From Rheinheimera sp. MM224 (GTDB taxonomy: Bacteria > Pseudomonadota > Gammaproteobacteria > Enterobacterales > Alteromonadaceae), in assembly GCF_947090785.1 (NCBI RefSeq), contig NZ_OX352320.1, forward strand, positions 4,081,001 through 4,145,000: DNA of 64,000 nucleotides. Reading direction: 5' to 3'. Each line of letters opens with the position of its first letter. The first letter of the stretch is position 1. This document shows, piece by piece, positions 1 to 64,000 of the stretch. The notes under the pieces were generated by a model. It was not told where the DNA came from and ran no database searches. It worked only from the letters and a program-made list of their open reading frames with translations. The position numbers and the translations under genes are program-made.

Positions 1-157
1 TTTGTTGATCTACTTTACGCAACTCTTCAAAAGCCGGCACTAAAAGCTGCAACATAAAAAGCCACAAAGACAACAACAGAGCGCCTATAAAAGCTGTGTA
101 CTTTTCCCGTTCTTTTAAAGCGCTGAAGCGCTCTGACATCTGCTGCCATGCACTCAT
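1..157 (-). CDS. mshJ: MSHA biogenesis protein MshJ, 5' part (cut by window edge)
   Basis: Only the N-terminal 52 or so residues lie in the window. They read MSAWQQMSERFSALKEREKY and then enter one hydrophobic membrane segment, the layout of PilO-like inner-membrane proteins. The start codon overlaps the stop of the preceding PilN-like gene by 4 bases (ATGA), so the two are translationally coupled. The order mshI, PilN-like gene, mshJ is that of the MSHA type IV pilus locus. The assignment rests on position and the short N-terminus; the rest of the gene is outside the window. Confidence 0.6.
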   Translation of the reverse strand, partial: MSAWQQMSERFSALKEREKYTAFIGALLLSLWLFMLQLLVPAFEELRKVDQQ

Positions 158-768
158 GGTTGCGCCTCCGACGTAGTAGCGCCAGCTGCAGAAGAGGTCA
201 CTTTGAAGGCTAAAGCTTCAGTATTTTCCACTTGTTTGATTTCAAACTGAGAAAAGGTATGACCTTTAAAAAACGCTGTGCCGCTTAGCTGGTTCAACCA
301 TCTCGGTAATAACTCTGGCTCTGTAACATAACCACTAAACTGGCTGGAGCTGGCATTTAAGCTAAAACCACTCAACCAAAAACCCTGAGGGTCAATGCTG
401 GCGAGATATTTAAATACAGGGGAATACTTTACTGAGGTTTTTAATTGTTCACCCTGCACAAATTGCAGTAGTTTTTGTTTTTGCGCGATGATCTGGTTCA
501 GATCCGTACGCTGCTTTACCAAAGCAGGTGATGGCTGACGACTACCTAAAGTGGCCTGCAATTGGGTTAATTGTTGTTCCTGGGCTTTTACCTGCTGCTG
601 CAATACCGCTAATTCAGCTTGTTTCGCTTGCGTTTGCATGTTCATAACCAGACCAGCAACCAGCAAGACAACACAAAGCCCAAGGGTACTGCTGACCAGT
701 AACTTTAAACTGATTTTCTCTTTAACAGGCTGCAACGCCTGTACATAAAGGTTAACCCGAAGCTTCAA
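154..768 (-). CDS. mshI2: PilN-like MSHA pilus assembly protein (MshI2)
   Basis: This 204-residue protein has a short cytoplasmic N-terminus, one membrane helix (about residues 22-42), a glutamine-rich coiled coil (about 47-105) and a periplasmic globular end, as in PilN-type proteins. PilN proteins join the cytoplasmic PilM actin-like protein to PilO in the inner-membrane platform of type IV pili. The start overlaps the end of mshI by 17 bases and the stop overlaps the start of mshJ, so the genes form one operon. The family is inferred from architecture and order, since the sequence of such proteins is poorly conserved. Confidence 0.65.
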   Translation of the reverse strand: MKLRVNLYVQALQPVKEKISLKLLVSSTLGLCVVLLVAGLVMNMQTQAKQAELAVLQQQVKAQEQQLTQLQATLGSRQPSPALVKQRTDLNQIIAQKQKLLQFVQGEQLKTSVKYSPVFKYLASIDPQGFWLSGFSLNASSSQFSGYVTEPELLPRWLNQLSGTAFFKGHTFSQFEIKQVENTEALAFKVTSSAAGATTSEAQP

Positions 769-1714
769 GGTTCACCTCCCGCTGCGCGCACAATGGCTCT
801 ATAGCACCAGCCAAGGCTAACCAATACAGGCTAAATTGCTCTGCTGACATTTGCACGCCTGCATCTTTGGCTGAGATAGCAAATACCTGAGAAAATCCAT
901 TTTGAATAAACAATTGCACTACACCAGTCTGATTCGAATTTGATAACAGCAGTGCAATTTCTTTGACTGGAGCTTGTTTCAGCTGGCCTTCGAAATAATC
1001 AATGGAACGCTGTAATTCCAGCAATAAATTATCAAACACACCTTGCTGCATTTCATCCAGACTGTATTGATCCAGTCGATTAAAACCACGCAGACGACGG
1101 GAGAAGCATAAATTGCCTTGCTGCAATATCTGCACAGCTAAATCCTGGCCACTCTGATGGGAGACCAACATTAACGCCTGATTTTTAGCGGGTAATAAGT
1201 TTCGTGCTAACCATTCTTCCGGCTGAATTCCCACCAACTGCAGCTTATTCTGTACAAATAAAGCCACAATGTCGGCCAACCAGCTTTTGGAACTGACGAC
1301 CACATTCACTTTTACACCCTGTAATTGGTTTTGCAAAGGCAGATCCAGATAATCCAGCACCATGTCATCATCAGGCAAGGTCACTAAATCTTTGATAGTC
1401 CAGGGTAATGCTAATGAGATTTCATCGTCAGGTACTGCTGGTTTATCAATCAGCAACACCATATAACGTTCTGGCGGGATCACTAAAGTACACTGACAAT
1501 CAGGAGGTAACTTTGCTGCTACGGTTTTAAAAGCAGCAGACAATTGCGCAGCAGAACCAAACTGCTCTACAAACATTTGCTCAACCCGCTGCTCTGTCGC
1601 AGATTGCTGAGTCACTACAACAACCTTTAAACTATTGGCAGACAGATGAATGCCGGCAAACATATGACCGTTTTTTTTAGTTAATTTTAATTGCGCCAAT
1701 AGCTTTGTTAACAT
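752..1714 (-). CDS. mshI: MSHA biogenesis protein MshI (PilM-like)
   Basis: A 320-residue soluble protein of the PilM/MshI actin-like ATPase type. Visible features are the N-terminal AGIHLSANSLKVVVV strand-turn-strand that resembles the phosphate-1 loop of actin-fold proteins, the ALPWTIKDLV segment typical of MshI/PilM, and a long C-terminal domain without membrane helices. In MSHA pilus assembly it binds the PilN-like protein encoded next. It is the first gene of the minus-strand run mshI-mshI2-mshJ. In many Vibrio and Shewanella genomes mshH lies directly upstream; here a plus-strand deaminase gene sits between them. Confidence 0.75.
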   Translation of the reverse strand: MLTKLLAQLKLTKKNGHMFAGIHLSANSLKVVVVTQQSATEQRVEQMFVEQFGSAAQLSAAFKTVAAKLPPDCQCTLVIPPERYMVLLIDKPAVPDDEISLALPWTIKDLVTLPDDDMVLDYLDLPLQNQLQGVKVNVVVSSKSWLADIVALFVQNKLQLVGIQPEEWLARNLLPAKNQALMLVSHQSGQDLAVQILQQGNLCFSRRLRGFNRLDQYSLDEMQQGVFDNLLLELQRSIDYFEGQLKQAPVKEIALLLSNSNQTGVVQLFIQNGFSQVFAISAKDAGVQMSAEQFSLYWLALAGAIEPLCAQREVNLEASG

Positions 1715-1816
1715 AAGGGCAAATACTACCTACTGTTCTTTCTTCATTCTTATGCTGCTAAATTAGCACAGAACGATAAAAATGATAAAAAATTTGTTCC
1801 AAATAGACGGCAAACA

Positions 1817-2737
1817 ATGAAACTAACCTCTTATTTGCAGTGGAAAAAGCTGCAACACCCTGTTTTGACTGGCCATCAGACGGAACTTTGGCTGCGTTAC
1901 GCTCCAAGTGACAACCCGGACATATCCGGAAACAAATTATTGAAACTAAAATACCAGTTGGAGCTGGCACTGCAACAAAAATATCAGGGCTTGTTAACTT
2001 TTGGTGGGGCCTTTTCCAATCATCTGGTCGCAACCGCCGCGGCGGCTGCCGAAAATAACCTCAAAAGCATAGGCATAGTACGGGGGGAAGACGCTGACTT
2101 AAATAATCCTACCCTGGCTTTATGTCAGTCTTATGGCATGCAATTAATTCGGGTCAGCAGAGCTGATTACCAAAGCCGCCATCTGCCAGAAACAATACAG
2201 CAGCTCAGTGCACAATTTCCAGCTTACCTACATATTCCTGAAGGGGGTACCTGTGAAGCCGCTGTGCGTGGTGTCAGTGAACTGGATATGTGTAATACAC
2301 CCAATGGCCCAGCTTCTTTGCTGATTTGCGCTGTGGGCAGCGGCGGCACCATAGCAGGCCTTATTCATGGCGCTGAAAGCACAGCAGTGTTAGGCATTGC
2401 AGTGGTGAAAGATTTGAGTTTACCGGAGAAGATAAAACAATTTTTACCTCTAGACCGTAGCTGGCCAGAATGGCAGTTAATACAGGCACTACATCAGCCA
2501 CGTTATGGACGCTTCGATCAAGAGCTGTGGCGGTTTTGTCAGTCTTTTGCTGATCAGGAAGTGTGGCTTGAACCTATCTATACAGGTAAAGCTTTGTACT
2601 CTGTATTTGAGCTGATTAAAAGCGGTGTCATTCCAAAAGGCAGCCGCCTGAGCTTTTTTCACACAGGCGGTCTACAGGCTCTGAAAGGACTGGCCTATCG
2701 TGGTCTGATTAATCCGATAACTGATTCTGAGCAATAA
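1817..2737 (+). CDS. PLP-dependent deaminase, D-cysteine desulfhydrase / ACC deaminase family
   Basis: This 306-residue fold-type II PLP enzyme carries the lysine motif ISGNKLLKLKY (about residues 36-46), the GGAFSNHLVATAAAAA cofactor-contact motif and the glycine-rich AVGSGGTIAGL phosphate loop. The family converts D-cysteine to pyruvate, ammonia and sulfide, or opens 1-aminocyclopropane-1-carboxylate; which substrate is used cannot be told from sequence alone. The protein is cytosolic. The gene lies on the plus strand between mshI and mshH, and its 3' end overlaps the 3' end of mshH by 29 bases. The same insertion inside MSHA genes is common in Alteromonadales, as far as I recall. Confidence 0.75.
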   Translation: MKLTSYLQWKKLQHPVLTGHQTELWLRYAPSDNPDISGNKLLKLKYQLELALQQKYQGLLTFGGAFSNHLVATAAAAAENNLKSIGIVRGEDADLNNPTLALCQSYGMQLIRVSRADYQSRHLPETIQQLSAQFPAYLHIPEGGTCEAAVRGVSELDMCNTPNGPASLLICAVGSGGTIAGLIHGAESTAVLGIAVVKDLSLPEKIKQFLPLDRSWPEWQLIQALHQPRYGRFDQELWRFCQSFADQEVWLEPIYTGKALYSVFELIKSGVIPKGSRLSFFHTGGLQALKGLAYRGLINPITDSEQ

Positions 2738-4517
2738 GACGAGCCAACGGCTGACTGAAGTAATAACCCTGAGCCCCTGTCACACCTAATTTTTTCAGGC
2801 ATTGCCATTCAGGATCTTGCTCTACACCTGTGGCTATCACTTTAATGTCTTTGCCAACACAAGAAGCCAATAAGCCACGGATAAACAGCTGCTGCTCCAG
2901 TTGATGATCAATACCCCGCACTACAGCCGGATGAATTTTTAACATACGGATAGGCAGTTCATCAGTATAAGGCGTCGCATCCAGACTCAACCCGACATGA
3001 TCGACGATCAATTCAAATCCCCACTGATGCAGTTGCAGCAATCTGGGTTTCAGGCTTTTGTAGTGTTTAATTAAATGGTGTTCATGAAATTCAAGCGCAA
3101 AATCAGTTGCCACTACAGCTTTACTGTCTACCTGCTGCTGCAACCAATGCCACCAGCTATCGTCAAGTAATGACTGGGTATTTAAATTCACACTACAACG
3201 ACAATGTTCCAGCGCTTCGGTTTCACTCAGTTTGGCGACTTTAAGTAGTACATATTGATCAATGGCCCCCACCAAACCACAGTTAGCCGCCATAGGCAAA
3301 AATAACGCAGCAGCCAGCTTATCACCATCGCTGCTGGCCAACCGAACCAAGACCTCATGTTGTAATACATCATTGTCCTGCCAGGAAAATACAGGCTGAA
3401 AACTCAGTAAAAACCGCTGTTCCTTCAAGGCATTATGCAGCTCAGTCCGCCACCAGACAGAGCCTTTAATTTTAGGTTTTTGCGGATCATTAAAACCATA
3501 AGCCGCATTAGGTCCCTGCAACTGAGCGGTTTTTAATGCCATATCGGCTTCAGCCATCAGCTGATAAGAACTTTGTCCCTGCTGATACAACACAAAACCT
3601 ATATGTACCAAATCAAAATCCTGACACTCGTCAAAAAAGTTAGCCTGACTCAATACCTGCGCCATTCGGTCGCCCAGTTGTTCAGCCTCTTTACCGGTGA
3701 AGCCAGGGATAAGTATCGCCAGATCGTTTTCAGCCAATCGGGCCATCACAGCATCAGGCCAGTTAGCCACCAACTCGACAATCAGTTCTACACAACCCCG
3801 CAGACGCTTGAGTTTAATCAGGTTGGACAAATTAGGTTCTGGATGCGACAACTGCACTAAAAATACCGCACCACTGGCCACTTCAGTGCTTTCTGTTAAA
3901 TAATGATTTAAGCGGCTTTCAAAAAACACTCTGTTGCCTATCGCCAGCTCGTGATCCACCAGGCCCTGTACCCGCACCAATTGACGAATTTCACTATCGC
4001 GTTTTTGCCAGTTTTGCAGCTTTAACAAAACCCGCTGTAACTGAGTGGTAGGATTGGTTTCCTGATGGAATGGCAACTCCAGATGAGTGAGTAGCAATTG
4101 AGTTTGATGTTCGAGCTGCTGTAACTCCTGCCTGAATTGGTGCTGATAGGGCCGGATCCAAACTAGCCACGCCAGCCAAAGCACAAAAGGCAGATTCAAT
4201 AACAGATAATCCAGAGCACTCCAGCTATGCACCAATTCAGGTGAGAGATGTAACACCGGATTAGAGCCATCCAAAGCGACAAAATCAGTTGCTATTGGTG
4301 GCGGGCTAGACAGCAGCTTTAACTGGCCCTGCTCACTGACCAGCCAGGACTGTTGCTGTAACGGCTGTAAAACCAACCATTGCTGCCACTGCTGCTGACG
4401 CTGCTGCAGTTGTAATTCACCAATACTATAAAAGCTGACATTGACCAGCAGTAACACCAGTACGCTAAGTAACTGCTGCCAATGACGTTTCTTTTGCACT
4501 ATCTGGCTTAACCACAT
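2709..4517 (-). CDS. mshH: MshH / CsrD-family degenerate GGDEF-EAL regulator
   Basis: A protein of about 602 residues with two membrane segments (roughly residues 10-30 and 95-115 of the chosen frame), a coiled linker, a GGDEF-like domain and an EAL-like domain. Both active sites are broken: the GGDEF loop reads ENDLA and the EAL motif reads HEVLVRL. This matches the CsrD/MshH family, which does not act on c-di-GMP but helps RNase E degrade the Csr small RNAs. The start at 4517 is preferred over the longer reading from 4550 because an AAAGGAG ribosome site precedes it. It neighbours the MSHA pilus genes, where mshH is usually found. Confidence 0.8.
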   Translation of the reverse strand: MWLSQIVQKKRHWQQLLSVLVLLLVNVSFYSIGELQLQQRQQQWQQWLVLQPLQQQSWLVSEQGQLKLLSSPPPIATDFVALDGSNPVLHLSPELVHSWSALDYLLLNLPFVLWLAWLVWIRPYQHQFRQELQQLEHQTQLLLTHLELPFHQETNPTTQLQRVLLKLQNWQKRDSEIRQLVRVQGLVDHELAIGNRVFFESRLNHYLTESTEVASGAVFLVQLSHPEPNLSNLIKLKRLRGCVELIVELVANWPDAVMARLAENDLAILIPGFTGKEAEQLGDRMAQVLSQANFFDECQDFDLVHIGFVLYQQGQSSYQLMAEADMALKTAQLQGPNAAYGFNDPQKPKIKGSVWWRTELHNALKEQRFLLSFQPVFSWQDNDVLQHEVLVRLASSDGDKLAAALFLPMAANCGLVGAIDQYVLLKVAKLSETEALEHCRCSVNLNTQSLLDDSWWHWLQQQVDSKAVVATDFALEFHEHHLIKHYKSLKPRLLQLHQWGFELIVDHVGLSLDATPYTDELPIRMLKIHPAVVRGIDHQLEQQLFIRGLLASCVGKDIKVIATGVEQDPEWQCLKKLGVTGAQGYYFSQPLARLIAQNQLSD

Positions 4518-4684
4518 TACAACTCCTTTTGCCTCAAACAACGAATACATTAAGTGTGAGCTAAGTTTCAGCGCTATGCCGAGTTTTTTGTTGTGCTTTC
4601 CCCCTCTTGTTACGGCCAGACAAAATGACAGTGACTTTGGTATAGTAAAGCCAGAATCATTAGAAAAAATAACAGGACAGACGA

Positions 4685-5161
4685 ATGGAATGGCAAGTTG
4701 CAGGCTTTAGCCAGCTGGATTCATACACTGTATATGCCATGCTGCAGTTAAGAGTCGATGTATTTGTGGTTGAACAAAACTGCCCTTACCCGGAACTGGA
4801 TAACAAAGATTTGCACCCGCAAACCCGGCATATATTACTTAAAAAAGGCGACAAGATTTTAGCTTATGCCCGGGTATTAGCGCCTGGTGTCAGTTATGAA
4901 AACAGCCCGGCTTTAGGCCGCATTTGTGTGTCACAAACTGCCCGTCGTCTGGCTTTGGGCCGAGGTTTAATGGATAAAGCTCTGGATGTCGCCAGTAGCT
5001 GCTGGCCTGATCTGGAGATCCGTATTTCAGCTCAGTGTTACCTGCAACGTTTTTACGAGTCTTTTGGTTTTATTGCTTGCAGCGAACCTTATCTGGAGGA
5101 TGATATTCCTCATCTGGAAATGGCTCGCCCGGTAACGCCTTTAGGTGCGGAAACCGTATAA
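4685..5161 (+). CDS. elaA: ElaA-family GNAT N-acetyltransferase
   Basis: This 158-residue protein matches ElaA throughout: the LQLRVDVFVVEQNCPYPELD segment near residue 25, the GRICVSQTARRLALGRGLM acetyl-CoA binding strand-loop (about 79-97) and the AQCYLQRFYESFGF motif. ElaA is a small cytosolic acyltransferase of the GNAT superfamily with an uncertain natural substrate. An AACAGGACAG ribosome site lies about 8 bases before the ATG. It is divergent from mshH, with about 170 bases between their start codons. Confidence 0.85.
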   Translation: MEWQVAGFSQLDSYTVYAMLQLRVDVFVVEQNCPYPELDNKDLHPQTRHILLKKGDKILAYARVLAPGVSYENSPALGRICVSQTARRLALGRGLMDKALDVASSCWPDLEIRISAQCYLQRFYESFGFIACSEPYLEDDIPHLEMARPVTPLGAETV

Positions 5162-5212
5162 CTGATCTGTTCCATTGATCAGCTATATCTGCGGCTTAGC
5201 ACTCAGGCGCTT

Positions 5213-5445
5213 GTGCCGTATAACTGTTCTGCACGGTTAAACAATACCCCAAGAATGGCCAGAATATATTTATCATGGGTTCAGGCCGTTAAGCACTAGT
5301 GCCGTATAACTGTTCTGCACTATTAAACAATACCCCAAGAATGGCCAGAATATATTTATCGTGAGTTCAGGCAATTACGCACTAGTGCCGTATAGCTGTT
5401 CTGCACGATTAAACAATACCCAGCTGGTTAGAATATATTTATCGT
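5213..5445. repeat. 86-bp tandem repeat, three copies, covering the 3' end of the oxygenase gene
   Basis: The motif gtgccgtat(a)(a/g)ctgttctgcac begins at 5213, 5299 and 5385, an exact 86-base spacing. Each copy contains the shared segments TTAAACAATACCC and AGAATATATTTATC. The copy at 5385 is the genuine 3' coding end of the 2OG-Fe(II) oxygenase gene on the minus strand. The other two lie beyond its stop codon and still resemble its C-terminal codons, including the AEQLYGTSA reading. This looks like repeated tandem duplication of a gene tail rather than CRISPR or REP DNA. Confidence 0.85.
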
Positions 5446-6076
5446 CTGACACTGGCACACAACCTCTGTGGGTGTGAGTAAAGTAAGCCGGAGCTATCAC
5501 CATACGTCCGGCTTTGGGCTGAATCGCTTTATTCTGGTAATAAAACTCTGTCTGGCCACCTTCAGCAACATCATTTAAATAAAACATAAACAACAAAGTG
5601 CGATGCAAAGGTTCATTGTTGGGGAGCTGTGGGTATACCTCTGAGTGCCAGTAGCCATAGTTGCCTTTACCTTGCTGGTATTTTTGCATCTGAATAGGGC
5701 CGAGCCGGTATAAAGTACGCATAAAGTTGTCAGCCTGAGGAGCTCCCAGTTGCTGATAATTTTCAGCTGTCACTGTCACCATACGCTGCTCTGATGGGTG
5801 AGCTACGGTCATGCTGACAGGGCCAATCAGCGCAAAATGGTACTTCTTAAAATACTGCGCCACATAACTGGTGGTGTACTTAATAATCTCACTCAGAGCA
5901 GGGTGATAGTCCTGGTACTGATTTAAATACAAGTCAGTGCTTAATTTTTTACTGGTATCGACACCACCGCCAGTGCGCCCTGCTGTCGTATGAGGGCTCT
6001 GCTCAAATAGCTTGATCAGTTGCTGACAAAACTCCGCCGGTAATACATCATCGTAAACTTCAATAAAATCATTCAT
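5375..6076 (-). CDS. 2OG-Fe(II) oxygenase (prolyl-4-hydroxylase-like)
   Basis: A 233-residue protein starting MNDFIEVYDDVLP. The reading frame extends further upstream to 6148, but that would overlap the divergent thioesterase gene, so the internal ATG at 6076 is chosen. Iron ligands are visible as YWHSEVYP (H-x-E instead of the usual H-x-D) and the distal FTHTHRG histidine, followed by the DKYILTSW segment whose arginine or lysine would bind 2-oxoglutarate. The family hydroxylates protein or small-molecule substrates; the substrate here is unknown. Two degraded copies of its 3' end follow the stop codon as an 86-bp tandem repeat. Confidence 0.75.
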   Translation of the reverse strand: MNDFIEVYDDVLPAEFCQQLIKLFEQSPHTTAGRTGGGVDTSKKLSTDLYLNQYQDYHPALSEIIKYTTSYVAQYFKKYHFALIGPVSMTVAHPSEQRMVTVTAENYQQLGAPQADNFMRTLYRLGPIQMQKYQQGKGNYGYWHSEVYPQLPNNEPLHRTLLFMFYLNDVAEGGQTEFYYQNKAIQPKAGRMVIAPAYFTHTHRGCVPVSDDKYILTSWVLFNRAEQLYGTSA

Positions 6077-6094
6077 AGTTTTTAGGTTATTGTT

Positions 6095-6487
6095 ATGTTT
6101 AAAGAAATTATTCAGCCTCGCTTTAACGAGACAGACGCTCTGGGTCATATCAACAATACAGTGCTGACGCAGTGGTTTGAAGGGGCAAGAGATCCTATTT
6201 TCAAATTATTTACACCTGATCTCGATACCAGACAGTGGCGATTAATACTCGCCAGTATCAGTGTGCAGTTTAAAGCAGAGCTGTTTTATGGCGTACCGGT
6301 TGAATTACGTACCGGGATCAGCATGGTTGGTAACAGTTCGTTTGAAGTGCATCAAGAGGCATGGCAAAAGGATCAGTGCTGCGCTTTGGGTAAAGCCGTA
6401 CTGGTGCAATACGATTTTGCGGCTAAACAGAAAATGCTGTTGAGCGCAGAACAAAAAGCAGCGTTAAACGAACACTTAGCCAGCTAA
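6095..6487 (+). CDS. acyl-CoA thioesterase, YbgC/4HBT hotdog family
   Basis: This 130-residue single hotdog domain carries the family signature RFNETDALGHINNTVLTQWFE near the N-terminus, with the catalytic aspartate region in NETDALGH. Enzymes of this group hydrolyse acyl-CoA thioesters in the cytosol. The protein is divergent from the oxygenase gene, with only 18 bases between the two start codons, so the promoters must overlap the opposite gene. The length is normal for the family. Confidence 0.8.
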   Translation: MFKEIIQPRFNETDALGHINNTVLTQWFEGARDPIFKLFTPDLDTRQWRLILASISVQFKAELFYGVPVELRTGISMVGNSSFEVHQEAWQKDQCCALGKAVLVQYDFAAKQKMLLSAEQKAALNEHLAS

Positions 6488-6571
6488 TTCGGGCTTTGGT
6501 CGCGTGCCGCTGGTAATTTCAGTAAGCTCTGATTAGTTTGAGTGCTCCTGTATTCCAGAGGCACAACCATA

Positions 6572-8284
6572 ATGAAAAAAATCTTACTCTGCAGCTTTAT
6601 AGCGTTATCTCCTCAACTGATGGCGTATGACCGTATTACTGGCGCTGATTTTGCCAGCCGCTCCGAAGTGATAGCTCCTCATGCAATGGCGGCTACCAGC
6701 CAGCCATTAGCCACTCAAATTGCTTTGGATATTATGAAACAAGGTGGCACAGCGGTAGATGCCGCTATTGCTGCCAATGCGGCTTTAGGTTTAATGGAAC
6801 CCACAGGCAACGGCATAGGCGGTGATTTGTACGCCATTATCTGGGACGGCAAAACCAATAAAATTTATGGCTTAAATGCCTCAGGTCGTTCACCTAAAGG
6901 TTTAAGTCATAAACAACTGGCTAAAGAGCTGAAGAAGCTTGGCCGTGAAGATTTGCCTCCTTATGGCATGCTCCCGATCAGCGTACCTGGCGCAGTAGAT
7001 GGCTGGTTTGAGATGCATCAGAAGTTTGGCAAATTGCCTATGACACAAATTCTGCAACCTGCTATCACTTATGCCGAACAAGGTTTTCCAGTCAGCGAGC
7101 TGATCGCTTATTACTGGGACAGATCAGTGCCACGCTTAAAAGACCAGCCGGGTGATTTTGTTGGTACTTTTACCATTAACGGTAAAGCTCCGGCAAAAGG
7201 CGAGATGTTTAAAAACCCTGACTTAGCTGCCACTTATAAAGCCATAGCCACGGGCGGTCGCGATGCCTTTTACAAAGGCGACATCGCCAAAAGTATCGAT
7301 GGTTTTATGAAAGCAAATGGCGGTTATCTGCGTTATGAAGATTTCGCCAGCCACAAATCGGATTGGGTAGAACCTGTATCCGTGAATTACCGTGGTTATG
7401 ATGTCTGGGAATTACCGCCTAATGGTCAGGGCATAGCGGCGCTACAGATGCTGCAAATTCTGAAAAACTTCGACTTAAAAGCCATGGGCTACAACAGTGT
7501 CGAAAGTATTCATACTTTAGTGGAAGCGAAAAAACTGGCTTTTGAGGATAGAGCCAAGTTTTATGCCGATACCGACTTTAACAAGTTACCGATCAAAGGA
7601 CTGATTTCTGAAGCCTATGGTAAAGAGCGAGCTAAGCTGATTGGCGCTAATGCTGCCCAGCGTGTTGATGCAGGTAATCCGGCCGCCTATGAAGGCGACA
7701 CCATTTATATGACCACAGCCGACAAAGACGGCACTATGGTTTCACTGATCCAAAGTAACTATCGTGGTATGGGTTCAGGTGTGGTAGCTCCAGGCACTGG
7801 TTTTGGTTTCCAGGACAGAGGCCAGATGTTTTCTATGGACCAAAAACACGCCAATGCTTATGAGCCGGGTAAACGTCCTTTCCAGACTATTATTCCAGCC
7901 TTTATCAGTAAAGATGGCAAACCTCTGACCAGCTTTGGTGTGATGGGTGGCGCTATGCAACCTCAGGGTCATGTGCAAATCGTCGTTAATATGGTGGATT
8001 ACGGCATGAACCTGCAGGAAGCAGGTGACGCAGCGCGCTGGCAACATTTGGGCAGCACTGAGCCTACCGACTCGCAGACTGCTTATTTAACCAATGGCGG
8101 TTATGTTCAGTTGGAAAAAGGTGTGCCTTATGAAACAGCTCGTGAGCTGATGAAAAAAGGCCATGATGTGCGTTACGCTTTGGGTGAATACGGTGGTTAC
8201 CAGGCCATTATGAAAGACCCGAAAACCGGCGTTTATTATGGCGCTTCAGAATCCCGTAAAGACGGTCAGGCTGCTGGGTATTAG
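6572..8284 (+). CDS. ggt: gamma-glutamyltranspeptidase
   Basis: A 570-residue exported enzyme. The ATG at 6572 gives a clean signal peptide (MKKILLCSFIALSPQLMA) and is preferred over an upstream GTG at 6542. The autocatalytic processing site is visible in YEGDTIYMTTADKDGTMVS, where the small subunit begins at a threonine, followed by the SNYRGMGSGVV substrate-binding glycine motif. The enzyme cleaves the gamma-glutamyl bond of glutathione in the periplasm and supports glutathione and glutamine recycling. It appears to be a single-gene unit. Confidence 0.9.
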   Translation: MKKILLCSFIALSPQLMAYDRITGADFASRSEVIAPHAMAATSQPLATQIALDIMKQGGTAVDAAIAANAALGLMEPTGNGIGGDLYAIIWDGKTNKIYGLNASGRSPKGLSHKQLAKELKKLGREDLPPYGMLPISVPGAVDGWFEMHQKFGKLPMTQILQPAITYAEQGFPVSELIAYYWDRSVPRLKDQPGDFVGTFTINGKAPAKGEMFKNPDLAATYKAIATGGRDAFYKGDIAKSIDGFMKANGGYLRYEDFASHKSDWVEPVSVNYRGYDVWELPPNGQGIAALQMLQILKNFDLKAMGYNSVESIHTLVEAKKLAFEDRAKFYADTDFNKLPIKGLISEAYGKERAKLIGANAAQRVDAGNPAAYEGDTIYMTTADKDGTMVSLIQSNYRGMGSGVVAPGTGFGFQDRGQMFSMDQKHANAYEPGKRPFQTIIPAFISKDGKPLTSFGVMGGAMQPQGHVQIVVNMVDYGMNLQEAGDAARWQHLGSTEPTDSQTAYLTNGGYVQLEKGVPYETARELMKKGHDVRYALGEYGGYQAIMKDPKTGVYYGASESRKDGQAAGY

Positions 8285-8317
8285 CTTTTTAAATTGGGGT
8301 CAGCGGTATCATAAGAC

Positions 8318-8343
8318 GGGCGGGTACAAGACCCGCCCCTACG
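8318..8343. repeat. REP-like short palindrome
   Basis: GGGCGGGT and ACCCGCCC arms (8318-8325 and 8331-8338) enclose 5 bases and are followed by CTACG. The same design, GC-rich arms around an ACAAG or ATAAA loop and then CTAC, recurs at 20508 and 21236. It sits between convergent ggt and the N-acetyltransferase gene, a usual place for REP elements, and could also act as a weak terminator. Confidence 0.6.
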
Positions 8344-8368
8344 TTGCTGCCTCGTTGCAACTCCAATT

Positions 8369-9124
8369 TTACTTCAACAACAGCTTTAGTATGTCTTCCC
8401 GCTGTTCAGGGCTTAACTGTTGCACTTCTGTACCTTCAGCTCGTATTTGTTTTAGCTGATCGCCTAGCAGGATATCGCGGCCTTGTTCGTGGTGTTTAAT
8501 CACCAATAACTTCTGCACAAAAATCGTATCCGGATGGGTGGAGTTCAGGTAGTTGGCGGGCATAAAGTCGACCCACTCGCTGGCATAAGGCTCAAAACCA
8601 AACTGACTTAACCACTGGCCATCCACCAACGCCTGTACCACATAAGCACCACTTTGCTCTGTGGTTAAACGGAACTGATCAAAGTCCTGCTGCTGCACTT
8701 GTTCTAACGAAGACAAAGCGATAGGGGCACGAATACCGTAGCTGCCAAAACCTAAATCACAGATCCACTGGTCACCATCAGCTTCAACCAGCAACACCAT
8801 ATGAGTTTTAGGCCGGCGCACCGGATAAAACATAGGGCGACAGGCAACAAATTTGTAGCTAAAACCTAAAGCCTGTAAGGCCATCGCAAAGAGGCCGTTG
8901 ACCTCATAACAATAACCACCACGGCCCTGACCTACTATTTTTTCGACTATCTGCTCTGGTACTAAAGAGACAATTTTACCTGCCTGTACATCCAGGTTTT
9001 CAAAGGCAACGCTAAAGAGCTGAGCTCGCATCAGCTTTGTTAAGGTTTCAGCACTCTGTTCTAAAGACCCTGTATAACCAATACGTTTCAGGTAAGACTC
9101 TAACTGGAAATTTTCTGCGTACAT
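8369..9124 (-). CDS. arylamine N-acetyltransferase
   Basis: This 251-residue protein has the full Cys-His-Asp triad of the NAT family: RGGYCYEVN (cysteine near residue 73), the histidine of PKTHMVLLV, and the aspartate of ICDLGFGSYG. The family transfers acetyl from acetyl-CoA to aromatic amines and hydrazines in the cytosol; the physiological substrate is unknown. The N-terminal SYLKRIGY segment is also typical. The gene is followed on the minus strand by a REP-like palindrome and preceded by a DUF2288 gene, so it may be the second gene of a pair. Confidence 0.88.
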   Translation of the reverse strand: MYAENFQLESYLKRIGYTGSLEQSAETLTKLMRAQLFSVAFENLDVQAGKIVSLVPEQIVEKIVGQGRGGYCYEVNGLFAMALQALGFSYKFVACRPMFYPVRRPKTHMVLLVEADGDQWICDLGFGSYGIRAPIALSSLEQVQQQDFDQFRLTTEQSGAYVVQALVDGQWLSQFGFEPYASEWVDFMPANYLNSTHPDTIFVQKLLVIKHHEQGRDILLGDQLKQIRAEGTEVQQLSPEQREDILKLLLK

Positions 9125-9143
9125 AAAGCTTTGACCTGCGTAA

Positions 9144-9470
9144 TTAATGAGTGGATGAACCGGCTTTGTCCTGCACTAAAATCCAGGGGGAAATCACCAC
9201 GGCCCATAGTTCTGCTTTTTGCTCAACCCAAAGCACAGCTTGCGTATCGTCCACTCTGTCGACTAAACCTGCCTGTAACCAGTTCTGCACTGCAGTTTTA
9301 TCATCCTGACTAAAAGCAAAAGCCACATCCACTAAATCCAGTTCAGCGGAGACCTGAACCACAGAACCTGCTGCATAAAATTTTTGCAGCTCCAGCCAGT
9401 TGATACGGGCTGTTTCGCTGATGATTTTGGCTTTCAGTACATCGGGTTCTACTTCAAAATTTTCGTGCAT
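9144..9470 (-). CDS. DUF2288 family protein
   Basis: A 108-residue acidic cytosolic protein starting MHENFEVEPDVLKAKI. The longer reading from 9530 is rejected because it would translate a palindromic repeat. The family pattern is present: SETARINWLELQKFYAAGSV, then VDVAFAFSQDDK and WLQAGLVDRV. Its function is unknown in all bacteria I can think of. It lies 19 bases upstream of the arylamine N-acetyltransferase and so is probably cotranscribed with it. Confidence 0.7.
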   Translation of the reverse strand: MHENFEVEPDVLKAKIISETARINWLELQKFYAAGSVVQVSAELDLVDVAFAFSQDDKTAVQNWLQAGLVDRVDDTQAVLWVEQKAELWAVVISPWILVQDKAGSSTH

Positions 9471-9483
9471 CAATTGATCTCTC

Positions 9484-9528
9484 GGGGTCAGATCACATTG
9501 TTCGCTGTTAACAATGTGCTCTGACCCC
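9484..9528. repeat. 45-bp imperfect palindrome of the GGGGTCAGA type
   Basis: The arms GGGGTCAGATCACATTGTT and AACAATGTGCTCTGACCCC pair with one mismatch around a 7-base loop. I recognise this as a palindromic repeat seen in many gammaproteobacterial genomes, often near REP-associated tyrosine transposases. It fills the gap between glrR and the DUF2288 gene. A partial relative of the same start, TTGGGGTCAG, is seen at about 8293. Confidence 0.7.
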
Positions 9529-9536
9529 ATTTTCAG

Positions 9537-10886
9537 TTATTCCAATTCGTCGCTTTGCTCGGATACCTGAGCTGCGCTGAGTTCATGTTTTTTCAGTAGT
9601 TTATGAAAGTCTGTTCTGTTACGCCCGGCAAGTTCTGCAGCCCGGGTGACGCTGCCTTCGGCCATTTTTAACACCCGGATCAAATACTGCCGTTCAAACT
9701 GATCACGGGCTTCGCTTAAGGTCGGCCAGAAACTACGATTTTGTGATAAAGCCTGCTCGACTAAAGCCACGCTCAGCACGGGGCTTTGAGTTAAAGCCAC
9801 ACATTGCTCAACCACGTTAACCAATTGGCGCACATTACCAGGCCATTGGGCTGTCACCAGCGCCTGCATCGCATCTTCGGAAAAGCGGTTGACCTGTACG
9901 CCATGACGCTCTGCATTTTGTTGCAGTACATGACGAGCTAACAATGGAATGTCTTCAGCCCGTTCTCTTAAGGTCGGCAACTGCAAATTCACCACATTTA
10001 AGCGGTAATACAAATCTTCGCGGAAGCTCTGTTCTTGCATCGCCTGTTTTAAATCACGGTGCGTTGCCGACAATACCCGCACATCTATGGCAATAGTTTT
10101 AGTACTACCCACAGGGCGGATTTGCCGCTCCTGCAAAGCCCGCAATAACTTCACCTGCAATGGCATCGGCATATCACCAATTTCGTCGAGGAACAGAGTG
10201 CCGCCGTCGGCTTCGCGGAATAAACCTAAGTGTTCAGTCACTGCGCCGGTAAAAGCCCCTTTAGTGTGACCAAAAAGCTCTGATTCCAGTAAATGTTCAG
10301 GTAAAGCGCCGCAGTTAATAGCGACAAAATGGCCTTTAGCCCGTGGACTGGCTTTATGAATAGCTTTAGCCAGCATTTCTTTACCTGTACCGCTGGCACC
10401 AGTGATTAATACGCTGACATCCCGCTGCGCTACTCTGTACGCCTGATCCAGCACCTGCTCCATCACTTTGCTGCGGGTAATAATATCAGTGCGCCATTCA
10501 TCTTTACTTGGCACATGAGACTGGTGTACTGCCTGAGCTAAAATATCGCGTAAGTCGTTATTGTTCAGAGGCTTAGTTAAAAAACCAAAGACACCACGCT
10601 GAGTGGCAGCTACAGCTTCAGGAATAGAGCCATGAGCTGTCATCAACACCACAGGCAAACCAGCATGGCGCTTAGCGATTTCATCAAACAAAGCCATGCC
10701 GTCTAAACCCGGCATACGCAAATCACTCAGCACTACATCAACTTTATTTTTACCCAGCAGCACTAAAGCAGTTTCAGCGCAATCTGCACTGATCACCTGA
10801 TAACCTTCGCCTTCCAAACGTAACGTCAGTAAACGTAATAAGCTGGGATCATCATCCACCAGCAATAACCGGGCGCCATTGCTCAT
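9537..10886 (-). CDS. glrR: sigma-54-dependent response regulator GlrR
   Basis: This 449-residue NtrC-type activator has a receiver domain (about residues 1-120, phosphoacceptor in VVLSDLRMPGLDG), a central AAA+ domain with Walker A GASGTGKEML, the sigma-54 contact loop GAFTGAV, and Walker B GTLFLDEIGD, and a C-terminal Fis-type helix-turn-helix (RAAELAGRNRTDFHKLLKKH). GlrR activates sigma-54 promoters, classically for glmY small RNA and envelope functions. It is the last gene of glrK-qseG-glrR, with 2 bases between qseG and glrR. Confidence 0.88.
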   Translation of the reverse strand: MSNGARLLLVDDDPSLLRLLTLRLEGEGYQVISADCAETALVLLGKNKVDVVLSDLRMPGLDGMALFDEIAKRHAGLPVVLMTAHGSIPEAVAATQRGVFGFLTKPLNNNDLRDILAQAVHQSHVPSKDEWRTDIITRSKVMEQVLDQAYRVAQRDVSVLITGASGTGKEMLAKAIHKASPRAKGHFVAINCGALPEHLLESELFGHTKGAFTGAVTEHLGLFREADGGTLFLDEIGDMPMPLQVKLLRALQERQIRPVGSTKTIAIDVRVLSATHRDLKQAMQEQSFREDLYYRLNVVNLQLPTLRERAEDIPLLARHVLQQNAERHGVQVNRFSEDAMQALVTAQWPGNVRQLVNVVEQCVALTQSPVLSVALVEQALSQNRSFWPTLSEARDQFERQYLIRVLKMAEGSVTRAAELAGRNRTDFHKLLKKHELSAAQVSEQSDELE

Positions 10887-10888
10887 GA

Positions 10889-11464
10889 TTAATTTCCTGT
10901 CTGGTTTAACTTGGCTTCAATTTGGGTCAGCGCATCAATTTTCTTCTGCAAATCTTTGCTTTGCCGGCGCAGTCTGTCCAGTTGTTCTTGCTGCTGTGCA
11001 TTTAAACGCGATAAGGCAGTGACCGCAGATTCACTTTCCAGCAACTTCTGGTTATAGGCTAAATCCCAGCGTAATAAATCGGCTAAGCCTTTAGGTAAGG
11101 TGGTCAGTTTGTCATTTAACTGAGTCTGAGCAGCAAAGCGCACCGCATAAGGGCTCTCAGGATGCAGCTTAATTAATAAGGTTTGTAAGGTGGTGACAGG
11201 GTTAGTTCTGAAGCTTCGTAATAATAAATCCCGCTCCGCCACAGGCATCAGCAACAACTGGGCGCGGAAATCCCGCCAGGCTTGTAAGGTTAAAGCATCG
11301 TCAGCTATGGCCAATTCAGCTTTGACAGGTTTAGGAGGTTCCACCAGCTGGGTTTGTGCAGGTTCCACTTTTGGTAAAGTTTTATTCACCACAGGCACTA
11401 CAGGTTTTACACCCTGACAGGCTGTTAACGCCAAACAAAGGCCAAGACTTAACCAAACTTTCAT
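10889..11464 (-). CDS. qseG: QseG-like outer-membrane lipoprotein
   Basis: A 191-residue protein with a lipoprotein signal (LGLCLALTACQG, acylated cysteine at about residue 16), a proline-rich linker and a helical C-terminus with a coiled coil near residues 150-185. QseG interacts with the GlrK sensor and tunes its activity in enterobacteria. Sequence conservation is low in this family, so the call depends on the position between glrK and glrR. It overlaps the end of glrK by 4 bases. Confidence 0.7.
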   Translation of the reverse strand: MKVWLSLGLCLALTACQGVKPVVPVVNKTLPKVEPAQTQLVEPPKPVKAELAIADDALTLQAWRDFRAQLLLMPVAERDLLLRSFRTNPVTTLQTLLIKLHPESPYAVRFAAQTQLNDKLTTLPKGLADLLRWDLAYNQKLLESESAVTALSRLNAQQQEQLDRLRRQSKDLQKKIDALTQIEAKLNQTGN

Positions 11465-12879
11465 ACCGCATCCTCAACTAAAGGTAAACGCACCTGAATA
11501 CACACATCGGCGTAACTGACATCGATAATTTCTGCCAGACCACCTAATAAACGGGCGCAGTCGGCGACAATAGATAAACCTAAACCTGAACCTTGCACAG
11601 CGTCAAAACGAGGGGCTTTGCCGCGCTGGAAGGGTTCAAACAATTTAGCCCGCAACTCAGCAGGAATAGGGGTGCCGTTATTTGCCACGTCTAACAGCAT
11701 AAATTTATCATGCAGGCGTAAATTGACCCAGACATTACTGCCCTCAGCCCCATAAGCCTGTGCGTTGTTAATCAGGTTATCCAGAATACGCCGGAATAAC
11801 ATGGAGTCGGTGTAGATACGCGGCAACTGACAGTCCAGCACAATTTTTTGCTCACGTTGCTGCAAGGATAACGCATGGTCATTAAAGCAGTTTTGCAATA
11901 AGGTTTCACTGTCGTGCCAGCCAAACTCGGGTTTGGCTTGTTGCAATAACTTGTTGTAATCCAGCAGCTGTTCCGTCAGCACACTTAAACGGTCTGCGCT
12001 GCCATTAAGCAAACTGACCACTTCCATTTGCTGCGGATTTAAAGGCCCAACCAACTGTTCGCTTAGCAGAGCACAGCCTTCACGGATACTGGATAAGGGT
12101 GTTTTTAATTCATGCGATGCATGGCGCAATAAAATCAGTCGCAAGGCTTCCAGTTGCTGCAAACGTGATGCCAGCCAGCGTAACTGCTCACCCAGTTCAG
12201 TCAGTTCACGTGGACCATCTACTTTGTCATGTGGGAAATGGTGACTGGCCTGGCCTATAGAACGGATCATGGTATCCAGCATTTTCACCGGCGCGGTAAT
12301 ACGGGCTGAGGCCCACAGTACCATCAATAAGGTCAGTACCACTAAAGCCACGGTTTGCCAGGCAAGGTGACTTTGTGCTTCTTCGGCATAGACTTGCTGC
12401 TGCTGTAATCGTTGTTCCAGCAAAGCCCAGATCACTTGAGTGAGTTGCACCTGCTGCTGGCGGATTTTTTGCAGAATAGGACTCAGCTCTTCATTACTTT
12501 CATGCAGGTAGCTGGCAAACAACAACTCCAGTTGCTTTTGCTGCTGCGCACACAGCACTGGCTGGCCCAGATTCAGACAAACAGAACCCAGGTTCTGTTG
12601 GTAGTTATTGAGGTGAGTGGCTGCCAGTTGCGACAAGGCATCGGTTTTCAAAATGCTGAACTGCAATACGGAACGTTCAATGTCATTCACCAGCTTTTGC
12701 ATATTTTCAGCACGGCGCACATTAGCAACCGAGCTCTCAGCTTCAGCTATGGCATAACGGCTGACATCAGATAAAGCACTATGACTTTGCCACAACAAAA
12801 CCCCAAGTGGGATTAGCGCCATAAAAAAGCTGAGTAAAACAAACTGCCGCAAGGAAGCAGGCTGAACAGGCATTCGCAT
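11461..12879 (-). CDS. glrK: sensor histidine kinase GlrK
   Basis: This 472-residue inner-membrane kinase has two membrane helices (about residues 12-30 and 172-192) around a helical periplasmic sensor, a HAMP segment, the H-box LRHASHELKTPLSSIREG, an N-box LDNLINNAQAYG and a G-box GSGLGLSIVADCA. It phosphorylates GlrR, encoded two genes downstream. The order glrK-qseG-glrR and the overlapping or nearly touching genes match the E. coli glr locus (also called qseEGF). Confidence 0.85.
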   Translation of the reverse strand: MRMPVQPASLRQFVLLSFFMALIPLGVLLWQSHSALSDVSRYAIAEAESSVANVRRAENMQKLVNDIERSVLQFSILKTDALSQLAATHLNNYQQNLGSVCLNLGQPVLCAQQQKQLELLFASYLHESNEELSPILQKIRQQQVQLTQVIWALLEQRLQQQQVYAEEAQSHLAWQTVALVVLTLLMVLWASARITAPVKMLDTMIRSIGQASHHFPHDKVDGPRELTELGEQLRWLASRLQQLEALRLILLRHASHELKTPLSSIREGCALLSEQLVGPLNPQQMEVVSLLNGSADRLSVLTEQLLDYNKLLQQAKPEFGWHDSETLLQNCFNDHALSLQQREQKIVLDCQLPRIYTDSMLFRRILDNLINNAQAYGAEGSNVWVNLRLHDKFMLLDVANNGTPIPAELRAKLFEPFQRGKAPRFDAVQGSGLGLSIVADCARLLGGLAEIIDVSYADVCIQVRLPLVEDAV

Positions 12880-12936
12880 CAGGACAGGGTTCCACGAAAA
12901 ATCAGGCGCTTATCATAACGGATTTAAACAGGGAGG

Positions 12937-13085
12937 TAAAAAAATCGTCTGGAACGATTTTTAACAATGCGAAGCGTTGGCCCCTTGGGGGTAAGCGCCA
13001 TGGATGGCTGCGCATAAAAAATCGTCTGGAACGATTTTTAACAACGCGAAGCGTTGGCCCTTTGGGGTGCTCTGCAGGATTGCAG
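12937..13085. repeat. two copies of a 77-bp-spaced repeat with AAAATCGT...ACGATTTT hairpins
   Basis: The block ATCGTCTGGAACGATTTTTA begins at 12944 and again at 13021, each followed by ACAAYGCGAAGCGTTGGCCC. Inside each copy, AAAATCGT and ACGATTTT form a hairpin, and GCGAAGCGTTGGCCC ends in more short inverted repeats. The region lies between glrK and the small membrane protein gene and holds no reading frame with a credible ribosome site. It looks like a duplicated intergenic palindromic element. Confidence 0.75.
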
Positions 13086-13093
13086 AGCATAAA

Positions 13094-13118
13094 AAAAGCC
13101 AGTCAGAGACTGGCTTTT
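13094..13118 (-). terminator. Rho-independent terminator of the small membrane protein gene
   Basis: AAAAGCCAGTC and GACTGGCTTTT form a perfect 11-bp stem with a 3-base loop. On the minus strand it is followed by a run of T residues, 20 bases beyond the stop codon of the 66-residue protein gene. Confidence 0.85.
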
Positions 13119-13138
13119 CATCTATTCACAGCAACTAA

Positions 13139-13339
13139 TTAGTTAGTAGCTTGTTCCATCGCAACTGCAGTGCGTGCTTTACGTACTTTAGCAGCAGTGC
13201 GGGCATAAGCATCAGCAGCTTGAACACGCTCTAACTCTAAAACTGCATTGCCGTTTAAATCAATTTTGCGCATGTAGGTTACGAATACAAAAGCGTTAAC
13301 CATGAAGAATGCGATAGCTGCGATTAAAAATAAGTCCAT
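13139..13339 (-). CDS. small inner-membrane protein of unknown function
   Basis: A 66-residue protein with one N-terminal membrane helix (MDLFLIAAIAFFMVNAFVFV) followed by a charged helical cytosolic tail rich in alanine, arginine and lysine. I do not recognise the family. Support for it being real comes from a GGGGTGA ribosome site 4 bases before the ATG, a strong terminator just after the stop, and an upstream 17-bp inverted repeat. It appears to be a monocistronic gene. Confidence 0.65.
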   Translation of the reverse strand: MDLFLIAAIAFFMVNAFVFVTYMRKIDLNGNAVLELERVQAADAYARTAAKVRKARTAVAMEQATN

Positions 13340-13390
13340 AATTCACCCCGTCTTTACTACTGTTCATTTCAGCGTTTTGCTGAGCCTGCC

Positions 13391-13438
13391 GGTAAATTAG
13401 GTAAGAGTAACAACATCGTACCTCTTACCTAATTTACC
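13391..13438. promoter_or_regulatory. perfect 17-bp inverted repeat upstream of the small membrane protein gene
   Basis: GGTAAATTAGGTAAGAG (13391-13407) is repeated in inverse as CTCTTACCTAATTTACC (13422-13438), with 14 bases between. It lies 52 bases upstream of the start codon of the small membrane protein gene. It could be an operator, a hairpin in the 5' untranslated region, or a repeat element; no T-run follows on either strand, which argues against a terminator. Confidence 0.6.
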
Positions 13439-13439
13439 G

Positions 13440-13760
13440 TTACGAACTAATAAATGCAGAGTCCGTGCCAAGTTTTAAAATTAATTTTTAAACGTTAAAT
13501 ATCAATGACTTAAAATAAATTAATTTCATTTTTGGCTGAAACTGAACAGAAACTCCAAAAGATCTGTCGCTAATTAGCAACAGCAAAATAGAGCTTAAAA
13601 TAATACTTATATATTTCAATAACTTAGCATGTATGCTTTTTGCGACACTTTTGTCAGGATTCATTAAGAAGATATAATTTAATTAAATTTCAATAACTTA
13701 CAACAAATCAAAAATGTAGATTCTAGAGTAAAAACGGGGTAAATACGCGGAGTGTCTGAT
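13440..13760. other. AT-rich intergenic DNA
   Basis: About 320 bases, strongly AT-rich, with stops in all frames and no RNA gene that I can recognise. It probably contains the promoter of the small membrane protein gene, but I cannot place it with confidence. Confidence 0.5.
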
Positions 13761-13811
13761 TCGGCTCAGAGTAAAATCAAATTTGGGATTTAATTTTACT
13801 CTGAGCCGAAA
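13761..13811. repeat. 18-bp-arm palindrome downstream of adenosine deaminase
   Basis: TTCGGCTCAGAGTAAAAT (13761-13778) pairs perfectly with ATTTTACTCTGAGCCGAA (13794-13811) across 15 bases. It begins 9 bases after the adenosine deaminase stop codon on the minus strand. There is no T-run after it, so it is more likely a REP-type palindrome or a transcript-end stabiliser than a classical terminator. Confidence 0.65.
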
Positions 13812-13819
13812 TAAGCAGG

Positions 13820-15049
13820 TTAGTTAATAAAGCCGTATTTTTGCGCGACTTTATCGAAGTACTCTAAACATTGCTTAGCGTACTGGCGCTTTTCTACATA
13901 GCTGCCCGGAAAAAAGCTTTTCTTAAAGCCGTAGGCCACCATATCTTTTAAACGCTTCAGCGGAATATCAAAGTTATCCAAAGCCAGTTTGTATTCGCGG
14001 CTGACTGTCGTGTTCGACACCAGCCGGTTGTCGGTGCAGATCACAGTGACAATACGGTGATCCAGCATATCGCCCAGTTTATGCGCTTTAATGTCGCTGA
14101 TGCCCGGATTGGTTTGCAGATTACTGGTTAAACAGACTTCAATAGCAATACGTTTGTCGGCTATATAAGAGGCCAGCTCACGAATATACTTTTGTTTGTC
14201 TTTAATCGAAGGGTCCTGGATCATCTCCGGCACAAACAACGAATAGCCGTGGCCTATACGGTCGGCATAACATTCGGTAATGGCCTCAAACACACTTTCA
14301 GCGCCATAAGCTTCACCGGCATGTAAGGTTTTCAGTAAAAAGTGCTGATGAGCAAACTCATAAACTTCTTTAAATTTGCTGGCCGGATAACCAGACTCCT
14401 GCCCTGCTAAATCCAAAGCCACTATCGGAATACCAGCTTCATCCCGCAGCCGCACACTGGCACGCACTAATTCCATCGCGGCCAGCTTAATGACTTCAAT
14501 AGGACTAAAATCCCGCATCAGCTGGAATAAGTTGGTGTAATAAGGTGAAAAACCTTTGTCGCCAAACATCCGCATGGCACAGTTGATAATGCCGTAGGCA
14601 AAAGGCGGTTTGTCGCCGTTCAGAACCACAGCTTGGCTATTGTATTCCTGCTGAGCTCTTTTCAGACCATTGTTGACCGCATGCATCACCCGGTCAAAAT
14701 CTATGCCTGTTGGCAGGTCGATTAATAACTGAGGCGCAAAACGTACTTCGATGTAATTTACGCCTTCAAGCTGGTTGTCGATGGCAAGCTCATAAGCAGC
14801 GCGTTCCAGATTATCCATATCACGAAGCACAGCACAGGTGTATTGGAAACAATGCAGGTATTCGCCCAGATTCTGGTAGCTGTCTTTAAACACCAGCTCT
14901 TTTAAACCTTCCACCGTCTGACTCGGCAGTTTCACACCGGCTTTAGCAGCCATCTCAATCAGGCTGTCTAAACGTAAGCTGCCATCTAAGTGCAAATGCA
15001 GATCGGATTTTGGCATTTCTTTAATGAAATCAAGAGAGTAAAAATGCAT
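13820..15049 (-). CDS. adenosine deaminase
   Basis: This 409-residue metal-dependent hydrolase shows all ADA motifs: the zinc ligands DLHLHLDGS near the N-terminus, HAGEAYGAES with the third histidine and catalytic glutamate, RIGHGYSLF, and the aspartates of ICTDNRLVSNTTV. It hydrolyses adenosine (or a close relative such as an adenine-containing nucleoside) to the inosine product and ammonia in the cytosol. The ATG at 15049 is used because the first nine residues of the longer frame add only hydrophobic sequence and lack homology. The protein is longer than the usual 330-350 residues, with an inserted segment around NGDKPPFAYG. A palindrome follows the stop. Confidence 0.85.
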   Translation of the reverse strand: MHFYSLDFIKEMPKSDLHLHLDGSLRLDSLIEMAAKAGVKLPSQTVEGLKELVFKDSYQNLGEYLHCFQYTCAVLRDMDNLERAAYELAIDNQLEGVNYIEVRFAPQLLIDLPTGIDFDRVMHAVNNGLKRAQQEYNSQAVVLNGDKPPFAYGIINCAMRMFGDKGFSPYYTNLFQLMRDFSPIEVIKLAAMELVRASVRLRDEAGIPIVALDLAGQESGYPASKFKEVYEFAHQHFLLKTLHAGEAYGAESVFEAITECYADRIGHGYSLFVPEMIQDPSIKDKQKYIRELASYIADKRIAIEVCLTSNLQTNPGISDIKAHKLGDMLDHRIVTVICTDNRLVSNTTVSREYKLALDNFDIPLKRLKDMVAYGFKKSFFPGSYVEKRQYAKQCLEYFDKVAQKYGFIN

Positions 15050-15151
15050 AACAGAATAAACCTGCAAAATAAGCAAAGTGTTTTAGTTATAGCAGTTAAG
15101 TAGCAGAACAGGAATTTAAAAGGGAATGTATAAGGAGTAACAGAAGATAAA

Positions 15152-15238
15152 TGGTGCCCGGGGCCGGACTTGAACCGGCACGCCCTTTCGAGCGAGGGAT
15201 TTTAAATCCCTTGTGTCTACCGATTTCACCACCCGGGC
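15152..15238 (-). tRNA. tRNA-Leu (UAA)
   Basis: The minus strand folds as an 87-nt class II tRNA: acceptor GCCCGGG...CCCGGGCACCA, a D-arm with GGTAGACAC, anticodon stem AGGGA/TCCCT with loop TTTAAAA giving anticodon TAA, a long variable arm, and GGTTCAAGTCC in the T-arm. The CCA end is encoded. It reads towards the adenosine deaminase gene, and the leu operon lies on its other side. Confidence 0.95.
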
Positions 15239-15530
15239 ATGAGCAGAGCGTGTTTGATAACACTGGCAGAACGGGGCGCATTTTATGCTGAATAACAGGC
15301 ATTCGTCATGTGTTTTTCATAAAAAAACTGAAAAAACGCATCAACCGCCTATTTTTTCAACAAAAACAACTCTATTTCGCTGCCTTTGCTGCAAAAAACA
15401 TCAGGCAGATGACTAAACACAAACAAAAATACTTAGATATTTAGCCGTCTATACTGTTGCAAAGCCAAAAGTGCCGTGATATTACTAATAGCAGTTGTAT
15501 AAATTAAACCCAATGAAGACCCAGACAACA

Positions 15531-15611
15531 ATGAATTTAAACCAGCGTTTCGCTAACCTGCTCACTCTCCTCGTGCTCCTCAACAGGCCACGGGGCTTTG
15601 TGCATTGGTAA
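15531..15611 (+). CDS. leuL: leu operon leader peptide
   Basis: A 26-residue open frame, MNLNQRFANLLTLLVLLNRP then RGFVHW, with seven leucine codons. Five of these are the rare CTC codon and five fall in an eight-codon cluster (CTG CTC ACT CTC CTC GTG CTC CTC). This is the design of a leucine leader peptide: ribosome stalling when charged tRNA-Leu is scarce frees the antiterminator. The terminator hairpin lies 21 bases after its stop codon and leuA begins about 100 bases further on. Confidence 0.88.
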   Translation: MNLNQRFANLLTLLVLLNRPRGFVHW

Positions 15612-15631
15612 AACGACTGTACCAGTAAACC

Positions 15632-15667
15632 AAAAACCCCGTGCCACAGGCCGGGGTTTTTTGTTTT
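15632..15667 (+). terminator. leu attenuator hairpin
   Basis: AAAAACCCCG and CGGGGTTTTT form the stem and TTTTTTGTTTT follows, giving a Rho-independent terminator between leuL and leuA. The 5' arm, with CCCCGTG, is complementary to CCACGGGG inside the leader peptide gene (about 15578-15585), which would form the competing antiterminator when the ribosome stalls at the leucine codons. Confidence 0.85.
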
Positions 15668-15715
15668 AACCAAGGCCACCAAAACGGGTTTTAATCAATT
15701 AATGAGGAAAATGTG

Positions 15716-18371
<2,656 letters not shown>

Positions 18372-18372
<1 letters not shown>

Positions 18373-19796
18373 TGATGGCCAAAACCTTATATCAGAAGAT
18401 TTACCAAAGCCATGTGGTGGCTCCGGTCAATGGCAGCACCGACTTGTTGTTTGTCGACCGCCATTTAATTCATGAAGTCACCAGCCCTCAGGCATTTGCT
18501 GGTTTACGTCAGGCCGGTCGCACTGTACGTCGTCCGGATTTAACCTACGCCACTATGGACCATAACGTCTCGACTCAGCTGCGCAGCATAGATGCGGCGG
18601 GGGAAACCTCTCGTAAACAGCTGGAAGCACTGGCAACGAACTGCAAAGAATTTAATGTGCCTTTACTGGATTTAATGCACCCGGACCAAGGCATAGTGCA
18701 TGTGATTGGCCCTGAGCTGGGTTTAACTCAGCCAGGCATGATTATTGTCTGTGGTGATTCCCATACTTCTACTCATGGTGCTTTTGGCGCTATCGCCTTT
18801 GGTATTGGTACTTCTGAAGTAGAACATGTGCTGGCCACCCAAACCTTGCAGCAGCAAGTCGCGAAGACCTTAAAAGTAGAAGTTACAGGTTCTTTATCAC
18901 CTTTTGTGACGCCAAAAGATGTGATTATGGCGGTGATTGGCCAGTTAGGCACAGCAGGTGGTAATGGTTATGTGGCTGAATTCTGCGGTTCTGCTATTCG
19001 TGGCATGAGCATGGAAGGCCGTATGACGCTGTGTAATATGAGCATTGAAATGGGTGCTAAAGCTGGTTTAATAGCACCGGATGAGGTCACTTTTACCTAT
19101 TTAAAAGGCAAACCTCATGCACCTCAGGCAGAACACTGGGATGCAGCAGTGCAGTATTGGCAAAGCCTGTATTCAGATGCCGACGCTGTATTTGATAAAA
19201 CCGTGACTATTGCCGCAGAAAAAATCAGACCACAAGTGACCTGGGGTACGAACCCTGAGCAAGTCATAGCTGTAGATCAGCCTATTCCTGCTCCTGAATC
19301 TTTCAGCGATTTAATTAAAGCCGATGCCGCGCGCCGTGCTTTAACTTATATGGGCATTGAAGCGGGCCAAAAACTAACAGATCTGAAAGTCGATGTGGTC
19401 TTTATTGGTTCCTGTACCAACAGCCGGATTGAAGATTTACGCCAAGCCGCTGCTGTGGTGCAAGGCAAACAAGTTGCATCCGGTGTTCGTGCTTTAATAG
19501 TACCAGGCTCAGGTCAGGTGAAACGTCAGGCCGAAGCCGAAGGTTTAGCTGATATCTTTAAAGCTTCGGGTTTTGAATGGCGTGAGCCAGGTTGCTCTAT
19601 GTGTTTAGGCATGAACGACGATCGTGTTGAAGCAGGCCAACGCTGTGCTTCCACCTCAAACCGTAACTTTGAAGGCCGTCAGGGCCGTGGTAGCCGCACT
19701 CATTTAGTCAGCCCTGCTATGGCAGCAGCTGCTGCTATTGCCGGTCATTTCGTTGATATTTCTTATGTTGGGCCTGCTGAAGGAAGTTACCAATGA
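18372..19796 (+). CDS. leuC: 3-isopropylmalate dehydratase large subunit
   Basis: This 474-residue aconitase-family protein forms the LeuCD isomerase. The three cysteines that hold its 4Fe-4S cluster lie in [14 protein letters not shown] and GCSMCLGMN, and the [14 protein letters not shown] motif is intact. The start overlaps the leuB stop (TAATG). Its own stop overlaps leuD by 4 bases. Confidence 0.95.
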
Positions 19797-20395
19797 GCCA
19801 GATTTTTGCACAAGGGCTGGTCTGCCCTTTAGATAAAAACAATGTTGATACCGACCAAATCATACCTAAGCAGTTTTTAACTTCGGTCAGCCGTGACGGT
19901 TTTGCTGAAGCGTTGTTTTATGACTGGCGTTATCTGGCCAACGAAACGCCTAACCCGGACTTTGTGTTAAACGAGCCTCACTACAAAGGCGCCTCTATTC
20001 TGCTAACCCGGGCTAACTTTGGATGCGGTTCAAGCCGTGAGCATGCGCCATGGGCTATTCAGCAGTATGGTTTTAATGTGGTGATTGCCGAGAGTTTTGC
20101 CGATATTTTCTTTAATAACAGCATCAACAACGGCATGTTACTGATAAGCCTAAGCGCATCCAATATCGAATTTTTATTCAGCCGCTGCCAGCAAGGCATA
20201 CAAGAATGGAAAATTGATTTAGCAGGCCAGCAGATTATTCTGGGCAATAACGCAGCTGTGGGTTTTCAAATAGACCCTGATATCAAACAGCGTTTATTAA
20301 GTGGCCTGGATTTTATCGGTGCCAGCGAACAGTTTGCACCACAAATTAGTAGTTATGAACAACAACGTGCCAGTCAGCAGCCTTGGTTAGGTTAA
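19793..20395 (+). CDS. leuD: 3-isopropylmalate dehydratase small subunit
   Basis: A 200-residue swivel-domain partner of LeuC, with [15 protein letters not shown] near the N-terminus and [12 protein letters not shown], the loop that contacts substrate. It ends the leuABCD operon. No strong terminator is visible directly after it; the next 300 bases hold repeats. Confidence 0.95.
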
Positions 20396-20700
20396 CCGCG
20401 CTTTCGTGCAGACCGCAGGGGCCGCGGCTTGTCCCGGCCCGTCTCTGGGCACCACGATATTTGCGGGGAAGGACAAGCCCAACTACCATCTGATTGGAAT
20501 TTGAAACGGGAGAGGATAAACCTCTCCCCTACAATTACACCTAGCCCCATCCAGCCATCCAGCCGTAAACTACTGATTTATTTGAACTACTTGCTTATCA
20601 GAAAAAGCGGGTAATACTTGGCAGAGTAGTACCCAACAGTATATAGTTTCATTATTATCAATTTTACTAGTTCACCTATTAACCTCTAAGGGGTATTTTT
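20396..20700. other. intergenic DNA with a REP-like palindrome at 20508-20533
   Basis: About 305 bases between leuD and the DUF3718 gene. GGGAGAGG and CCTCTCCC (20508-20515 and 20521-20528) surround ATAAA and are followed by CTAC, the same design as the elements at 8318 and 21236. Another GC-rich palindromic stretch lies near 20410-20480. The last 60 bases should hold the promoter of the DUF3718 gene; CTAAGGGGT is its ribosome site. Confidence 0.55.
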
Positions 20701-21072
20701 ATGAAAAAGCTCGTTACATTAGCAGTAGTAGCAAGTGCTTATTTCGCGGCAGCGCCGGCAGCTTTGGCTCAGGATCAATGGGTCACCTCTTTGTGTGAAT
20801 ACACAAAAGCCGACGATAAAAATCGCGTCCGTAAAGTATTATCCGATAACAAAGTGAACCTTCGTAAGATTTACGATGTAATTCAATGCAATGGCGATTC
20901 GCTGATTAAATTTGCAATGCGCAGTGACGCTTATGAAACGGGTTCATTTTTTGTGAAGCAGATGCCTGCTAAAGCTTTAGTGGCAGAAGATCTGGAAACA
21001 TGGGCAACCGCTAATGGTTTAGCCGCATCTCCGCTGATTAACGATATAAAAGCCCGTATCGGCCAGGACTAA
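20701..21072 (+). CDS. DUF3718 family periplasmic protein
   Basis: A 123-residue protein with a clear signal peptide (MKKLVTLAVVASAYFAAAPA, cleaved after ALAQ) and a small mature domain with two cysteines, in SLCEYTKADDKNRVRKVL and IQCNGDSLIKFA. These are the DUF3718 marks, a family of exported proteins of Alteromonadales with unknown function. A strong ribosome site precedes it and a terminator is found 250 bases downstream. Confidence 0.75.
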   Translation: MKKLVTLAVVASAYFAAAPAALAQDQWVTSLCEYTKADDKNRVRKVLSDNKVNLRKIYDVIQCNGDSLIKFAMRSDAYETGSFFVKQMPAKALVAEDLETWATANGLAASPLINDIKARIGQD

Positions 21073-21235
21073 TTATAGCCTTCGTACTTGAAGCCGTAGC
21101 TTTGTTGCCTGCCTGATTTTAAGGAAAGAGTCGCCCCAGTCACATAGGACAACTATGCTCCTGGGGTCTCGATCGCTTGCCGCCTCGCTACAACTTCAAT
21201 TACTTTGGCTATATACCCTATGACTTGAAGCTTAC

Positions 21236-21261
21236 GGGCGGGGATAAACCCAGCCCCTACG
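21236..21261. repeat. REP-like short palindrome (third copy of the CTAC family)
   Basis: GGGCGGGG and CCCAGCCC flank ATAAA and are followed by CTACG, matching the elements at 8318 and 20508. It lies in the 260-base gap after the DUF3718 gene, which also holds CTTGAAG repeats near 21090 and 21223 and no gene that I can support. Confidence 0.6.
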
Positions 21262-21322
21262 TTTCCTGCGCTCCTCGCCCCAGTCACACAGGGCAAGGTG
21301 CCTGCTCGTGTAAAGTGTACTG

Positions 21323-21350
21323 AAACGGTCCATTAAGGGGCCGTTTTTTT
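21323..21350 (+). terminator. Rho-independent terminator, plus strand
   Basis: AAACGGTCC and GGGGCCGTTT pair around a short loop and are followed by seven T residues on the plus strand. It would stop transcripts from the DUF3718 gene before they enter the convergent PepSY gene, whose stop codon lies inside the hairpin. Confidence 0.7.
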
Positions 21351-22394
21351 ATCCTTGCTATAAGCTTCACGTCTTTTATGATAAATCATGCCTAATACCC
21401 AAAGTATCAACGGGATAAAACCTGTCAGCAACAGCAAAACTTTATAGAAGTCCCCTCCTACAGCAGCCATATGCAGAGGATAAATCAGTTGGCTAAGTTG
21501 TTTTCCTTGCCCCATCTCCGTGGCTTTTTGCACAGATAAAACACTGGAACTGGCTGGGTCGAGTTTGATCAGAGTACGGCCATTCGGGTGCCACTCTGCG
21601 CTCAGCTGAGCACGGATTGATAATTCTTGTTCTGTTTTCTTTCGAAAACTGACTAAACGCAGAACCCCTTCAGGTAATTGTTGTTGTGCGGCCGGCAACC
21701 ATAAAACCCACTGACTTTGAGTCACAGGATAAGCAGACATTTCAATTTGAGCTGTTTTTGCTTCAACATCACGAAACAACCAACTTAGGCCTTGTTGTAC
21801 TTGCTGGTTATAGACCATAGCAGTGCCACTCAGAACACTAAGTAGCAGCAGAGGAGTAGCCCAAAACGCAATAACAAAGTGCCATTGCCTGGACCAGCGG
21901 ATAGCAGGAGCAGACAAGGGTAAACGCCATAAGCGCCAGCCCCAGTGCCTGGGCCAGCTATGCCATAAACCAGATCCAATCAGCAGTAGCGCCAATAACC
22001 CCAGCACACCCATAATTTGTTCGCCCAGCTCAGCACTGAATAAATGCAGATGAAATTCATAAAACCAGCCGATGAAATCTTCATACTGGCTGCGGCTTAG
22101 CAATAATTGACCCGAAGCGGACCAGTACTCTAAGGTGCCATCCAGACGGGCGAGTTCAAGCCATGGTCGTTCAGTAGTAGCAAGCCGGACAAAGTTGTAG
22201 TCGGTCTGAGGCAAAGTATCTAATACCTTACCCCAAATGGCTAAATCAGTGATTAAAGGCTGCTGCAGTTGCGGATACAGCCATTGCAGCAACGAATTCT
22301 TGTAGAGTAAAACAGCGCCGGTCAGGCTGGCGGGCACCAGCCATAAGGCTAAAATCAGGCCAAAAACCCGGTGTAACTTTTTGGCCACTCTCAT
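21333..22394 (-). CDS. PepSY-associated membrane protein of iron uptake
   Basis: This 353-residue inner-membrane protein has four likely membrane helices (near residues 10-30, 128-148, 172-195 and 318-338) and a periplasmic PepSY-like region, as in PiuB/PepSY_TM proteins. Histidines near the membrane faces (KLHRVFGLILALW, WHFVIAFWA, LHMAAVGG) suggest haem binding or ferric reduction. The gene starts 12 bases after the TonB receptor gene and is surely cotranscribed. I infer that it helps release iron from the siderophore imported by that receptor. Confidence 0.75.
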   Translation of the reverse strand: MRVAKKLHRVFGLILALWLVPASLTGAVLLYKNSLLQWLYPQLQQPLITDLAIWGKVLDTLPQTDYNFVRLATTERPWLELARLDGTLEYWSASGQLLLSRSQYEDFIGWFYEFHLHLFSAELGEQIMGVLGLLALLLIGSGLWHSWPRHWGWRLWRLPLSAPAIRWSRQWHFVIAFWATPLLLLSVLSGTAMVYNQQVQQGLSWLFRDVEAKTAQIEMSAYPVTQSQWVLWLPAAQQQLPEGVLRLVSFRKKTEQELSIRAQLSAEWHPNGRTLIKLDPASSSVLSVQKATEMGQGKQLSQLIYPLHMAAVGGDFYKVLLLLTGFIPLILWVLGMIYHKRREAYSKDKKTAP

Positions 22395-22406
22395 CCGTTA
22401 AAATCC

Positions 22407-24482
22407 TTAAAACGCCATCTGCCAATTCAGATTTAAAGTGCGGCCTAAACCGGCAAAATAACTGCTATTGGCAGGGGTAGTTTGTGAATAATAGGTAATG
22501 TACTGTTTATCCAGTGCATTCTCCAGACCCAAAGTCCAGCTGCCCCAGTTGTTTGTATCATAACGGCCGGATAAATCCAGCGTATGGTAGCCATCAAAAG
22601 AAGAGCCGTCGTTATAGTCGACGTCAAACAGCTGACTGATTTGTACTCTGCTGCTCAATTGCATCGGCCATTGTTGTAACCAATACAGGTTTAAGCGTTC
22701 AGGGGCAATATTAATGCCGCCTAAATCTTTATCGACCTGACCATCGTTGTTACTGTCATAACGGCCATCTGTGCGGGCATAAGTGAAACCTAAAGTGCTG
22801 TTATCACTCAGATTGTATTCGCCTTCAGCTTCAAAACCTGATATTTCAGTTTGCTCACGCATCACGCTGTAAATACCGTCGGCATCGGCTTGCAGGCGTG
22901 AGCCCAGATCGGAATCCGACTGGAAATAGCTCAGCTGCAAACGGTATTGATCTTCTGTCAGCTCGATACCGACTTCAGCGTTATCAGAGATCACAGGCTG
23001 TAAGTTCAGAAACTTAGCTACAGACTGATTCGGTGTATTAATAGCACGCAGTACCCTACCCACATCCGGCATGCTAAAACCTTCGCTGTAGCTGGCATAA
23101 ACCCGGATACTGTCAGACCACTGATGCACCACACCAAAGTTTTTCAGCAGTTCATTAAAGCTGGGCTCGCCACCAGTGACAAAACTGCTGTTGGATGAAG
23201 CCAGCGTCGTAAAGTCGGCGACAGATAACTGGCCGTATTCATAACGGGCACCAGCACTGAAAGTCCAGTTTTTAATCTGGTTGTAACGCAGCTGAACAAA
23301 AGGTGCGTAGTTAGTGAATTCAGTTTCAGGTACCCAGTTTCTGTTGGTCATCACCAGTTCCTGATAAGTGCTGTCCTGCAACCAATCCAGACCAGTGCTT
23401 AAATCCACGCCCGTATCCGCTAAATCAGCACGGAAATACGTCAGACGACTGCCGACTTTTTCTGAGATATTTTGTGATTGATCAAAAATAGCTGCACCTA
23501 AGGCAGGGTCCTGGAACACCGCAGCTCTGCTGCCGCCAAACATAGAAGCAAAGTCCTGAGCAAATAATTGCAGATTCAACTGACCGCCAGCTATATCCTG
23601 ATGCTGATAATCCAACGAAGCCGAAGTCACTTTATTTTGTGATGGCTTGCCTTCGGTGACTCCGCGCGCTGAGGTAGTAGGAATGCCTTGGGCTGCATTA
23701 CCTGGAACCGTGACGTAGTTATTATTACCTTTTAAATCGAAGTGATTGATCATCAGCTGCAGGCTTTGAACTTCAGTCATCTGCCACTTACTTTTGATAA
23801 ATAAGTCGACCGTATCGGAGTCCATGGTATCACCCTGAGTGGTATCCACTCCAATAGGATTACCATCACCATCCAGATACAAGCCGGTTTTATTAAATGC
23901 AGCGCCAGTGACTAAAGAGACATCATCAAACTGTTCGGAAAACAGATAACTAGCTTTATAACTTTGAGTATCAGAGCCACCAGCTGTTGGCAACGAACCG
24001 GATAAACTGACCTGATGCTTCTGCTCGCCCGGTGATTTAGTAATGATATTGATAATACCACCACTGGCACCCATGCCCTGAATAGCATTGGCGCCACGTA
24101 TGATTTCAATACGTTCAATCATGGAGGGGTCTATGGTATTGCCATCGCGCGAACCGTTACGTAAAGGCGTAGATTGCGGCACACCGTCAATCATATAAAG
24201 AGGCTCACGGCCACGCAGGGTTTCGCCATTGGCGGTTAATTTTTGTCGGCTAGGTGAAAAGCTGGGTAACAAATTACCCAAAATTTGCGATAAGTCCTGA
24301 GTCACAGCCAACTGAGATTTTAACTCTTCCTGATCGATCACCGTAATAGTGGCAGGTACTGTACTGACGGGATAAGAAGAGCGGGTAGCTGACACACTGA
24401 TGGTTTCAATTTCAGTGGCAGTTTCTGCAGCCAGTAACGGCAATGGTAAGGCCAAAGCCATAGCTAATCTGGACAACTTCAT
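22407..24482 (-). CDS. TonB-dependent siderophore receptor
   Basis: A 691-residue outer-membrane receptor. The ATG at 24482 gives a signal peptide (MKLSRLAMALALPLPLLAA) and follows TTAGGTGAAG. A TonB box-like IETISVSATR is followed by a plug domain (LPSFSPSRQKLTANGETLRGR, PLYMIDGVPQ, IERIEIIRGANAIQGMGASG) and a 22-strand-type barrel ending in an aromatic phenylalanine (LNLNWQMAF). It should import a ferric siderophore or similar iron complex. It heads a two-gene operon with a PepSY protein, behind a perfect 30-bp palindrome. Confidence 0.88.
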   Translation of the reverse strand: MKLSRLAMALALPLPLLAAETATEIETISVSATRSSYPVSTVPATITVIDQEELKSQLAVTQDLSQILGNLLPSFSPSRQKLTANGETLRGREPLYMIDGVPQSTPLRNGSRDGNTIDPSMIERIEIIRGANAIQGMGASGGIINIITKSPGEQKHQVSLSGSLPTAGGSDTQSYKASYLFSEQFDDVSLVTGAAFNKTGLYLDGDGNPIGVDTTQGDTMDSDTVDLFIKSKWQMTEVQSLQLMINHFDLKGNNNYVTVPGNAAQGIPTTSARGVTEGKPSQNKVTSASLDYQHQDIAGGQLNLQLFAQDFASMFGGSRAAVFQDPALGAAIFDQSQNISEKVGSRLTYFRADLADTGVDLSTGLDWLQDSTYQELVMTNRNWVPETEFTNYAPFVQLRYNQIKNWTFSAGARYEYGQLSVADFTTLASSNSSFVTGGEPSFNELLKNFGVVHQWSDSIRVYASYSEGFSMPDVGRVLRAINTPNQSVAKFLNLQPVISDNAEVGIELTEDQYRLQLSYFQSDSDLGSRLQADADGIYSVMREQTEISGFEAEGEYNLSDNSTLGFTYARTDGRYDSNNDGQVDKDLGGINIAPERLNLYWLQQWPMQLSSRVQISQLFDVDYNDGSSFDGYHTLDLSGRYDTNNWGSWTLGLENALDKQYITYYSQTTPANSSYFAGLGRTLNLNWQMAF

Positions 24483-24503
24483 AACTTCACCTAAGCTAAC
24501 AAA

Positions 24504-24533
24504 AATGGTTCGCATTTATAAATGCGAACCATT
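24504..24533. promoter_or_regulatory. perfect 30-bp palindrome, operator of the iron-uptake operon
   Basis: The half site AATGGTTCGCATTTA is followed directly by its exact reverse complement, TAAATGCGAACCATT. It ends 22 bases upstream of the TonB receptor start codon, a place where Fur or another repressor would act. It is more GC-rich in the middle of each arm than the usual Fur box, so the bound protein is uncertain; iron regulation is inferred from the genes. Confidence 0.7.
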
Positions 24534-24567
24534 CTTATGTCAAGTCAGATAAGACGGCTGCCTTGCC

Positions 24568-25533
24568 TTAGTTTGAATTGGCGCTCAGGCTTAAACTGGC
24601 GAAGCTGATGAAATCTTCAGCCGTCTCAATTCCTGCCATTGCAGAACCATCCTGCATTTGAGAAAAAGTAGGGGGTTGTTGAAACTGGAAGCTGAGTTTT
24701 AAGCGTTCAGGTTTTTGTAAAAAATTCAGCACAGGTTGGCGAATAGACTCTGGGATCTGTTGGTTTTGTTGCAAAGCAGCACTCAGTTGCTGCTGGGTAC
24801 TGGCGTAATCCGTGGTGATTTGTGCCGCAGCCAGCTTATCAAACAGCTGTTGTAAAAATTCTTTGTTTTCTATTTCAAAAGAGCCATTGGCTATACCAAT
24901 AACTCCCACTTTTTTCATCAAACCTGGCAAATAGTCTGGCTGCTCAGATTGCAGCTGCTGTTGTTCAGGTGTCAGCCCATGTATGTTTTCAGCAAATTTC
25001 CATAAGTCCGTCACGCCAGTTAAAGCAAAACGGTAATTCAGGCTGAAATGATGATCGACCCGCAATTCCTGCTGGAAAGTCAGCTCCCCTGTTTTTGCTT
25101 TGTATTTGTATTGATAACTCAGCTCCATCAGCAAAGTAGCCAGATAATCAGCTAAATCTTTTGGCAACGAGGCCAGAGCCTGTTGCGCCAGTTTTAAATC
25201 TTTTAAGCGGGCAGCTCCATCTTCAGGTAAACCATCACGCTGTAACCCTATCAACTCCACTTCACCAACTGTGGCTAAATCTCCCATACCTGCAATGCCT
25301 ATATGCAAGTCACGGATTTTGTAGCTTGAGGTAATAATATTCGCCGACAGTTTGCTGTAGCTCATATGAATAGGAGGCATATCACCTTGTTCGGCTAATT
25401 GCAGGTACTGCTGATTACTGCGTTCGATATGACCTGCCATCAGCTGTTCCGCTTGATGATTCGCATATAAAAAACCAGCCACAGCACTGGCAGATAGAAC
25501 CAATGCAGCACCTAACCAAACTTTTTTACTCAT
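24568..25533 (-). CDS. exported or membrane-anchored protein of unknown function
   Basis: A 321-residue protein with an N-terminal membrane anchor or signal (residues 5-23, VWLGAALVLSASAVAGFLYA) and a long periplasmic part with many beta segments and a glutamine-rich stretch near residues 240-275. The layout resembles the YdgA/DUF945 group, but I cannot see firm motifs and do not claim membership. It lies downstream of the iron operon on the same strand as that operon, with the palindrome between, so it is transcribed separately. Confidence 0.55.
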   Translation of the reverse strand: MSKKVWLGAALVLSASAVAGFLYANHQAEQLMAGHIERSNQQYLQLAEQGDMPPIHMSYSKLSANIITSSYKIRDLHIGIAGMGDLATVGEVELIGLQRDGLPEDGAARLKDLKLAQQALASLPKDLADYLATLLMELSYQYKYKAKTGELTFQQELRVDHHFSLNYRFALTGVTDLWKFAENIHGLTPEQQQLQSEQPDYLPGLMKKVGVIGIANGSFEIENKEFLQQLFDKLAAAQITTDYASTQQQLSAALQQNQQIPESIRQPVLNFLQKPERLKLSFQFQQPPTFSQMQDGSAMAGIETAEDFISFASLSLSANSN

Positions 25534-25667
25534 ATTCCCTCTTCCCTCAACAAAACTAACGGCGTCATACTAGCATGAGCAGAAAATAAAACACCTGCTT
25601 CAAGCTGTGATTCAATGTAAAAGCCTGTTAGTTTGATGTCTTTATTCTCTGTTTTTTTTGGTGCGAT

Positions 25668-26294
25668 ATGGAGTTCTATTTCCACTGGTTTGATTTATTA
25701 GGTATTGCCGTATTTGCAATTTCTGGCACCCTCGCAGCCTGGCGCAAACAAATGGACGGTTTTGGTGTCATAGTACTGGCAACAGTCACTGCCATAGGTG
25801 GCGGTACTTTACGCGATTTAATCCTCGACTCTCCGGTGATCTGGTTAAGCAACAACAGTTACTTTTTAGCCATTTTCGTTGCCGCAGGTTTAACTATTCT
25901 GGCAGTTCGTAACAGACTAGTGATCCCAAACAATACCTTACAAATTGCAGATGCCATTGGTCTGGCGTTTTTTGTCATTATGGGCACACAAAAAGCACTG
26001 GACCACGGCACCTCTGGTTTTGTCGCCATTATGATGGGCACTATGAGTGGGGTCTGTGGTGGCATGATCCGTGACGTATTATGCCGTGAAATTCCTATGG
26101 TGTTTCGTGGCGAGCTGTACGCTATTACCTGCATTTTTGGCGGCCTGGTGTACGTGCAGCTGCTGGGCTTTGGCGTCGCACAAATGCCCGCCATGCTGGC
26201 AGGAATGACTGCCTTATTAACCTTGCGTTTAGCCGCCATTCGCTGGCATCTGACTATTCCTGTATTTGGCAAAAAAGCCGACGACCTGCGTTAA
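25668..26294 (+). CDS. trimeric intracellular cation channel family protein (UPF0126, YicG-like)
   Basis: This 208-residue protein has seven membrane helices and two copies of the family's glycine-rich repeat: ATVTAIGGGTLRDLIL and GTMSGVCGGMIRDVL. Bacterial TRIC proteins are potassium-permeable channels; YicG and YadS are the E. coli members. The start at 25668 follows GGTGCGAT. It stands alone, divergent from the gene of unknown function. Confidence 0.85.
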   Translation: MEFYFHWFDLLGIAVFAISGTLAAWRKQMDGFGVIVLATVTAIGGGTLRDLILDSPVIWLSNNSYFLAIFVAAGLTILAVRNRLVIPNNTLQIADAIGLAFFVIMGTQKALDHGTSGFVAIMMGTMSGVCGGMIRDVLCREIPMVFRGELYAITCIFGGLVYVQLLGFGVAQMPAMLAGMTALLTLRLAAIRWHLTIPVFGKKADDLR

Positions 26295-26370
26295 CTCCAG
26301 CAACCTACAAGGCCACTTGTACTTTTTTATTTACACACAAAACAGAGCTTATTCTGCTTCGGCTTGAAAT

Positions 26371-26411
26371 TAATTAGGAAGCTAACTAAAATATAGTTAG
26401 CTTCCTAATTA
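26371..26411. promoter_or_regulatory. 41-bp operator-like palindrome of the MarR operon
   Basis: TAATTAGGAAGCTAACTA (26371-26388) and TAGTTAGCTTCCTAATTA (26394-26411) are perfect inverse copies separated by AAATA. The element ends 15 bases before the start codon of the MarR-family gene. MarR proteins bind such palindromes as dimers and often repress their own operon, so this is a strong candidate for the autoregulatory site; each arm may hold one dimer site, TTAGGAAGCTAA. Confidence 0.85.
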
Positions 26412-26425
26412 TTAACGAGCAAATT

Positions 26426-26878
26426 ATGAGTTTCCAAAGTTTAGGCCTGCAAGTTCATCTGCTGTCACGCCAATGGCGTTGTTTATTAGATAAACAACTG
26501 GCCTGTCAGGGCCTGACCCAAAGTTCTGGCATAGCACTGGTATACATAGCTGAAAATCAAGGCTTTAGCCAAACTGAACTGGCCCGCTTGTTAGCTGTAG
26601 AAACCCCATCTTTAGTGCCAGTGCTGGACCAACTGGAAAAACAAGGCCTGATTGAACGCCGCCCGTCAGAACAGGACAGACGCCAAAAGGCGTTGTATTT
26701 GCTGCCTGCAGCAACAGACTTAGTGGCAGCTATTAATCAGCAACGCCGCGTTTTGCAGCAGCAATTACTGGGGAATTTAACACCACAGCAGCAGCAGGAT
26801 CTTCCACAATTGCTGAGTCTGGTATTGCAACAAGCCGCAGTGCTTTTGCAGGACCAAAAAGCCGGAGACATATCATGA
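26426..26878 (+). CDS. MarR-family transcriptional regulator
   Basis: A 150-residue winged-helix regulator with the MarR DNA-binding region (QTELARLLAVETPSLVPVLDQL then GLIERRPSEQDRRQKALYL, the wing with the DxRxK motif). It lies directly behind the long palindrome and overlaps the HlyD gene by 4 bases. I infer that it represses this efflux operon and that an aromatic or phenolic compound releases it. Confidence 0.88.
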   Translation: MSFQSLGLQVHLLSRQWRCLLDKQLACQGLTQSSGIALVYIAENQGFSQTELARLLAVETPSLVPVLDQLEKQGLIERRPSEQDRRQKALYLLPAATDLVAAINQQRRVLQQQLLGNLTPQQQQDLPQLLSLVLQQAAVLLQDQKAGDIS

Positions 26879-27939
26879 GCGCCGAACAACTGTTTAACCG
26901 TTGGATCAAATGGACTTTAGTGCTATTTGGATTGGTGTTTGGTTACTACCTGGCTGCCGATTTGTATATGCCTGTCACCACAGACAGCTTAGTGCAACGT
27001 TATGTCGTGCAGGTTGCCCCCCAAGTCCCTGGCCGTGTGGTGTCTATTGCGGTGCAGAATAATCAGCAGGTTAAAAAAGGTGATTTGTTATTCGAACTGG
27101 ACCCGGCTGACTATCAGCTCAAGCTGGAACTGGCCCAATTGCAACTGGAACAAAGTCAGCAAAACAACCGTCAGTTAAGTGCAGCTTTACAAAGCGCTGC
27201 AGCCCGTGTTGATCAGGCGCGTTTTGCCTTGCAGGAAGTACAGCGGGAAGATCAGCGTTATCAGCAACTGTACAATCAAAAACTAATAGCACGTCAGCAA
27301 CTGGATCAAAGCCATACAGCTGTGCTCAAAGCCAAAGCGGAGCTACAGGCCAGCACCGCAGATTTAGCAGAACGTGAAGCAGAACTGGGTATTCCAACTC
27401 AGGAGCTGGTGCAAATTAAACAGGCCCGCAATCAGCTGGCATTAGCCCAACTGGAGCTGGACAGAACCAAGGTGTATGCAGATGTCGATGGCATAGTCAC
27501 AGACTTGCAACTGGAAGTTGGCACTAATTTGGCCAGTCATCAAGCTACTGTTGCTCTGGTCTCCACTCAGCAAAGTTGGGTCAGCGCTTTGTTTCGTGAA
27601 AAAAGTTTGCTGCATGTACAACAAGGTACCGAAGCTCTCATCACTTTTGATGCTTTACCAGGCGAAGTATTCAGCGCTTCGGTACGGGATATAGATGCAG
27701 GTGTTGCCAACGGCCAGAGCACACCAGATGGACGTTTAGCGACGGCAGACAGCAGCAGCCGCTGGGTCCGTGATGCGCAGCGTTTAAAAGTAAATCTGGC
27801 GATGCAACAGCAAATGCCGTCCGCTTTAGTGGTTGGATCCCGGGCAACAGTGCAACTGGTGCCAAAAGACAACCGCCTGCTGGCAGCTTTGGCAAAAAGC
27901 CAAATTCAGCTGATTAGCTTGCTGCACTATGTTTATTAA
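26875..27939 (+). CDS. HlyD-family membrane fusion protein
   Basis: This 354-residue adaptor has one N-terminal membrane helix (about residues 13-30), a lipoyl-like half (VAPQVPGRVVSIAVQNNQQVKKGDLLFELD), a long coiled-coil hairpin (about 80-185) and a beta-barrel domain. It should link the DUF2955/FUSC-like inner-membrane protein encoded next to an outer-membrane channel, in the manner of AaeA or EmrA. It is the second gene of the MarR operon. Confidence 0.85.
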   Translation: MSAEQLFNRWIKWTLVLFGLVFGYYLAADLYMPVTTDSLVQRYVVQVAPQVPGRVVSIAVQNNQQVKKGDLLFELDPADYQLKLELAQLQLEQSQQNNRQLSAALQSAAARVDQARFALQEVQREDQRYQQLYNQKLIARQQLDQSHTAVLKAKAELQASTADLAEREAELGIPTQELVQIKQARNQLALAQLELDRTKVYADVDGIVTDLQLEVGTNLASHQATVALVSTQQSWVSALFREKSLLHVQQGTEALITFDALPGEVFSASVRDIDAGVANGQSTPDGRLATADSSSRWVRDAQRLKVNLAMQQQMPSALVVGSRATVQLVPKDNRLLAALAKSQIQLISLLHYVY

Positions 27940-28001
27940 AGCGGCGTTTACTAAAGTGACGTTTACTAACGCAGTCTTTACTAAAACTTTTAGGTCCGGT
28001 T

Positions 28002-29033
28002 ATGTTTGCACCCACTCCCTTTCATAAAGTACTGCGGCTGGCCTTTGGTGCCAGCCTCGGCTTACTGCTGGCCAAACTGACCAACTCGGATCAATGGGGT
28101 GTGTTTTTTACCATCAGTCCTGTGTTGTTGTTAGGTTTAATCCCCAGACTGACGCCTTTTGTTGTACTGCAATACGTGAGCGCGAACCTGATAGCTGGCT
28201 CTATGGTGCTGCTGTACAGCTGGCTTGGTGCTTTAAGCACTGTGATGACGCTGCTGGTTTTTATCTATTTCCTATGGTTATTCCGTTTGATGGCCAAAGG
28301 CGCGCTTTTTGTATTTGCCGCTATTGCCATTATTAACGGCAGTATCTTTTTGCATTTCGCCAGTTACCCCAGCATGGATCCGGGCCAGATGCTTGGCAAT
28401 GCTTTATTGGCTGTACTATTTGCTTTGCTGATTAGTGGTGTTGTGATTTGGCTCTTTCCTGTGCCAGAACAGTCTATGCAAATGCCTCCAGCTAAAACCC
28501 CACTTGAACAGCAACAGCAAAGCCTGGTCGCAGCAGCTATTGCAACCTTGTCTTTTGTGACCTTTCAACTGCTGGATTTACAGGATTCGCTATCTGCTCA
28601 GGCCAGCAGCATCCTTATTCTGTTGCCTATGAGTTTTACTGGCATAGTGCAGGCTGGTATCAAACGAGCGTCAGGAGTATTGCTGGGTTCCGCCTATGCG
28701 ATAGCGGTCCAGTTGGTGTTGTATGACAACTACCAGCATTTACCCTTAACTATGCTGGCATTCTTTTTTGGTATGCTGATTTTCGCCAGAGCGCAGCAAC
28801 TGGAAGGCCCGGGCTCTGGTGTAGCTTTTGGTGGCATGACCACTATGGCTATTATTTTTGGTCAGTATTTAAAGCCAGATCAAGATTTGATGTACAGCGC
28901 TTTGTACCGCATCAGCTCTGTCAGTGTGGCTGTGGTTTTGACACTGGTATTAGCCACTGTACTTTATCTGCTGCTGGAACGTCGCAACCTTAAAATCAAC
29001 GCCAATAAAAAAGCCCCGCTTGTCAGTGACTAG
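28002..29033 (+). CDS. DUF2955 / FUSC-like efflux membrane protein
   Basis: A 343-residue polytopic protein with about ten membrane helices in two halves. The RLAFGASLGLLLAKLT segment near the start and the second-half GIKRASGVLLGSAYAIAVQL are typical of the DUF2955 group, which is related to AaeB-type aromatic acid exporters. It forms a probable efflux pair with the HlyD protein upstream. The 62-base gap before it contains three imperfect copies of GTTTACTAA or CTTTACTAA. A terminator of the convergent gene overlaps its 3' end. Confidence 0.75.
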   Translation: MFAPTPFHKVLRLAFGASLGLLLAKLTNSDQWGVFFTISPVLLLGLIPRLTPFVVLQYVSANLIAGSMVLLYSWLGALSTVMTLLVFIYFLWLFRLMAKGALFVFAAIAIINGSIFLHFASYPSMDPGQMLGNALLAVLFALLISGVVIWLFPVPEQSMQMPPAKTPLEQQQQSLVAAAIATLSFVTFQLLDLQDSLSAQASSILILLPMSFTGIVQAGIKRASGVLLGSAYAIAVQLVLYDNYQHLPLTMLAFFFGMLIFARAQQLEGPGSGVAFGGMTTMAIIFGQYLKPDQDLMYSALYRISSVSVAVVLTLVLATVLYLLLERRNLKINANKKAPLVSD

Positions 29034-29040
29034 CAGGGCT
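29005..29040 (-). terminator. Rho-independent terminator of terC
   Basis: AGCCCTGC and GCGGGGCT form the stem on the minus strand (one mismatch), followed by a T-run opposite 29005-29012. It lies 24 bases beyond the TerC stop codon and inside the end of the DUF2955 gene, so the two convergent genes share it. Confidence 0.75.
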
Positions 29041-29063
29041 CTTCTCATCGGCTTCGCTTAGGC

Positions 29064-29822
29064 TTAGTCGGCTTTTTCGTCCGATATAGCTTTATGCAGT
29101 TTCACTACGTTGCGGCCTTTACGCATGCGGATATTGATCATCTCAACAGCTACAGAGAATGCCATAGCGAAATAGATATAACCTTTTGGCACATGCACAT
29201 CAAAACCTTCGATCATTAAGGTCACACCAACCAAAATCAGGAAGGATAAAGCCAGCACTTTAATGGATGGATGTGCGTCGACAAAGTCACCAATAGACTT
29301 AGCAGCAAACATCATCACTACCACAGCAGAAACAATGGCAATGGCCATAATTTCAATTTGATTGACCAGACCCACAGCAGTGATCACTGAATCTAATGAG
29401 AAGACGATATCTAAGATAGCGATTTGGATCAGCACCATAAACAGGTTGTTGGCTACCACTTTAGGACCAGCACTATCTTCTTCCATACCTTCGAGGCTAT
29501 GGTGAATTTCCTGAGTCGACTTGGCCAGCAGGAATAAACCACCACCAATTAAGATCACATCACGGCCTGAAATGTCATTACCCAGCACAGTAAACCAGGT
29601 TTCGGTTAACCCCATCACCCAGGAAATAGAGAATAACAACGCCAGACGGGCAAACATGGCTAAGCCTAAACCCATACGGCGGGCAAAGGCGCGTTGATGC
29701 TCAGGCAAACGCCCCACCAAAATAGATAAGAAGATAATATTGTCTATACCTAAGACGATTTCCAAGGCTGCCAGAGTACCTAAGGCTATCCAGGCTTCCG
29801 GACTCGCGATCCATTCAAACAT
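29064..29822 (-). CDS. TerC-family integral membrane protein
   Basis: This 252-residue protein with about seven membrane helices carries the TerC motifs LEIVLGIDNIIFLSILVGRLP near the N-terminus and IAILDIVFSLDSVITAVGLV near the middle; the paired aspartates likely bind manganese. TerC proteins support metal homeostasis and metalation of exported proteins. It appears monocistronic, with a terminator after it. Confidence 0.88.
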   Translation of the reverse strand: MFEWIASPEAWIALGTLAALEIVLGIDNIIFLSILVGRLPEHQRAFARRMGLGLAMFARLALLFSISWVMGLTETWFTVLGNDISGRDVILIGGGLFLLAKSTQEIHHSLEGMEEDSAGPKVVANNLFMVLIQIAILDIVFSLDSVITAVGLVNQIEIMAIAIVSAVVVMMFAAKSIGDFVDAHPSIKVLALSFLILVGVTLMIEGFDVHVPKGYIYFAMAFSVAVEMINIRMRKGRNVVKLHKAISDEKAD

Positions 29823-29867
29823 ATGAAGTTCCCATGATTTTAATTAACTGCGGCTAGTGTAGCGGCT

Positions 29868-30665
29868 TTATTGGCGAATTTCAGCTGTAACCTTTTGCTT
29901 ATCTGACAACTTGGGCAGTTGTTCCCTATATTCCACTAAAGCATAACGTCGTTTTAACTGCTGAATTTGATCCTGCTGTTCAATCAGAAATTGATTAAAG
30001 CGCAGGATTTGTTCCGGATGCTTTTGGCTGGATAAGTGAAATGCGAGGTTGGTAAAAGGTAAATGCTCAGCCATCACCAGAGCTTTGGCAGATTTCATCT
30101 GAGCTAAATGGTACTGAGCGACATTGTATTCCACATTAGCTGCATCAACCCTGCCCCGCAGCGTCATTCGCAGCGCAGATTCAGCATCAGGTACATCCAG
30201 AATTTTAAACTTATGCTGTTTTTTCAGCTCTATCCACCGGGTTGGTGAAAAACCATGAATATTAGCCAGCACTTTAAAATCCACCATGGCCATTTTCTGC
30301 TTTTCCGGTAGCACCATAGTGCCACCCAAAGTATAAATCACCGGAGCGCTGTAATATTTAACCAGCTTTTGATCTATGTCTAAATGAGGTTGCCAACGCA
30401 GATTATCCGGATAAACAAAGTCCGTCAGTTCAGCCGAATCCTTGTATAAACGCTTGACTGGCAAAGCTTTAAATACAAACTCATCGCCACTCCAGACGCT
30501 GTATAACTGAATCAAATCAACAAAGTAACCACGGGGCTGCGCTGATTTAAAGTCGTAATGTGGATAATAATCCAGCTGCTCTATACCAATCACATAGGGT
30601 TTAGCCTGAACAGTGCCGCAGAAAAAACTCAGGCAGCTCCATAACAATATCAATACAACTCGCAT
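29868..30665 (-). CDS. periplasmic substrate-binding protein (SBP_bac_3-like)
   Basis: A 265-residue protein with a signal peptide (VVLILLWSCLSFFCGTVQA) and a type-2 periplasmic binding fold: YVIGIEQLDYYPHYDF at the start, GYFVDLIQLYSVWSG, then LRMTLRGRVDAANVEY in the second lobe. Such stand-alone binding proteins of Alteromonadales often act as sensors or have unknown ligands; no transporter genes are beside it. The next gene on the same strand is a GAF-HD-GYP protein about 40 bases away, so a signalling link is possible. Confidence 0.7.
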   Translation of the reverse strand: MRVVLILLWSCLSFFCGTVQAKPYVIGIEQLDYYPHYDFKSAQPRGYFVDLIQLYSVWSGDEFVFKALPVKRLYKDSAELTDFVYPDNLRWQPHLDIDQKLVKYYSAPVIYTLGGTMVLPEKQKMAMVDFKVLANIHGFSPTRWIELKKQHKFKILDVPDAESALRMTLRGRVDAANVEYNVAQYHLAQMKSAKALVMAEHLPFTNLAFHLSSQKHPEQILRFNQFLIEQQDQIQQLKRRYALVEYREQLPKLSDKQKVTAEIRQ

Positions 30666-30704
30666 GCGACTCCAACGTCTTCTTTGATACTTTCTAAGCT
30701 TAGG

Positions 30705-32336
30705 CTATTTCGTGCTGTAGCGTTGCTCAGGCGGCAAATAACCAGGGATACGGCTGTGGTCAATTTCATCTAATTGCCCGGGTTTTAAAAATTGTTCTGC
30801 GTACTGCAGATACACTTTCTGATCGATAAAAATATCAAACAGATCCGGGTCTATATGCTGGTTCTGTTTCATTCGGCCCATAATCATCAGGCATTCACTT
30901 AATGGTTTGCCGTCTTTATAAGGCCGGTCTGACGCCGTTAAGGCTTCAAAAATATCGGCTATGGCCATCATACGGGCTGGTATCGACATTTGGTCTCTCG
31001 TCAGACCTTTGGGATAACCAGTACCGTCCATTTTTTCATGATGACCACAAGCAAACTCGGGCACCCTTTGTAAATGTTTAGGGAAAGGCAAAGACTCCAG
31101 CATATCGACGGTAATATTCATATGACGGTTGATGATCTGCCTTTCCTCCGGAGTTAAGGTGCCACGGGCTATACTCAGGTTGTAAATTTCATTATCAGAT
31201 AACAGATTTTGTTCCTGTCCCGCTATGCAAATCTGCAACTGACGACCACAATCAGCGACCTGCTGCTGATCGTCTTTGTCCATAAACTCGCCACCTATAT
31301 TAGCTTTGCGCAAAAAATCGCGCTGCGCGTCCAAAGCAGCCAGTCCTTGTGCCAGTTGCTGTTGCAACAATGCAATTTGTGCCTGATCCTGCTGGTGAGA
31401 CGCAAGATACAAAGGTCCGGCAAGACTTAGTTCGAAATCCCGTTTGGCTATCTCTATTTTGGCGTCGACCAGCTCTATCCTGTCGAAAATGGTCTGTAAT
31501 TTACTAGCCTTATCCATCACATGTTCTGGCGTGGCAATTTTACCGCAGTCATGTAACCAACCCGCCACACTTAACTCATGCCGGTCAGCATCCGTCAGCA
31601 CAAAGTCTGCTAAAGGTCCGCTGTTATGATGATGAGCCGCATTCGCCAGCATCATGGTCAGCTCCGGAACCCGCTTACAGTGTCCGCCAGTGTAAGGGGA
31701 CTTTTCATCTATAGCTTTGGCGATCAGACGGGCTATGCCCTGAAATAACTCTTCCATGTTTTCAATCAACTGCTTATTGGTCAGTGCCACAGCAGCTAAA
31801 GAAGCCAATGAACGCACCAATTCCATTTGCTGAGTTGAAAATGCACTGACTTTGCCATCCACTGTGGCATTAATCAGTTGCAATACACCATTGAGCTCGC
31901 CCTCATGATTTTTCATCGGGATAGTCAGCACCGACTGGGTATGATAACCAGTCCGCTGATCCATACTGCGCGCAGCGCTTAGGTCATATTGCTGACAAGC
32001 ATAAGCATCAGGAATATGGATCATTTCACCTTCAGCGGCAGCAATAGCCACTATAGCGTGTTGATTCACCTGGCCTTCTTTGTAAATGGGGATAGAAGGA
32101 AAAGGGATAGGCACGCCAGAGCTACCGCCCATATACATATTCAGCGAGTTGTTGATCAAGGTCTCAAATTTCAGACTCTTGTCAGCCGTCACTGAATAAA
32201 TAGTGCCACCGTCTGCCTGAGTTAAAGTTTGAGCACTGGTTAAAATACGCTCCAGCAGACGGGTTGTATCCCGCTCTACCGATAACGAAATGCCTATGTC
32301 TATCAAATGTCGTAATACTGAAGGTTCAGTCATCAT
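30705..32336 (-). CDS. GAF plus HD-GYP cyclic-di-GMP phosphodiesterase
   Basis: This 543-residue cytosolic protein has an N-terminal GAF domain (about residues 15-180) and a C-terminal HD-GYP domain. Metal-binding motifs are intact: GWLHDCGKIATPEHVMDKAS, GHHEKMDGTGYPKGL (the GYP signature) and the later ADIFEALTASDRPYKDGK. An inserted helical region of about 120 residues separates the HD and GYP parts. It should hydrolyse c-di-GMP in response to a ligand of the GAF domain. It ends the long minus-strand block that starts at the TPR protein; 15 bases separate it from the cyclase gene. Confidence 0.88.
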   Translation of the reverse strand: MMTEPSVLRHLIDIGISLSVERDTTRLLERILTSAQTLTQADGGTIYSVTADKSLKFETLINNSLNMYMGGSSGVPIPFPSIPIYKEGQVNQHAIVAIAAAEGEMIHIPDAYACQQYDLSAARSMDQRTGYHTQSVLTIPMKNHEGELNGVLQLINATVDGKVSAFSTQQMELVRSLASLAAVALTNKQLIENMEELFQGIARLIAKAIDEKSPYTGGHCKRVPELTMMLANAAHHHNSGPLADFVLTDADRHELSVAGWLHDCGKIATPEHVMDKASKLQTIFDRIELVDAKIEIAKRDFELSLAGPLYLASHQQDQAQIALLQQQLAQGLAALDAQRDFLRKANIGGEFMDKDDQQQVADCGRQLQICIAGQEQNLLSDNEIYNLSIARGTLTPEERQIINRHMNITVDMLESLPFPKHLQRVPEFACGHHEKMDGTGYPKGLTRDQMSIPARMMAIADIFEALTASDRPYKDGKPLSECLMIMGRMKQNQHIDPDLFDIFIDQKVYLQYAEQFLKPGQLDEIDHSRIPGYLPPEQRYSTK

Positions 32337-32351
32337 TTTTCACTGCCATGA

Positions 32352-34559
32352 CTACTTTTCTGCATGAGTATAGACCCCATCCCAATCTGCACCAGTCTGA
32401 TGCGTACGGTAATGAGTCAGTCGTTCGAGATACAAGCTGTATAACTTATCGTTATAGCACTGATACAACGAGGCCCAGAGCTGTTCGGCCTCGTTCCAGT
32501 CTTGCTGCCAATACAATACAAGTGCTTGTTCATGCCGCTGCAAAGCAGCTACAAAGTCTGGGTTAGTTAGTAAGTCGGGATCCACAGGTTCATAAATAAT
32601 GACTGCTTCTGTTTTACCCTTCACTTTGACTTTGTCTATGGTACGAAAAGTCATGTTTTGGCATTGTTGTGCCGTCATCTGGCTCACCAAAAACCGCACG
32701 CCATAATATTTAGTCAGACTTTCCAGTCGGGAGCCTAAATTCACAGCATCACCAAGTACGGTATAAGCACGACGATACTCCGACCCCATATCACCCACAT
32801 TCATTTCGCCCGTATTAATACCAACCCCAATATCGATGGCGGGCAAACCATCTAAAACAAAACTTTTGCTGAGTTCATCGGTGATTTTTAACATAGAAAA
32901 ACCCGCCTTCACCGCCAGCTCTGCATGAGCTTTTACATCCAGCGGCGCATTCCAGAACGCCATTACCATATCGCCCACGTATTTATCTATGGTGCCCTGA
33001 TGCTCAAAAATAGTTTTGGTAATGGGCGAAAAGTAGCGATTTAACAAGGATTTCAGTTCGGTCGCTGTCAGTTTCTCTGACAAGTTGGTAAAACCACGGA
33101 TATCTGAAAATAACACCGACATCTCTTTTCTTTTACCATCCAGACTTACGCTTTCAGGGTGATTCAGCATTTCATCTATATGAGCTGGGGGTACGTACTG
33201 GTCGAAAATTGATTTAATCCGGGCTTTTTGTTGTGAAGCGCCAAAAAAGCCATAGATTAAATTCAGCAAAGTCAGGCCTAAAATCAGTAACAGACTGGAC
33301 GTTAAGGGTAAATCCAGCTTCAAAACTTGCCAGCTGTACAAGTTGCCCCCCAAGGTCAGCAGTAACAGACTGCCTCCTGTTAAAGCCAGGCTGACAGGGC
33401 CTAAAGCAGGAAACAACAAACTCATCAGAACACCCAGTACCACTAAAAACAAAAACACCAGAGCCTCAGCCCAATCCGGATGAGAGTGAATTAACTCCGG
33501 ATAAATTAAGCCTTCAAATACATTGGCGTGCACTTCTACGCCTGGGTATTGCACACCAACAGGAGTCGAACGTAAATCAGCGTGGCCTACCGCAGAAGTG
33601 CCGACAAAAACGACTGCATCTTTTAACAGCGCTTTATCCACTGCCCCATGCACTACATCAACAGCGGAAATATAAGGAAAACTGCGCGCAGGACCTCGAT
33701 AAGGAATAAGCACTCTGCCGTATAAGTCGGTGTTAATGCGGGTATTGCCCACTGTAACACCCACTATGGTATTAATTTGCTGCAATGGCGCAGTTTCTAC
33801 TTCCAGCTGCTGAGCCAATGCATATAAACGGGCAGCCTCCAACGCCAGTGACGGATAAACTTTGTCCTGATAGCGGATGAGCAAAGCAGCCTGGCGGATA
33901 AAACCGTCAGGATCGGGAGATGAATTAATAAAACCTGTTCCAGCACTTTGTTGCTGAAGTACAGCCGTATTGGCGACATAACCGGCAAACTGACTGACAG
34001 AACTTTGACTGGCTTCAGAATCCACAGACACATAGGTTTCAGGCAACTGCCCCACAGCCAGTTGTTCCCGCTGGAATAAAAACCCCAGAACTACGTCTTT
34101 GTTTTCAAGGCTTGAGGCAAACTGATGGTCTGCATCTAACAGTGGTGCTATCTGCTGTAATTCCGCCGTCGTTTCAGCAGATAACCGCTGCTGGCCGGAC
34201 TGCAACACTTGTTGTGCCGGGTTGCGCTCAGGCTCGGAAAAAATCACATCAAAAGCGACCACCGAAGCACCAGCCGCAGTTAATTGCTCCAGCATCTGCG
34301 CCACTATTTGGCGACTCCATGGCCAACGACCCAGTTGCTTCAGACTTTTTTCGTCAATATCAACTATCACTACAGGTAAGTCTTTGACCTCTCTGTACGA
34401 CAGCATCAGTTTTAATCTACTGTCGTACAGCAAACCATCAAGACGCTTTAACACTGACTGTTCTGAATAGACAGCACTCAACTGAGCCAGCACCAGCACT
34501 CCACTAAACAGCAGGCTACAAAACAAAATCCATTGATGGCGTCGCCAATACTTCAGCAC
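32352..34559 (-). CDS. CHASE2-domain class III adenylate/guanylate cyclase
   Basis: A 735-residue membrane protein: N-terminal helix, periplasmic CHASE2 domain (about residues 35-350, with RLDGLLYDSRLKL and GRWPWSRQIVAQML), three membrane helices (about 365-445) and a cytosolic cyclase domain. Metal aspartates are in FSDIRGFTNLSEK and KYVGDMVMAFWNAP, and GINTGEMNVGDMGS is the usual catalytic-core loop. It should make cAMP or cGMP from an extracellular cue. It overlaps the preceding metallo-hydrolase gene by 7 bases. Confidence 0.88.
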   Translation of the reverse strand: MLKYWRRHQWILFCSLLFSGVLVLAQLSAVYSEQSVLKRLDGLLYDSRLKLMLSYREVKDLPVVIVDIDEKSLKQLGRWPWSRQIVAQMLEQLTAAGASVVAFDVIFSEPERNPAQQVLQSGQQRLSAETTAELQQIAPLLDADHQFASSLENKDVVLGFLFQREQLAVGQLPETYVSVDSEASQSSVSQFAGYVANTAVLQQQSAGTGFINSSPDPDGFIRQAALLIRYQDKVYPSLALEAARLYALAQQLEVETAPLQQINTIVGVTVGNTRINTDLYGRVLIPYRGPARSFPYISAVDVVHGAVDKALLKDAVVFVGTSAVGHADLRSTPVGVQYPGVEVHANVFEGLIYPELIHSHPDWAEALVFLFLVVLGVLMSLLFPALGPVSLALTGGSLLLLTLGGNLYSWQVLKLDLPLTSSLLLILGLTLLNLIYGFFGASQQKARIKSIFDQYVPPAHIDEMLNHPESVSLDGKRKEMSVLFSDIRGFTNLSEKLTATELKSLLNRYFSPITKTIFEHQGTIDKYVGDMVMAFWNAPLDVKAHAELAVKAGFSMLKITDELSKSFVLDGLPAIDIGVGINTGEMNVGDMGSEYRRAYTVLGDAVNLGSRLESLTKYYGVRFLVSQMTAQQCQNMTFRTIDKVKVKGKTEAVIIYEPVDPDLLTNPDFVAALQRHEQALVLYWQQDWNEAEQLWASLYQCYNDKLYSLYLERLTHYRTHQTGADWDGVYTHAEK

Positions 34560-35368
34560 CAGATTTCCATTCCTTCCTGCGCCATCACCACTTCAGGGCG
34601 CTGCGCACTAAACTGCTGCGCCAGTTCATCCAATTGCAGATCAGTGCGGACCGGATCATGGCTGAAAATGACCAGCTTTTTCACTTGAGCTTCTTTGGCT
34701 AACACCACCGCCTGACTGACCAGTGAATGACCCCAGCCCAACTTATAGGGCATATCTGCTTCCAGATATTGGCCATCGTGGATCAACAAGTCGACTCCTG
34801 CGACAAACTCTAGCCACCGCGCTCTTGAAGTGAATTCTTGCTGTGGCGGAAACAGCTCATTATCTGTGACATAAGCCAAAGCTTGTCCGTCTGCGGTAAT
34901 ACGATAAGCACTGCCAGAACCCGGATGATTCAACCGGCAACGCTGGATATAAAAATCTCCCAACTGCCACTGATCGTCCGCTATAGGAGTAATACGGATC
35001 ACTGAAGGCAGTTGCTCTGGCGCTACAGGAAAAAACTCGCCTGACATTTGTTTTAAGATTGCGTCATGCTCGGCGTTTAAAGTATGTCCCGGAATAATCC
35101 GGATTTGACGACCCGGCTGATACGCGGGTGCAAAAAAAGGAAAACCCTGAATATGGTCCCAGTGGTTATGGCTAAGCAGTAACACCAGCTCTTCAGTGCC
35201 AGCCATTAATTCCTGCCCCAATAACCTGATCCCAGTGCCCGAATCGAGAATTAATTGCTGACCACTTTGACTAGTCAGCAGCACACAAGGGGTGTTACCG
35301 CCATACCTTTGTGTATCCACTCCCGGTGTTGGAATTGAGCCACGCACGCCATAAAATTTAATCTGCAT
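34553..35368 (-). CDS. MBL-fold metallo-hydrolase
   Basis: A 271-residue beta-lactamase-fold hydrolase with the metal motif LLLSHNHWDHIQGFP (HxHxDH), then the later aspartate and histidine ligands in YVTDNE and IFSHDPVRTD. The start MQIKFYGVRGSIPTPG is typical of a group that sits with cyclases and two-component genes, possibly cyclic-nucleotide phosphodiesterases. The neighbouring cyclase supports that idea, but this is inference. Confidence 0.82.
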   Translation of the reverse strand: MQIKFYGVRGSIPTPGVDTQRYGGNTPCVLLTSQSGQQLILDSGTGIRLLGQELMAGTEELVLLLSHNHWDHIQGFPFFAPAYQPGRQIRIIPGHTLNAEHDAILKQMSGEFFPVAPEQLPSVIRITPIADDQWQLGDFYIQRCRLNHPGSGSAYRITADGQALAYVTDNELFPPQQEFTSRARWLEFVAGVDLLIHDGQYLEADMPYKLGWGHSLVSQAVVLAKEAQVKKLVIFSHDPVRTDLQLDELAQQFSAQRPEVVMAQEGMEIWC

Positions 35369-35377
35369 AAGGACTCA

Positions 35378-38300
35378 CTAAATGGGATTGTTTTCATATT
35401 CATAAAATTGATATTGCCGCAGTGTTGCACTGTAGCCACCAGCATCGTAGTTACTCCAGCCCAAGGTGACTTTGCTGCTGGTCAGTTGCATAAAAAAATT
35501 GCTGGAGAAGGTAAATCCGGTAAATAGGTAAGCCCCTGGCGTCGCAGAGTTCGCTTCAAAAGCAGGATCCCAGCGCCCTACATCAGAACTACTGCCGTCC
35601 AACAACACTCGTCCAACCCAAGCATTCACACCATAAGTGCCCACCATCAGTAATCGGCCTGCCGCATCGGTATGGATAGCTTTAATCTCCAAATCAACAG
35701 GCGTCTGATCGCTGAAGCTGTTGTACAATTTTGGACTACCAGAGTTAAATGAAGTGTCGGTCAAACCATTGCGCTGTACTCGATACAAATAATGCGATTC
35801 ATCTCCTTCATAATTTTTCGACAGGGCAAAAATCAGATTCTGTCCGGCATCAAAATCCAATGCATTCAGGTATTCTGAGTATTGGGTTTGATCATTGGTG
35901 TTATCGACCAGATTGATCACGCTGTAGCCTTGTGCTGCATCTCCAAAAGTATCGGAAGGGCTATTGACAGCATTCATCAGCAGGCCTGTTTCATTAAAAC
36001 GGGCGACATAAAGTCTGGGATCTGCCATTAGTTTGTATTGACCAGCAATGACTATAGAGTCATCCGCCGGATCCAGTTTCATCTGACTGAGTCTTTCTTC
36101 GGTCTGAGCGTTTGTGTCTATTTCAGTAAATAGCGTAAAACCTGCTGCTGATGGACCAAAGTTACCTGCGTCCAAGGAGCCATCGGTATTCAATTGCAAC
36201 AAGGCAATATCAGAATTGTCCTGAGATTGGCTGTATTCAGCCCCTACAATCAGATGACCATCTGCTTTTAGCTGTAAATGCACTGCCGCTGATCCGTTGT
36301 AGCTGCCCAACTGGCTTGGGATTAAATCAACAATACCGCCAGCAAACCCTTGATCGACAAAGCCATCTTGATCCAATCTGGCTACAAAACCGATCTGATC
36401 ATTGTTTGTATTCAGGCCTGAACCTGCCACGTATAACTGATTCGAACCAGCTTCAAGCACTGTATTCACTTCCATCTGTGCCAGTTGATCATCAGCCAGT
36501 AACACCAGGCCATGATTGCCAAAGCTCTGATCCAAAGCGCCACTGGAGGTGAGTCTGCCGACAAAAGCCTGTTGATAGCTGCCATTTACATAAGAATAGC
36601 TGTAGCCATAAAACAGCGTTTTATTCACCTGACTACCAAGTACTAACCTCTGACTACCCAGTAAGCTGTCATCGCTGAAACCCGCATTAAACCAACGCTG
36701 ACCATCTGCTGAAAATGCGCTGTCCGGAGTCAGACTAGTCAACTGATATTTGCCTACCCAGTTAAAACTGACACTACCCGCAGCACCATAATTTGGATTA
36801 CTAAAATGCTGCAACAACCATAAACCTGAACTGTCGCTTTGCAGATCCACAGCTTTTAATTGCCCGTCCACAGCAAGCGGCTGGTTAAGAACAAACTGAC
36901 CCGTCAGATCGTAGCGACTCATCGAAAGCAGATCTTCGCTCGTTTCCGCTGTGCTGGTCAGCACATAAAAACCTGTTGCATCATCGACAGTCACGGAATG
37001 GTAATGCAGCGGAGCACCCGCGTAACCACCCACCTGAGTAAATCCGGCATTGCTACCAAAACCAGGATCCAGACTGCCATCGTATGTCACTTTCAAGAAA
37101 AGTCCATCCGGGCTGTTGGGCGCAGAACTCTCGGTCACACTGCCCACCACATAGAGTTCGTCGTTGTACAAGACCGCGTCATAAGGCATTGAAGCTGCTA
37201 AGGATAAATCATACTGCTGGTATCCAACACAGTTTGGCGTACAGCCAAAAGTGCTGATATCTAAAGCAAAAGAAGATGAAAAACGGGCAATCACTATATG
37301 ACCAGAAGACGATTGGCCAACCCCATAATAATTGTGGTCACTGTCCTGCCGCACCAGTTCAAACTCTTCTATAGTGCTGAAGGTGCTGAGCCAGCCAGCC
37401 TGATAACCAGAGTCAGCAAACTCAAACAGAAAAGCACTGCCATTTTTACTGCCCGATACCACATAATGCCCTAAATGATTCAGGATCAGGTCGGTCGCCT
37501 GAACATCTGCACTATCGCATGGGGTATATTCACAAAGCACATAACCCAGCATGTTGCCGAAATTGCTGTCCAGTGAACCATTTTCACTAAGTTTAACCAG
37601 ATAGAAACCTGAACTGGCGGTTTCAGTATAATTAACCAACAGCACCAGCTCATTGGCACTGGTTAAGACGCCAGCTACAGCCTGTTCTGTCGTATAGATA
37701 GACAATACCTTATTTCTGAAAATACCTTTGTCTGCATAACTCGGATCAACAGAGCCATCTGCATTAAGCCGGACGACAAAAATATCCTGGCCAGAGGAGT
37801 TAGCTACGGTGCCAAGCACCAGACTGCGACCATCACTCAGTGGAATAATTTGCACCGGATCGTTGTATTCGCCACTCAGCATCATTTCCAAAGACAGATT
37901 TGAGCCTCCGGCAAAAGTAGTGTCAACGACAACTTCAGTTTCAAAAGTTTGGGCAGCTGTGACTGTAATGACAACAGTTGCGGTATCTACCAGACTGGGA
38001 TCGCCATTTTCCGTGACTTGAACCACCAGACTGTAAGAAGCCGTGATGCTGGCGTTAAGCGAAGATGAGTTAGCAATCTGAATACTGCCACCCGAAGTGA
38101 TGGCAAAAACCCCGGCTGAGTTACCGGATAAGATTTGATAACTGTAACTGCCCGGATCGGCATCGTATTGAGTCATCGCCAGTACCAGCTGACTATCTAT
38201 ATAATCATCTGAAATAGTCACTGTGGCGTCTTGTAACGACGGCGGATCATTGACCGGACTGATGTTTAACTCCACCTGAGCATCAGAAGTGATTGCTCCT

Positions 38301-41143
38301 TGAGTCAACCGATAAGTGAAATAGTAAGCACCGTAGGAATTGGCAGCGGGCTGGTAAGTGAAAGTACCATCTGTATTTAAACTTAAAGTGCCATAGGGAG
38401 GAGCCTGCACCAGACTGACGGTGATGGCTTCATTTGGATTAAAACTGTCGTTCAGCAGTAATGAGTCAGCACTAGTCACAGTCAGAGTAATGTCTTCATC
38501 TAAAGTGTACGCATCAAAGTTCGCCTGTACGGGGGGTGGTGTATAAGTCACATTCAGAGTCACCTGAGCCTGTGCACTGTAAGTCCCATTCGAAGCCTGA
38601 TAGATAAAGCTGTCTGTGCCATAAAAAGTTGGGGCTGGCGTATAAACAAAACTACCATTTGCATTTAACGTCAGCTGTCCATGTGCAGGCCCGGAAACCA
38701 GGCTGGCTGTCAAAGTGGCGGATGAAGACTCACTGTCATTGGCCAGCACGCCTGGAGAAGCTGTTAATGTTGAACCCTGCGCCAGACTATAAGTATCAGG
38801 CTGAGCTATCACTGGTATAGCTAAAATTTGGATCTGCAACACAGCCTGATCAATCAGGCCATAACTGTCCTGTGCTTGCACCACTAAAGTTTTTGTTGTG
38901 CCTGAGAATTGAGCCAGTTGTGTTGCATCCGCAACCATGAATAGACCAGAGGTTGATAAACTAAAAATACCTGCATCATTGCCACTCACTATGCTAAACA
39001 AGACTGTGTCATTAGGATCGCTGTCTGCTGCAGTCAACTGAGCAAACGCATACCCATTCGGAGAGTTGGCAAATATCTGGTAGCTGGCATCAGCTAAAAC
39101 AGGTGCCGATGCCTGATAAATAATATTGATCACCACAGTACCTGTGCTGGAAGCACCTGTGCGGTCCAGAACCCTGAACACAAAACTATCAGAACCAGTC
39201 GCCTGAGAATTTGCTGAATAACTGAAGCTGCCATCTTGCGATAGCTGCACAGAGCCTTTTGTTGGCGCAACAACAACCTGGCCATCCAGGGTTAAATTTT
39301 GATCGTCCACGTCAGAGGCATAAGCCAATAAACCAGGCGCTGCTACAGATAATGGAGTGTTGTGATTCACCGAAAAACTTGCAGCCTGGACTACAGGGGG
39401 ATCATTTTGCGCTAAGACGTTCAAGACTACAGTTGCAGCGCTTACTAAACCGCTGGGATCTGCGATTTGATAGCTAAAGCTGTCGGTACCGAAAAAATCC
39501 TGATCCGGCAGGTACTGAAAACTGCCATCCGATGCTAACAGCAGTTGACCATTCTGTACTGTACTTAGCAGCTCAGGTTGCAGGCTAATACTATCTCCAT
39601 CGGGATCTGTATCATTCGCTAACAAACCAGCAGCGGTAGTCACTGTTAACTCTTCGTCTTCTCCCACCTGATAGCTGTCGTTTTGTGCAACAGGAGCTGC
39701 ATTGGTCATTTCAATACGAAGTGTCACTTTAGCCTGCGCAACACCGCCCTGTTCGTCCGTTAATTGATAGACAAAAAAATCTTCGCCTACATAATTTTCT
39801 ATTGGCGTATAACTAAAAGCACCATCCAGATCCAGCTGCACGCTGCCATGAGCAGGATTTGTAACTGCAATACTGTCGACAACAAGGCTATCGCCATCAA
39901 GGTCCAGATCGTTCGTTAAAAGACCAGGAGAGGCAATACTAAGGCTGGTGTTTTTATTCAGGCTGTAACTGTCGTCCATAGCTACAGGCAGATCATTTAT
40001 TGGTAATACAGTCAGGCTGACCAGCGCTTGTGCTGTTAAGCCCTGAGTATCGGTGATCTGATAAATAAAGCTATCGTTGCCGACAAAGTTTGCTGCGGGT
40101 CTATAGACAAAGGAACCATCAGCATTAAGCTGCACGGCGCCGTTTTCAGGTAAACGTACCACCAGGCTATCCAGGCTAAAGCTGCGATCATCCGGGTGAC
40201 TGTCGTTAGCCAGCAAGAAACCACCCAGTACTTCATCTTCATTCAGATTAAATTGATCTGCAGTAGCTACAGGTAAGGAAAACTGAGGCGCCCCAACAGG
40301 CTGGATCACATGCTGTTCGGAGTACAAACTTTCACCCGATGGATCAACACCAGTGATCAGCACAAAATAACGGCGGCTATCCTCCACTGCAGGTACAGAA
40401 AAACCCGTTTGAGTCAGGGCTAAAAATTGTCGGCCACCAGTTTTAGTCAGGATGTTTTCAGGGGTAATACCTGGTTGCTCAGCAATATACAGGTTGTAGC
40501 GGCGTGCACTGTTATTAGCCGACCAGTTCACCTGTAAAGAACCAGCAGTGCGACTGCTGTTTAGTCCAACGACGGCTTCAGGTAACCATTCAATATCACG
40601 AGCATCAAACAAAATACGATTGCCCAGTTGGTCTTCCAGCCACAGTTCTAAGCGCAAGGATCCCGGACTTAAACCAAAATTACGGGGATTCACCCCAGTC
40701 ACAGTTTGTGAGAAGGATGTACCACAACTTGCCTCACACAATACCAAAGCCTGTTCACTGCCATTAAAGCCAACCAGGACCCTGGCGATTCCATCAGGAT
40801 CGGCCACATCCACAGCGATCGTTATATTGCCACTGATACTCTGTCCTGAACGCGGAAACCGATAATTAGCGGTGCCATTTCCAACCGCCAAACTTTGCAC
40901 CTGGTTGGTTCGTAAAGGCGAGCCAGCCACCAGCGAGTTGTAACCAAAAGCAACCATCAGGCCCATTTCAACCGGAGTTTCGCCTACCGGAGGTGGAGAA
41001 ACAGGAGGTTGCCCTCCTGTAGGGTTATCCGATACGGCTTCACCACCCGATCCTCCGCCACAGCCAACCAACAGCGCGCAAAAGGTGATAACTAACCCCC
41101 ACCGAAAAAACTCCCGAAGCAGAACTAGGTACATAGTGTTCAT
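35378..41143 (-). CDS. giant surface lipoprotein with tandem Ig-like/cadherin-like repeats and a delta-60 propeller
   Basis: This 1921-residue protein begins with a lipoprotein signal (FCALLVGCGGG). After a low-complexity glycine/proline linker and a fibronectin-like section (about residues 190-285) it has eight or more Ig-like repeats (about 285-1085) of the form LANDTDPDGDSISL...GSFQYLPDQDFFGTDSFSYQI, each about 90-100 residues. The C-terminal 800 residues carry delta-60 (DUF5122) repeats, for example DGSVDPSYADKG, NGSLDSNFGN, DGSLDPGFGS and SGALDQSFGNHG, which fold as beta-propellers. It is probably a surface or exported adhesin-like protein. It lies between a FecR protein and a metallo-hydrolase in one operon. 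Confidence 0.85.
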   Translation of the reverse strand: MNTMYLVLLREFFRWGLVITFCALLVGCGGGSGGEAVSDNPTGGQPPVSPPPVGETPVEMGLMVAFGYNSLVAGSPLRTNQVQSLAVGNGTANYRFPRSGQSISGNITIAVDVADPDGIARVLVGFNGSEQALVLCEASCGTSFSQTVTGVNPRNFGLSPGSLRLELWLEDQLGNRILFDARDIEWLPEAVVGLNSSRTAGSLQVNWSANNSARRYNLYIAEQPGITPENILTKTGGRQFLALTQTGFSVPAVEDSRRYFVLITGVDPSGESLYSEQHVIQPVGAPQFSLPVATADQFNLNEDEVLGGFLLANDSHPDDRSFSLDSLVVRLPENGAVQLNADGSFVYRPAANFVGNDSFIYQITDTQGLTAQALVSLTVLPINDLPVAMDDSYSLNKNTSLSIASPGLLTNDLDLDGDSLVVDSIAVTNPAHGSVQLDLDGAFSYTPIENYVGEDFFVYQLTDEQGGVAQAKVTLRIEMTNAAPVAQNDSYQVGEDEELTVTTAAGLLANDTDPDGDSISLQPELLSTVQNGQLLLASDGSFQYLPDQDFFGTDSFSYQIADPSGLVSAATVVLNVLAQNDPPVVQAASFSVNHNTPLSVAAPGLLAYASDVDDQNLTLDGQVVVAPTKGSVQLSQDGSFSYSANSQATGSDSFVFRVLDRTGASSTGTVVINIIYQASAPVLADASYQIFANSPNGYAFAQLTAADSDPNDTVLFSIVSGNDAGIFSLSTSGLFMVADATQLAQFSGTTKTLVVQAQDSYGLIDQAVLQIQILAIPVIAQPDTYSLAQGSTLTASPGVLANDSESSSATLTASLVSGPAHGQLTLNANGSFVYTPAPTFYGTDSFIYQASNGTYSAQAQVTLNVTYTPPPVQANFDAYTLDEDITLTVTSADSLLLNDSFNPNEAITVSLVQAPPYGTLSLNTDGTFTYQPAANSYGAYYFTYRLTQGAITSDAQVELNISPVNDPPSLQDATVTISDDYIDSQLVLAMTQYDADPGSYSYQILSGNSAGVFAITSGGSIQIANSSSLNASITASYSLVVQVTENGDPSLVDTATVVITVTAAQTFETEVVVDTTFAGGSNLSLEMMLSGEYNDPVQIIPLSDGRSLVLGTVANSSGQDIFVVRLNADGSVDPSYADKGIFRNKVLSIYTTEQAVAGVLTSANELVLLVNYTETASSGFYLVKLSENGSLDSNFGNMLGYVLCEYTPCDSADVQATDLILNHLGHYVVSGSKNGSAFLFEFADSGYQAGWLSTFSTIEEFELVRQDSDHNYYGVGQSSSGHIVIARFSSSFALDISTFGCTPNCVGYQQYDLSLAASMPYDAVLYNDELYVVGSVTESSAPNSPDGLFLKVTYDGSLDPGFGSNAGFTQVGGYAGAPLHYHSVTVDDATGFYVLTSTAETSEDLLSMSRYDLTGQFVLNQPLAVDGQLKAVDLQSDSSGLWLLQHFSNPNYGAAGSVSFNWVGKYQLTSLTPDSAFSADGQRWFNAGFSDDSLLGSQRLVLGSQVNKTLFYGYSYSYVNGSYQQAFVGRLTSSGALDQSFGNHGLVLLADDQLAQMEVNTVLEAGSNQLYVAGSGLNTNNDQIGFVARLDQDGFVDQGFAGGIVDLIPSQLGSYNGSAAVHLQLKADGHLIVGAEYSQSQDNSDIALLQLNTDGSLDAGNFGPSAAGFTLFTEIDTNAQTEERLSQMKLDPADDSIVIAGQYKLMADPRLYVARFNETGLLMNAVNSPSDTFGDAAQGYSVINLVDNTNDQTQYSEYLNALDFDAGQNLIFALSKNYEGDESHYLYRVQRNGLTDTSFNSGSPKLYNSFSDQTPVDLEIKAIHTDAAGRLLMVGTYGVNAWVGRVLLDGSSSDVGRWDPAFEANSATPGAYLFTGFTFSSNFFMQLTSSKVTLGWSNYDAGGYSATLRQYQFYEYENNPI

Positions 41144-41156
41144 CCTTTGTTGCTGG

Positions 41157-42332
41157 CTATTTGATCAAAAAGACACCACCAGCTGTGGTCGCGGGGTCCT
41201 CTATTTCACTCAACACAAATTGGCCGAGGATCTGATCAATGCCGTCAACAAACAGGGTATCTATCTGGCCTTGAGCTCTTTCATTACCGTGACTGGCAAA
41301 ATTTACCCCCAGTTCCAGTTGGTCAACATTCACCACACCATTAAAGGCTGCAAACCATTCGCCACCTGCATCACTAAAAGACAACTCACCTTGCGGTACT
41401 GTGCCGTTGTCAAAATCTATCGTCATGCTGGCCTGAAAATTTGACACAGTACCTTCAGTACTTTGCACACTGAATTGTTCAAGACTGGCATATTGATAAC
41501 TGCCTGAACGTGCAGCAATCAACTCAGCTACCGGGATTTGGTTGCTACTGCCCTGATAGGCTTGCTCTGCAATAAAAGATGTATCTTCAGAACCCTGAGC
41601 GGACAGCGAATTGGTCGCATCTGTAAAAGCTGTATTTGAAGCTGCGTCTGAGCTGCTGCTGGAATTGGTGTTGCCTGCACCACCAGTTGTATCTCCTGCA
41701 AATTCAGCGGGAGGAGACAACATAGGTGTCACCTGCCCAGCCGCAGTGATTTGTGCAAAAGAAGCACTCTGCCCGCCACCAAAAGTCACGTTTTGCACAG
41801 TACCATCTGCTCGGGTAATCTGTAATTCAATCTGGCCATCCCATACACCGACCAGCATAATTTCGTTGATATAAGACAACTGAAAGGTCGTACCACGAAT
41901 ACCAATACTGCCCACTGGTGTTTTTAGTTGATAGTTACCTGCATCCCCTTTAATGGAGCCAGTGACTGTGCGTAAACTGCCTTTGACCAACTCCATCACC
42001 ACAGACCCCTGCTCTGTGGCTGAACCGGCTTTGTACTCGGAAATCAAAAGTTCGGTGTCGCTTTGCAAAGCCAATAAAGCACCATCGAGCATTCGGAATT
42101 GAGCCTGACTTTGTGCTCCTGTACTGACCTGATCAATATTAAACACTGGCGCTTTGCGACTCAAATCGCGACTTTGCCGCGTATCTGTTGCTGTTGCCGT
42201 GACATCGCCTCTGGCCATTAGCGTCAAACCCGCATTCTTTGTTTGTTCTTGAGTGACTTGCTCCTGAGCTGATAAGACAAAACTAAACAGAGCGACTACC
42301 GGCATCGCATACAAGGTAAATTTAGAAGGCAT
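41157..42332 (-). CDS. FecR-domain exported protein
   Basis: A 391-residue protein with a signal peptide (TLYAMPVVALFSFVLSAQ) and a FecR domain (about residues 70-200), with the marks ALLALQSDTELLISEYKAG, VKGSLRTVTG and TPVGSIGIRGTTFQLSY. The rest is serine- and asparagine-rich, then a beta-rich C-terminus. FecR domains of this group pair with CHASE2 cyclases and large surface proteins in many proteobacteria; here both are present in the same operon. It overlaps the TPR gene by 11 bases. It likely senses or anchors a surface component, but its ligand is unknown. Confidence 0.8.
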   Translation of the reverse strand: MPSKFTLYAMPVVALFSFVLSAQEQVTQEQTKNAGLTLMARGDVTATATDTRQSRDLSRKAPVFNIDQVSTGAQSQAQFRMLDGALLALQSDTELLISEYKAGSATEQGSVVMELVKGSLRTVTGSIKGDAGNYQLKTPVGSIGIRGTTFQLSYINEIMLVGVWDGQIELQITRADGTVQNVTFGGGQSASFAQITAAGQVTPMLSPPAEFAGDTTGGAGNTNSSSSSDAASNTAFTDATNSLSAQGSEDTSFIAEQAYQGSSNQIPVAELIAARSGSYQYASLEQFSVQSTEGTVSNFQASMTIDFDNGTVPQGELSFSDAGGEWFAAFNGVVNVDQLELGVNFASHGNERAQGQIDTLFVDGIDQILGQFVLSEIEDPATTAGGVFLIK

Positions 42333-43674
42333 AATTGGCTCCTAGCACACATTCAGTGCGGTCATACTCATACAAAGTGACAAGGCTGTTCTTATCAGTG
42401 TAGCTACATCTGAGTTCAGTGCTGATGGAGGCCGAATACTGCCAAATCCAGCTACCGCTGACGGAAAATAACGATTCGTCCCGCTTAAGACCAAATAACG
42501 GATGGGATGCTTTATAACGAATATCCTGAACTTCTGCCCTGCCAATCAAAATATGAGAAGCGCTGGCCAACCAGATACTGGTGTAACTTAATGAACTGAC
42601 GTCTCTGCTGTTGTAATCAGCACTATCCAGACGGCTGCGTTCAGTGGAAAAGCTGATATTAGCCTGATTAATCCAACGGCTGCCCTTGCCCTCCCATGAT
42701 GCGCTGATGGCATGTACAGTCAGATTTAATCTGTCATCTATTCTGTTGTCAGAACGGCCTGAAACCCACTGTAAGCCCAAAGAGTGCAGCCCATTTAATT
42801 GATACTGACCGCTAATTTGGCCGCCCCAGTCATTACGATACAGCTGACCGCCTAACCGAAGAGGTCTGCTATAGGCACGCAGGCTGTAACTGTACTGTTG
42901 ATAATCAGCCTCGTAGCCAAAACGTGCAGCCAGTGTTTCGCGATCAAACTCGGATAACTGATTAAACTGAGTAGCACTCAACTGCGCATCAGCTAACCAG
43001 GCATAACGTTGATCTTGCTGCCAGCGCCCATCGAAGCTATACCCCAACTGATGGAAGTAATCACTGCTTGCTTTACTTTGCGGAAACACATCAATCTCAC
43101 CGAGAGACGGGATAAAAATCCGGTCTTCCGCTGTGCCACTGTTCACATTGTCATCATGACCAAAAGCATATTTGATTTTATGTCGCTGATAACCACTTAA
43201 CTTATTTTGCTCCCATTCGGCTGCACTGCGCAGTTTGGCAACAGGCTCGGCTAAATCGGCCTGAGGTTGTTGTTCCAATTCAGCGAGCTGACGTAAAGCC
43301 GCAGGATAATTTTTTGTTTTGTAATAGGCCTGAGCCAAAGTAAAGCGAGCTTGCTGCCATTGTGGTTTTTCAGCCACAACCCGCTCAAGCGCAAACACAG
43401 CTCTGTCATTTTGACCAACCTGCAAGGCGATACGGCCATACGCCATATCAAAATCAGCGTCGCCTGCCAGTTCTGCTTCTAACGCCTCTGCCAGCTGATA
43501 AGCCTCAGCCAGCTGACCAGATTGCACCAACTGAATAAACTTTGTTTTTTGCTGTTCAATGCTAAGCGTTTCAGCCTGTAGCGAAAAAGCAACACTACCC
43601 AGCAGGCTAAGTATGAAGATACGCAACAAAGACGCTGGTTTGCTTTTCGCCTTATGTCCCCCGACTTTTTCCAC
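42322..43674 (-). CDS. TPR protein with C-terminal outer-membrane beta-barrel (SLAM-like)
   Basis: This 450-residue exported protein (signal peptide near residues 15-34, ending in LQAETL) has three or four TPR units (about residues 35-150; AYGRIALQVGQNDRAVFALE, QARFTLAQAYYKTKNYPAAL) and a 290-residue beta-barrel ending in a phenylalanine (CVLGANYAF). That is the plan of surface lipoprotein assembly modulators. I infer that it helps the giant lipoprotein of the same operon reach the cell surface. It is the first gene of the block 30705-43674, and no promoter elements can be firmly placed in the 273 bases between it and comM. Confidence 0.7.
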   Translation of the reverse strand: MEKVGGHKAKSKPASLLRIFILSLLGSVAFSLQAETLSIEQQKTKFIQLVQSGQLAEAYQLAEALEAELAGDADFDMAYGRIALQVGQNDRAVFALERVVAEKPQWQQARFTLAQAYYKTKNYPAALRQLAELEQQPQADLAEPVAKLRSAAEWEQNKLSGYQRHKIKYAFGHDDNVNSGTAEDRIFIPSLGEIDVFPQSKASSDYFHQLGYSFDGRWQQDQRYAWLADAQLSATQFNQLSEFDRETLAARFGYEADYQQYSYSLRAYSRPLRLGGQLYRNDWGGQISGQYQLNGLHSLGLQWVSGRSDNRIDDRLNLTVHAISASWEGKGSRWINQANISFSTERSRLDSADYNSRDVSSLSYTSIWLASASHILIGRAEVQDIRYKASHPLFGLKRDESLFSVSGSWIWQYSASISTELRCSYTDKNSLVTLYEYDRTECVLGANYAF

Positions 43675-43947
43675 AGCAACCTCATTTATTTATTATGGCC
43701 AGACAAATACCAGTGTCGCGCTGCCTGTTTATTGCTCTGCTGTTAGAGGAATAGCAGGAAATGTAAAAAAGGAAAGTCGCGGTCGTAGATTTCACAGCAG
43801 AAAGAGAAAATAAATAGCCCACATAAACATAGATTTATCTATATCCCCCAGAGCTTAAAGATGCACTTTTGTCAATTCGCTGGGACTGCTGGCGAATTCA
43901 TAGTTCAAGGTTAAAATTAAGTAAACAAAGTTATTTAAGGATGAATT

Positions 43948-44789
43948 ATGGCACTGGCCTTAGTTCACAGCAGAGCCCGCAGCGGTTTGCAGGCGCCGCT
44001 GGTCACAGTGGAGGTGCACCTGAGCCGGGGTTTGCCTGGATTTCAGTTGGTAGGCTTACCTGAAACTTCTGTCAAAGAAGCCAAAGACAGAGTACGCAGT
44101 GCACTGATTAACAGTGGTTTTGAGTTTCCGGATCATAAAATTACCGTCAATCTGGCCCCTGCAGATCTGCCCAAAGAAGGCGGGCGTTTTGATTTGGCGA
44201 TAGCCCTTGGCATATTGCATGCGAGCGGTCAGCTACAAGCAGATTTATCCGGTTATGAGTTTTTTGGTGAGCTGGCGTTGTCGGGTGAAATTCGTAGCAT
44301 AGTCGGAGAAATTCCCTTAGCTTTGGCCTGTAAAATGGCTGGGCATATCGCCGTGTTTCCGTTACAAAATGCCGTGCAAGCGCAACAAATTCCAGATATG
44401 CAGCTCTGTGGTGCCGAACATTTGTTACAGCTGCACGCCTTTTTATTACACCAGCAGGCCTTACCTGCTATTCCGGCAATTCCACATACTGAAGCTGAAC
44501 TTTATCCGGATCTGGCCGAAGTGCGCGGTCAGGCTCAGGCGAAAAGAGCACTGGAAATTGCCGCAGCCGGTGAACACAACTTGCTGATGTTTGGACCTGC
44601 AGGCACAGGTAAATCTATGCTGGCACAACGTTTACCCGGCATTCTCCCGACATTAACGGATCAGGAAGCATTAGAAACTGCTGCGATTTATTCTGTGGCA
44701 GCACAACCTCGTACTTTACAACAATGGCACCAGCGACCTTTTCGCCAGCCTCACCACACCTGCTCCGCCGTCGCATTGGTAGGGGGTGG
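43948..44789 (+). pseudogene. comM: comM, 5' fragment (interrupted by the Tn7-like element)
   Basis: The first 280 or so codons of a ComM/YifB magnesium-chelatase-like AAA+ helicase, with LSRGLPGFQLVGLPETSVKE, the Lon-like domain and Walker A GPAGTGKSM (about residue 217). The frame runs on to VGGG and then leaves host sequence at 44790. Joining 43948-44789 with 62802-63459 restores exactly 1500 bases, a 499-residue protein (E. coli YifB has about 506). ComM promotes branch migration during natural transformation. The break separates Walker A from Walker B, so this fragment should be inactive. TTAAGGATGA is the ribosome site. Confidence 0.95.
44785..44789. repeat. 5-bp target-site duplication, left copy (ggtgg)
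   Basis: The host bases just before the transposon end read ggtgg. The same five bases follow the right end at 62797-62801. A 5-bp duplication is what Tn7-like transposition makes, and removing one copy restores the comM frame. Confidence 0.95.
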
Positions 44790-44841
44790 TGTGAATTCCA
44801 CTAAATAAGACGACTATACAAAAAATAAAGCAACTGGCATA
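44790..44841. repeat. transposon left end with terminal repeat and two TnsB-site-like repeats
   Basis: The terminal repeat is 44790-44804 (TGTGAATTCCACTAA). Two related sites follow 20 bases apart: ACTAAATAAGACGACTATAC (44800-44819) and AAAAATAAAGCAACTGGCAT (44821-44840). They share the pattern AATAARRCRACT with sites of the right end, the arrangement by which TnsB binds Tn7 ends. Confidence 0.75.
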
Positions 44842-44880
44842 TTTAACACCTCTGTTTGGATAATAGGTATTGGTGGATGC

Positions 44881-46677
44881 ATGGCGGCGGCTGTAGATAG
44901 AATAGAAGAATTTCCAAAAGATGGTCACCTGTGGTGGATACGGTGGGTTGATCATTATTACATCCCACACAAGGGAACGGCTACAGCCTCAGTTGAAGTC
45001 TTATTGGAACCTCTTTCCACCTCTCTAGCGCAACTTCGTGACATCGACTTAAAACCTGTTCTAAAAGATCCTGACAATTCTAAGCAGAAAACAATTCGTG
45101 TCTTTTCTGGCTATTTACCACGACTAGTAATTGGAACTGTATTTCAAGATGGAGTAGAGGTTGGCACTATCCCTCTTACCAACGAGCATTTCGAGATCCA
45201 AGACTTTAAAATTCTAGTCATGAGTGTCAAAGATGAGATTCAATCAAAACCGGAGTGGTGGACATATCCTTACAGAGTGATCAATCGCGGTGACTATCAA
45301 CTTCAAGGTTTCCCCAATAGTAATGCTGTAGTCGTAAGCAGCAGTTCTGAAGTGCTCGTTATACCTTGCCATGAAATATTCCGGACAATGTATGCGCCAC
45401 ATAGCGCCATAGCAAGGGCTCTGACTTCTGGCCCCTGGGAACAAACAGTAAGTGAGCTGCTTGATCCGGATGAAACTGGTGTAAGGCAAGATGGCGTATG
45501 GCAAATCTCCCTGCGACGTGACATAAAAAACCACTATGCTAAAATTTTAACAAATCTCTGGCTTTCAGAAGTAGGCAAAGCTGCGGCAAATAGTGTGTAT
45601 ACCGCGTCTTTAAGTTCCAAAGGCCCAAGTAATATTGCTGTGCCTTTTCCATTTTTACTAACAACACTCAAAATCAAAGTGAAGGGTATTTGGTTAGATG
45701 GCTCGCCAGCTAAGTTTCTTGCATTGCAGATAACAGGCATGGAGTGGCCAGATAAAGTAGAAATTGCCTACAAACGCAAAAACAGCGCAGACAAAGGATT
45801 AATTCAAACACAAACTGACGCACCGAAACCATACTCGTCGTCTGGAGCCAAACCAACAGCAGATGAAGAAGGCATTATTGATGCAAACTCTGCAGAAGAC
45901 CCATCAGCGGCATCAGGAGCCACTGAGTTTCATGCACCATCAGTAGAATGGACAAATGAACCTGAGCTGGTCAAAGTCCAAAAAATGGAAAGCTTTGAAT
46001 ATGCTGATGGTTTGACGCGCAATAACGAAGAATCGATGCAAGGCGTTTCGCCAGGAGAGGAATGGTACGGAGAATCTAACTCTGGCTCTGCATCATATTC
46101 AGCCGAACGCCGAGACCCAAGCAAACGATTTACTGAAGTCGCTCACATGCTTGATAAATTGTGCTCATTAAGTGCAATTAAAAGCTGGTCAGTCGTTCCC
46201 CATCCTAAACCTTTTTTGTCCGTTGGTTCGTTGTCGGTTTGGCATTTTCCGAAAACGATCTTTGGAATCAATAAAACAGTCGGTTTTAGTTATATAGACC
46301 GTACAACGTATCGTAGGAGAGGAGCCCTCGTTTGCGAAATCCAAATCTATAACCAATGTGTTTACTGGCTAGAAATTGAAGTCAGCCCAAACGGTGGTGG
46401 GTTTCGCTCACTGATTTTCTCTGCTCCAACTGATATTCGCAATGATGTCATTTTCAGATTGATCAGGATGGCAGCCCACTCCAAAGGGATATGGCCAGAT
46501 ATCGACGAATTGATCTTAGACGCAGGAACTGTCTGGGCCGAGCCTTGGCAACACAGCTATATTGGAAGAACGGCATACTCTGACGGACGTTTAAATGAAC
46601 TCAGAGCTTTTCAAGCAATAGCTCGAGTCGCTAATAAAACCATTAAACAGGAATCAAACAGATCAACCTCTCGTTAG
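44881..46677 (+). CDS. TnsE-like protein (probable transposon target selector)
   Basis: A 598-residue soluble protein just inside the left end, reading inwards. I compared it by eye with Tn7 TnsE. The N-terminus (LWWIRWVDHYYIP), a middle helical motif (IPCHEIFRTMYAPHSAIAR), a low-complexity acidic linker (about residues 300-410) and the C-terminal block all fit: RFTEVAHMLDKL, then VYWLEIEVSPNGGGFRSLIF, then HSKGIWPDIDELIL and a final helix. In Tn7, TnsE sends insertions to conjugating plasmids and replicating DNA through the sliding clamp. If correct, this element has two target routes. Sequence identity to Tn7 TnsE is low, so this needs a profile comparison. Confidence 0.6.
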   Translation: MAAAVDRIEEFPKDGHLWWIRWVDHYYIPHKGTATASVEVLLEPLSTSLAQLRDIDLKPVLKDPDNSKQKTIRVFSGYLPRLVIGTVFQDGVEVGTIPLTNEHFEIQDFKILVMSVKDEIQSKPEWWTYPYRVINRGDYQLQGFPNSNAVVVSSSSEVLVIPCHEIFRTMYAPHSAIARALTSGPWEQTVSELLDPDETGVRQDGVWQISLRRDIKNHYAKILTNLWLSEVGKAAANSVYTASLSSKGPSNIAVPFPFLLTTLKIKVKGIWLDGSPAKFLALQITGMEWPDKVEIAYKRKNSADKGLIQTQTDAPKPYSSSGAKPTADEEGIIDANSAEDPSAASGATEFHAPSVEWTNEPELVKVQKMESFEYADGLTRNNEESMQGVSPGEEWYGESNSGSASYSAERRDPSKRFTEVAHMLDKLCSLSAIKSWSVVPHPKPFLSVGSLSVWHFPKTIFGINKTVGFSYIDRTTYRRRGALVCEIQIYNQCVYWLEIEVSPNGGGFRSLIFSAPTDIRNDVIFRLIRMAAHSKGIWPDIDELILDAGTVWAEPWQHSYIGRTAYSDGRLNELRAFQAIARVANKTIKQESNRSTSR

Positions 46678-46766
46678 AGTTAGTCATTGAGTGTGAGAGT
46701 TCAACAAGCTATTCATAACCATCATTTGGCGTATTGCTATAGCGTAATAGTGGACCCAAAAAAGCG

Positions 46767-47132
46767 TTAGTTGAGCAATGTAATCAATGCAGCTTTTTTC
46801 GCAGATGAAAGAGTATCTAATTTCTTCAATATGAGACGCTCGTCTTCGGTCAATGGGTCGTGTTTTTTGATCATTGGCGTACCATCACCGGTAATAATCC
46901 AATGAATGTTAGCTGACATCCCTTCAAGATTTGCTATACGAGCCAAAGCATTCAACTTCTCTGGATCAATGAAACAACTGCCTGTCATAGCTTTTCGTAA
47001 AACCGAAGAGTTCGCATAACCCATATGTGACGAACACTGTTCGACTGATATGCCTAAGCAGTCAATAACTAAGTGCTTGAGTCGATGAGACATCTCCCTT
47101 TGTAGCTGGGTATTTTTCTTAGTTCTACTCAC
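46767..47132 (-). CDS. XRE-type helix-turn-helix regulator
   Basis: This 121-residue protein starts with GTG. Residues 20-70 look like a lambda-repressor fold (GISVEQCSSHMGYANSSVLRKA, then LNALARIANLEGM), and the ANIHWIITGDGTPM motif that follows is common in phage-type regulators. It is divergent from the base-modification gene at 47244, and an 11-bp inverted repeat lies between them. It probably controls that gene and itself. Confidence 0.7.
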   Translation of the reverse strand: MSRTKKNTQLQREMSHRLKHLVIDCLGISVEQCSSHMGYANSSVLRKAMTGSCFIDPEKLNALARIANLEGMSANIHWIITGDGTPMIKKHDPLTEDERLILKKLDTLSSAKKAALITLLN

Positions 47133-47136
47133 ATCT

Positions 47137-47172
47137 AATCATAATATCATTATTTATGTTTATATTATGATT
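47137..47172. promoter_or_regulatory. inverted repeat in the divergent promoter region
   Basis: AATCATAATAT (47137-47147) and ATATTATGATT (47162-47172) are perfect inverse copies 14 bases apart. They lie between the divergent XRE gene and the base-modification gene, where an operator is expected. Confidence 0.65.
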
Positions 47173-47243
47173 GCTTTTAGGTGCATTCGTAAAGAAAATT
47201 TTCTATAATGACGGATGACTTAGACGACGATAAGTAAAGTTAA

Positions 47244-48275
47244 ATGAAAATTGCCACCCTACATGATGTGTTCATTAAAAAGCAGCCACCAAAACTGTCT
47301 GTTGTATTTGAGACCTATTGGAGGTTTGCCTATTTACGTCAGCAAGCATTCTTCAGTCGTTTGTATAGTACGCAAGGACCATGGAGTGATGACAAAATCA
47401 TTAATGAATTTAAATTTACAAATGCATATCGTGCGTCAGACAGAGTCAGCCAATATCTAATAAAGCATGTGATTTATTCTAAAAAATGGTCAATCCAGGA
47501 CACTGTACTTCGGACACTTTTGTTTAAATTTTTTAACAAAATTGAGACATGGCAGCTTTTGGAAAAAGCATTTGGTGAAATATCACTGAAGACCTTTTCA
47601 GTTGAAGCCTACGCAAAGGTTTTACAGGAGGCAATGGACAAGCGGATAACTATTTATTCTGCGGCCTATATCATACCATCTGGTCCAAAACGTGATTATG
47701 AGGGTAAGCGTAAGCATCAGTTTCATCTTACATTATTAAGAGAACTCATGCAGGGAGGCTTCATTGATGATCTGATCGCTTGTAAATCAATGAAAGCGGC
47801 TTACCAACGCATTTTACAAATTGAGTCTTTAGGTAAGTTTTTGGCATACCAATTTGTAACTGACTTGAATTATTCAGACCATTTCCAATTTAGCGAGCAA
47901 GAGTTTGTTGTTCCTGGGCCTGGCGCACTGGATGGGATTCGGAAGTGTTTTACTCATTTGGGTGATTACACAGAAACGGACATCATTCATTTTATGATGG
48001 ACAGTCAGGAGCATCAATTTAGTCATTTGAACTACCCTTTTCAAAACCTTTGGGGCCGCGACCTGCAATTAATTGACTGCCAAAATTTATTCTGTGAAGT
48101 AGATAAATACTCCCGAGTTGCGCACCCTGACATCATGGGAATAAGTGGCAGAATGCGGATTAAGCAAAAGTTTAAACCGCAAAAAGCACCAGTAGAAGTT
48201 TGGTATCCACCAAAGTGGGGCCTCAATGACAAGATTTCTAAAGATTTTTCATTTCCTGAATTGGCGATAATGTGA
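47244..48275 (+). CDS. DNA base hypermodification-type protein (HMUDK_hel / aGPT-pyrophosphorylase-like)
   Basis: A 343-residue protein whose N-terminal segment (residues 24-78) has the family pattern TYWRFAYLRQQAFFSRL, PWSDDKII, FKFTNAYRASDRVSQYLIKH and VIY. This pattern marks the helical domain of 5-hydroxymethyl-deoxyuridine DNA kinases and related thymine-pyrophosphorylase-like proteins, which Iyer, Aravind and colleagues linked to thymine hypermodification in phage DNA. Residues 225-300 hold GPGALDGIRKCF and the conserved FQNLWGRDLQLIDCQNLFCEVDKYSRV block. No P-loop is visible, so kinase activity should not be assumed. Its 3' end overlaps the MazG-like gene by 38 bases, tail to tail. Confidence 0.65.
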   Translation: MKIATLHDVFIKKQPPKLSVVFETYWRFAYLRQQAFFSRLYSTQGPWSDDKIINEFKFTNAYRASDRVSQYLIKHVIYSKKWSIQDTVLRTLLFKFFNKIETWQLLEKAFGEISLKTFSVEAYAKVLQEAMDKRITIYSAAYIIPSGPKRDYEGKRKHQFHLTLLRELMQGGFIDDLIACKSMKAAYQRILQIESLGKFLAYQFVTDLNYSDHFQFSEQEFVVPGPGALDGIRKCFTHLGDYTETDIIHFMMDSQEHQFSHLNYPFQNLWGRDLQLIDCQNLFCEVDKYSRVAHPDIMGISGRMRIKQKFKPQKAPVEVWYPPKWGLNDKISKDFSFPELAIM

Positions 48276-49317
48276 GTGTGCGTGCATCAGCATCCACACT
48301 CAGCACACCTGAGCCTGTTTTCTTAAGCTCACGGAAAATGCGATAACTCTCTAATATACAGTGCTGCCATTCCCATGGCTCACAATCGCTAACCTCGTAG
48401 CCACGAACTAACCGCTGTACTCGTTTAATTAAATCTAAATCAACCCACTTAATGTTTTCAAGAAAGCTTGGGCGAGCGTAATCATAGATGTGATTGATAA
48501 TGGCTTCCTCGATTATTGCAGCACGAGCACCATCTTCTACCTCATCTTTTTTTGGTTGGCTTTTACGTTTGGCTTTCAATAGGCTTCTGAAAACTGGTGA
48601 CCACCCCAAAAGGCCTGCACCTGCAATGTGAAAAACATCATGAAATCTATAACCATCGTCTTCATATGAATTATCTGTCAGCCGATCGCCAAGCTGAATA
48701 CCATTCATCCTCATAATGGTCGAATTAGACTGCTCTATAGGTAAAAACTCAATTTCAAATTTGCGAGGCAACTGTTCATAGTATGGACAATCTTTGTCAA
48801 ACTGACGGGCTGAAAGCCCACTAGGGTGCGCCCAATACGCGATTGTTTTATTGATACAATTCAAAGCAATAACTGACAGATTTTGATTAATAAAACTGGC
48901 CAAATGCTGCAGGTTAATCAGAATATCTTGGATTAACTTATTTGTTTCTTCCAAAACAGGTTCTTGAGAAGTTAGTAAATATCTGCGTTTATGCAACAAA
49001 TAAACATGGTCAAGTAACGCATAGATCAATTCAAACTCATCATGCGTGACGCCGTCTGAAGTCGGCCAATCGCGTAAGACAATATTCATTCGACTTGCCA
49101 TTGTCACGACGTACCATAGTATATCGCCGATTTCTTCAGCAAAATGCAATTCAAAATCATTATAAGCATTCTGATCACGCTGCTTTTTCTTTAACACTGA
49201 GGCGAGTGATCCAAGCTCTCCGATGGCTCCGAGTATCGCTATATCGGGCCCATGGAGTTGTGCCCAGTTAATACGTACGGTTCTTGTTGCTTCTTCCTGA
49301 AACCTTTTTGCATCCAT
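48238..49317 (-). CDS. MazG-like NTP pyrophosphohydrolase with extra C-terminal domain
   Basis: This 359-residue protein has an all-alpha MazG fold in its first 110 residues. The metal-binding motif is visible: GELGSL with E34, then FAEEIGDILWYV with E61, E62 and D65. MazG enzymes cut dNTPs to monophosphate and pyrophosphate. The next 240 residues form a second helical region (HPSGLSARQFDKDCPYYEQL, GYRFHDVFHIAGAGLLGWSP, and REEAIINHIYDYARPSFLE-like text), which I cannot name; its H-x3-H, E and D residues suggest metal binding. It is the last gene of the minus-strand cargo operon, 3 bases after the ThyA-like gene. Confidence 0.7.
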   Translation of the reverse strand: MDAKRFQEEATRTVRINWAQLHGPDIAILGAIGELGSLASVLKKKQRDQNAYNDFELHFAEEIGDILWYVVTMASRMNIVLRDWPTSDGVTHDEFELIYALLDHVYLLHKRRYLLTSQEPVLEETNKLIQDILINLQHLASFINQNLSVIALNCINKTIAYWAHPSGLSARQFDKDCPYYEQLPRKFEIEFLPIEQSNSTIMRMNGIQLGDRLTDNSYEDDGYRFHDVFHIAGAGLLGWSPVFRSLLKAKRKSQPKKDEVEDGARAAIIEEAIINHIYDYARPSFLENIKWVDLDLIKRVQRLVRGYEVSDCEPWEWQHCILESYRIFRELKKTGSGVLSVDADARTLTLSPIQEMKNL

Positions 49318-49320
49318 GAG

Positions 49321-50082
49321 TTAGCCCTTTAGTGAACTAAGTAATTTACGAAAGTCGCGTACTTTACCAGTGTGATCAAGAGTGGCGTACGTAGCATGAC
49401 AAACAAGAGTGCCCATCTCTACACCAACTTCGCGGCACACAAAATCCTGTAATCGCGCTAAACCTAATAGGTTACCCATAGCTTTTTCAATGAAAAATTG
49501 AGAACGATAAATGGCTGTCAGGTGAACTTCAGAGCGGTCATGGGACAACTTAAAACTAAGATGGCTCAAACATGGGAATGCATAAAGACTGGCGTCGTTG
49601 CGGTTGATCGGTATCGTCTGACATTCATCAAGCGATATCTCATTGGCGCAGCGAGCACCATTGGTTTCGATCATGCGCCTGATTCTATCTACAACATATG
49701 CCAACGGATTAAAAGCCTCTCCATCTTCTTTTTTTCCCTGGACTAAACGCAAAGCATAAGTACCTCGCTGATTAGCTTTTACATGCCGCAACTGTGGATA
49801 AATCTCGTTTGGATATATTTTATAAATCCCGTCCGTACCATATTTTTTGTACAATGCTGCCGGAAAAATCGTATCAGCTACCGTTTGTACAGAATACAAA
49901 TCATGATTAGTTAAAAAAGTATCAAATTCTCGTCTAATATTCCTTGAACGTTCGCTCGTTGCTCCTGGCTTTTTTATTTCAAGTATTAGGTTGTACTCAA
50001 TATTGTGTTCTGCTTCTGCTTCGAGATGCTGAACAGCTTCCAACCACGCTTCCTCTCGTGTTTCCGCGCTAATGACTTTCAT
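49321..50082 (-). CDS. thymidylate-synthase-like protein
   Basis: A 253-residue protein whose C-terminal half resembles ThyA/hydroxymethylase folds: a conserved cysteine in AFPCLSHLSFKL (C171, in place of the ThyA PCH motif), AIYRSQFF (R193-S194, the phosphate-binding arginine-serine), then AMGNLLGLARLQDFVCREVG and MGTLVCHATYATLD. The usual aspartate after RS is missing and the histidine is shifted by two residues, so the reaction may differ from thymidylate synthesis, for example a hydroxymethyl or other C5 change of a pyrimidine nucleotide. It overlaps the protease gene by 14 bases. The MazG gene follows it directly. Confidence 0.65.
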   Translation of the reverse strand: MKVISAETREEAWLEAVQHLEAEAEHNIEYNLILEIKKPGATSERSRNIRREFDTFLTNHDLYSVQTVADTIFPAALYKKYGTDGIYKIYPNEIYPQLRHVKANQRGTYALRLVQGKKEDGEAFNPLAYVVDRIRRMIETNGARCANEISLDECQTIPINRNDASLYAFPCLSHLSFKLSHDRSEVHLTAIYRSQFFIEKAMGNLLGLARLQDFVCREVGVEMGTLVCHATYATLDHTGKVRDFRKLLSSLKG

Positions 50083-50725
50083 TTAGATGGCTTACCTCAA
50101 GTAATGCGATTGTCCGTTTGTTTATAAAATTCTCAGATAACCAACAATGTCCTTTGTCTCCCCACTCGGGTCCCCAGCTGTTTCTAATTAAATAGTATTT
50201 AGATCCGGAAGATAGTAGACCTATGCCGACAACTACCACTGCGTGGAAACCTACATGATCATCTTCTTCATCGAGCATAAAAGGTGAAGTGATAGTTCTA
50301 AATGCATCGGGCAAGGAAATACAGGCTACTGTCACAACGCCTTTGTCTAGTTGCCCATCGATGGAGGAAGTAAAATCGAACGACTCACATGAATGTACGC
50401 GGTAGCGACCTGATAAACTCTGAGGTGGCACTTTGGGGGCGTCAGCTTCTATATCGTAAGGTAAACTTGTTTCATCAGGCTGGCCAATATGCTTCAAAGT
50501 ATCTATCACACTGCGTGTTGTCAGACCATTGTCGTAATCTGAATGCCCCTCTTTTAGATATGCGTGATAAGCTAAAAATTCGACTGATAGAGGATATAAC
50601 ACTCTATTGCTCATGGAGTTCAAATCACTGGCGGCAAAAGCAAGACAAAGAGGTCGATATCCCTGATCACGGACATCTGGCATCAAAGCTCTTAAATCAT
50701 AAGTAACGGTTAATTCATCACTCAT
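50069..50725 (-). CDS. papain-family (C1) cysteine protease
   Basis: This 218-residue protein has the complete papain triad: VRDQGYRPLCLAFAASD with C27 (and Q21 for the oxyanion hole), GFHAVVVVGIG with H161, and LIRNSWGPEWGDKGHCWL with N182. It has no signal peptide and little or no propeptide, so it should be an active cytosolic protease that must be held in check in another way. The gene upstream encodes a chagasin-type inhibitor domain and overlaps it by 4 bases. The substrates are unknown. Confidence 0.85.
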   Translation of the reverse strand: MSDELTVTYDLRALMPDVRDQGYRPLCLAFAASDLNSMSNRVLYPLSVEFLAYHAYLKEGHSDYDNGLTTRSVIDTLKHIGQPDETSLPYDIEADAPKVPPQSLSGRYRVHSCESFDFTSSIDGQLDKGVVTVACISLPDAFRTITSPFMLDEEDDHVGFHAVVVVGIGLLSSGSKYYLIRNSWGPEWGDKGHCWLSENFINKRTIALLEVSHLNESH

Positions 50726-51696
50726 TGTTTATATGCCCGAGGTAAACCACTTTCTTTACCACGGAAATCGATGGTAACGTCAAACTGATTTAAAGGTGCT
50801 TTGCCAACCTCCCAAGGCCTTTTTTCATGTGTATGCAGTTCAGTAACTGCGGTCCCTTTTAACACCATTTTGCGTCTTGATACACCGCCTATCGAGTGGC
50901 CATCTGACGTCGTGTGTATATCAACGATTTTGTCGATATTTTCTAATTGAGATACATCGCTCCAGGCAAATCCACTTGTAGAGTGCTCAGGTAAATCAAG
51001 GATGATTGTGTCTTCTTCACTAGACAAAATATACCCATCGTTATCGCTTTCAGTAAGATGAAACACATCAGGATGAGAGGCGTTCAGACCTAATCCTTTT
51101 AACAGAGCTTGCTTAATTTGTTTAGGTTGCACTTGCGCTGCATGTTGAGATTCTTGCTGTGAGATAAATTTAAAATTTTGCAATGCTACCCTTGTCGCCG
51201 AATAACTGACTCCAAGTCTCAATGACAGCTGATAGATAACTTCCGGATTTTTTAAATCATGCTTTGAATAATTCTGTCGTCTAATTGTGTAACCGACTAG
51301 GGTCTTCGGTAAAATAAACTCAGAGGCAAAAGCTTCCGCTTCAACCTCTTGAAGCGGCGGATTATCACCGTTTCTAACAGCAGTGATCAACTCCTCACTA
51401 TCAACGCTCGTTCCATGCTTTAGCCAAAAATGACCAAGCTCATGCGCAGCCGTAAATCGCTGGATTGGCAATCGTCGGTTAGTTGAGATCAACACGCCAC
51501 AAGTATTATTGTGAGTTGTGTAGGCCCCTAATAACCCGTCAAGGGGACGGCATACTGTTACGATGTCTAGTTGCTTTAAGCATTCAAAAATATCAATTTG
51601 CTGCAAGCCATTCCTTATTTTCTCCTTCAACCCGAAGTGAGCCAAGGCTTCTGATGCTCCGCGGGTACCTCGCAATGTAGCTTCTCGATAATCCAT
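50722..51696 (-). CDS. ImmA/IrrE metallopeptidase fused to a chagasin-type cysteine-protease inhibitor
   Basis: A 324-residue two-domain protein. Residues 60-140 are an ImmA/IrrE-type zinc peptidase: AAHELGHFWLKH (H85, E86, H89) and the third ligand in EAEAFASEFILP. Residues 208-312 carry all three chagasin/I42 loops: STSGFAW (239-245, usually NPTTGYxW), SIGGVSRR (IGG at 269-271) and KRPWEVGKAP (RPW 293-295). Chagasin proteins plug the active site of papain-like proteases. The gene follows an XRE regulator with a 1-base overlap and precedes the papain-like protease, so I infer a sensor-inhibitor for that protease. Confidence 0.8.
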   Translation of the reverse strand: MDYREATLRGTRGASEALAHFGLKEKIRNGLQQIDIFECLKQLDIVTVCRPLDGLLGAYTTHNNTCGVLISTNRRLPIQRFTAAHELGHFWLKHGTSVDSEELITAVRNGDNPPLQEVEAEAFASEFILPKTLVGYTIRRQNYSKHDLKNPEVIYQLSLRLGVSYSATRVALQNFKFISQQESQHAAQVQPKQIKQALLKGLGLNASHPDVFHLTESDNDGYILSSEEDTIILDLPEHSTSGFAWSDVSQLENIDKIVDIHTTSDGHSIGGVSRRKMVLKGTAVTELHTHEKRPWEVGKAPLNQFDVTIDFRGKESGLPRAYKQ

Positions 51697-52034
51697 TATT
51701 CACCTGCTGACTTCATTGATAAAAACTCGGCAAACTTCTCTAATTCTTTTCTATCATTATCAGATAATTGCTCAATTTTTCTTGCGAACACTGCCGCATT
51801 TGGGTTTGGCTCGACACTAAAGTTTTCGGCTGTAAAATAGGCGATAGGTCGTTGATAAAGCTTTGCTAAAGCCATTAGCTCAACCGTATCTAGCTTCCGT
51901 TGGCCATTTTCAATAAGCGATAGAGCAGTTCGATTTATCCCTATGTGTTTCGCTACAACTTCTTGCGAGATATCCAGATACTCACGGGCTTCTTTAAGCT
52001 TTGCACCAATAACAAGACGGGTTTCTGTAGACAT
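51696..52034 (-). CDS. XRE-type regulator (partner of ImmA/IrrE)
   Basis: This 112-residue protein has a canonical helix-turn-helix (GAKLKEAREYLDISQEVVAK, then INRTALSLIENGQRKLD) and a C-terminal helical tail. XRE proteins next to ImmA/IrrE peptidases are commonly their cleavage targets, as in ImmR/ImmA or DdrO/IrrE. Here the two genes overlap by one base. I infer that cleavage of this repressor could induce the operon. Confidence 0.8.
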   Translation of the reverse strand: MSTETRLVIGAKLKEAREYLDISQEVVAKHIGINRTALSLIENGQRKLDTVELMALAKLYQRPIAYFTAENFSVEPNPNAAVFARKIEQLSDNDRKELEKFAEFLSMKSAGE

Positions 52035-52046
52035 AATGTTGCTCTT

Positions 52047-52346
52047 CTAATTTGATTGAAACTCGAGTTCAAGTTGCTCCATTATATGCTCAACCGCTTC
52101 AACTACTGAGTCATATCCCCCGCATTTGATCCAGGTAGGATCAAGCTTAGTGCCAGTATATTTTTGAATCGTTGGAGACAATTTAACTACGGCCTTGGAA
52201 TCTACAGCTGGAGTTTCCCATAGCCCTTTCTTGTCGGTTTCAAACTCAGCAAACTCTACTTCGGCTTCCAGTTCTTCAATTAAGTCTGATTTAAGATCAT
52301 CTTTAATCCCTTCGTACTCTTGTTTGCTGATCGTAATACTGGTCAT
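52047..52346 (-). CDS. acyl-carrier-protein-like small protein
   Basis: A 99-residue acidic protein. Residues 44-92 (ETPAVDSKAVVKLSPTIQKY, TGTKLDPTWIKCGGYDSVVE, AVEHIMEQL) follow the helix 2 to helix 4 pattern of acyl carrier proteins, with Asp49-Ser50 in the place of the DSL phosphopantetheine site. The first 40 residues form an acidic helix. The neighbouring gene 53 bases upstream encodes a phosphopantetheinyl transferase, which supports the call. The site reads DSK instead of DSL and the GGY loop before helix 4 is unusual. A ribosome site AGGAAG is present. If not a carrier protein it is an unknown acidic protein. Confidence 0.5.
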   Translation of the reverse strand: MTSITISKQEYEGIKDDLKSDLIEELEAEVEFAEFETDKKGLWETPAVDSKAVVKLSPTIQKYTGTKLDPTWIKCGGYDSVVEAVEHIMEQLELEFQSN

Positions 52347-52399
52347 GTTTACACTTCCTGTTGCTTTATCTTACAATCTAAGCTTAAAATGTTAGAAAA

Positions 52400-53062
52400 T
52401 CAAACATTATGCGTTATCCAGCATGCTGCGATCACCCACGGCCTTGTCAGCAAAAGGCGGCCATGACAAATAATGTCACCATTTAACACCGAATATTCAT
52501 AGGTATCCTTCGCCAACTGCCTTAGTCCTGGTGAGATGTTGCGGATGTTTAGGCTTGTATCACTCTTTGCGTGTTTCAGTGCTTTATAAGCACTTTCTTT
52601 TGCTGAAAAGAGTATTGAACAGTATTCATTGAACGGCGCATCAATATGCTCATGTAATGCTAGGTCTGACGAATTGACAAATACAGGTGAAGGTTTTTCG
52701 CTCCAGTTATCGATGGTCTCGATATCAACTCCGAGTGAGCAGTATTCGTTATTAGAAGCCGCAATGCTAACGACAAATGGATACTTGTGGGATAGGGAAC
52801 CTACAACACCTGGTGGCAATATTGGTTTTCCGTCTTCACTTCGTCCTATAGTAAAAGTCTTATCATAAAAAGCCGTGATAGCTTTCCGTAGACAGTTTCG
52901 TCCTGCAACGAATTCAGCTTTCCGCCCTCGGCTAGCATTTTCACTCAATGCAAACTCATCCATCTTCAATGGTGTTTGAAAATCATTGATAAAGCCGCTA
53001 CTTACACTCATATTTTCTGGTGTCAGTCTCGATAATGCTTGCGCTAATGTACCAATATCCAT
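52400..53062 (-). CDS. 4'-phosphopantetheinyl transferase (Sfp/EntD type)
   Basis: This 220-residue enzyme has the family's landmarks: RKAEFVAGRNCLRKAI (about 47-62), GRSEDGKPILPPGVVGSLSH (73-92), the magnesium site GVDIE (D113, E115) and FSAKESAYKALK (K155, E156, K160). It should transfer phosphopantetheine from CoA to a carrier protein serine. No polyketide or peptide synthetase is in the window; the small carrier-like protein encoded next is the obvious substrate. It starts the minus-strand cargo operon, divergent from the dNMP-kinase-like gene with 111 bases between the starts. Confidence 0.82.
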   Translation of the reverse strand: MDIGTLAQALSRLTPENMSVSSGFINDFQTPLKMDEFALSENASRGRKAEFVAGRNCLRKAITAFYDKTFTIGRSEDGKPILPPGVVGSLSHKYPFVVSIAASNNEYCSLGVDIETIDNWSEKPSPVFVNSSDLALHEHIDAPFNEYCSILFSAKESAYKALKHAKSDTSLNIRNISPGLRQLAKDTYEYSVLNGDIICHGRLLLTRPWVIAACWITHNV

Positions 53063-53173
53063 ATTGTAATTTCTTGACCAAAGCTTGTTGCTATTTTCAG
53101 CACGTTATTTTGGTGAACACAAGCAAAATTACTAATTTGACTGTATGAGCTAACTCGCAAAGGAGTGTATTAC

Positions 53174-53728
53174 ATGCCACAGAGAATCGCCCTCATGGGG
53201 GTTTCAGGATCAGGTAAAGACTATACTGCAGATTATTTAATTAAAAATCATCAATTTACGCGATATTCATTTAGCGACCAGTTAAAGCGGCTCGCTCACC
53301 ACATTTACCCTTGGTTAGAATTAGATTACCCTCCGATCATTAAAGAAAAATCTTTAGACATACAGCTACTCACTGGCGAACGCATTACAAAATCACCTAG
53401 AGAAATATGGCTTCACTTAAACACATTAAGGGATATAGAGAACAATATTTTTATCCGTATGCTCTCCGAAGAAATTGAAGCTGTGCAGCTAAAAAATCCA
53501 ATATCGAATTTTCTAATATCAGACATCCGTTCAACAGATGAATTCCAGTGGTGTAAATCGAATAACTTTAAAATCATTTATATTAAGCATGAGAAACAGA
53601 TATATCAAGAATATGAAATTGACGCTGCAATCTCGCAAAATGCGCCTTACGCAGATTACACGTTTGTTAATAATTTCAATGGTATTGAAGAGTTTGAAGC
53701 ATTTTATCAAGCCAATCTTAAGTCTTAA
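53174..53728 (+). CDS. P-loop deoxynucleotide monophosphate kinase-like protein
   Basis: A 184-residue kinase of the dNMP-kinase/adenylate-kinase-like group with P-loop ALMGVSGSGKDYTADYL at the N-terminus, a YSFSDQLKRLAHHIYP segment after the first helix, and a C-terminal NFLISDIRSTDEF motif reminiscent of phage dNMP kinases. The ATG at 53174 has AAAGGAG 8 bases upstream, so it is chosen over the GTG at 53165. It would phosphorylate a modified or normal deoxynucleotide monophosphate, which fits the ThyA-like and MazG-like proteins of the same cassette. It is divergent from the phosphopantetheinyl transferase gene. Confidence 0.7.
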   Translation: MPQRIALMGVSGSGKDYTADYLIKNHQFTRYSFSDQLKRLAHHIYPWLELDYPPIIKEKSLDIQLLTGERITKSPREIWLHLNTLRDIENNIFIRMLSEEIEAVQLKNPISNFLISDIRSTDEFQWCKSNNFKIIYIKHEKQIYQEYEIDAAISQNAPYADYTFVNNFNGIEEFEAFYQANLKS

Positions 53729-53748
53729 GCGAAAACTTTACGCTAACG

Positions 53749-54282
53749 CTAGCTTAAACTGTGGCTGGTTGGGGTTTCCTCATCACCACCTCGGGCCACA
53801 TACTCTTGATGAAGGTCATAAATCACAGCTAAGAATAATTCTGAAAGATGATATTTATACTCTAGGCTATGTACACCTTTCGAACTAGACATTTCCTCGA
53901 TACCGTCTTTTAAACCACCTGAGTAATCTGTGAATGCGCTCTTGGCATCTTGAAAAATAGGTAGTAGATCAGCTAATTCCGGAGCATAGCCTATTTCGTG
54001 AGCATATCGGTTTCTTAACTTATTGATCTGCATTAGAACGTCAGCTCTTTGGAGGGACACTAATTCAAGGTCTCGAAGCAATGATATCAGCCGAGCGAAA
54101 GACAATTCGTCAGCCAATGAAGCCAACCTCTGGTCATACATAAAGACAAGTTGTCTCATAAGGAATTCAATCGCTAAATGCCCAGTGAGCACTTGTGCAA
54201 GCATTTCTTCAGGTCCTGCTGCATAGTGGTATAGATCTTCAAAGTGCTTAACCATTGAACTTTTATCTTTACGTTTGCTCAA
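53749..54282 (-). CDS. HEPN-like helical protein
   Basis: This 177-residue all-helical protein has the sequence INKLRNRYAHEIG (residues 86-98), where R90-x4-H95 fits the HEPN RNase or nucleotidyltransferase-partner motif. An N-terminal GHLAIEFLMRQL helix is also usual in these families. The start is a TTG with AGGAG before it. It converges with the kinase gene with 20 bases between stops. HEPN proteins are often toxins or RNases of defence islands, but I see no antitoxin partner beside it. Confidence 0.55.
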   Translation of the reverse strand: MSKRKDKSSMVKHFEDLYHYAAGPEEMLAQVLTGHLAIEFLMRQLVFMYDQRLASLADELSFARLISLLRDLELVSLQRADVLMQINKLRNRYAHEIGYAPELADLLPIFQDAKSAFTDYSGGLKDGIEEMSSSKGVHSLEYKYHLSELFLAVIYDLHQEYVARGGDEETPTSHSLS

Positions 54283-54633
54283 TCTAATCTCCTAAAGCAT
54301 TTAGACTCGGAAAATCCGGCTATGTGAAGGGTTTATCTATTTCTTAAAATGTTGGCACTGAGGACATTACAGCTAATTCAGATTATTTACAATTGGTTAT
54401 AGGTACAACACAGTTAGGCCTTTCAATAAGGACGGATATTTCCCTATTCAGCGATAAAACTAGCAATTAATGAAGGGGATCGTTCATACCTGCTCAACAA
54501 AACCAGCTTCTGGAAAAATGCCAATACAAGTTTGTTAATGGCGTGTTCTCTAAATACAAGTGAACATGTCTTGAATTTTCACCGTATCAGGTCCATTCTT
54601 ATCCTAATTCAAGGACGAGACGAAACCACTGTA
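54283..54633. other. AT-rich intergenic region of the cargo
   Basis: About 350 bases with no gene that I can support. The frame of the next gene stays open back to 54532 but only with a TTG start and no ribosome site. No inverted repeats or RNA folds stand out. Confidence 0.4.
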
Positions 54634-54906
54634 ATGGACCAATCCATTCACGTACTGCTGTCAATTCCAAGATTTAGTATCGGTGCCAGACTAATCTGCA
54701 TGCAACAAGCCAAAAAACTGGAAGAGGCTGTTGCGCTTGTTCGGAATACAAAAAACCGAGCCGCAGGAGAGTCTGAGTTTCACTATGCTGAGAAGCTGCA
54801 TGCTTTGAAGCAAATCACAGAATATCTTTTGGTTGAACGTTCAGCTGTTACTGAGGCTGAATTTGTTCAAGCTGTGGAGTATTTGGAAGTTGTTCATTTA
54901 ACGTAA
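54634..54906 (+). CDS. hypothetical protein
   Basis: A 90-residue protein starting MDQSIHVLLSIPRFSIGARL and ending EFVQAVEYLEVVHLT, mostly helical. I do not recognise it. AAGGACGAG lies about 10 bases upstream of the ATG but the start is uncertain; a longer frame runs from 54532. It lies 9 bases before the DUF6338 gene and is probably cotranscribed with it. Confidence 0.45.
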   Translation: MDQSIHVLLSIPRFSIGARLICMQQAKKLEEAVALVRNTKNRAAGESEFHYAEKLHALKQITEYLLVERSAVTEAEFVQAVEYLEVVHLT

Positions 54907-54915
54907 GGATATTAG

Positions 54916-55503
54916 ATGGATATTTGGTCTCAAGATAAGTTAATTTTATTCATTGCGTTCGTGGTTCCTGGTTTTATAGCACTCAAAGTTTACGAATTAT
55001 TTTCCCCTACAAAAGAACGAGACACATCAAAACAGTTGATAGATGTGGTGTCATATAGTTGTTTTAATTATGCGGTGATGTTTTGGCCCTTAACAATAGT
55101 CGAAAGTACTGGATTTAAGCTGAATTGCCCAAAGACATATTATTTAACCTATTTTTTGGCGCTTTTTGTGATTCCAGCTCTATTGGCTTTTGGTTTGAAT
55201 CAGCTGAGGAAAGCACAGTGGATACAGAGATTTTTGCCGCATCCAACACAAAAACCATGGGATTTCGTGTTTTCACAAAGGGAGACTTATTGGGTCCGAG
55301 TGACTCTAAAAAATGGCACCGTTATCGGTGGACTGTTTGGAGCACGCTCATTTGCATCAAGTGCTCCAGCTGAAGAGCAAATTTACCTGGAACAACATTG
55401 GGTCTTGAATAAAAACGAAGGATTTAAACGACCAGTTGAAGAAACTGCGGGGATAATTATACTAGCAGCTGAAATAGCCACTGTTGAATTATTAAACAGT
55501 TAG
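54916..55503 (+). CDS. DUF6338 family membrane protein
   Basis: A 195-residue protein with three membrane helices (about residues 8-25, 45-62 and 75-97) and a cytosolic beta-rich tail. The typical DUF6338 pattern is clear: PHPTQKPWDFVFSQRETYWV, TLKNGTVIGGLFGARSFASS and AEEQIYLEQHW. The family has no known function but is common in defence and restriction islands. The next gene encodes a 53-residue proline- and lysine-rich protein, its usual companion. Confidence 0.75.
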   Translation: MDIWSQDKLILFIAFVVPGFIALKVYELFSPTKERDTSKQLIDVVSYSCFNYAVMFWPLTIVESTGFKLNCPKTYYLTYFLALFVIPALLAFGLNQLRKAQWIQRFLPHPTQKPWDFVFSQRETYWVRVTLKNGTVIGGLFGARSFASSAPAEEQIYLEQHWVLNKNEGFKRPVEETAGIIILAAEIATVELLNS

Positions 55504-55533
55504 GATGATTGATATCACACAAGGAAAAACATC

Positions 55534-55695
55534 ATGAGTCAAGAAAGTGAGCAAACGAAGCAAAAAAACGTTTACTCTCCTGAGGGGTTCAGTCCAAAGC
55601 CGCAAGCTCAACGCCCAGCAGATTTCGTAGCGATCGGTGGACATCAACCCGCACAGAAAAGTACTAAGCCTAAGAATCCACCAAAAGGTAAGTAA
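55534..55695 (+). CDS. small proline-rich protein, companion of DUF6338
   Basis: A 53-residue protein, MSQESEQTKQKNVYSPEGFS at the start and KSTKPKNPPKGK at the end, highly charged and probably disordered. AAGGAAAAAC provides a ribosome site 6 bases before the ATG, and the gene lies 30 bases after DUF6338. Similar short proteins (YxPxGF...P motif, lysine-rich end) are found next to DUF6338 genes as I recall, so I regard it as real. Confidence 0.6.
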   Translation: MSQESEQTKQKNVYSPEGFSPKPQAQRPADFVAIGGHQPAQKSTKPKNPPKGK

Positions 55696-55861
55696 CTACT
55701 TGTTGGGTCAAAATAACAATACTGTGGTGGCACATACAGTCGGAGGTTTATCAACCAGACTGATTTAACAGTCGGGTGACTAAGTAGTTCTGGTATATGG
55801 AAGAGCGCATGTTTGAACATAGTGAATTGAGTTGGATTAGTGAAAAGGGGATTTTTAAAGC

Positions 55862-56314
55862 ATGACTCCGTATATTGCAGAGTGCTCTCAGCGCGCTCAA
55901 AAATCGATTAACGAATTAAAAAATGCCGGTTTAGAAGCGGATTTACTTGAAATAAGCAGCGACGTTTGGGGGTTAATACAGATGGGTGGTTTTAACCACT
56001 TTCCTGGAAGAGATGTATTCGCTGGATTGCCTGTAAAATTGGTAAATTCGCCGCAGAACTACATAAAAGCATTGTCTACACCGGACTTACTATCGTGGAC
56101 AGTTTACTACGATACGCCACAATTCCCAGGTAAGTTTTTCGCTATTGAGTTTAAGGGGGGTGTTACGACTTACGAAAGTTTTGATAGCATCAATTTTGAA
56201 AATGTCCGGCAATGGGTTTTAGATAGGGCCGCTCTTATTGGAAGACGGGAACAATTGACTCAGTATGGCAGGCAAGAGTCTAACAATCCGCAAATATATT
56301 GTTCATTTATGTAG
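55862..56314 (+). CDS. hypothetical protein
   Basis: A 150-residue protein, MTPYIAECSQRAQKSINELK at the start, then WGLIQMGGFNHFPGRDVFAG and WTVYYDTPQFPGKFFAIEFK. It is soluble and I do not recognise a family. It stands alone before the transposition operon, and converges with it. The region 56315-56545 that follows holds no supported gene. Confidence 0.5.
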   Translation: MTPYIAECSQRAQKSINELKNAGLEADLLEISSDVWGLIQMGGFNHFPGRDVFAGLPVKLVNSPQNYIKALSTPDLLSWTVYYDTPQFPGKFFAIEFKGGVTTYESFDSINFENVRQWVLDRAALIGRREQLTQYGRQESNNPQIYCSFM

Positions 56315-56545
56315 GAGTCAGCCAAGGAGTCCATGTTGGATGCTAAAACATGATGCAGCTTGCAACTGTGTTCATGCTCAATCTTTGTTTATGACTCAAG
56401 CTCTCTGTAATATGAGGCCGAATAATTTACCCGCGCCTAAGCCAGTAACGCTCCAGAGAAAGTGAGCACAGTCTGCAACTGGGGCATTGTTTATCACGCA
56501 TTGTGATACACAGGCAGATGTGTCCCATATCCGCGATCATTTCAA

Positions 56546-58102
56546 TTATTGGTCAATCAACTTTAAGTAATGTCCTACAGCTCCACATGAAAGTGGCTGT
56601 GCACAGTTCCGTCCAGAGAATACAAATTTATTGCTATTACTCAATGAAACCCAGCGGTTAAAATGTTCCAAGAAAGCCCCATCAAGGCGAACGTCGATTG
56701 AGTCTGGCCACAGAACTAAGCCGTTTACTTCAATACGTACTTCCTCAACAAGCAAGGTCAGTACATATTTAAGCGGAATTTGATACAGGTCAGCTATCAG
56801 CTTTGCAAGCAATGCTTGAGCACAGCGAGGATCATCAATCTGCATTAAACGATGAAAAATAGTCTGAGTTCGTCGAACCAGTTCTCGGTCCTTTTTATTA
56901 ATCGGCATGGGTGCCTTATGATGCAACTTAAGCTCAATCCCATGGAAAGTACTCAAAAATTGCGCGAATGAGCTCAAACTTGCGATTTGTCCCCGACGTC
57001 GCTTTAAGTAGCTATCCATGTCTTTCTGCGTAATATCCTCTGGACTAATTACGTTTATTGTAGATAGAAAATTTGCAGCGGCTTTTTGGTACATTCGTAC
57101 AGTATTACTTTTTAAGGGAGGCTCTCGCTCCATTAATTGGGCGATGTAGGCTTGCAGAATGGGAAACCACGCTGCGCTGTGGTGGTGGCCTGTAAGCTGT
57201 GAAATTCGCCGGTTTTCGATCATTTCTTCAAGCCTTTCGTGGTCCCAGTGCAACGCTTTTTGCTCACAGAAAAATTTGATTACTAAATACCCACGCCTTA
57301 AACCCTCGCCTCCAAATATCTCAAAAAGTCGGCTTTGATTCAGTTCTTCCAGGGAGCTGCAGGAGCGATCAATTTCAGCAAAGAACACCCCATATCTATC
57401 TATACGCTTCGTTATGTTATCTGCAATGTTTAAACCATCCCAAGCGAAGAATGCTTCAAAAAGAGATCTGACCCAAGGTTGCTCTATTAACTCAATATTG
57501 AGCCTCATCCTCTTCTTGGCTCGTTCTGCAAGTTCACAAATGCGGCAAGTCGAGTGACCAAGCAATGTTGAGCCGCATGTCTGGCACAACCGATGTATAT
57601 CAGAACTATCAGCACATCGGGCGCATACAGGCTTCTGTTGTTCGTTAAAATGGAGAACATTACGGTATCGCCGACAAATACAGCATGTTCTGTGATCACT
57701 GTTCCGACAGCGATCACACACGGGCTGGTTAAATCCCTTAGTCAATGCTCGGCTTACCCGTTTTGACAACTTGCCACATTCTGCACATGGCGTTGGCTCC
57801 GTAAAATATATGACGCAAACAGCGCAGACTGCATGTCCATTGACTATTTTTGCTGCTTTCAGTACAGGTCGATTGCATCGGGGGCAGCGTCGGTCTTTTC
57901 GCTTACACAATGAGCATTTAGGATTGGCGTCGCCTTTAAGAACACGAGCCAGCTTTCCACAAAGAGTGCATTCAGCAGGCTTAAACTCACGGCTATAGCA
58001 AGTGCGACAGTATGTATGACCTTTCTCTATCCGACCGGCTTTATCCATTAAGCGCCCACACTCATCACAACGACGAATTTGTGCAGCCTCGCCGGTACTC
58101 AT
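56546..58102 (-). CDS. tnsF: TnsF target selector: zinc-ribbon array plus inactivated tyrosine recombinase
   Basis: A 518-residue protein. Residues 12-190 contain twelve C-x2-C pairs (CDEC, CRTC, CTLC, CSLC, CPRC, CAVC and more), enough for six zinc ribbons. The rest looks like a XerC/D-type recombinase: a core-binding helical domain (KSNTVRMYQKAAANFLSTI, DMDSYLKRRRGQIA) and a catalytic-fold relic that lacks the arginine, HxxR and tyrosine (end: GRNCAQPLSCGAVGHYLKL). TnsF of Tn6022-like elements has an inactivated recombinase domain and directs insertion to comM, where this element sits. It is last in the operon, overlapping tniQ by 4 bases. Confidence 0.85.
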   Translation of the reverse strand: MSTGEAAQIRRCDECGRLMDKAGRIEKGHTYCRTCYSREFKPAECTLCGKLARVLKGDANPKCSLCKRKDRRCPRCNRPVLKAAKIVNGHAVCAVCVIYFTEPTPCAECGKLSKRVSRALTKGFNQPVCDRCRNSDHRTCCICRRYRNVLHFNEQQKPVCARCADSSDIHRLCQTCGSTLLGHSTCRICELAERAKKRMRLNIELIEQPWVRSLFEAFFAWDGLNIADNITKRIDRYGVFFAEIDRSCSSLEELNQSRLFEIFGGEGLRRGYLVIKFFCEQKALHWDHERLEEMIENRRISQLTGHHHSAAWFPILQAYIAQLMEREPPLKSNTVRMYQKAAANFLSTINVISPEDITQKDMDSYLKRRRGQIASLSSFAQFLSTFHGIELKLHHKAPMPINKKDRELVRRTQTIFHRLMQIDDPRCAQALLAKLIADLYQIPLKYVLTLLVEEVRIEVNGLVLWPDSIDVRLDGAFLEHFNRWVSLSNSNKFVFSGRNCAQPLSCGAVGHYLKLIDQ

Positions 58103-59175
58103 TTGAGTAACGCCAATGCAAGTAATCGTTTTGCTCTGAGCTTGCGGTATGCTTTTCTATCAATTCGCTTTAACCGAAGTAGCTCTTCATCAAAAACTTT
58201 GGGTTCATATCGTCTATTTCGACTGGAGCCAGGTTTTAAACGCTGTATTTCCTCTCGCAGCCCTTTAGGTTGCCTCAATCGAGTAAACGTCTTTTGGCTA
58301 ATACCGGCAGCCTCAGCCCCTAAATGGAAGGATGCTGGCCAATCGGATATCCAAACGCTCAGCAGCTCCAGAAGTAAAAAACGCTCAGGCCATCGAGCAT
58401 GTTCAAATTGAAGGCGATCATGTGGTAACCAGGCAGTCTCAGGCAGGTTAAATGCGTCTCTTATTGCTGCATACGAAATCCGAACCGTTAATACAGACAA
58501 CAGACTACGGATAGCTGCAAATAATGCAGTCCCATGAAATGGGCCAATGTGCTCTGCAGTTGATGGCGTTAGCAAATTATTCAAAAGCAGCTTCTGCAAG
58601 TCCAGAAGTCGCTCTGAACAACTATTTTCTGTCATTGTGTTATGCAGACACGAATCACATTGATGGCAGTAGCGTGCATCTAAACGAAGAGAACGGTGGG
58701 GAATGACTGGGCTGCCACATGCAGGGCAACAATCTATGAGCGGGATACCATGCTCAGGACAGTATAAAACAAAGCCCAAACGCCATATACGTCGAAACCA
58801 ATATGGATGGTTTGAAAGACATTCAGGACAGAACTGCAGTCCATGCCGTCGTCTGGTCCGGTGGTACACACTGGCAGAAAGAAGCAGAGAGGTATCTCCA
58901 TAGCGTGAAGTACTCCCCAGGGACTGCCGAAAAGGAATGAGAGTGCTCGTGGCCAAAACCTCTGTTGACACACCAGCCAACTCAGAAACCTCACATAGCC
59001 ACTCTCGATCTGCAGATCTATCGCAATCGCGATCCCATAATGCTCTACCTGGCCAAAAGTAATTCATAAACAGGTAGGGGGTGGTTCCATGAGCATGGGC
59101 ATTGCGGATAAGAAAAGACGAAAGCAATTCATCAGGCTGAAGCTCTACCCTGAAAGGCCATTCTTCAAACTTCAT
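58099..59175 (-). CDS. tniQ: TniQ/TnsD-family target-selection protein
   Basis: This 358-residue protein has the TniQ domain at the start (LQPDELLSSFLIRNAHAHG) and zinc fingers (FCPECLSNHPYWFRRIWRLG, LYCPEHGIPLIDCCPACG, then YCHQCDSC). TniQ proteins bridge a target-binding factor and the TnsC filament. At this length it is shorter than Tn7 TnsD (508 residues) and probably works with TnsF rather than reading DNA alone. It is the fourth gene of the operon. Confidence 0.85.
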   Translation of the reverse strand: MKFEEWPFRVELQPDELLSSFLIRNAHAHGTTPYLFMNYFWPGRALWDRDCDRSADREWLCEVSELAGVSTEVLATSTLIPFRQSLGSTSRYGDTSLLLSASVYHRTRRRHGLQFCPECLSNHPYWFRRIWRLGFVLYCPEHGIPLIDCCPACGSPVIPHRSLRLDARYCHQCDSCLHNTMTENSCSERLLDLQKLLLNNLLTPSTAEHIGPFHGTALFAAIRSLLSVLTVRISYAAIRDAFNLPETAWLPHDRLQFEHARWPERFLLLELLSVWISDWPASFHLGAEAAGISQKTFTRLRQPKGLREEIQRLKPGSSRNRRYEPKVFDEELLRLKRIDRKAYRKLRAKRLLALALLK

Positions 59176-60062
59176 AGCAGCTGCGCTTGCTTACCGTAAT
59201 CAGAAAGTTTAACCCAATCGATTTGGTTAATCGTCTTGAGTGTAATGCGCTCGCTTCGGTCTCTAATCGATTGGGCTGTGGCTCGTTTTAGAATTCTGGA
59301 TAGTCCTCCAATTGTTCCTCCACTCATCCCATGGAGTTTGATTGCAATGTCACGGTCAATCAAATTAGAGGGATTGGCTAATGGCAGTAATCGCTCAAAG
59401 CTGGCGAGTAGTCGAAGAAATTCTGCATTGAGCTGCCAACGTGGTAACCCGAAGGGTTCAAATCGACTGGAGAGCTGCGGATCCGTGTGCAATGCACGAA
59501 TCGCGTCTCTGGTGCCTACAGAAACGATTGGGAGCTTTAGGTCATTACTCAAGTTTTTTAAAACACCCAAAAACTGACGCTGCTGCCTTGCATGCCCATA
59601 CAGTACATTATGGATCTCGTCGATGACCAACATCTTGCATCTGACATAAGTGAGAATCGAGTGGGCTTGGTTTTTTTTACGCTGGACAGGATCTGAATCT
59701 CTGTGTGCAATACGCAAAGCTAACAGCAACTCCGTCCAAAACCGTGATTCATTAGGTTCTGAGGGCATCCCCATAACAACAACCGGCATCAAGGGTTCGC
59801 CACCACCTGCAGCGGTAACTGGATGAAGTTCTCGAAATCTATCAATGATCGTCGTTTTGCCATTGCCACTTTCACCAACAAGCAGAAGATTCGGCATTCG
59901 AACCGTTCTAGGATGTGAAAGGAGATCTGAGAGCGTATTAATGGCTTCCTGAGCTCTGGTGTAACCAATCCATCTATCCTGGTGAGCAAAAGCAATACGT
60001 TCTTCCATCGGCAGAGTCATTGCGTTCCAAACAATCGGTTCCAAATGTTCGAATTGACTCAT
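59172..60062 (-). CDS. tnsC: TnsC/TniB AAA+ transposition regulator
   Basis: A 296-residue AAA+ ATPase with Walker A GESGNGKTTI (about residues 63-72), Walker B MLVIDEIHNVLYG and sensor-1 LPIVSVGTRDA. It forms filaments on target DNA and activates the transposase. It is TniB-sized, about half of Tn7 TnsC. It overlaps both neighbours by 4 bases. Confidence 0.92.
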   Translation of the reverse strand: MSQFEHLEPIVWNAMTLPMEERIAFAHQDRWIGYTRAQEAINTLSDLLSHPRTVRMPNLLLVGESGNGKTTIIDRFRELHPVTAAGGGEPLMPVVVMGMPSEPNESRFWTELLLALRIAHRDSDPVQRKKNQAHSILTYVRCKMLVIDEIHNVLYGHARQQRQFLGVLKNLSNDLKLPIVSVGTRDAIRALHTDPQLSSRFEPFGLPRWQLNAEFLRLLASFERLLPLANPSNLIDRDIAIKLHGMSGGTIGGLSRILKRATAQSIRDRSERITLKTINQIDWVKLSDYGKQAQLL

Positions 60063-62005
60063 GATTTAACCCTAAGATCATCAAATGGCTGAATGGGCAT
60101 AGAGAAAATATCATCTGAGCTGAAGCTCGTTTGAGATTGCTCTTTCGTGTGTATCTGGTCCTGTGCAGCAGGTTCAGTTGTAGCTGCGTTCAGGGTTTTA
60201 TCCTCACGGGCCTTCGCCTTCTGATGTGTGGTATTCATACGGTGGATCTGGCGTCTTGCTGCTTTTGTCTTCGTAATGGCAGCTTCTACACGCTCACGCA
60301 TTCGGCCAACAGCCTCAAATATGGCCTCTTCGTCTACATGCGCCTGTCCTTCCTCTTTTAATCGCTGCTGTGCAGCTCTAAGCTCCCACACACTAATTGG
60401 AGGGTGAGCGGCATTACGATAAGGGATTTCGTAGTACTGATTGGCGTCAGGATCAAAGAAATAGACAACGCTTATATCGCGGGGGTCTCTGCGTAAAATA
60501 AACTTCCGCTTAGCTTTGGACTGATTCAAATCTTGGGCATTAATCCAAGGATTCAAAACTTCGTGATAATAATAGATATCATCAATGACGACCCCGTAAG
60601 GCTGGACGGTGCGCTCTACAAACGGTAAAAAATCTAAGCACAGGCGTTGAGGATCTGCAGGAATATCGGGAATACCTTTTCCTGGACGGGACATGTCACC
60701 AAGTAACCCAATTTCCCACTGCCTACGTGGAGGTGCATTCAATTCAGAGTGTCTTCGCTGATGATAAACGTTAACAATGAAGTCTACCAAACGTTGCTCA
60801 AACTCCTTTAGGGTCAGGGCTGATTCTTTCTCTGAATCATATCCTTTTCGCTCTCTAGGCGAAGAAAATGTTGCACCAGGTAATGTTCTGATCTCTCCCG
60901 CGCTCGTGCCCATGAGCCTTTCGATATGCCCTCCATAATGAGGCACTTTTACCGGACGCATCTGCAGATCAATAGCATATTGCTCACAAGCTCTAGACAG
61001 CATTGAGCCTCGAAATTCTTTTGCATTGTCACAATGGACTATCCCCATTTTCCCCCAAACAGGCCAATCACCAGGGATATCCAAATCGACTAAATACTCG
61101 TTCTTTGGCAGCATGGCTCGGGCTAGGCACATCCCTACCGCAATAGCGCTTGGCTTCTCCATCGAGACATAACACCCTACGACCATCCTGCTAAAGATAT
61201 CAATCGCCAACGTAATCGTTGGGCGCCCCATTGGTAGGCGAGTAATTTCTTCAACAACGATGATGTCAGCCTCAGTGTGATCAATCTGAATCACAGCCAA
61301 TGGCGTTTCAGCGCCAGGGAAGCTCCCCATTATTGGCTCAAACTGATTGCGAGCTTTCTCAGCCATGCCTCGACGGCGCAGAGACATGGCCTGTGGAAGC
61401 TCACGTAAGCGATTCCTAACGGTATTTGGATGTGGGGCTTCAATCCCTGCTTTCTTGCAGAGATAAGCGACATGGTTAACAACATCTTGGGGTTTCTGAC
61501 GCTGCTTACTTAGATAAATATCATTGATGGCCACTTCAATGACTTTTTCGATGGTGGCTTGCAGTTGTCTTGAGCCCCGCTTAGGGCCTCTTTTTTGCGG
61601 AATGAGTGCGGACAAATGCCCAGCATCATTAAAAGTACGCAGCCATTCATAAACCGTGGCAGTGTTGACACCAGCACCTGCAGCAACTTGAGTTACTTTT
61701 TCTCGCGTCCGGTCAAGATCATTCAGCAATGGCTTTATGACTTGAAAGCGTCGTTGTGCTTCCGCCCAATCCTCATCTGAAATATCACAGATATCGCGAC
61801 CAATTATAGAGTTGGCATCCACATCCTGCGGGTTTTCTGGAGGAAGTGGCCGAAGCCTGTCTACACGCAGCCGCTCTGTTTGTTTAGTCTCCAGATCGTC
61901 GGCTAAGACGCTGTCCATACCCAATAAATGAGTTATTTTGTAGCGTCTGCCTTCGGCGAAAACTACTGAGCCAGGTTTTACTGAAAGAAAAACTGAGTTA
62001 GTCAT
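60059..62005 (-). CDS. tnsB: TnsB DDE transposase
   Basis: This 648-residue Mu/TniA-type transposase joins 3' ends to the target. The DDE triad is D242 (IQIDHTE), D326 (GIVHCDNAKEF) and E362 (GGHIERLMGT). Helix-turn-helix regions that bind the ends are near residues 100-125 (VAAGAGVNTATVYEWLRTF) and 175-205. A beta-barrel and a C-terminal helical tail, which usually contacts TnsC, follow. It overlaps tnsA by 4 bases. Confidence 0.93.
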   Translation of the reverse strand: MTNSVFLSVKPGSVVFAEGRRYKITHLLGMDSVLADDLETKQTERLRVDRLRPLPPENPQDVDANSIIGRDICDISDEDWAEAQRRFQVIKPLLNDLDRTREKVTQVAAGAGVNTATVYEWLRTFNDAGHLSALIPQKRGPKRGSRQLQATIEKVIEVAINDIYLSKQRQKPQDVVNHVAYLCKKAGIEAPHPNTVRNRLRELPQAMSLRRRGMAEKARNQFEPIMGSFPGAETPLAVIQIDHTEADIIVVEEITRLPMGRPTITLAIDIFSRMVVGCYVSMEKPSAIAVGMCLARAMLPKNEYLVDLDIPGDWPVWGKMGIVHCDNAKEFRGSMLSRACEQYAIDLQMRPVKVPHYGGHIERLMGTSAGEIRTLPGATFSSPRERKGYDSEKESALTLKEFEQRLVDFIVNVYHQRRHSELNAPPRRQWEIGLLGDMSRPGKGIPDIPADPQRLCLDFLPFVERTVQPYGVVIDDIYYYHEVLNPWINAQDLNQSKAKRKFILRRDPRDISVVYFFDPDANQYYEIPYRNAAHPPISVWELRAAQQRLKEEGQAHVDEEAIFEAVGRMRERVEAAITKTKAARRQIHRMNTTHQKAKAREDKTLNAATTEPAAQDQIHTKEQSQTSFSSDDIFSMPIQPFDDLRVKS

Positions 62006-62685
62006 ACAAACCCCTCACCCGCAGTAACCCATATCGACGAGGCCATAGTCAACGGTCCTCGCAAATCAACCTGAACTCTCCTAATTGCAACCAGACGCCA
62101 TAAGGACGCCATTGCTTTCATACGATTCTCCAGAGTCCAATAGGCTGCTATTAGTAATTTTTCTGGCGTTGTTTCACCTAGGATTGCTAATGTACGAACC
62201 AAATGCTCCTCAATTGAAAAATTGGGAGTTTGATCACGGTATGTACGCAAAAATTTTGCATTAGCCAAGTATGAAGTTCCACGTATCTCAGCGTCAGTAA
62301 TAATCTTAAACTTCATGTCATTGAGCTTTGAATAACGAATTGCAGCTCTGAATTTAGGCTTTAATTTGCTCCACTCATCTTTCAGATTTGCACGATACTT
62401 AACTTCATAGATAACTCTCTCGCCGTTATCGTATCCAACTAAATAATCTGGAGTGTAGAACCTCTCACGACCTTCATCACTTTCATACGTAATCCGAACA
62501 GGTTGCTCAAAAACGTCGACTACCATCGGGTCAAAATCTAGCATGATCAAAAAATCACGTTCCAGAGACGACTCGAATGGAATTGAAATACCACCAATCG
62601 CCACTTTGCCTGTAACACTACGATGATTCATACCGATAATTCGGGCAGGCCGCCTCGAATCCAGTCGCGTGATTTTCTGTGACAT
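62002..62685 (-). CDS. tnsA: TnsA endonuclease
   Basis: A 227-residue restriction-fold endonuclease that cuts the 5' ends during Tn7-like transposition, making it cut-and-paste. The catalytic pattern is visible: PFESSLERDFLIML (E near residue 38), YTPDYLVGY (D) and VIYEVKY (E-x-K). It is the first gene of the operon, reading inwards from the right end; a TnsB-like site may overlap its first codons. Confidence 0.9.
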   Translation of the reverse strand: MSQKITRLDSRRPARIIGMNHRSVTGKVAIGGISIPFESSLERDFLIMLDFDPMVVDVFEQPVRITYESDEGRERFYTPDYLVGYDNGERVIYEVKYRANLKDEWSKLKPKFRAAIRYSKLNDMKFKIITDAEIRGTSYLANAKFLRTYRDQTPNFSIEEHLVRTLAILGETTPEKLLIAAYWTLENRMKAMASLWRLVAIRRVQVDLRGPLTMASSIWVTAGEGFV

Positions 62686-62796
62686 TTAGAACCAGTCGCC
62701 TCAACTGATGTTACCTAGTCGCTTTAATTAATGTAGCGCACTATGTAACTTATTGATCAATGGTATCTACAATCGCATAAATTAATGGAATTCACA
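62660..62796. repeat. transposon right end with terminal repeat and TnsB-site-like repeats
   Basis: The terminal repeat is 62782-62796 and differs from the left end by one base in 15. Read inwards on the minus strand, related sites have their GCGA-containing cores at 62771-62777 (TGCGATT), 62717-62723 (AGCGACT), 62694-62700 (GGCGACT) and perhaps 62663-62669 (CGCGACT). The right end thus has three or four sites against two at the left, an asymmetry as in Tn7. Confidence 0.72.
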
Positions 62797-62801
62797 GGTG
62801 G
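62797..62801. repeat. 5-bp target-site duplication, right copy (ggtgg)
   Basis: The second copy of the target duplication, matching 44785-44789. The host comM frame resumes with it: ggt ggt tcg gtg would code GGSV in the intact gene. Confidence 0.95.
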
Positions 62802-63459
62802 TTCGGTGCCTCGTCCCGGAGAAATATCTTTAGCTCACAGTGGCATTTTATTTTTGGATGAAGTGCCAGAGTTTCCGCGCACAGTGCTTGAGTCGTTACG
62901 CCAACCTCTGGAAAGTGGCAAAGTGTTTATTTCCAGAGCAGCGCGGCAGGCCGAATTTCCAGCCTGCTTTCAATTGGTCGTTGCATTGAACCCAAGCCCT
63001 TCAGGGCATCATAAAGATGGCCGCTCCAGTCCTGATCAAATCCGCCGCTATTTAAGCCGCTTATCTGGTCCTTTTCTTGACCGGATTGAATTACAGGTAG
63101 AAGTCCCTTTATTGCCCAAAGGCAGTTTAAGCCAGCAGAAAAATGAAGAGTCCAGTGCGCAAGTAAGACAAAGGGTCCACTCTGCCAGAGTTATACAATG
63201 GCAACGACAAGGCAAAGCCAATGCGCGTTTAAACCTGACTGAACTGGAGCAACATTGTTATTTAACGCCAGCAGATGCCTACTACTTTGAAAGCTGTCTG
63301 ACCCAGCTGAAACTTTCAGCACGCAGTTATCATAAGTTGCTCAAAGTAGCGCGAACTCTGGCCGACTTAGCGCAGCGGCCTCAGATTGAGCGCCATGATT
63401 TACTCGAAGCCTTAAGCTACCGTTCTTTTGACCGCTTACTTAACTATTTGCAATCCTAA
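62802..63459 (+). pseudogene. comM: comM, 3' fragment
   Basis: The C-terminal 219 codons of ComM, from SVPRPGEISLAHSG through Walker B GILFLDEVPEF, the arginine-rich sensor region ISRAARQAEFPACFQLVVALNPSPSGHHK and the C-terminal YHKLLKVARTLADL helix. A start codon inside the transposon end (62785) could give a short protein, MEFTGGSVPRPG, but without Walker A it should not function. It overlaps the convergent transporter gene by 3 bases. Confidence 0.95.
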
Positions 63460-64000
63460 GCTTCTTTTGCTGGCCGCCCCTGATGTACACCCAAAAACTG
63501 ACTGATGCCAATCAATAGCACGCCAAAAAGCATCAACAAAGAGAAGGGTAAAGCAGTACCTGTATAAGCCAAAGCTAACAAAGGGCCAGCTAAGGCGCCG
63601 CTGCCAAAACGCAAGGTGCCAATTACAGCAGTGGCTGTGCCGCTATGCTCTGGAAAACGCATTAAAATCATCGCATCGGCGTTGGTTGCAATCAAACCTA
63701 AGCTTGCCATTAATGGGGCTATACTCAGCACAGTAAACACCAGTCCCAACTCAAACCAGTTGGCAAGGCTAAGCACACTGGCGCTGCACAGAGCCAGTAT
63801 CAACCCCAGATTTAGCATTCGCTGCGGGCCAAACCGGCCAACAAACCTGCTATTGCAAAAGTTAGCCAGCATCAGCATGCCAACATTCAGCGCAAACAGC
63901 AGACTGAACAGTTGTTCATTGACACCGTAGTACTCAATATAAACAAAAGGCACTGCGGTTAAAAAACAGAAGAATGCAAACGAAGCAAACATCGAGGTCG
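63456..64000 (-). CDS. MFS drug-resistance transporter, Bcr/CflA type (cut by window edge)
   Basis: The C-terminal 181 or so residues of a 12-helix major facilitator protein; the frame is open through the window edge at 64000. FASFAFFCFLTAVPFVYIEY, FALNVGMLMLANFCNSRFVG and the GTLRFGSGALAGPLLAL helix match the C-terminal half of Bcr/CflA proton-driven multidrug exporters. It is convergent with comM. Confidence 0.8.
   Translation of the reverse strand, partial: TSMFASFAFFCFLTAVPFVYIEYYGVNEQLFSLLFALNVGMLMLANFCNSRFVGRFGPQRMLNLGLILALCSASVLSLANWFELGLVFTVLSIAPLMASLGLIATNADAMILMRFPEHSGTATAVIGTLRFGSGALAGPLLALAYTGTALPFSLLMLFGVLLIGISQFLGVHQGRPAKEA

Follow-up and report, generated by a model that had tools for sequence, protein, structure and literature searches.

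A mobile gene cassette with a predicted protease-gated pathway for uracil-type deoxynucleotides

The cassette described here is most likely an anti-phage system, organised as an inducible, protease-gated and mobile pathway that would process uracil-type deoxynucleotides; both its role and its chemistry are what we infer from the analysis below. In the specific form that we prefer, which we give close to an even chance of being right, the mobile inducible module would drain or poison the pyrimidine pool and halt phage or plasmid DNA synthesis. The features are listed in Table 1, with positions numbered in the window, the whole stretch of 64,000 nucleotides that was analyzed. All the genes named in an earlier, sequence-only reading of this DNA were found by profile scans where that reading had placed them. 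The same reading had offered three functions, namely host DNA modification, synthesis of a nucleoside-type compound and arrest of phage growth, and the last is now the best supported of the three.

Table 1 Positions and supporting matches of the cassette genes and of the element that carries them.
Feature	Position	Strand	Evidence
Target-site duplication GGTGG, left	44785..44789	.	Read directly
Left TIR of Tn7-like element, TGTGAATTCCA	44790..44800	.	Read directly
HMUDK_hel (PF18723), predicted glycosylase-type fold	47244..48275	+	Pfam E=3e-102
MazG/dimeric-dUTPase-like + MazG_C (PF18722)	48238..49317	-	MazG weak, 17.2 bits; MazG_C E=3e-70
ThyA-like enzyme	49321..50082	-	TIGR03283 4.6e-14; PHROG thymidylate synthase 0.0015
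Papain-family C1 protease, catalytic residues intact	50069..50725	-	1e-10
M78 (ImmA/IrrE) metalloprotease fused to chagasin I42 papain-inhibitor domain	50722..51696	-	M78 4e-14; I42 5e-6
HTH repressor-like protein	51696..52034	-	HTH_3 3e-11
Acyl-carrier-like protein, phosphopantetheine Ser50	52047..52346	-	NCBIfam ACP model 0.0024, below cut-off
4'-phosphopantetheinyl transferase	52400..53062	-	3e-15
Deoxynucleoside monophosphate kinase (DNMK), local extra	53165..53728	+	DNMK 1e-9; PHROG 4e-38
Transposition genes: integrase-SAM-like, TniQ, TniB (Pfam); TniA-like, TnsA-like (by eye)	56546..62685	-	
Right TIR, TGGAATTCACA	62786..62796	.	Sequence
Target-site duplication GGTGG, right	62797..62801	.	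Sequence

The cassette is carried by a Tn7-like element of 18,007 bp inserted in comM, which is now in two pieces (43948-44808 and 62785-63459). The TIRs of 11 bp are perfect. TniB and TniQ were assigned by Pfam, and TniA and TnsA were named by eye from the sequence. The terminal repeats, the 5-bp duplication GGTGG and TniB/TniQ that mark a Tn7-like element at comM are all present, and together with the split comM they bear out the transposon location claimed before.

The gene set is a real module. The ThyA-like gene has the same neighbors in most of 58 other loci and on several plasmids, and because these neighbors recur, the grouping is more than chance. The conserved set comprises the carrier, the HTH protein, the M78-chagasin protein, the papain protease, the ThyA-like enzyme, the MazG/dUTPase-like protein and one glycosylase-type enzyme. 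Every core gene was present in 29 of the 33 related loci with full flanks, which is the co-occurrence that the sequence-only reading had called for; its view of a coherent nucleotide-related set with a carrier, a transferase and a controlled protease is supported, and the set is both mobile and conserved. The 29 complete loci fall in four phyla (Pseudomonadota, 26/29), and partial or variant cassettes were found in six further bacterial phyla and on one haloarchaeal plasmid. With full or partial cassettes found in ten bacterial phyla and in one haloarchaeon, the spread of the module on transposons and plasmids points to selection. Several cassettes lie close to defense genes on such elements. 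A phage-borne system was rejected, since no ThyA-like relative was found at E<=1e-5 in 50,697 phage records and only a single viral contig was seen. A promoter and terminator scan gave results no better than chance.

The residue register of the ThyA-like enzyme was taken from hhalign. Cys171 (catalytic), Arg193 (phosphate) and Asn204 (uracil) were each found in 58/58 rows, one gapped row aside, and these three residues are shared with the methanogen-type thymidylate synthase (TIGR03283). However, the score against TIGR03283 was 52.4 bits, far below the cut-off of 174.55, and two positions are not conserved: the folate-contacting Asp (Y25 W9 H9 F8 D5) and the catalytic Glu (E16 N12 G11 D5 A4), both of which we take to correspond to the E. 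coli ThyA residues. The altered active site proposed earlier is therefore seen on the folate side and at the catalytic Glu, whereas the nucleophilic Cys is retained. The changed folate-side residues argue against a simple thymidylate synthase. Pfam gave no match for this protein, and a profile search of PDB sequences gave nothing useful.

A MazG-type gene is present in 45 of 59 locus rows. The MazG score in the window falls below the cut-off of 22 bits, and the protein is predicted to have an all-alpha fold, as in the MazG/dimeric dUTPase superfamily. We take ExxE and ExxD together as the full metal site of this superfamily. The putative metal-site residues E34 (46/46), E61 (43/46) and D65 (44/46) are kept, and the first Glu of the ExxE motif seems to be replaced. 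Foldseek with the MazG model returned no match of E<0.001, so the fold of MazG_C was not found.

The HMUDK_hel gene is convergent to the operon and overlaps the end of the MazG gene by 38 bp. The protein scored 342 bits against the aGPT-Pplase / HMUDK_hel (PF18723) profile, with a cut-off of 25, and consists of the helical domain only. Its structural model appears to have the HhH-GPD glycosylase fold, and the nearest folds are a queuosine-salvage protein, a phage 5-PmdU glycinyltransferase and DNA glycosylases. A role as kinase was rejected on these matches, which are glycosylase-type proteins instead; they suggest that the name 'nucleotide kinase domain-containing protein', under which HMUDK_hel proteins appear in public plasmid records, is misleading. 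Among the 72 loci with a ThyA-like gene, 35 have HMUDK_hel, 26 have a UDG-type enzyme and none has both; a glycosylase-type enzyme accompanies the ThyA-like enzyme in 61 loci. The nearness of the modeled fold to glycosylases and its substitution elsewhere by an enzyme of the UDG superfamily type point to N-glycosidic or base chemistry. Profile searches of PDB sequences with the UDG-like and HMUDK_hel proteins, and a search with one UDG-like protein alone, returned nothing useful.

The sequence-only reading had suggested that host DNA may be modified, by enzyme types that phages use to make and install modified thymines. Such hypermodification, of the host or of the element, is now weakened by the predicted glycosylase-type fold, by the exchange of HMUDK_hel for a UDG-type enzyme, and by the scanned cargo, where Pfam recognized no 5-hmU DNA kinase and DNMK was the sole nucleotide kinase found. 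Protease-controlled expression would also be easier to reconcile with an induced response than with a constant mark on the DNA. The glycinyltransferase match means that HMUDK_hel may still have a base-modification role, and we regard hypermodification as very unlikely overall. A direct attack, in which the HMUDK_hel or UDG-type enzyme would excise modified uracils from phage genomes while the other enzymes protect the host pools, is somewhat less improbable, though still distinctly unlikely. UDG-superfamily glycosylases are proven defense enzymes (PMC11078745, PMC13160076), and relatives of HMUDK_hel occur in 439 phage records; among the 30 phage matches listed, one is annotated as alpha-glutamyl/putrescinyl thymine pyrophosphorylase. 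However, this explanation leaves the carrier, the transferase and the ThyA-like enzyme without a role.

The phosphopantetheine Ser of the carrier was invariant in 54/54 loci, window included, and was also read by eye in the carriers of loci without the C1 protease. The carrier of the window reached no curated profile cut-off, the carrier of locus L067 matched PF00550 above the cut-off (1.2e-7), and 19 of 29 weak PDB profile matches (E 0.004-1) were named carrier proteins. The transferase gene is close by in 23 of 35 HMUDK loci. The invariant Ser, the nearby transferase gene and the glycosylase-type partner of the ThyA-like enzyme would also suit a small-molecule route, in which a nucleoside- or base-type toxin, signal or antimetabolite is built on the carrier. 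In the making of nucleoside antibiotics, a ThyA-type hydroxymethylase is paired with a glycosidase, which follows the same logic. On the other hand, none of the 11 gene clusters present in at least ten loci encodes adenylation, ligase or export functions, no carrier-loading enzyme was found among these clusters, and the neighboring defense genes on transposons and plasmids argue against this route, which we consider unlikely.

The dNMP-kinase-like protein was included in the set by the earlier reading. It is present in the window, but it was rejected as a core part because a search of the ORFs from the non-plasmid loci L002-L062 gave no relative at E<=1e-4. A dTMP kinase lies beside the cassette on a haloarchaeal plasmid.

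Control of the module is suggested by three adjacent genes. The M78 HExxH motif was found in 50/50 rows, one gapped row aside, with the HTH gene adjacent, and PADLOC matched this pair to capH (1e-11) and capP (7e-17). As in CapH/CapP and ImmR/ImmA, an HTH gene adjoins the gene of an M78 protease; in contrast to them, the M78 protein here is fused to a papain-inhibitor domain, and a papain protease comes next. The chagasin match (PF09394, 27.2 bits) is at the cut-off, and residues that we assign to the chagasin (I42) loop motifs are well kept (G242, 50/51 rows; W245, 48/51; W295, 48/51). The papain-family C1 gene is present in 52 of 59 locus rows. The chagasin domain and the papain protease were both present in 56 of 63 loci and both absent from the other 7, and by sequence the domain is likely an inhibitor of the neighboring protease. 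This repressor-protease-inhibitor layout, with the defense genes nearby, argues against nucleotide-pool housekeeping that would aid transposon or plasmid replication with no defense role. In favor of housekeeping are the dUTPase-, ThyA-, dCTP deaminase- and kinase-type genes and their presence on plasmids and transposons; we hold it to be highly improbable.

For the preferred anti-phage pathway, the following sequence of events is proposed. In the resting state, the operon would be repressed by the HTH protein and the papain protease kept inactive by the chagasin domain. Upon infection or damage, the M78 protease would remove the repressor, the operon would be induced, and the papain protease would be freed to cleave some target. 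The MazG/dUTPase-like enzyme would make a (d)UMP-type nucleotide, and the Cys of the ThyA-like enzyme would bond to the uracil ring and activate C5. The donor to C5 would differ from the usual folate and could plausibly be the phosphopantetheine arm of the carrier. Finally, the HMUDK_hel- or UDG-type enzyme would cut or exchange the base-sugar bond and make the reaction irreversible. A bolder version, which we rate as doubtful, is that this would be the first immune pathway with a nucleobase or nucleotide intermediate on a carrier phosphopantetheine arm, in bacteria and haloarchaea alike: the ThyA-like Cys would activate dUMP, the carrier thiol rather than folate would take or give the C5 group, a glycosylase with one or the other of two unrelated folds would free the base, and the chagasin-gated papain protease would be the switch. 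In the module, carrier-protein chemistry meets activation of the thymidylate-synthase type, glycosylase-type enzymes that replace one another, and a papain protease linked to its likely inhibitor; literature word searches did not find these four ideas combined. It raises the testable question of whether phage defense can work via a carrier-bound or base-less pyrimidine nucleotide.

The same type of search found no description of a system with this gene set, in line with the earlier claim, although parts of the operon may have been mentioned in silico before. The closest known systems are those of DefensePredictor 2026, where E. coli defense systems with thymidylate synthase and 5-hydroxymethyluracil kinase domains were validated (PMC13092281). 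Its legend gives dNMPk and NMAD domains and lists MazG-C and aGPT-Pplase as predictions. Compared by text and legend, the domain types are the same as in the cassette, which would in these terms be a variant of a defense kind already validated in E. coli; however, a term search of that text did not return the carrier or the phosphopantetheinyl transferase. When E. coli genomes were searched at the DNA level with a distant homologue, no match was obtained. Phage thymidine hypermodification (aGPT-Pplase / PUGT) resembles the cassette in the homology and fold of HMUDK_hel and in a ThyA-type enzyme. The cassette differs in having no recognized 5-hmU DNA kinase, an HMUDK_hel replaceable by a UDG-type enzyme, a carrier, protease control, and a ThyA-like enzyme without relatives in the phage records at the threshold given above. 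The UDG superfamily also serves defense in Brig1 and Brig3, which excise modified cytosines from phage genomes (PMC11078745, PMC13160076), and class 2 of the module has a UDG-type enzyme. Brig1 alone confers immunity, whereas the enzyme of the module is accompanied by several other genes of the set.

A homologue search with the ThyA-like protein gave 616 matches at E<=0.001. A 33-row alignment of this protein, used as the query, retrieved 59 loci in a single genome scan, plus one viral contig. Their neighbours were tabulated with neighbour-built profiles over 59 rows (the window, the viral contig and 57 of the genome loci); loci L024 and L058 were left out since no ThyA ORF was picked. The papain (C1) protease was found in 52 rows, M78 in 51, HTH in 50, the carrier in 49 and MazG_C in 45. 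The glycosylase-type neighbour was HMUDK_hel in 25 rows and the UDG-like enzyme in 24, while a transferase was present in 19 and a second kind of transferase in 5 more. Full-flank loci were defined as those with at least 9 kb on each of the two sides (n=33). The carrier, HTH, M78, C1 and MazG_C genes and one glycosylase-type gene were all present in 29 of them, the exceptions being L019, L045, L056 and L061. These 29 loci hold 28 distinct ThyA-like sequences and belong to Pseudomonadota (26), Nitrospinota, Myxococcota and Planctomycetota (one each). The range of the ThyA-like gene, whether or not its locus is complete, extends further to Acidobacteriota, Chloroflexota, Verrucomicrobiota and Bdellovibrionota, and plasmids without papain protease or chagasin add Actinomycetota and Cyanobacteriota; many loci are metagenome bins, in which single phylum assignments may err. 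A plasmid cassette of the haloarchaeon Haloarcula marina has both papain protease and chagasin, and no MazG_C was found within 8 kb on each side. MazG_C is rare, occurring in 2 of 274 genomes of the window's class with its own genome counted. The module itself and both of the co-variation rules (HMUDK_hel or UDG-like, never both; chagasin and papain protease together or both absent) are very strongly supported.

ThyA was not found by a Pfam scan or a PDB profile search of the ThyA-like protein. Its ThyA relationship is backed by a TIGR03283 match, and by an hhalign comparison with host ThyA and with a further ThyA family (E 1.2e-4, probability 55%). Cys171, Arg193 and Asn204 are each conserved in 58/58 sequences and Tyr109 in 56/56; the positions of the catalytic Glu and the folate Asp of ThyA are variable. 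Read from sequence, the enzyme would bind and covalently activate a uracil nucleotide without the standard folate site. Some cassettes hold a second thymidylate synthase family, PF00303 (L009, L011, L017, L019, L034 and L062 by profile, L078 by annotation), accompanied in L011, L034 and L078 by a dCTP deaminase-like gene.

Protease control was examined in the 63 M78-bearing loci, window included. The chagasin domain and the papain protease were both present in 56 and both absent in 7, and neither occurred alone (0/63). The 7 are three Streptomyces loci and four cyanobacterial or rhizobial plasmids; they fall in two clades and thus represent only a small number of independent events. The C-terminal part of their M78 proteins may be a diverged domain or a different one. 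The papain protease Gln and Cys are conserved in 50/50 rows and its His and Asn in 49/50, and M78 HExxH in 50 of 51, with one row gapped. In the simplest reading, the chagasin domain would be an inhibitor and the papain protease its target.

Carrier Ser50 is invariant in 54/54 profile-found loci (55 table rows, with the window entered twice). The carrier gave 29 weak matches to PDB profiles (E 0.004-1), 19 of them named carrier proteins, and a Streptomyces member passes PF00550. A transferase gene lies near 23 of 35 HMUDK loci versus 0 of 26 UDG loci, so UDG-class hosts would need their own transferase. Frequent additions to UDG-class cassettes (L018, L030-L060) are a DUF4031 gene, present in 20 loci, and another HTH gene, present in 18 at E<1e-30.

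In the window, the minus-strand genes begin upstream with the phosphopantetheinyl transferase and continue downstream with carrier, HTH, M78-chagasin, papain protease, ThyA-like and MazG/MazG_C, with overlaps of 1 bp (HTH-M78), 4 bp (M78-C1) and 14 bp (C1-ThyA). HMUDK_hel is convergent to them on the plus strand, and the dNMP kinase is divergent, upstream of the transferase. The cassette genes are carried by an 18,007-bp Tn7-like element inserted in comM, which is split by it; host ComM is therefore expected to be inactive. The cargo G+C is about 0.38-0.42 versus mostly 0.44-0.49 left of the element. Relatives of the 598-aa element protein adjoin cassettes in Pseudomonas loci L030, L040 and L048, and those of the integrase-SAM-like protein in L030 and L048, so these cassettes are probably carried by related transposons.

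Features of the transposon and of the cassette surroundings
Feature	Locus	Position	Remark
comM halves	window	43948-44808, 62785-63459	interrupted by the Tn7-like element
Element left end TGTGAATTCCA	window	starts 44790	GGTGG flank
598-aa element protein	window	44881-46677	no Pfam match
Small regulator gene	window	46767-47132	adjoins HMUDK_hel; also next to the cassette in L003, L020
Integrase-SAM-like protein (Pfam)	window	56546-58102, right end of element	
TniB, TniQ genes	window	right end of element	Pfam
TniA-like, TnsA-like genes	window	right end of element	named by eye from sequence
Element right end TGGAATTCACA	window	ends 62796	GGTGG flank
Caspase-family and pYEATS genes	L064, Rhizobium ruizarguesonis	1000-4022	upstream of cassette; ThyA-like gene annotated as two pieces
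dTMP kinase next to HMUDK_hel	L066, haloarchaeal plasmid	2612-4246	parallels the window dNMP kinase
TIR and CBASS phospholipase genes	L074, Gloeothece plasmid	114-9355	flank an HMUDK_hel-MazG_C pair

Defence-type genes lie beside the Rhizobium cassette, and other cassettes neighbour SIR2 at one locus and ABC-three-component proteins at another; several other stretches viewed had no defence-type neighbour of these kinds. The 10-kb Gloeothece stretch has no ThyA-like gene, and its gene set is possibly a different system. PADLOC models (1e-15) gave 125 families in 111 flank ORFs versus 6 in 111 control ORFs, which lie in 16 distant stretches belonging to nine of the same genomes. These counts are of families, several of which match one protein, and the flank set was drawn from more genomes and thinned by hand; the excess is a lead rather than a measured enrichment. 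Among the window core proteins, only HTH and M78 matched PADLOC models. An anti-phage role of the module is likely, and the specific nucleotide mechanism is put forward tentatively.

Word searches of the literature found no description of this gene combination. The phage 5hmdU DNA kinase step is set out in PMC6449724, and a phage hypermodification gene set is catalogued in PMC11955845. Defence enzymes of the UDG superfamily have been demonstrated (PMC11078745; preprint PMC13160076). In PMC13092281, validated E. coli defence systems include 5-hydroxymethyluracil kinase and thymidylate synthase domains, a figure legend names dNMPk and NMAD, MazG-C and aGPT-Pplase are among the predictions, and UDG is likewise named in a legend.
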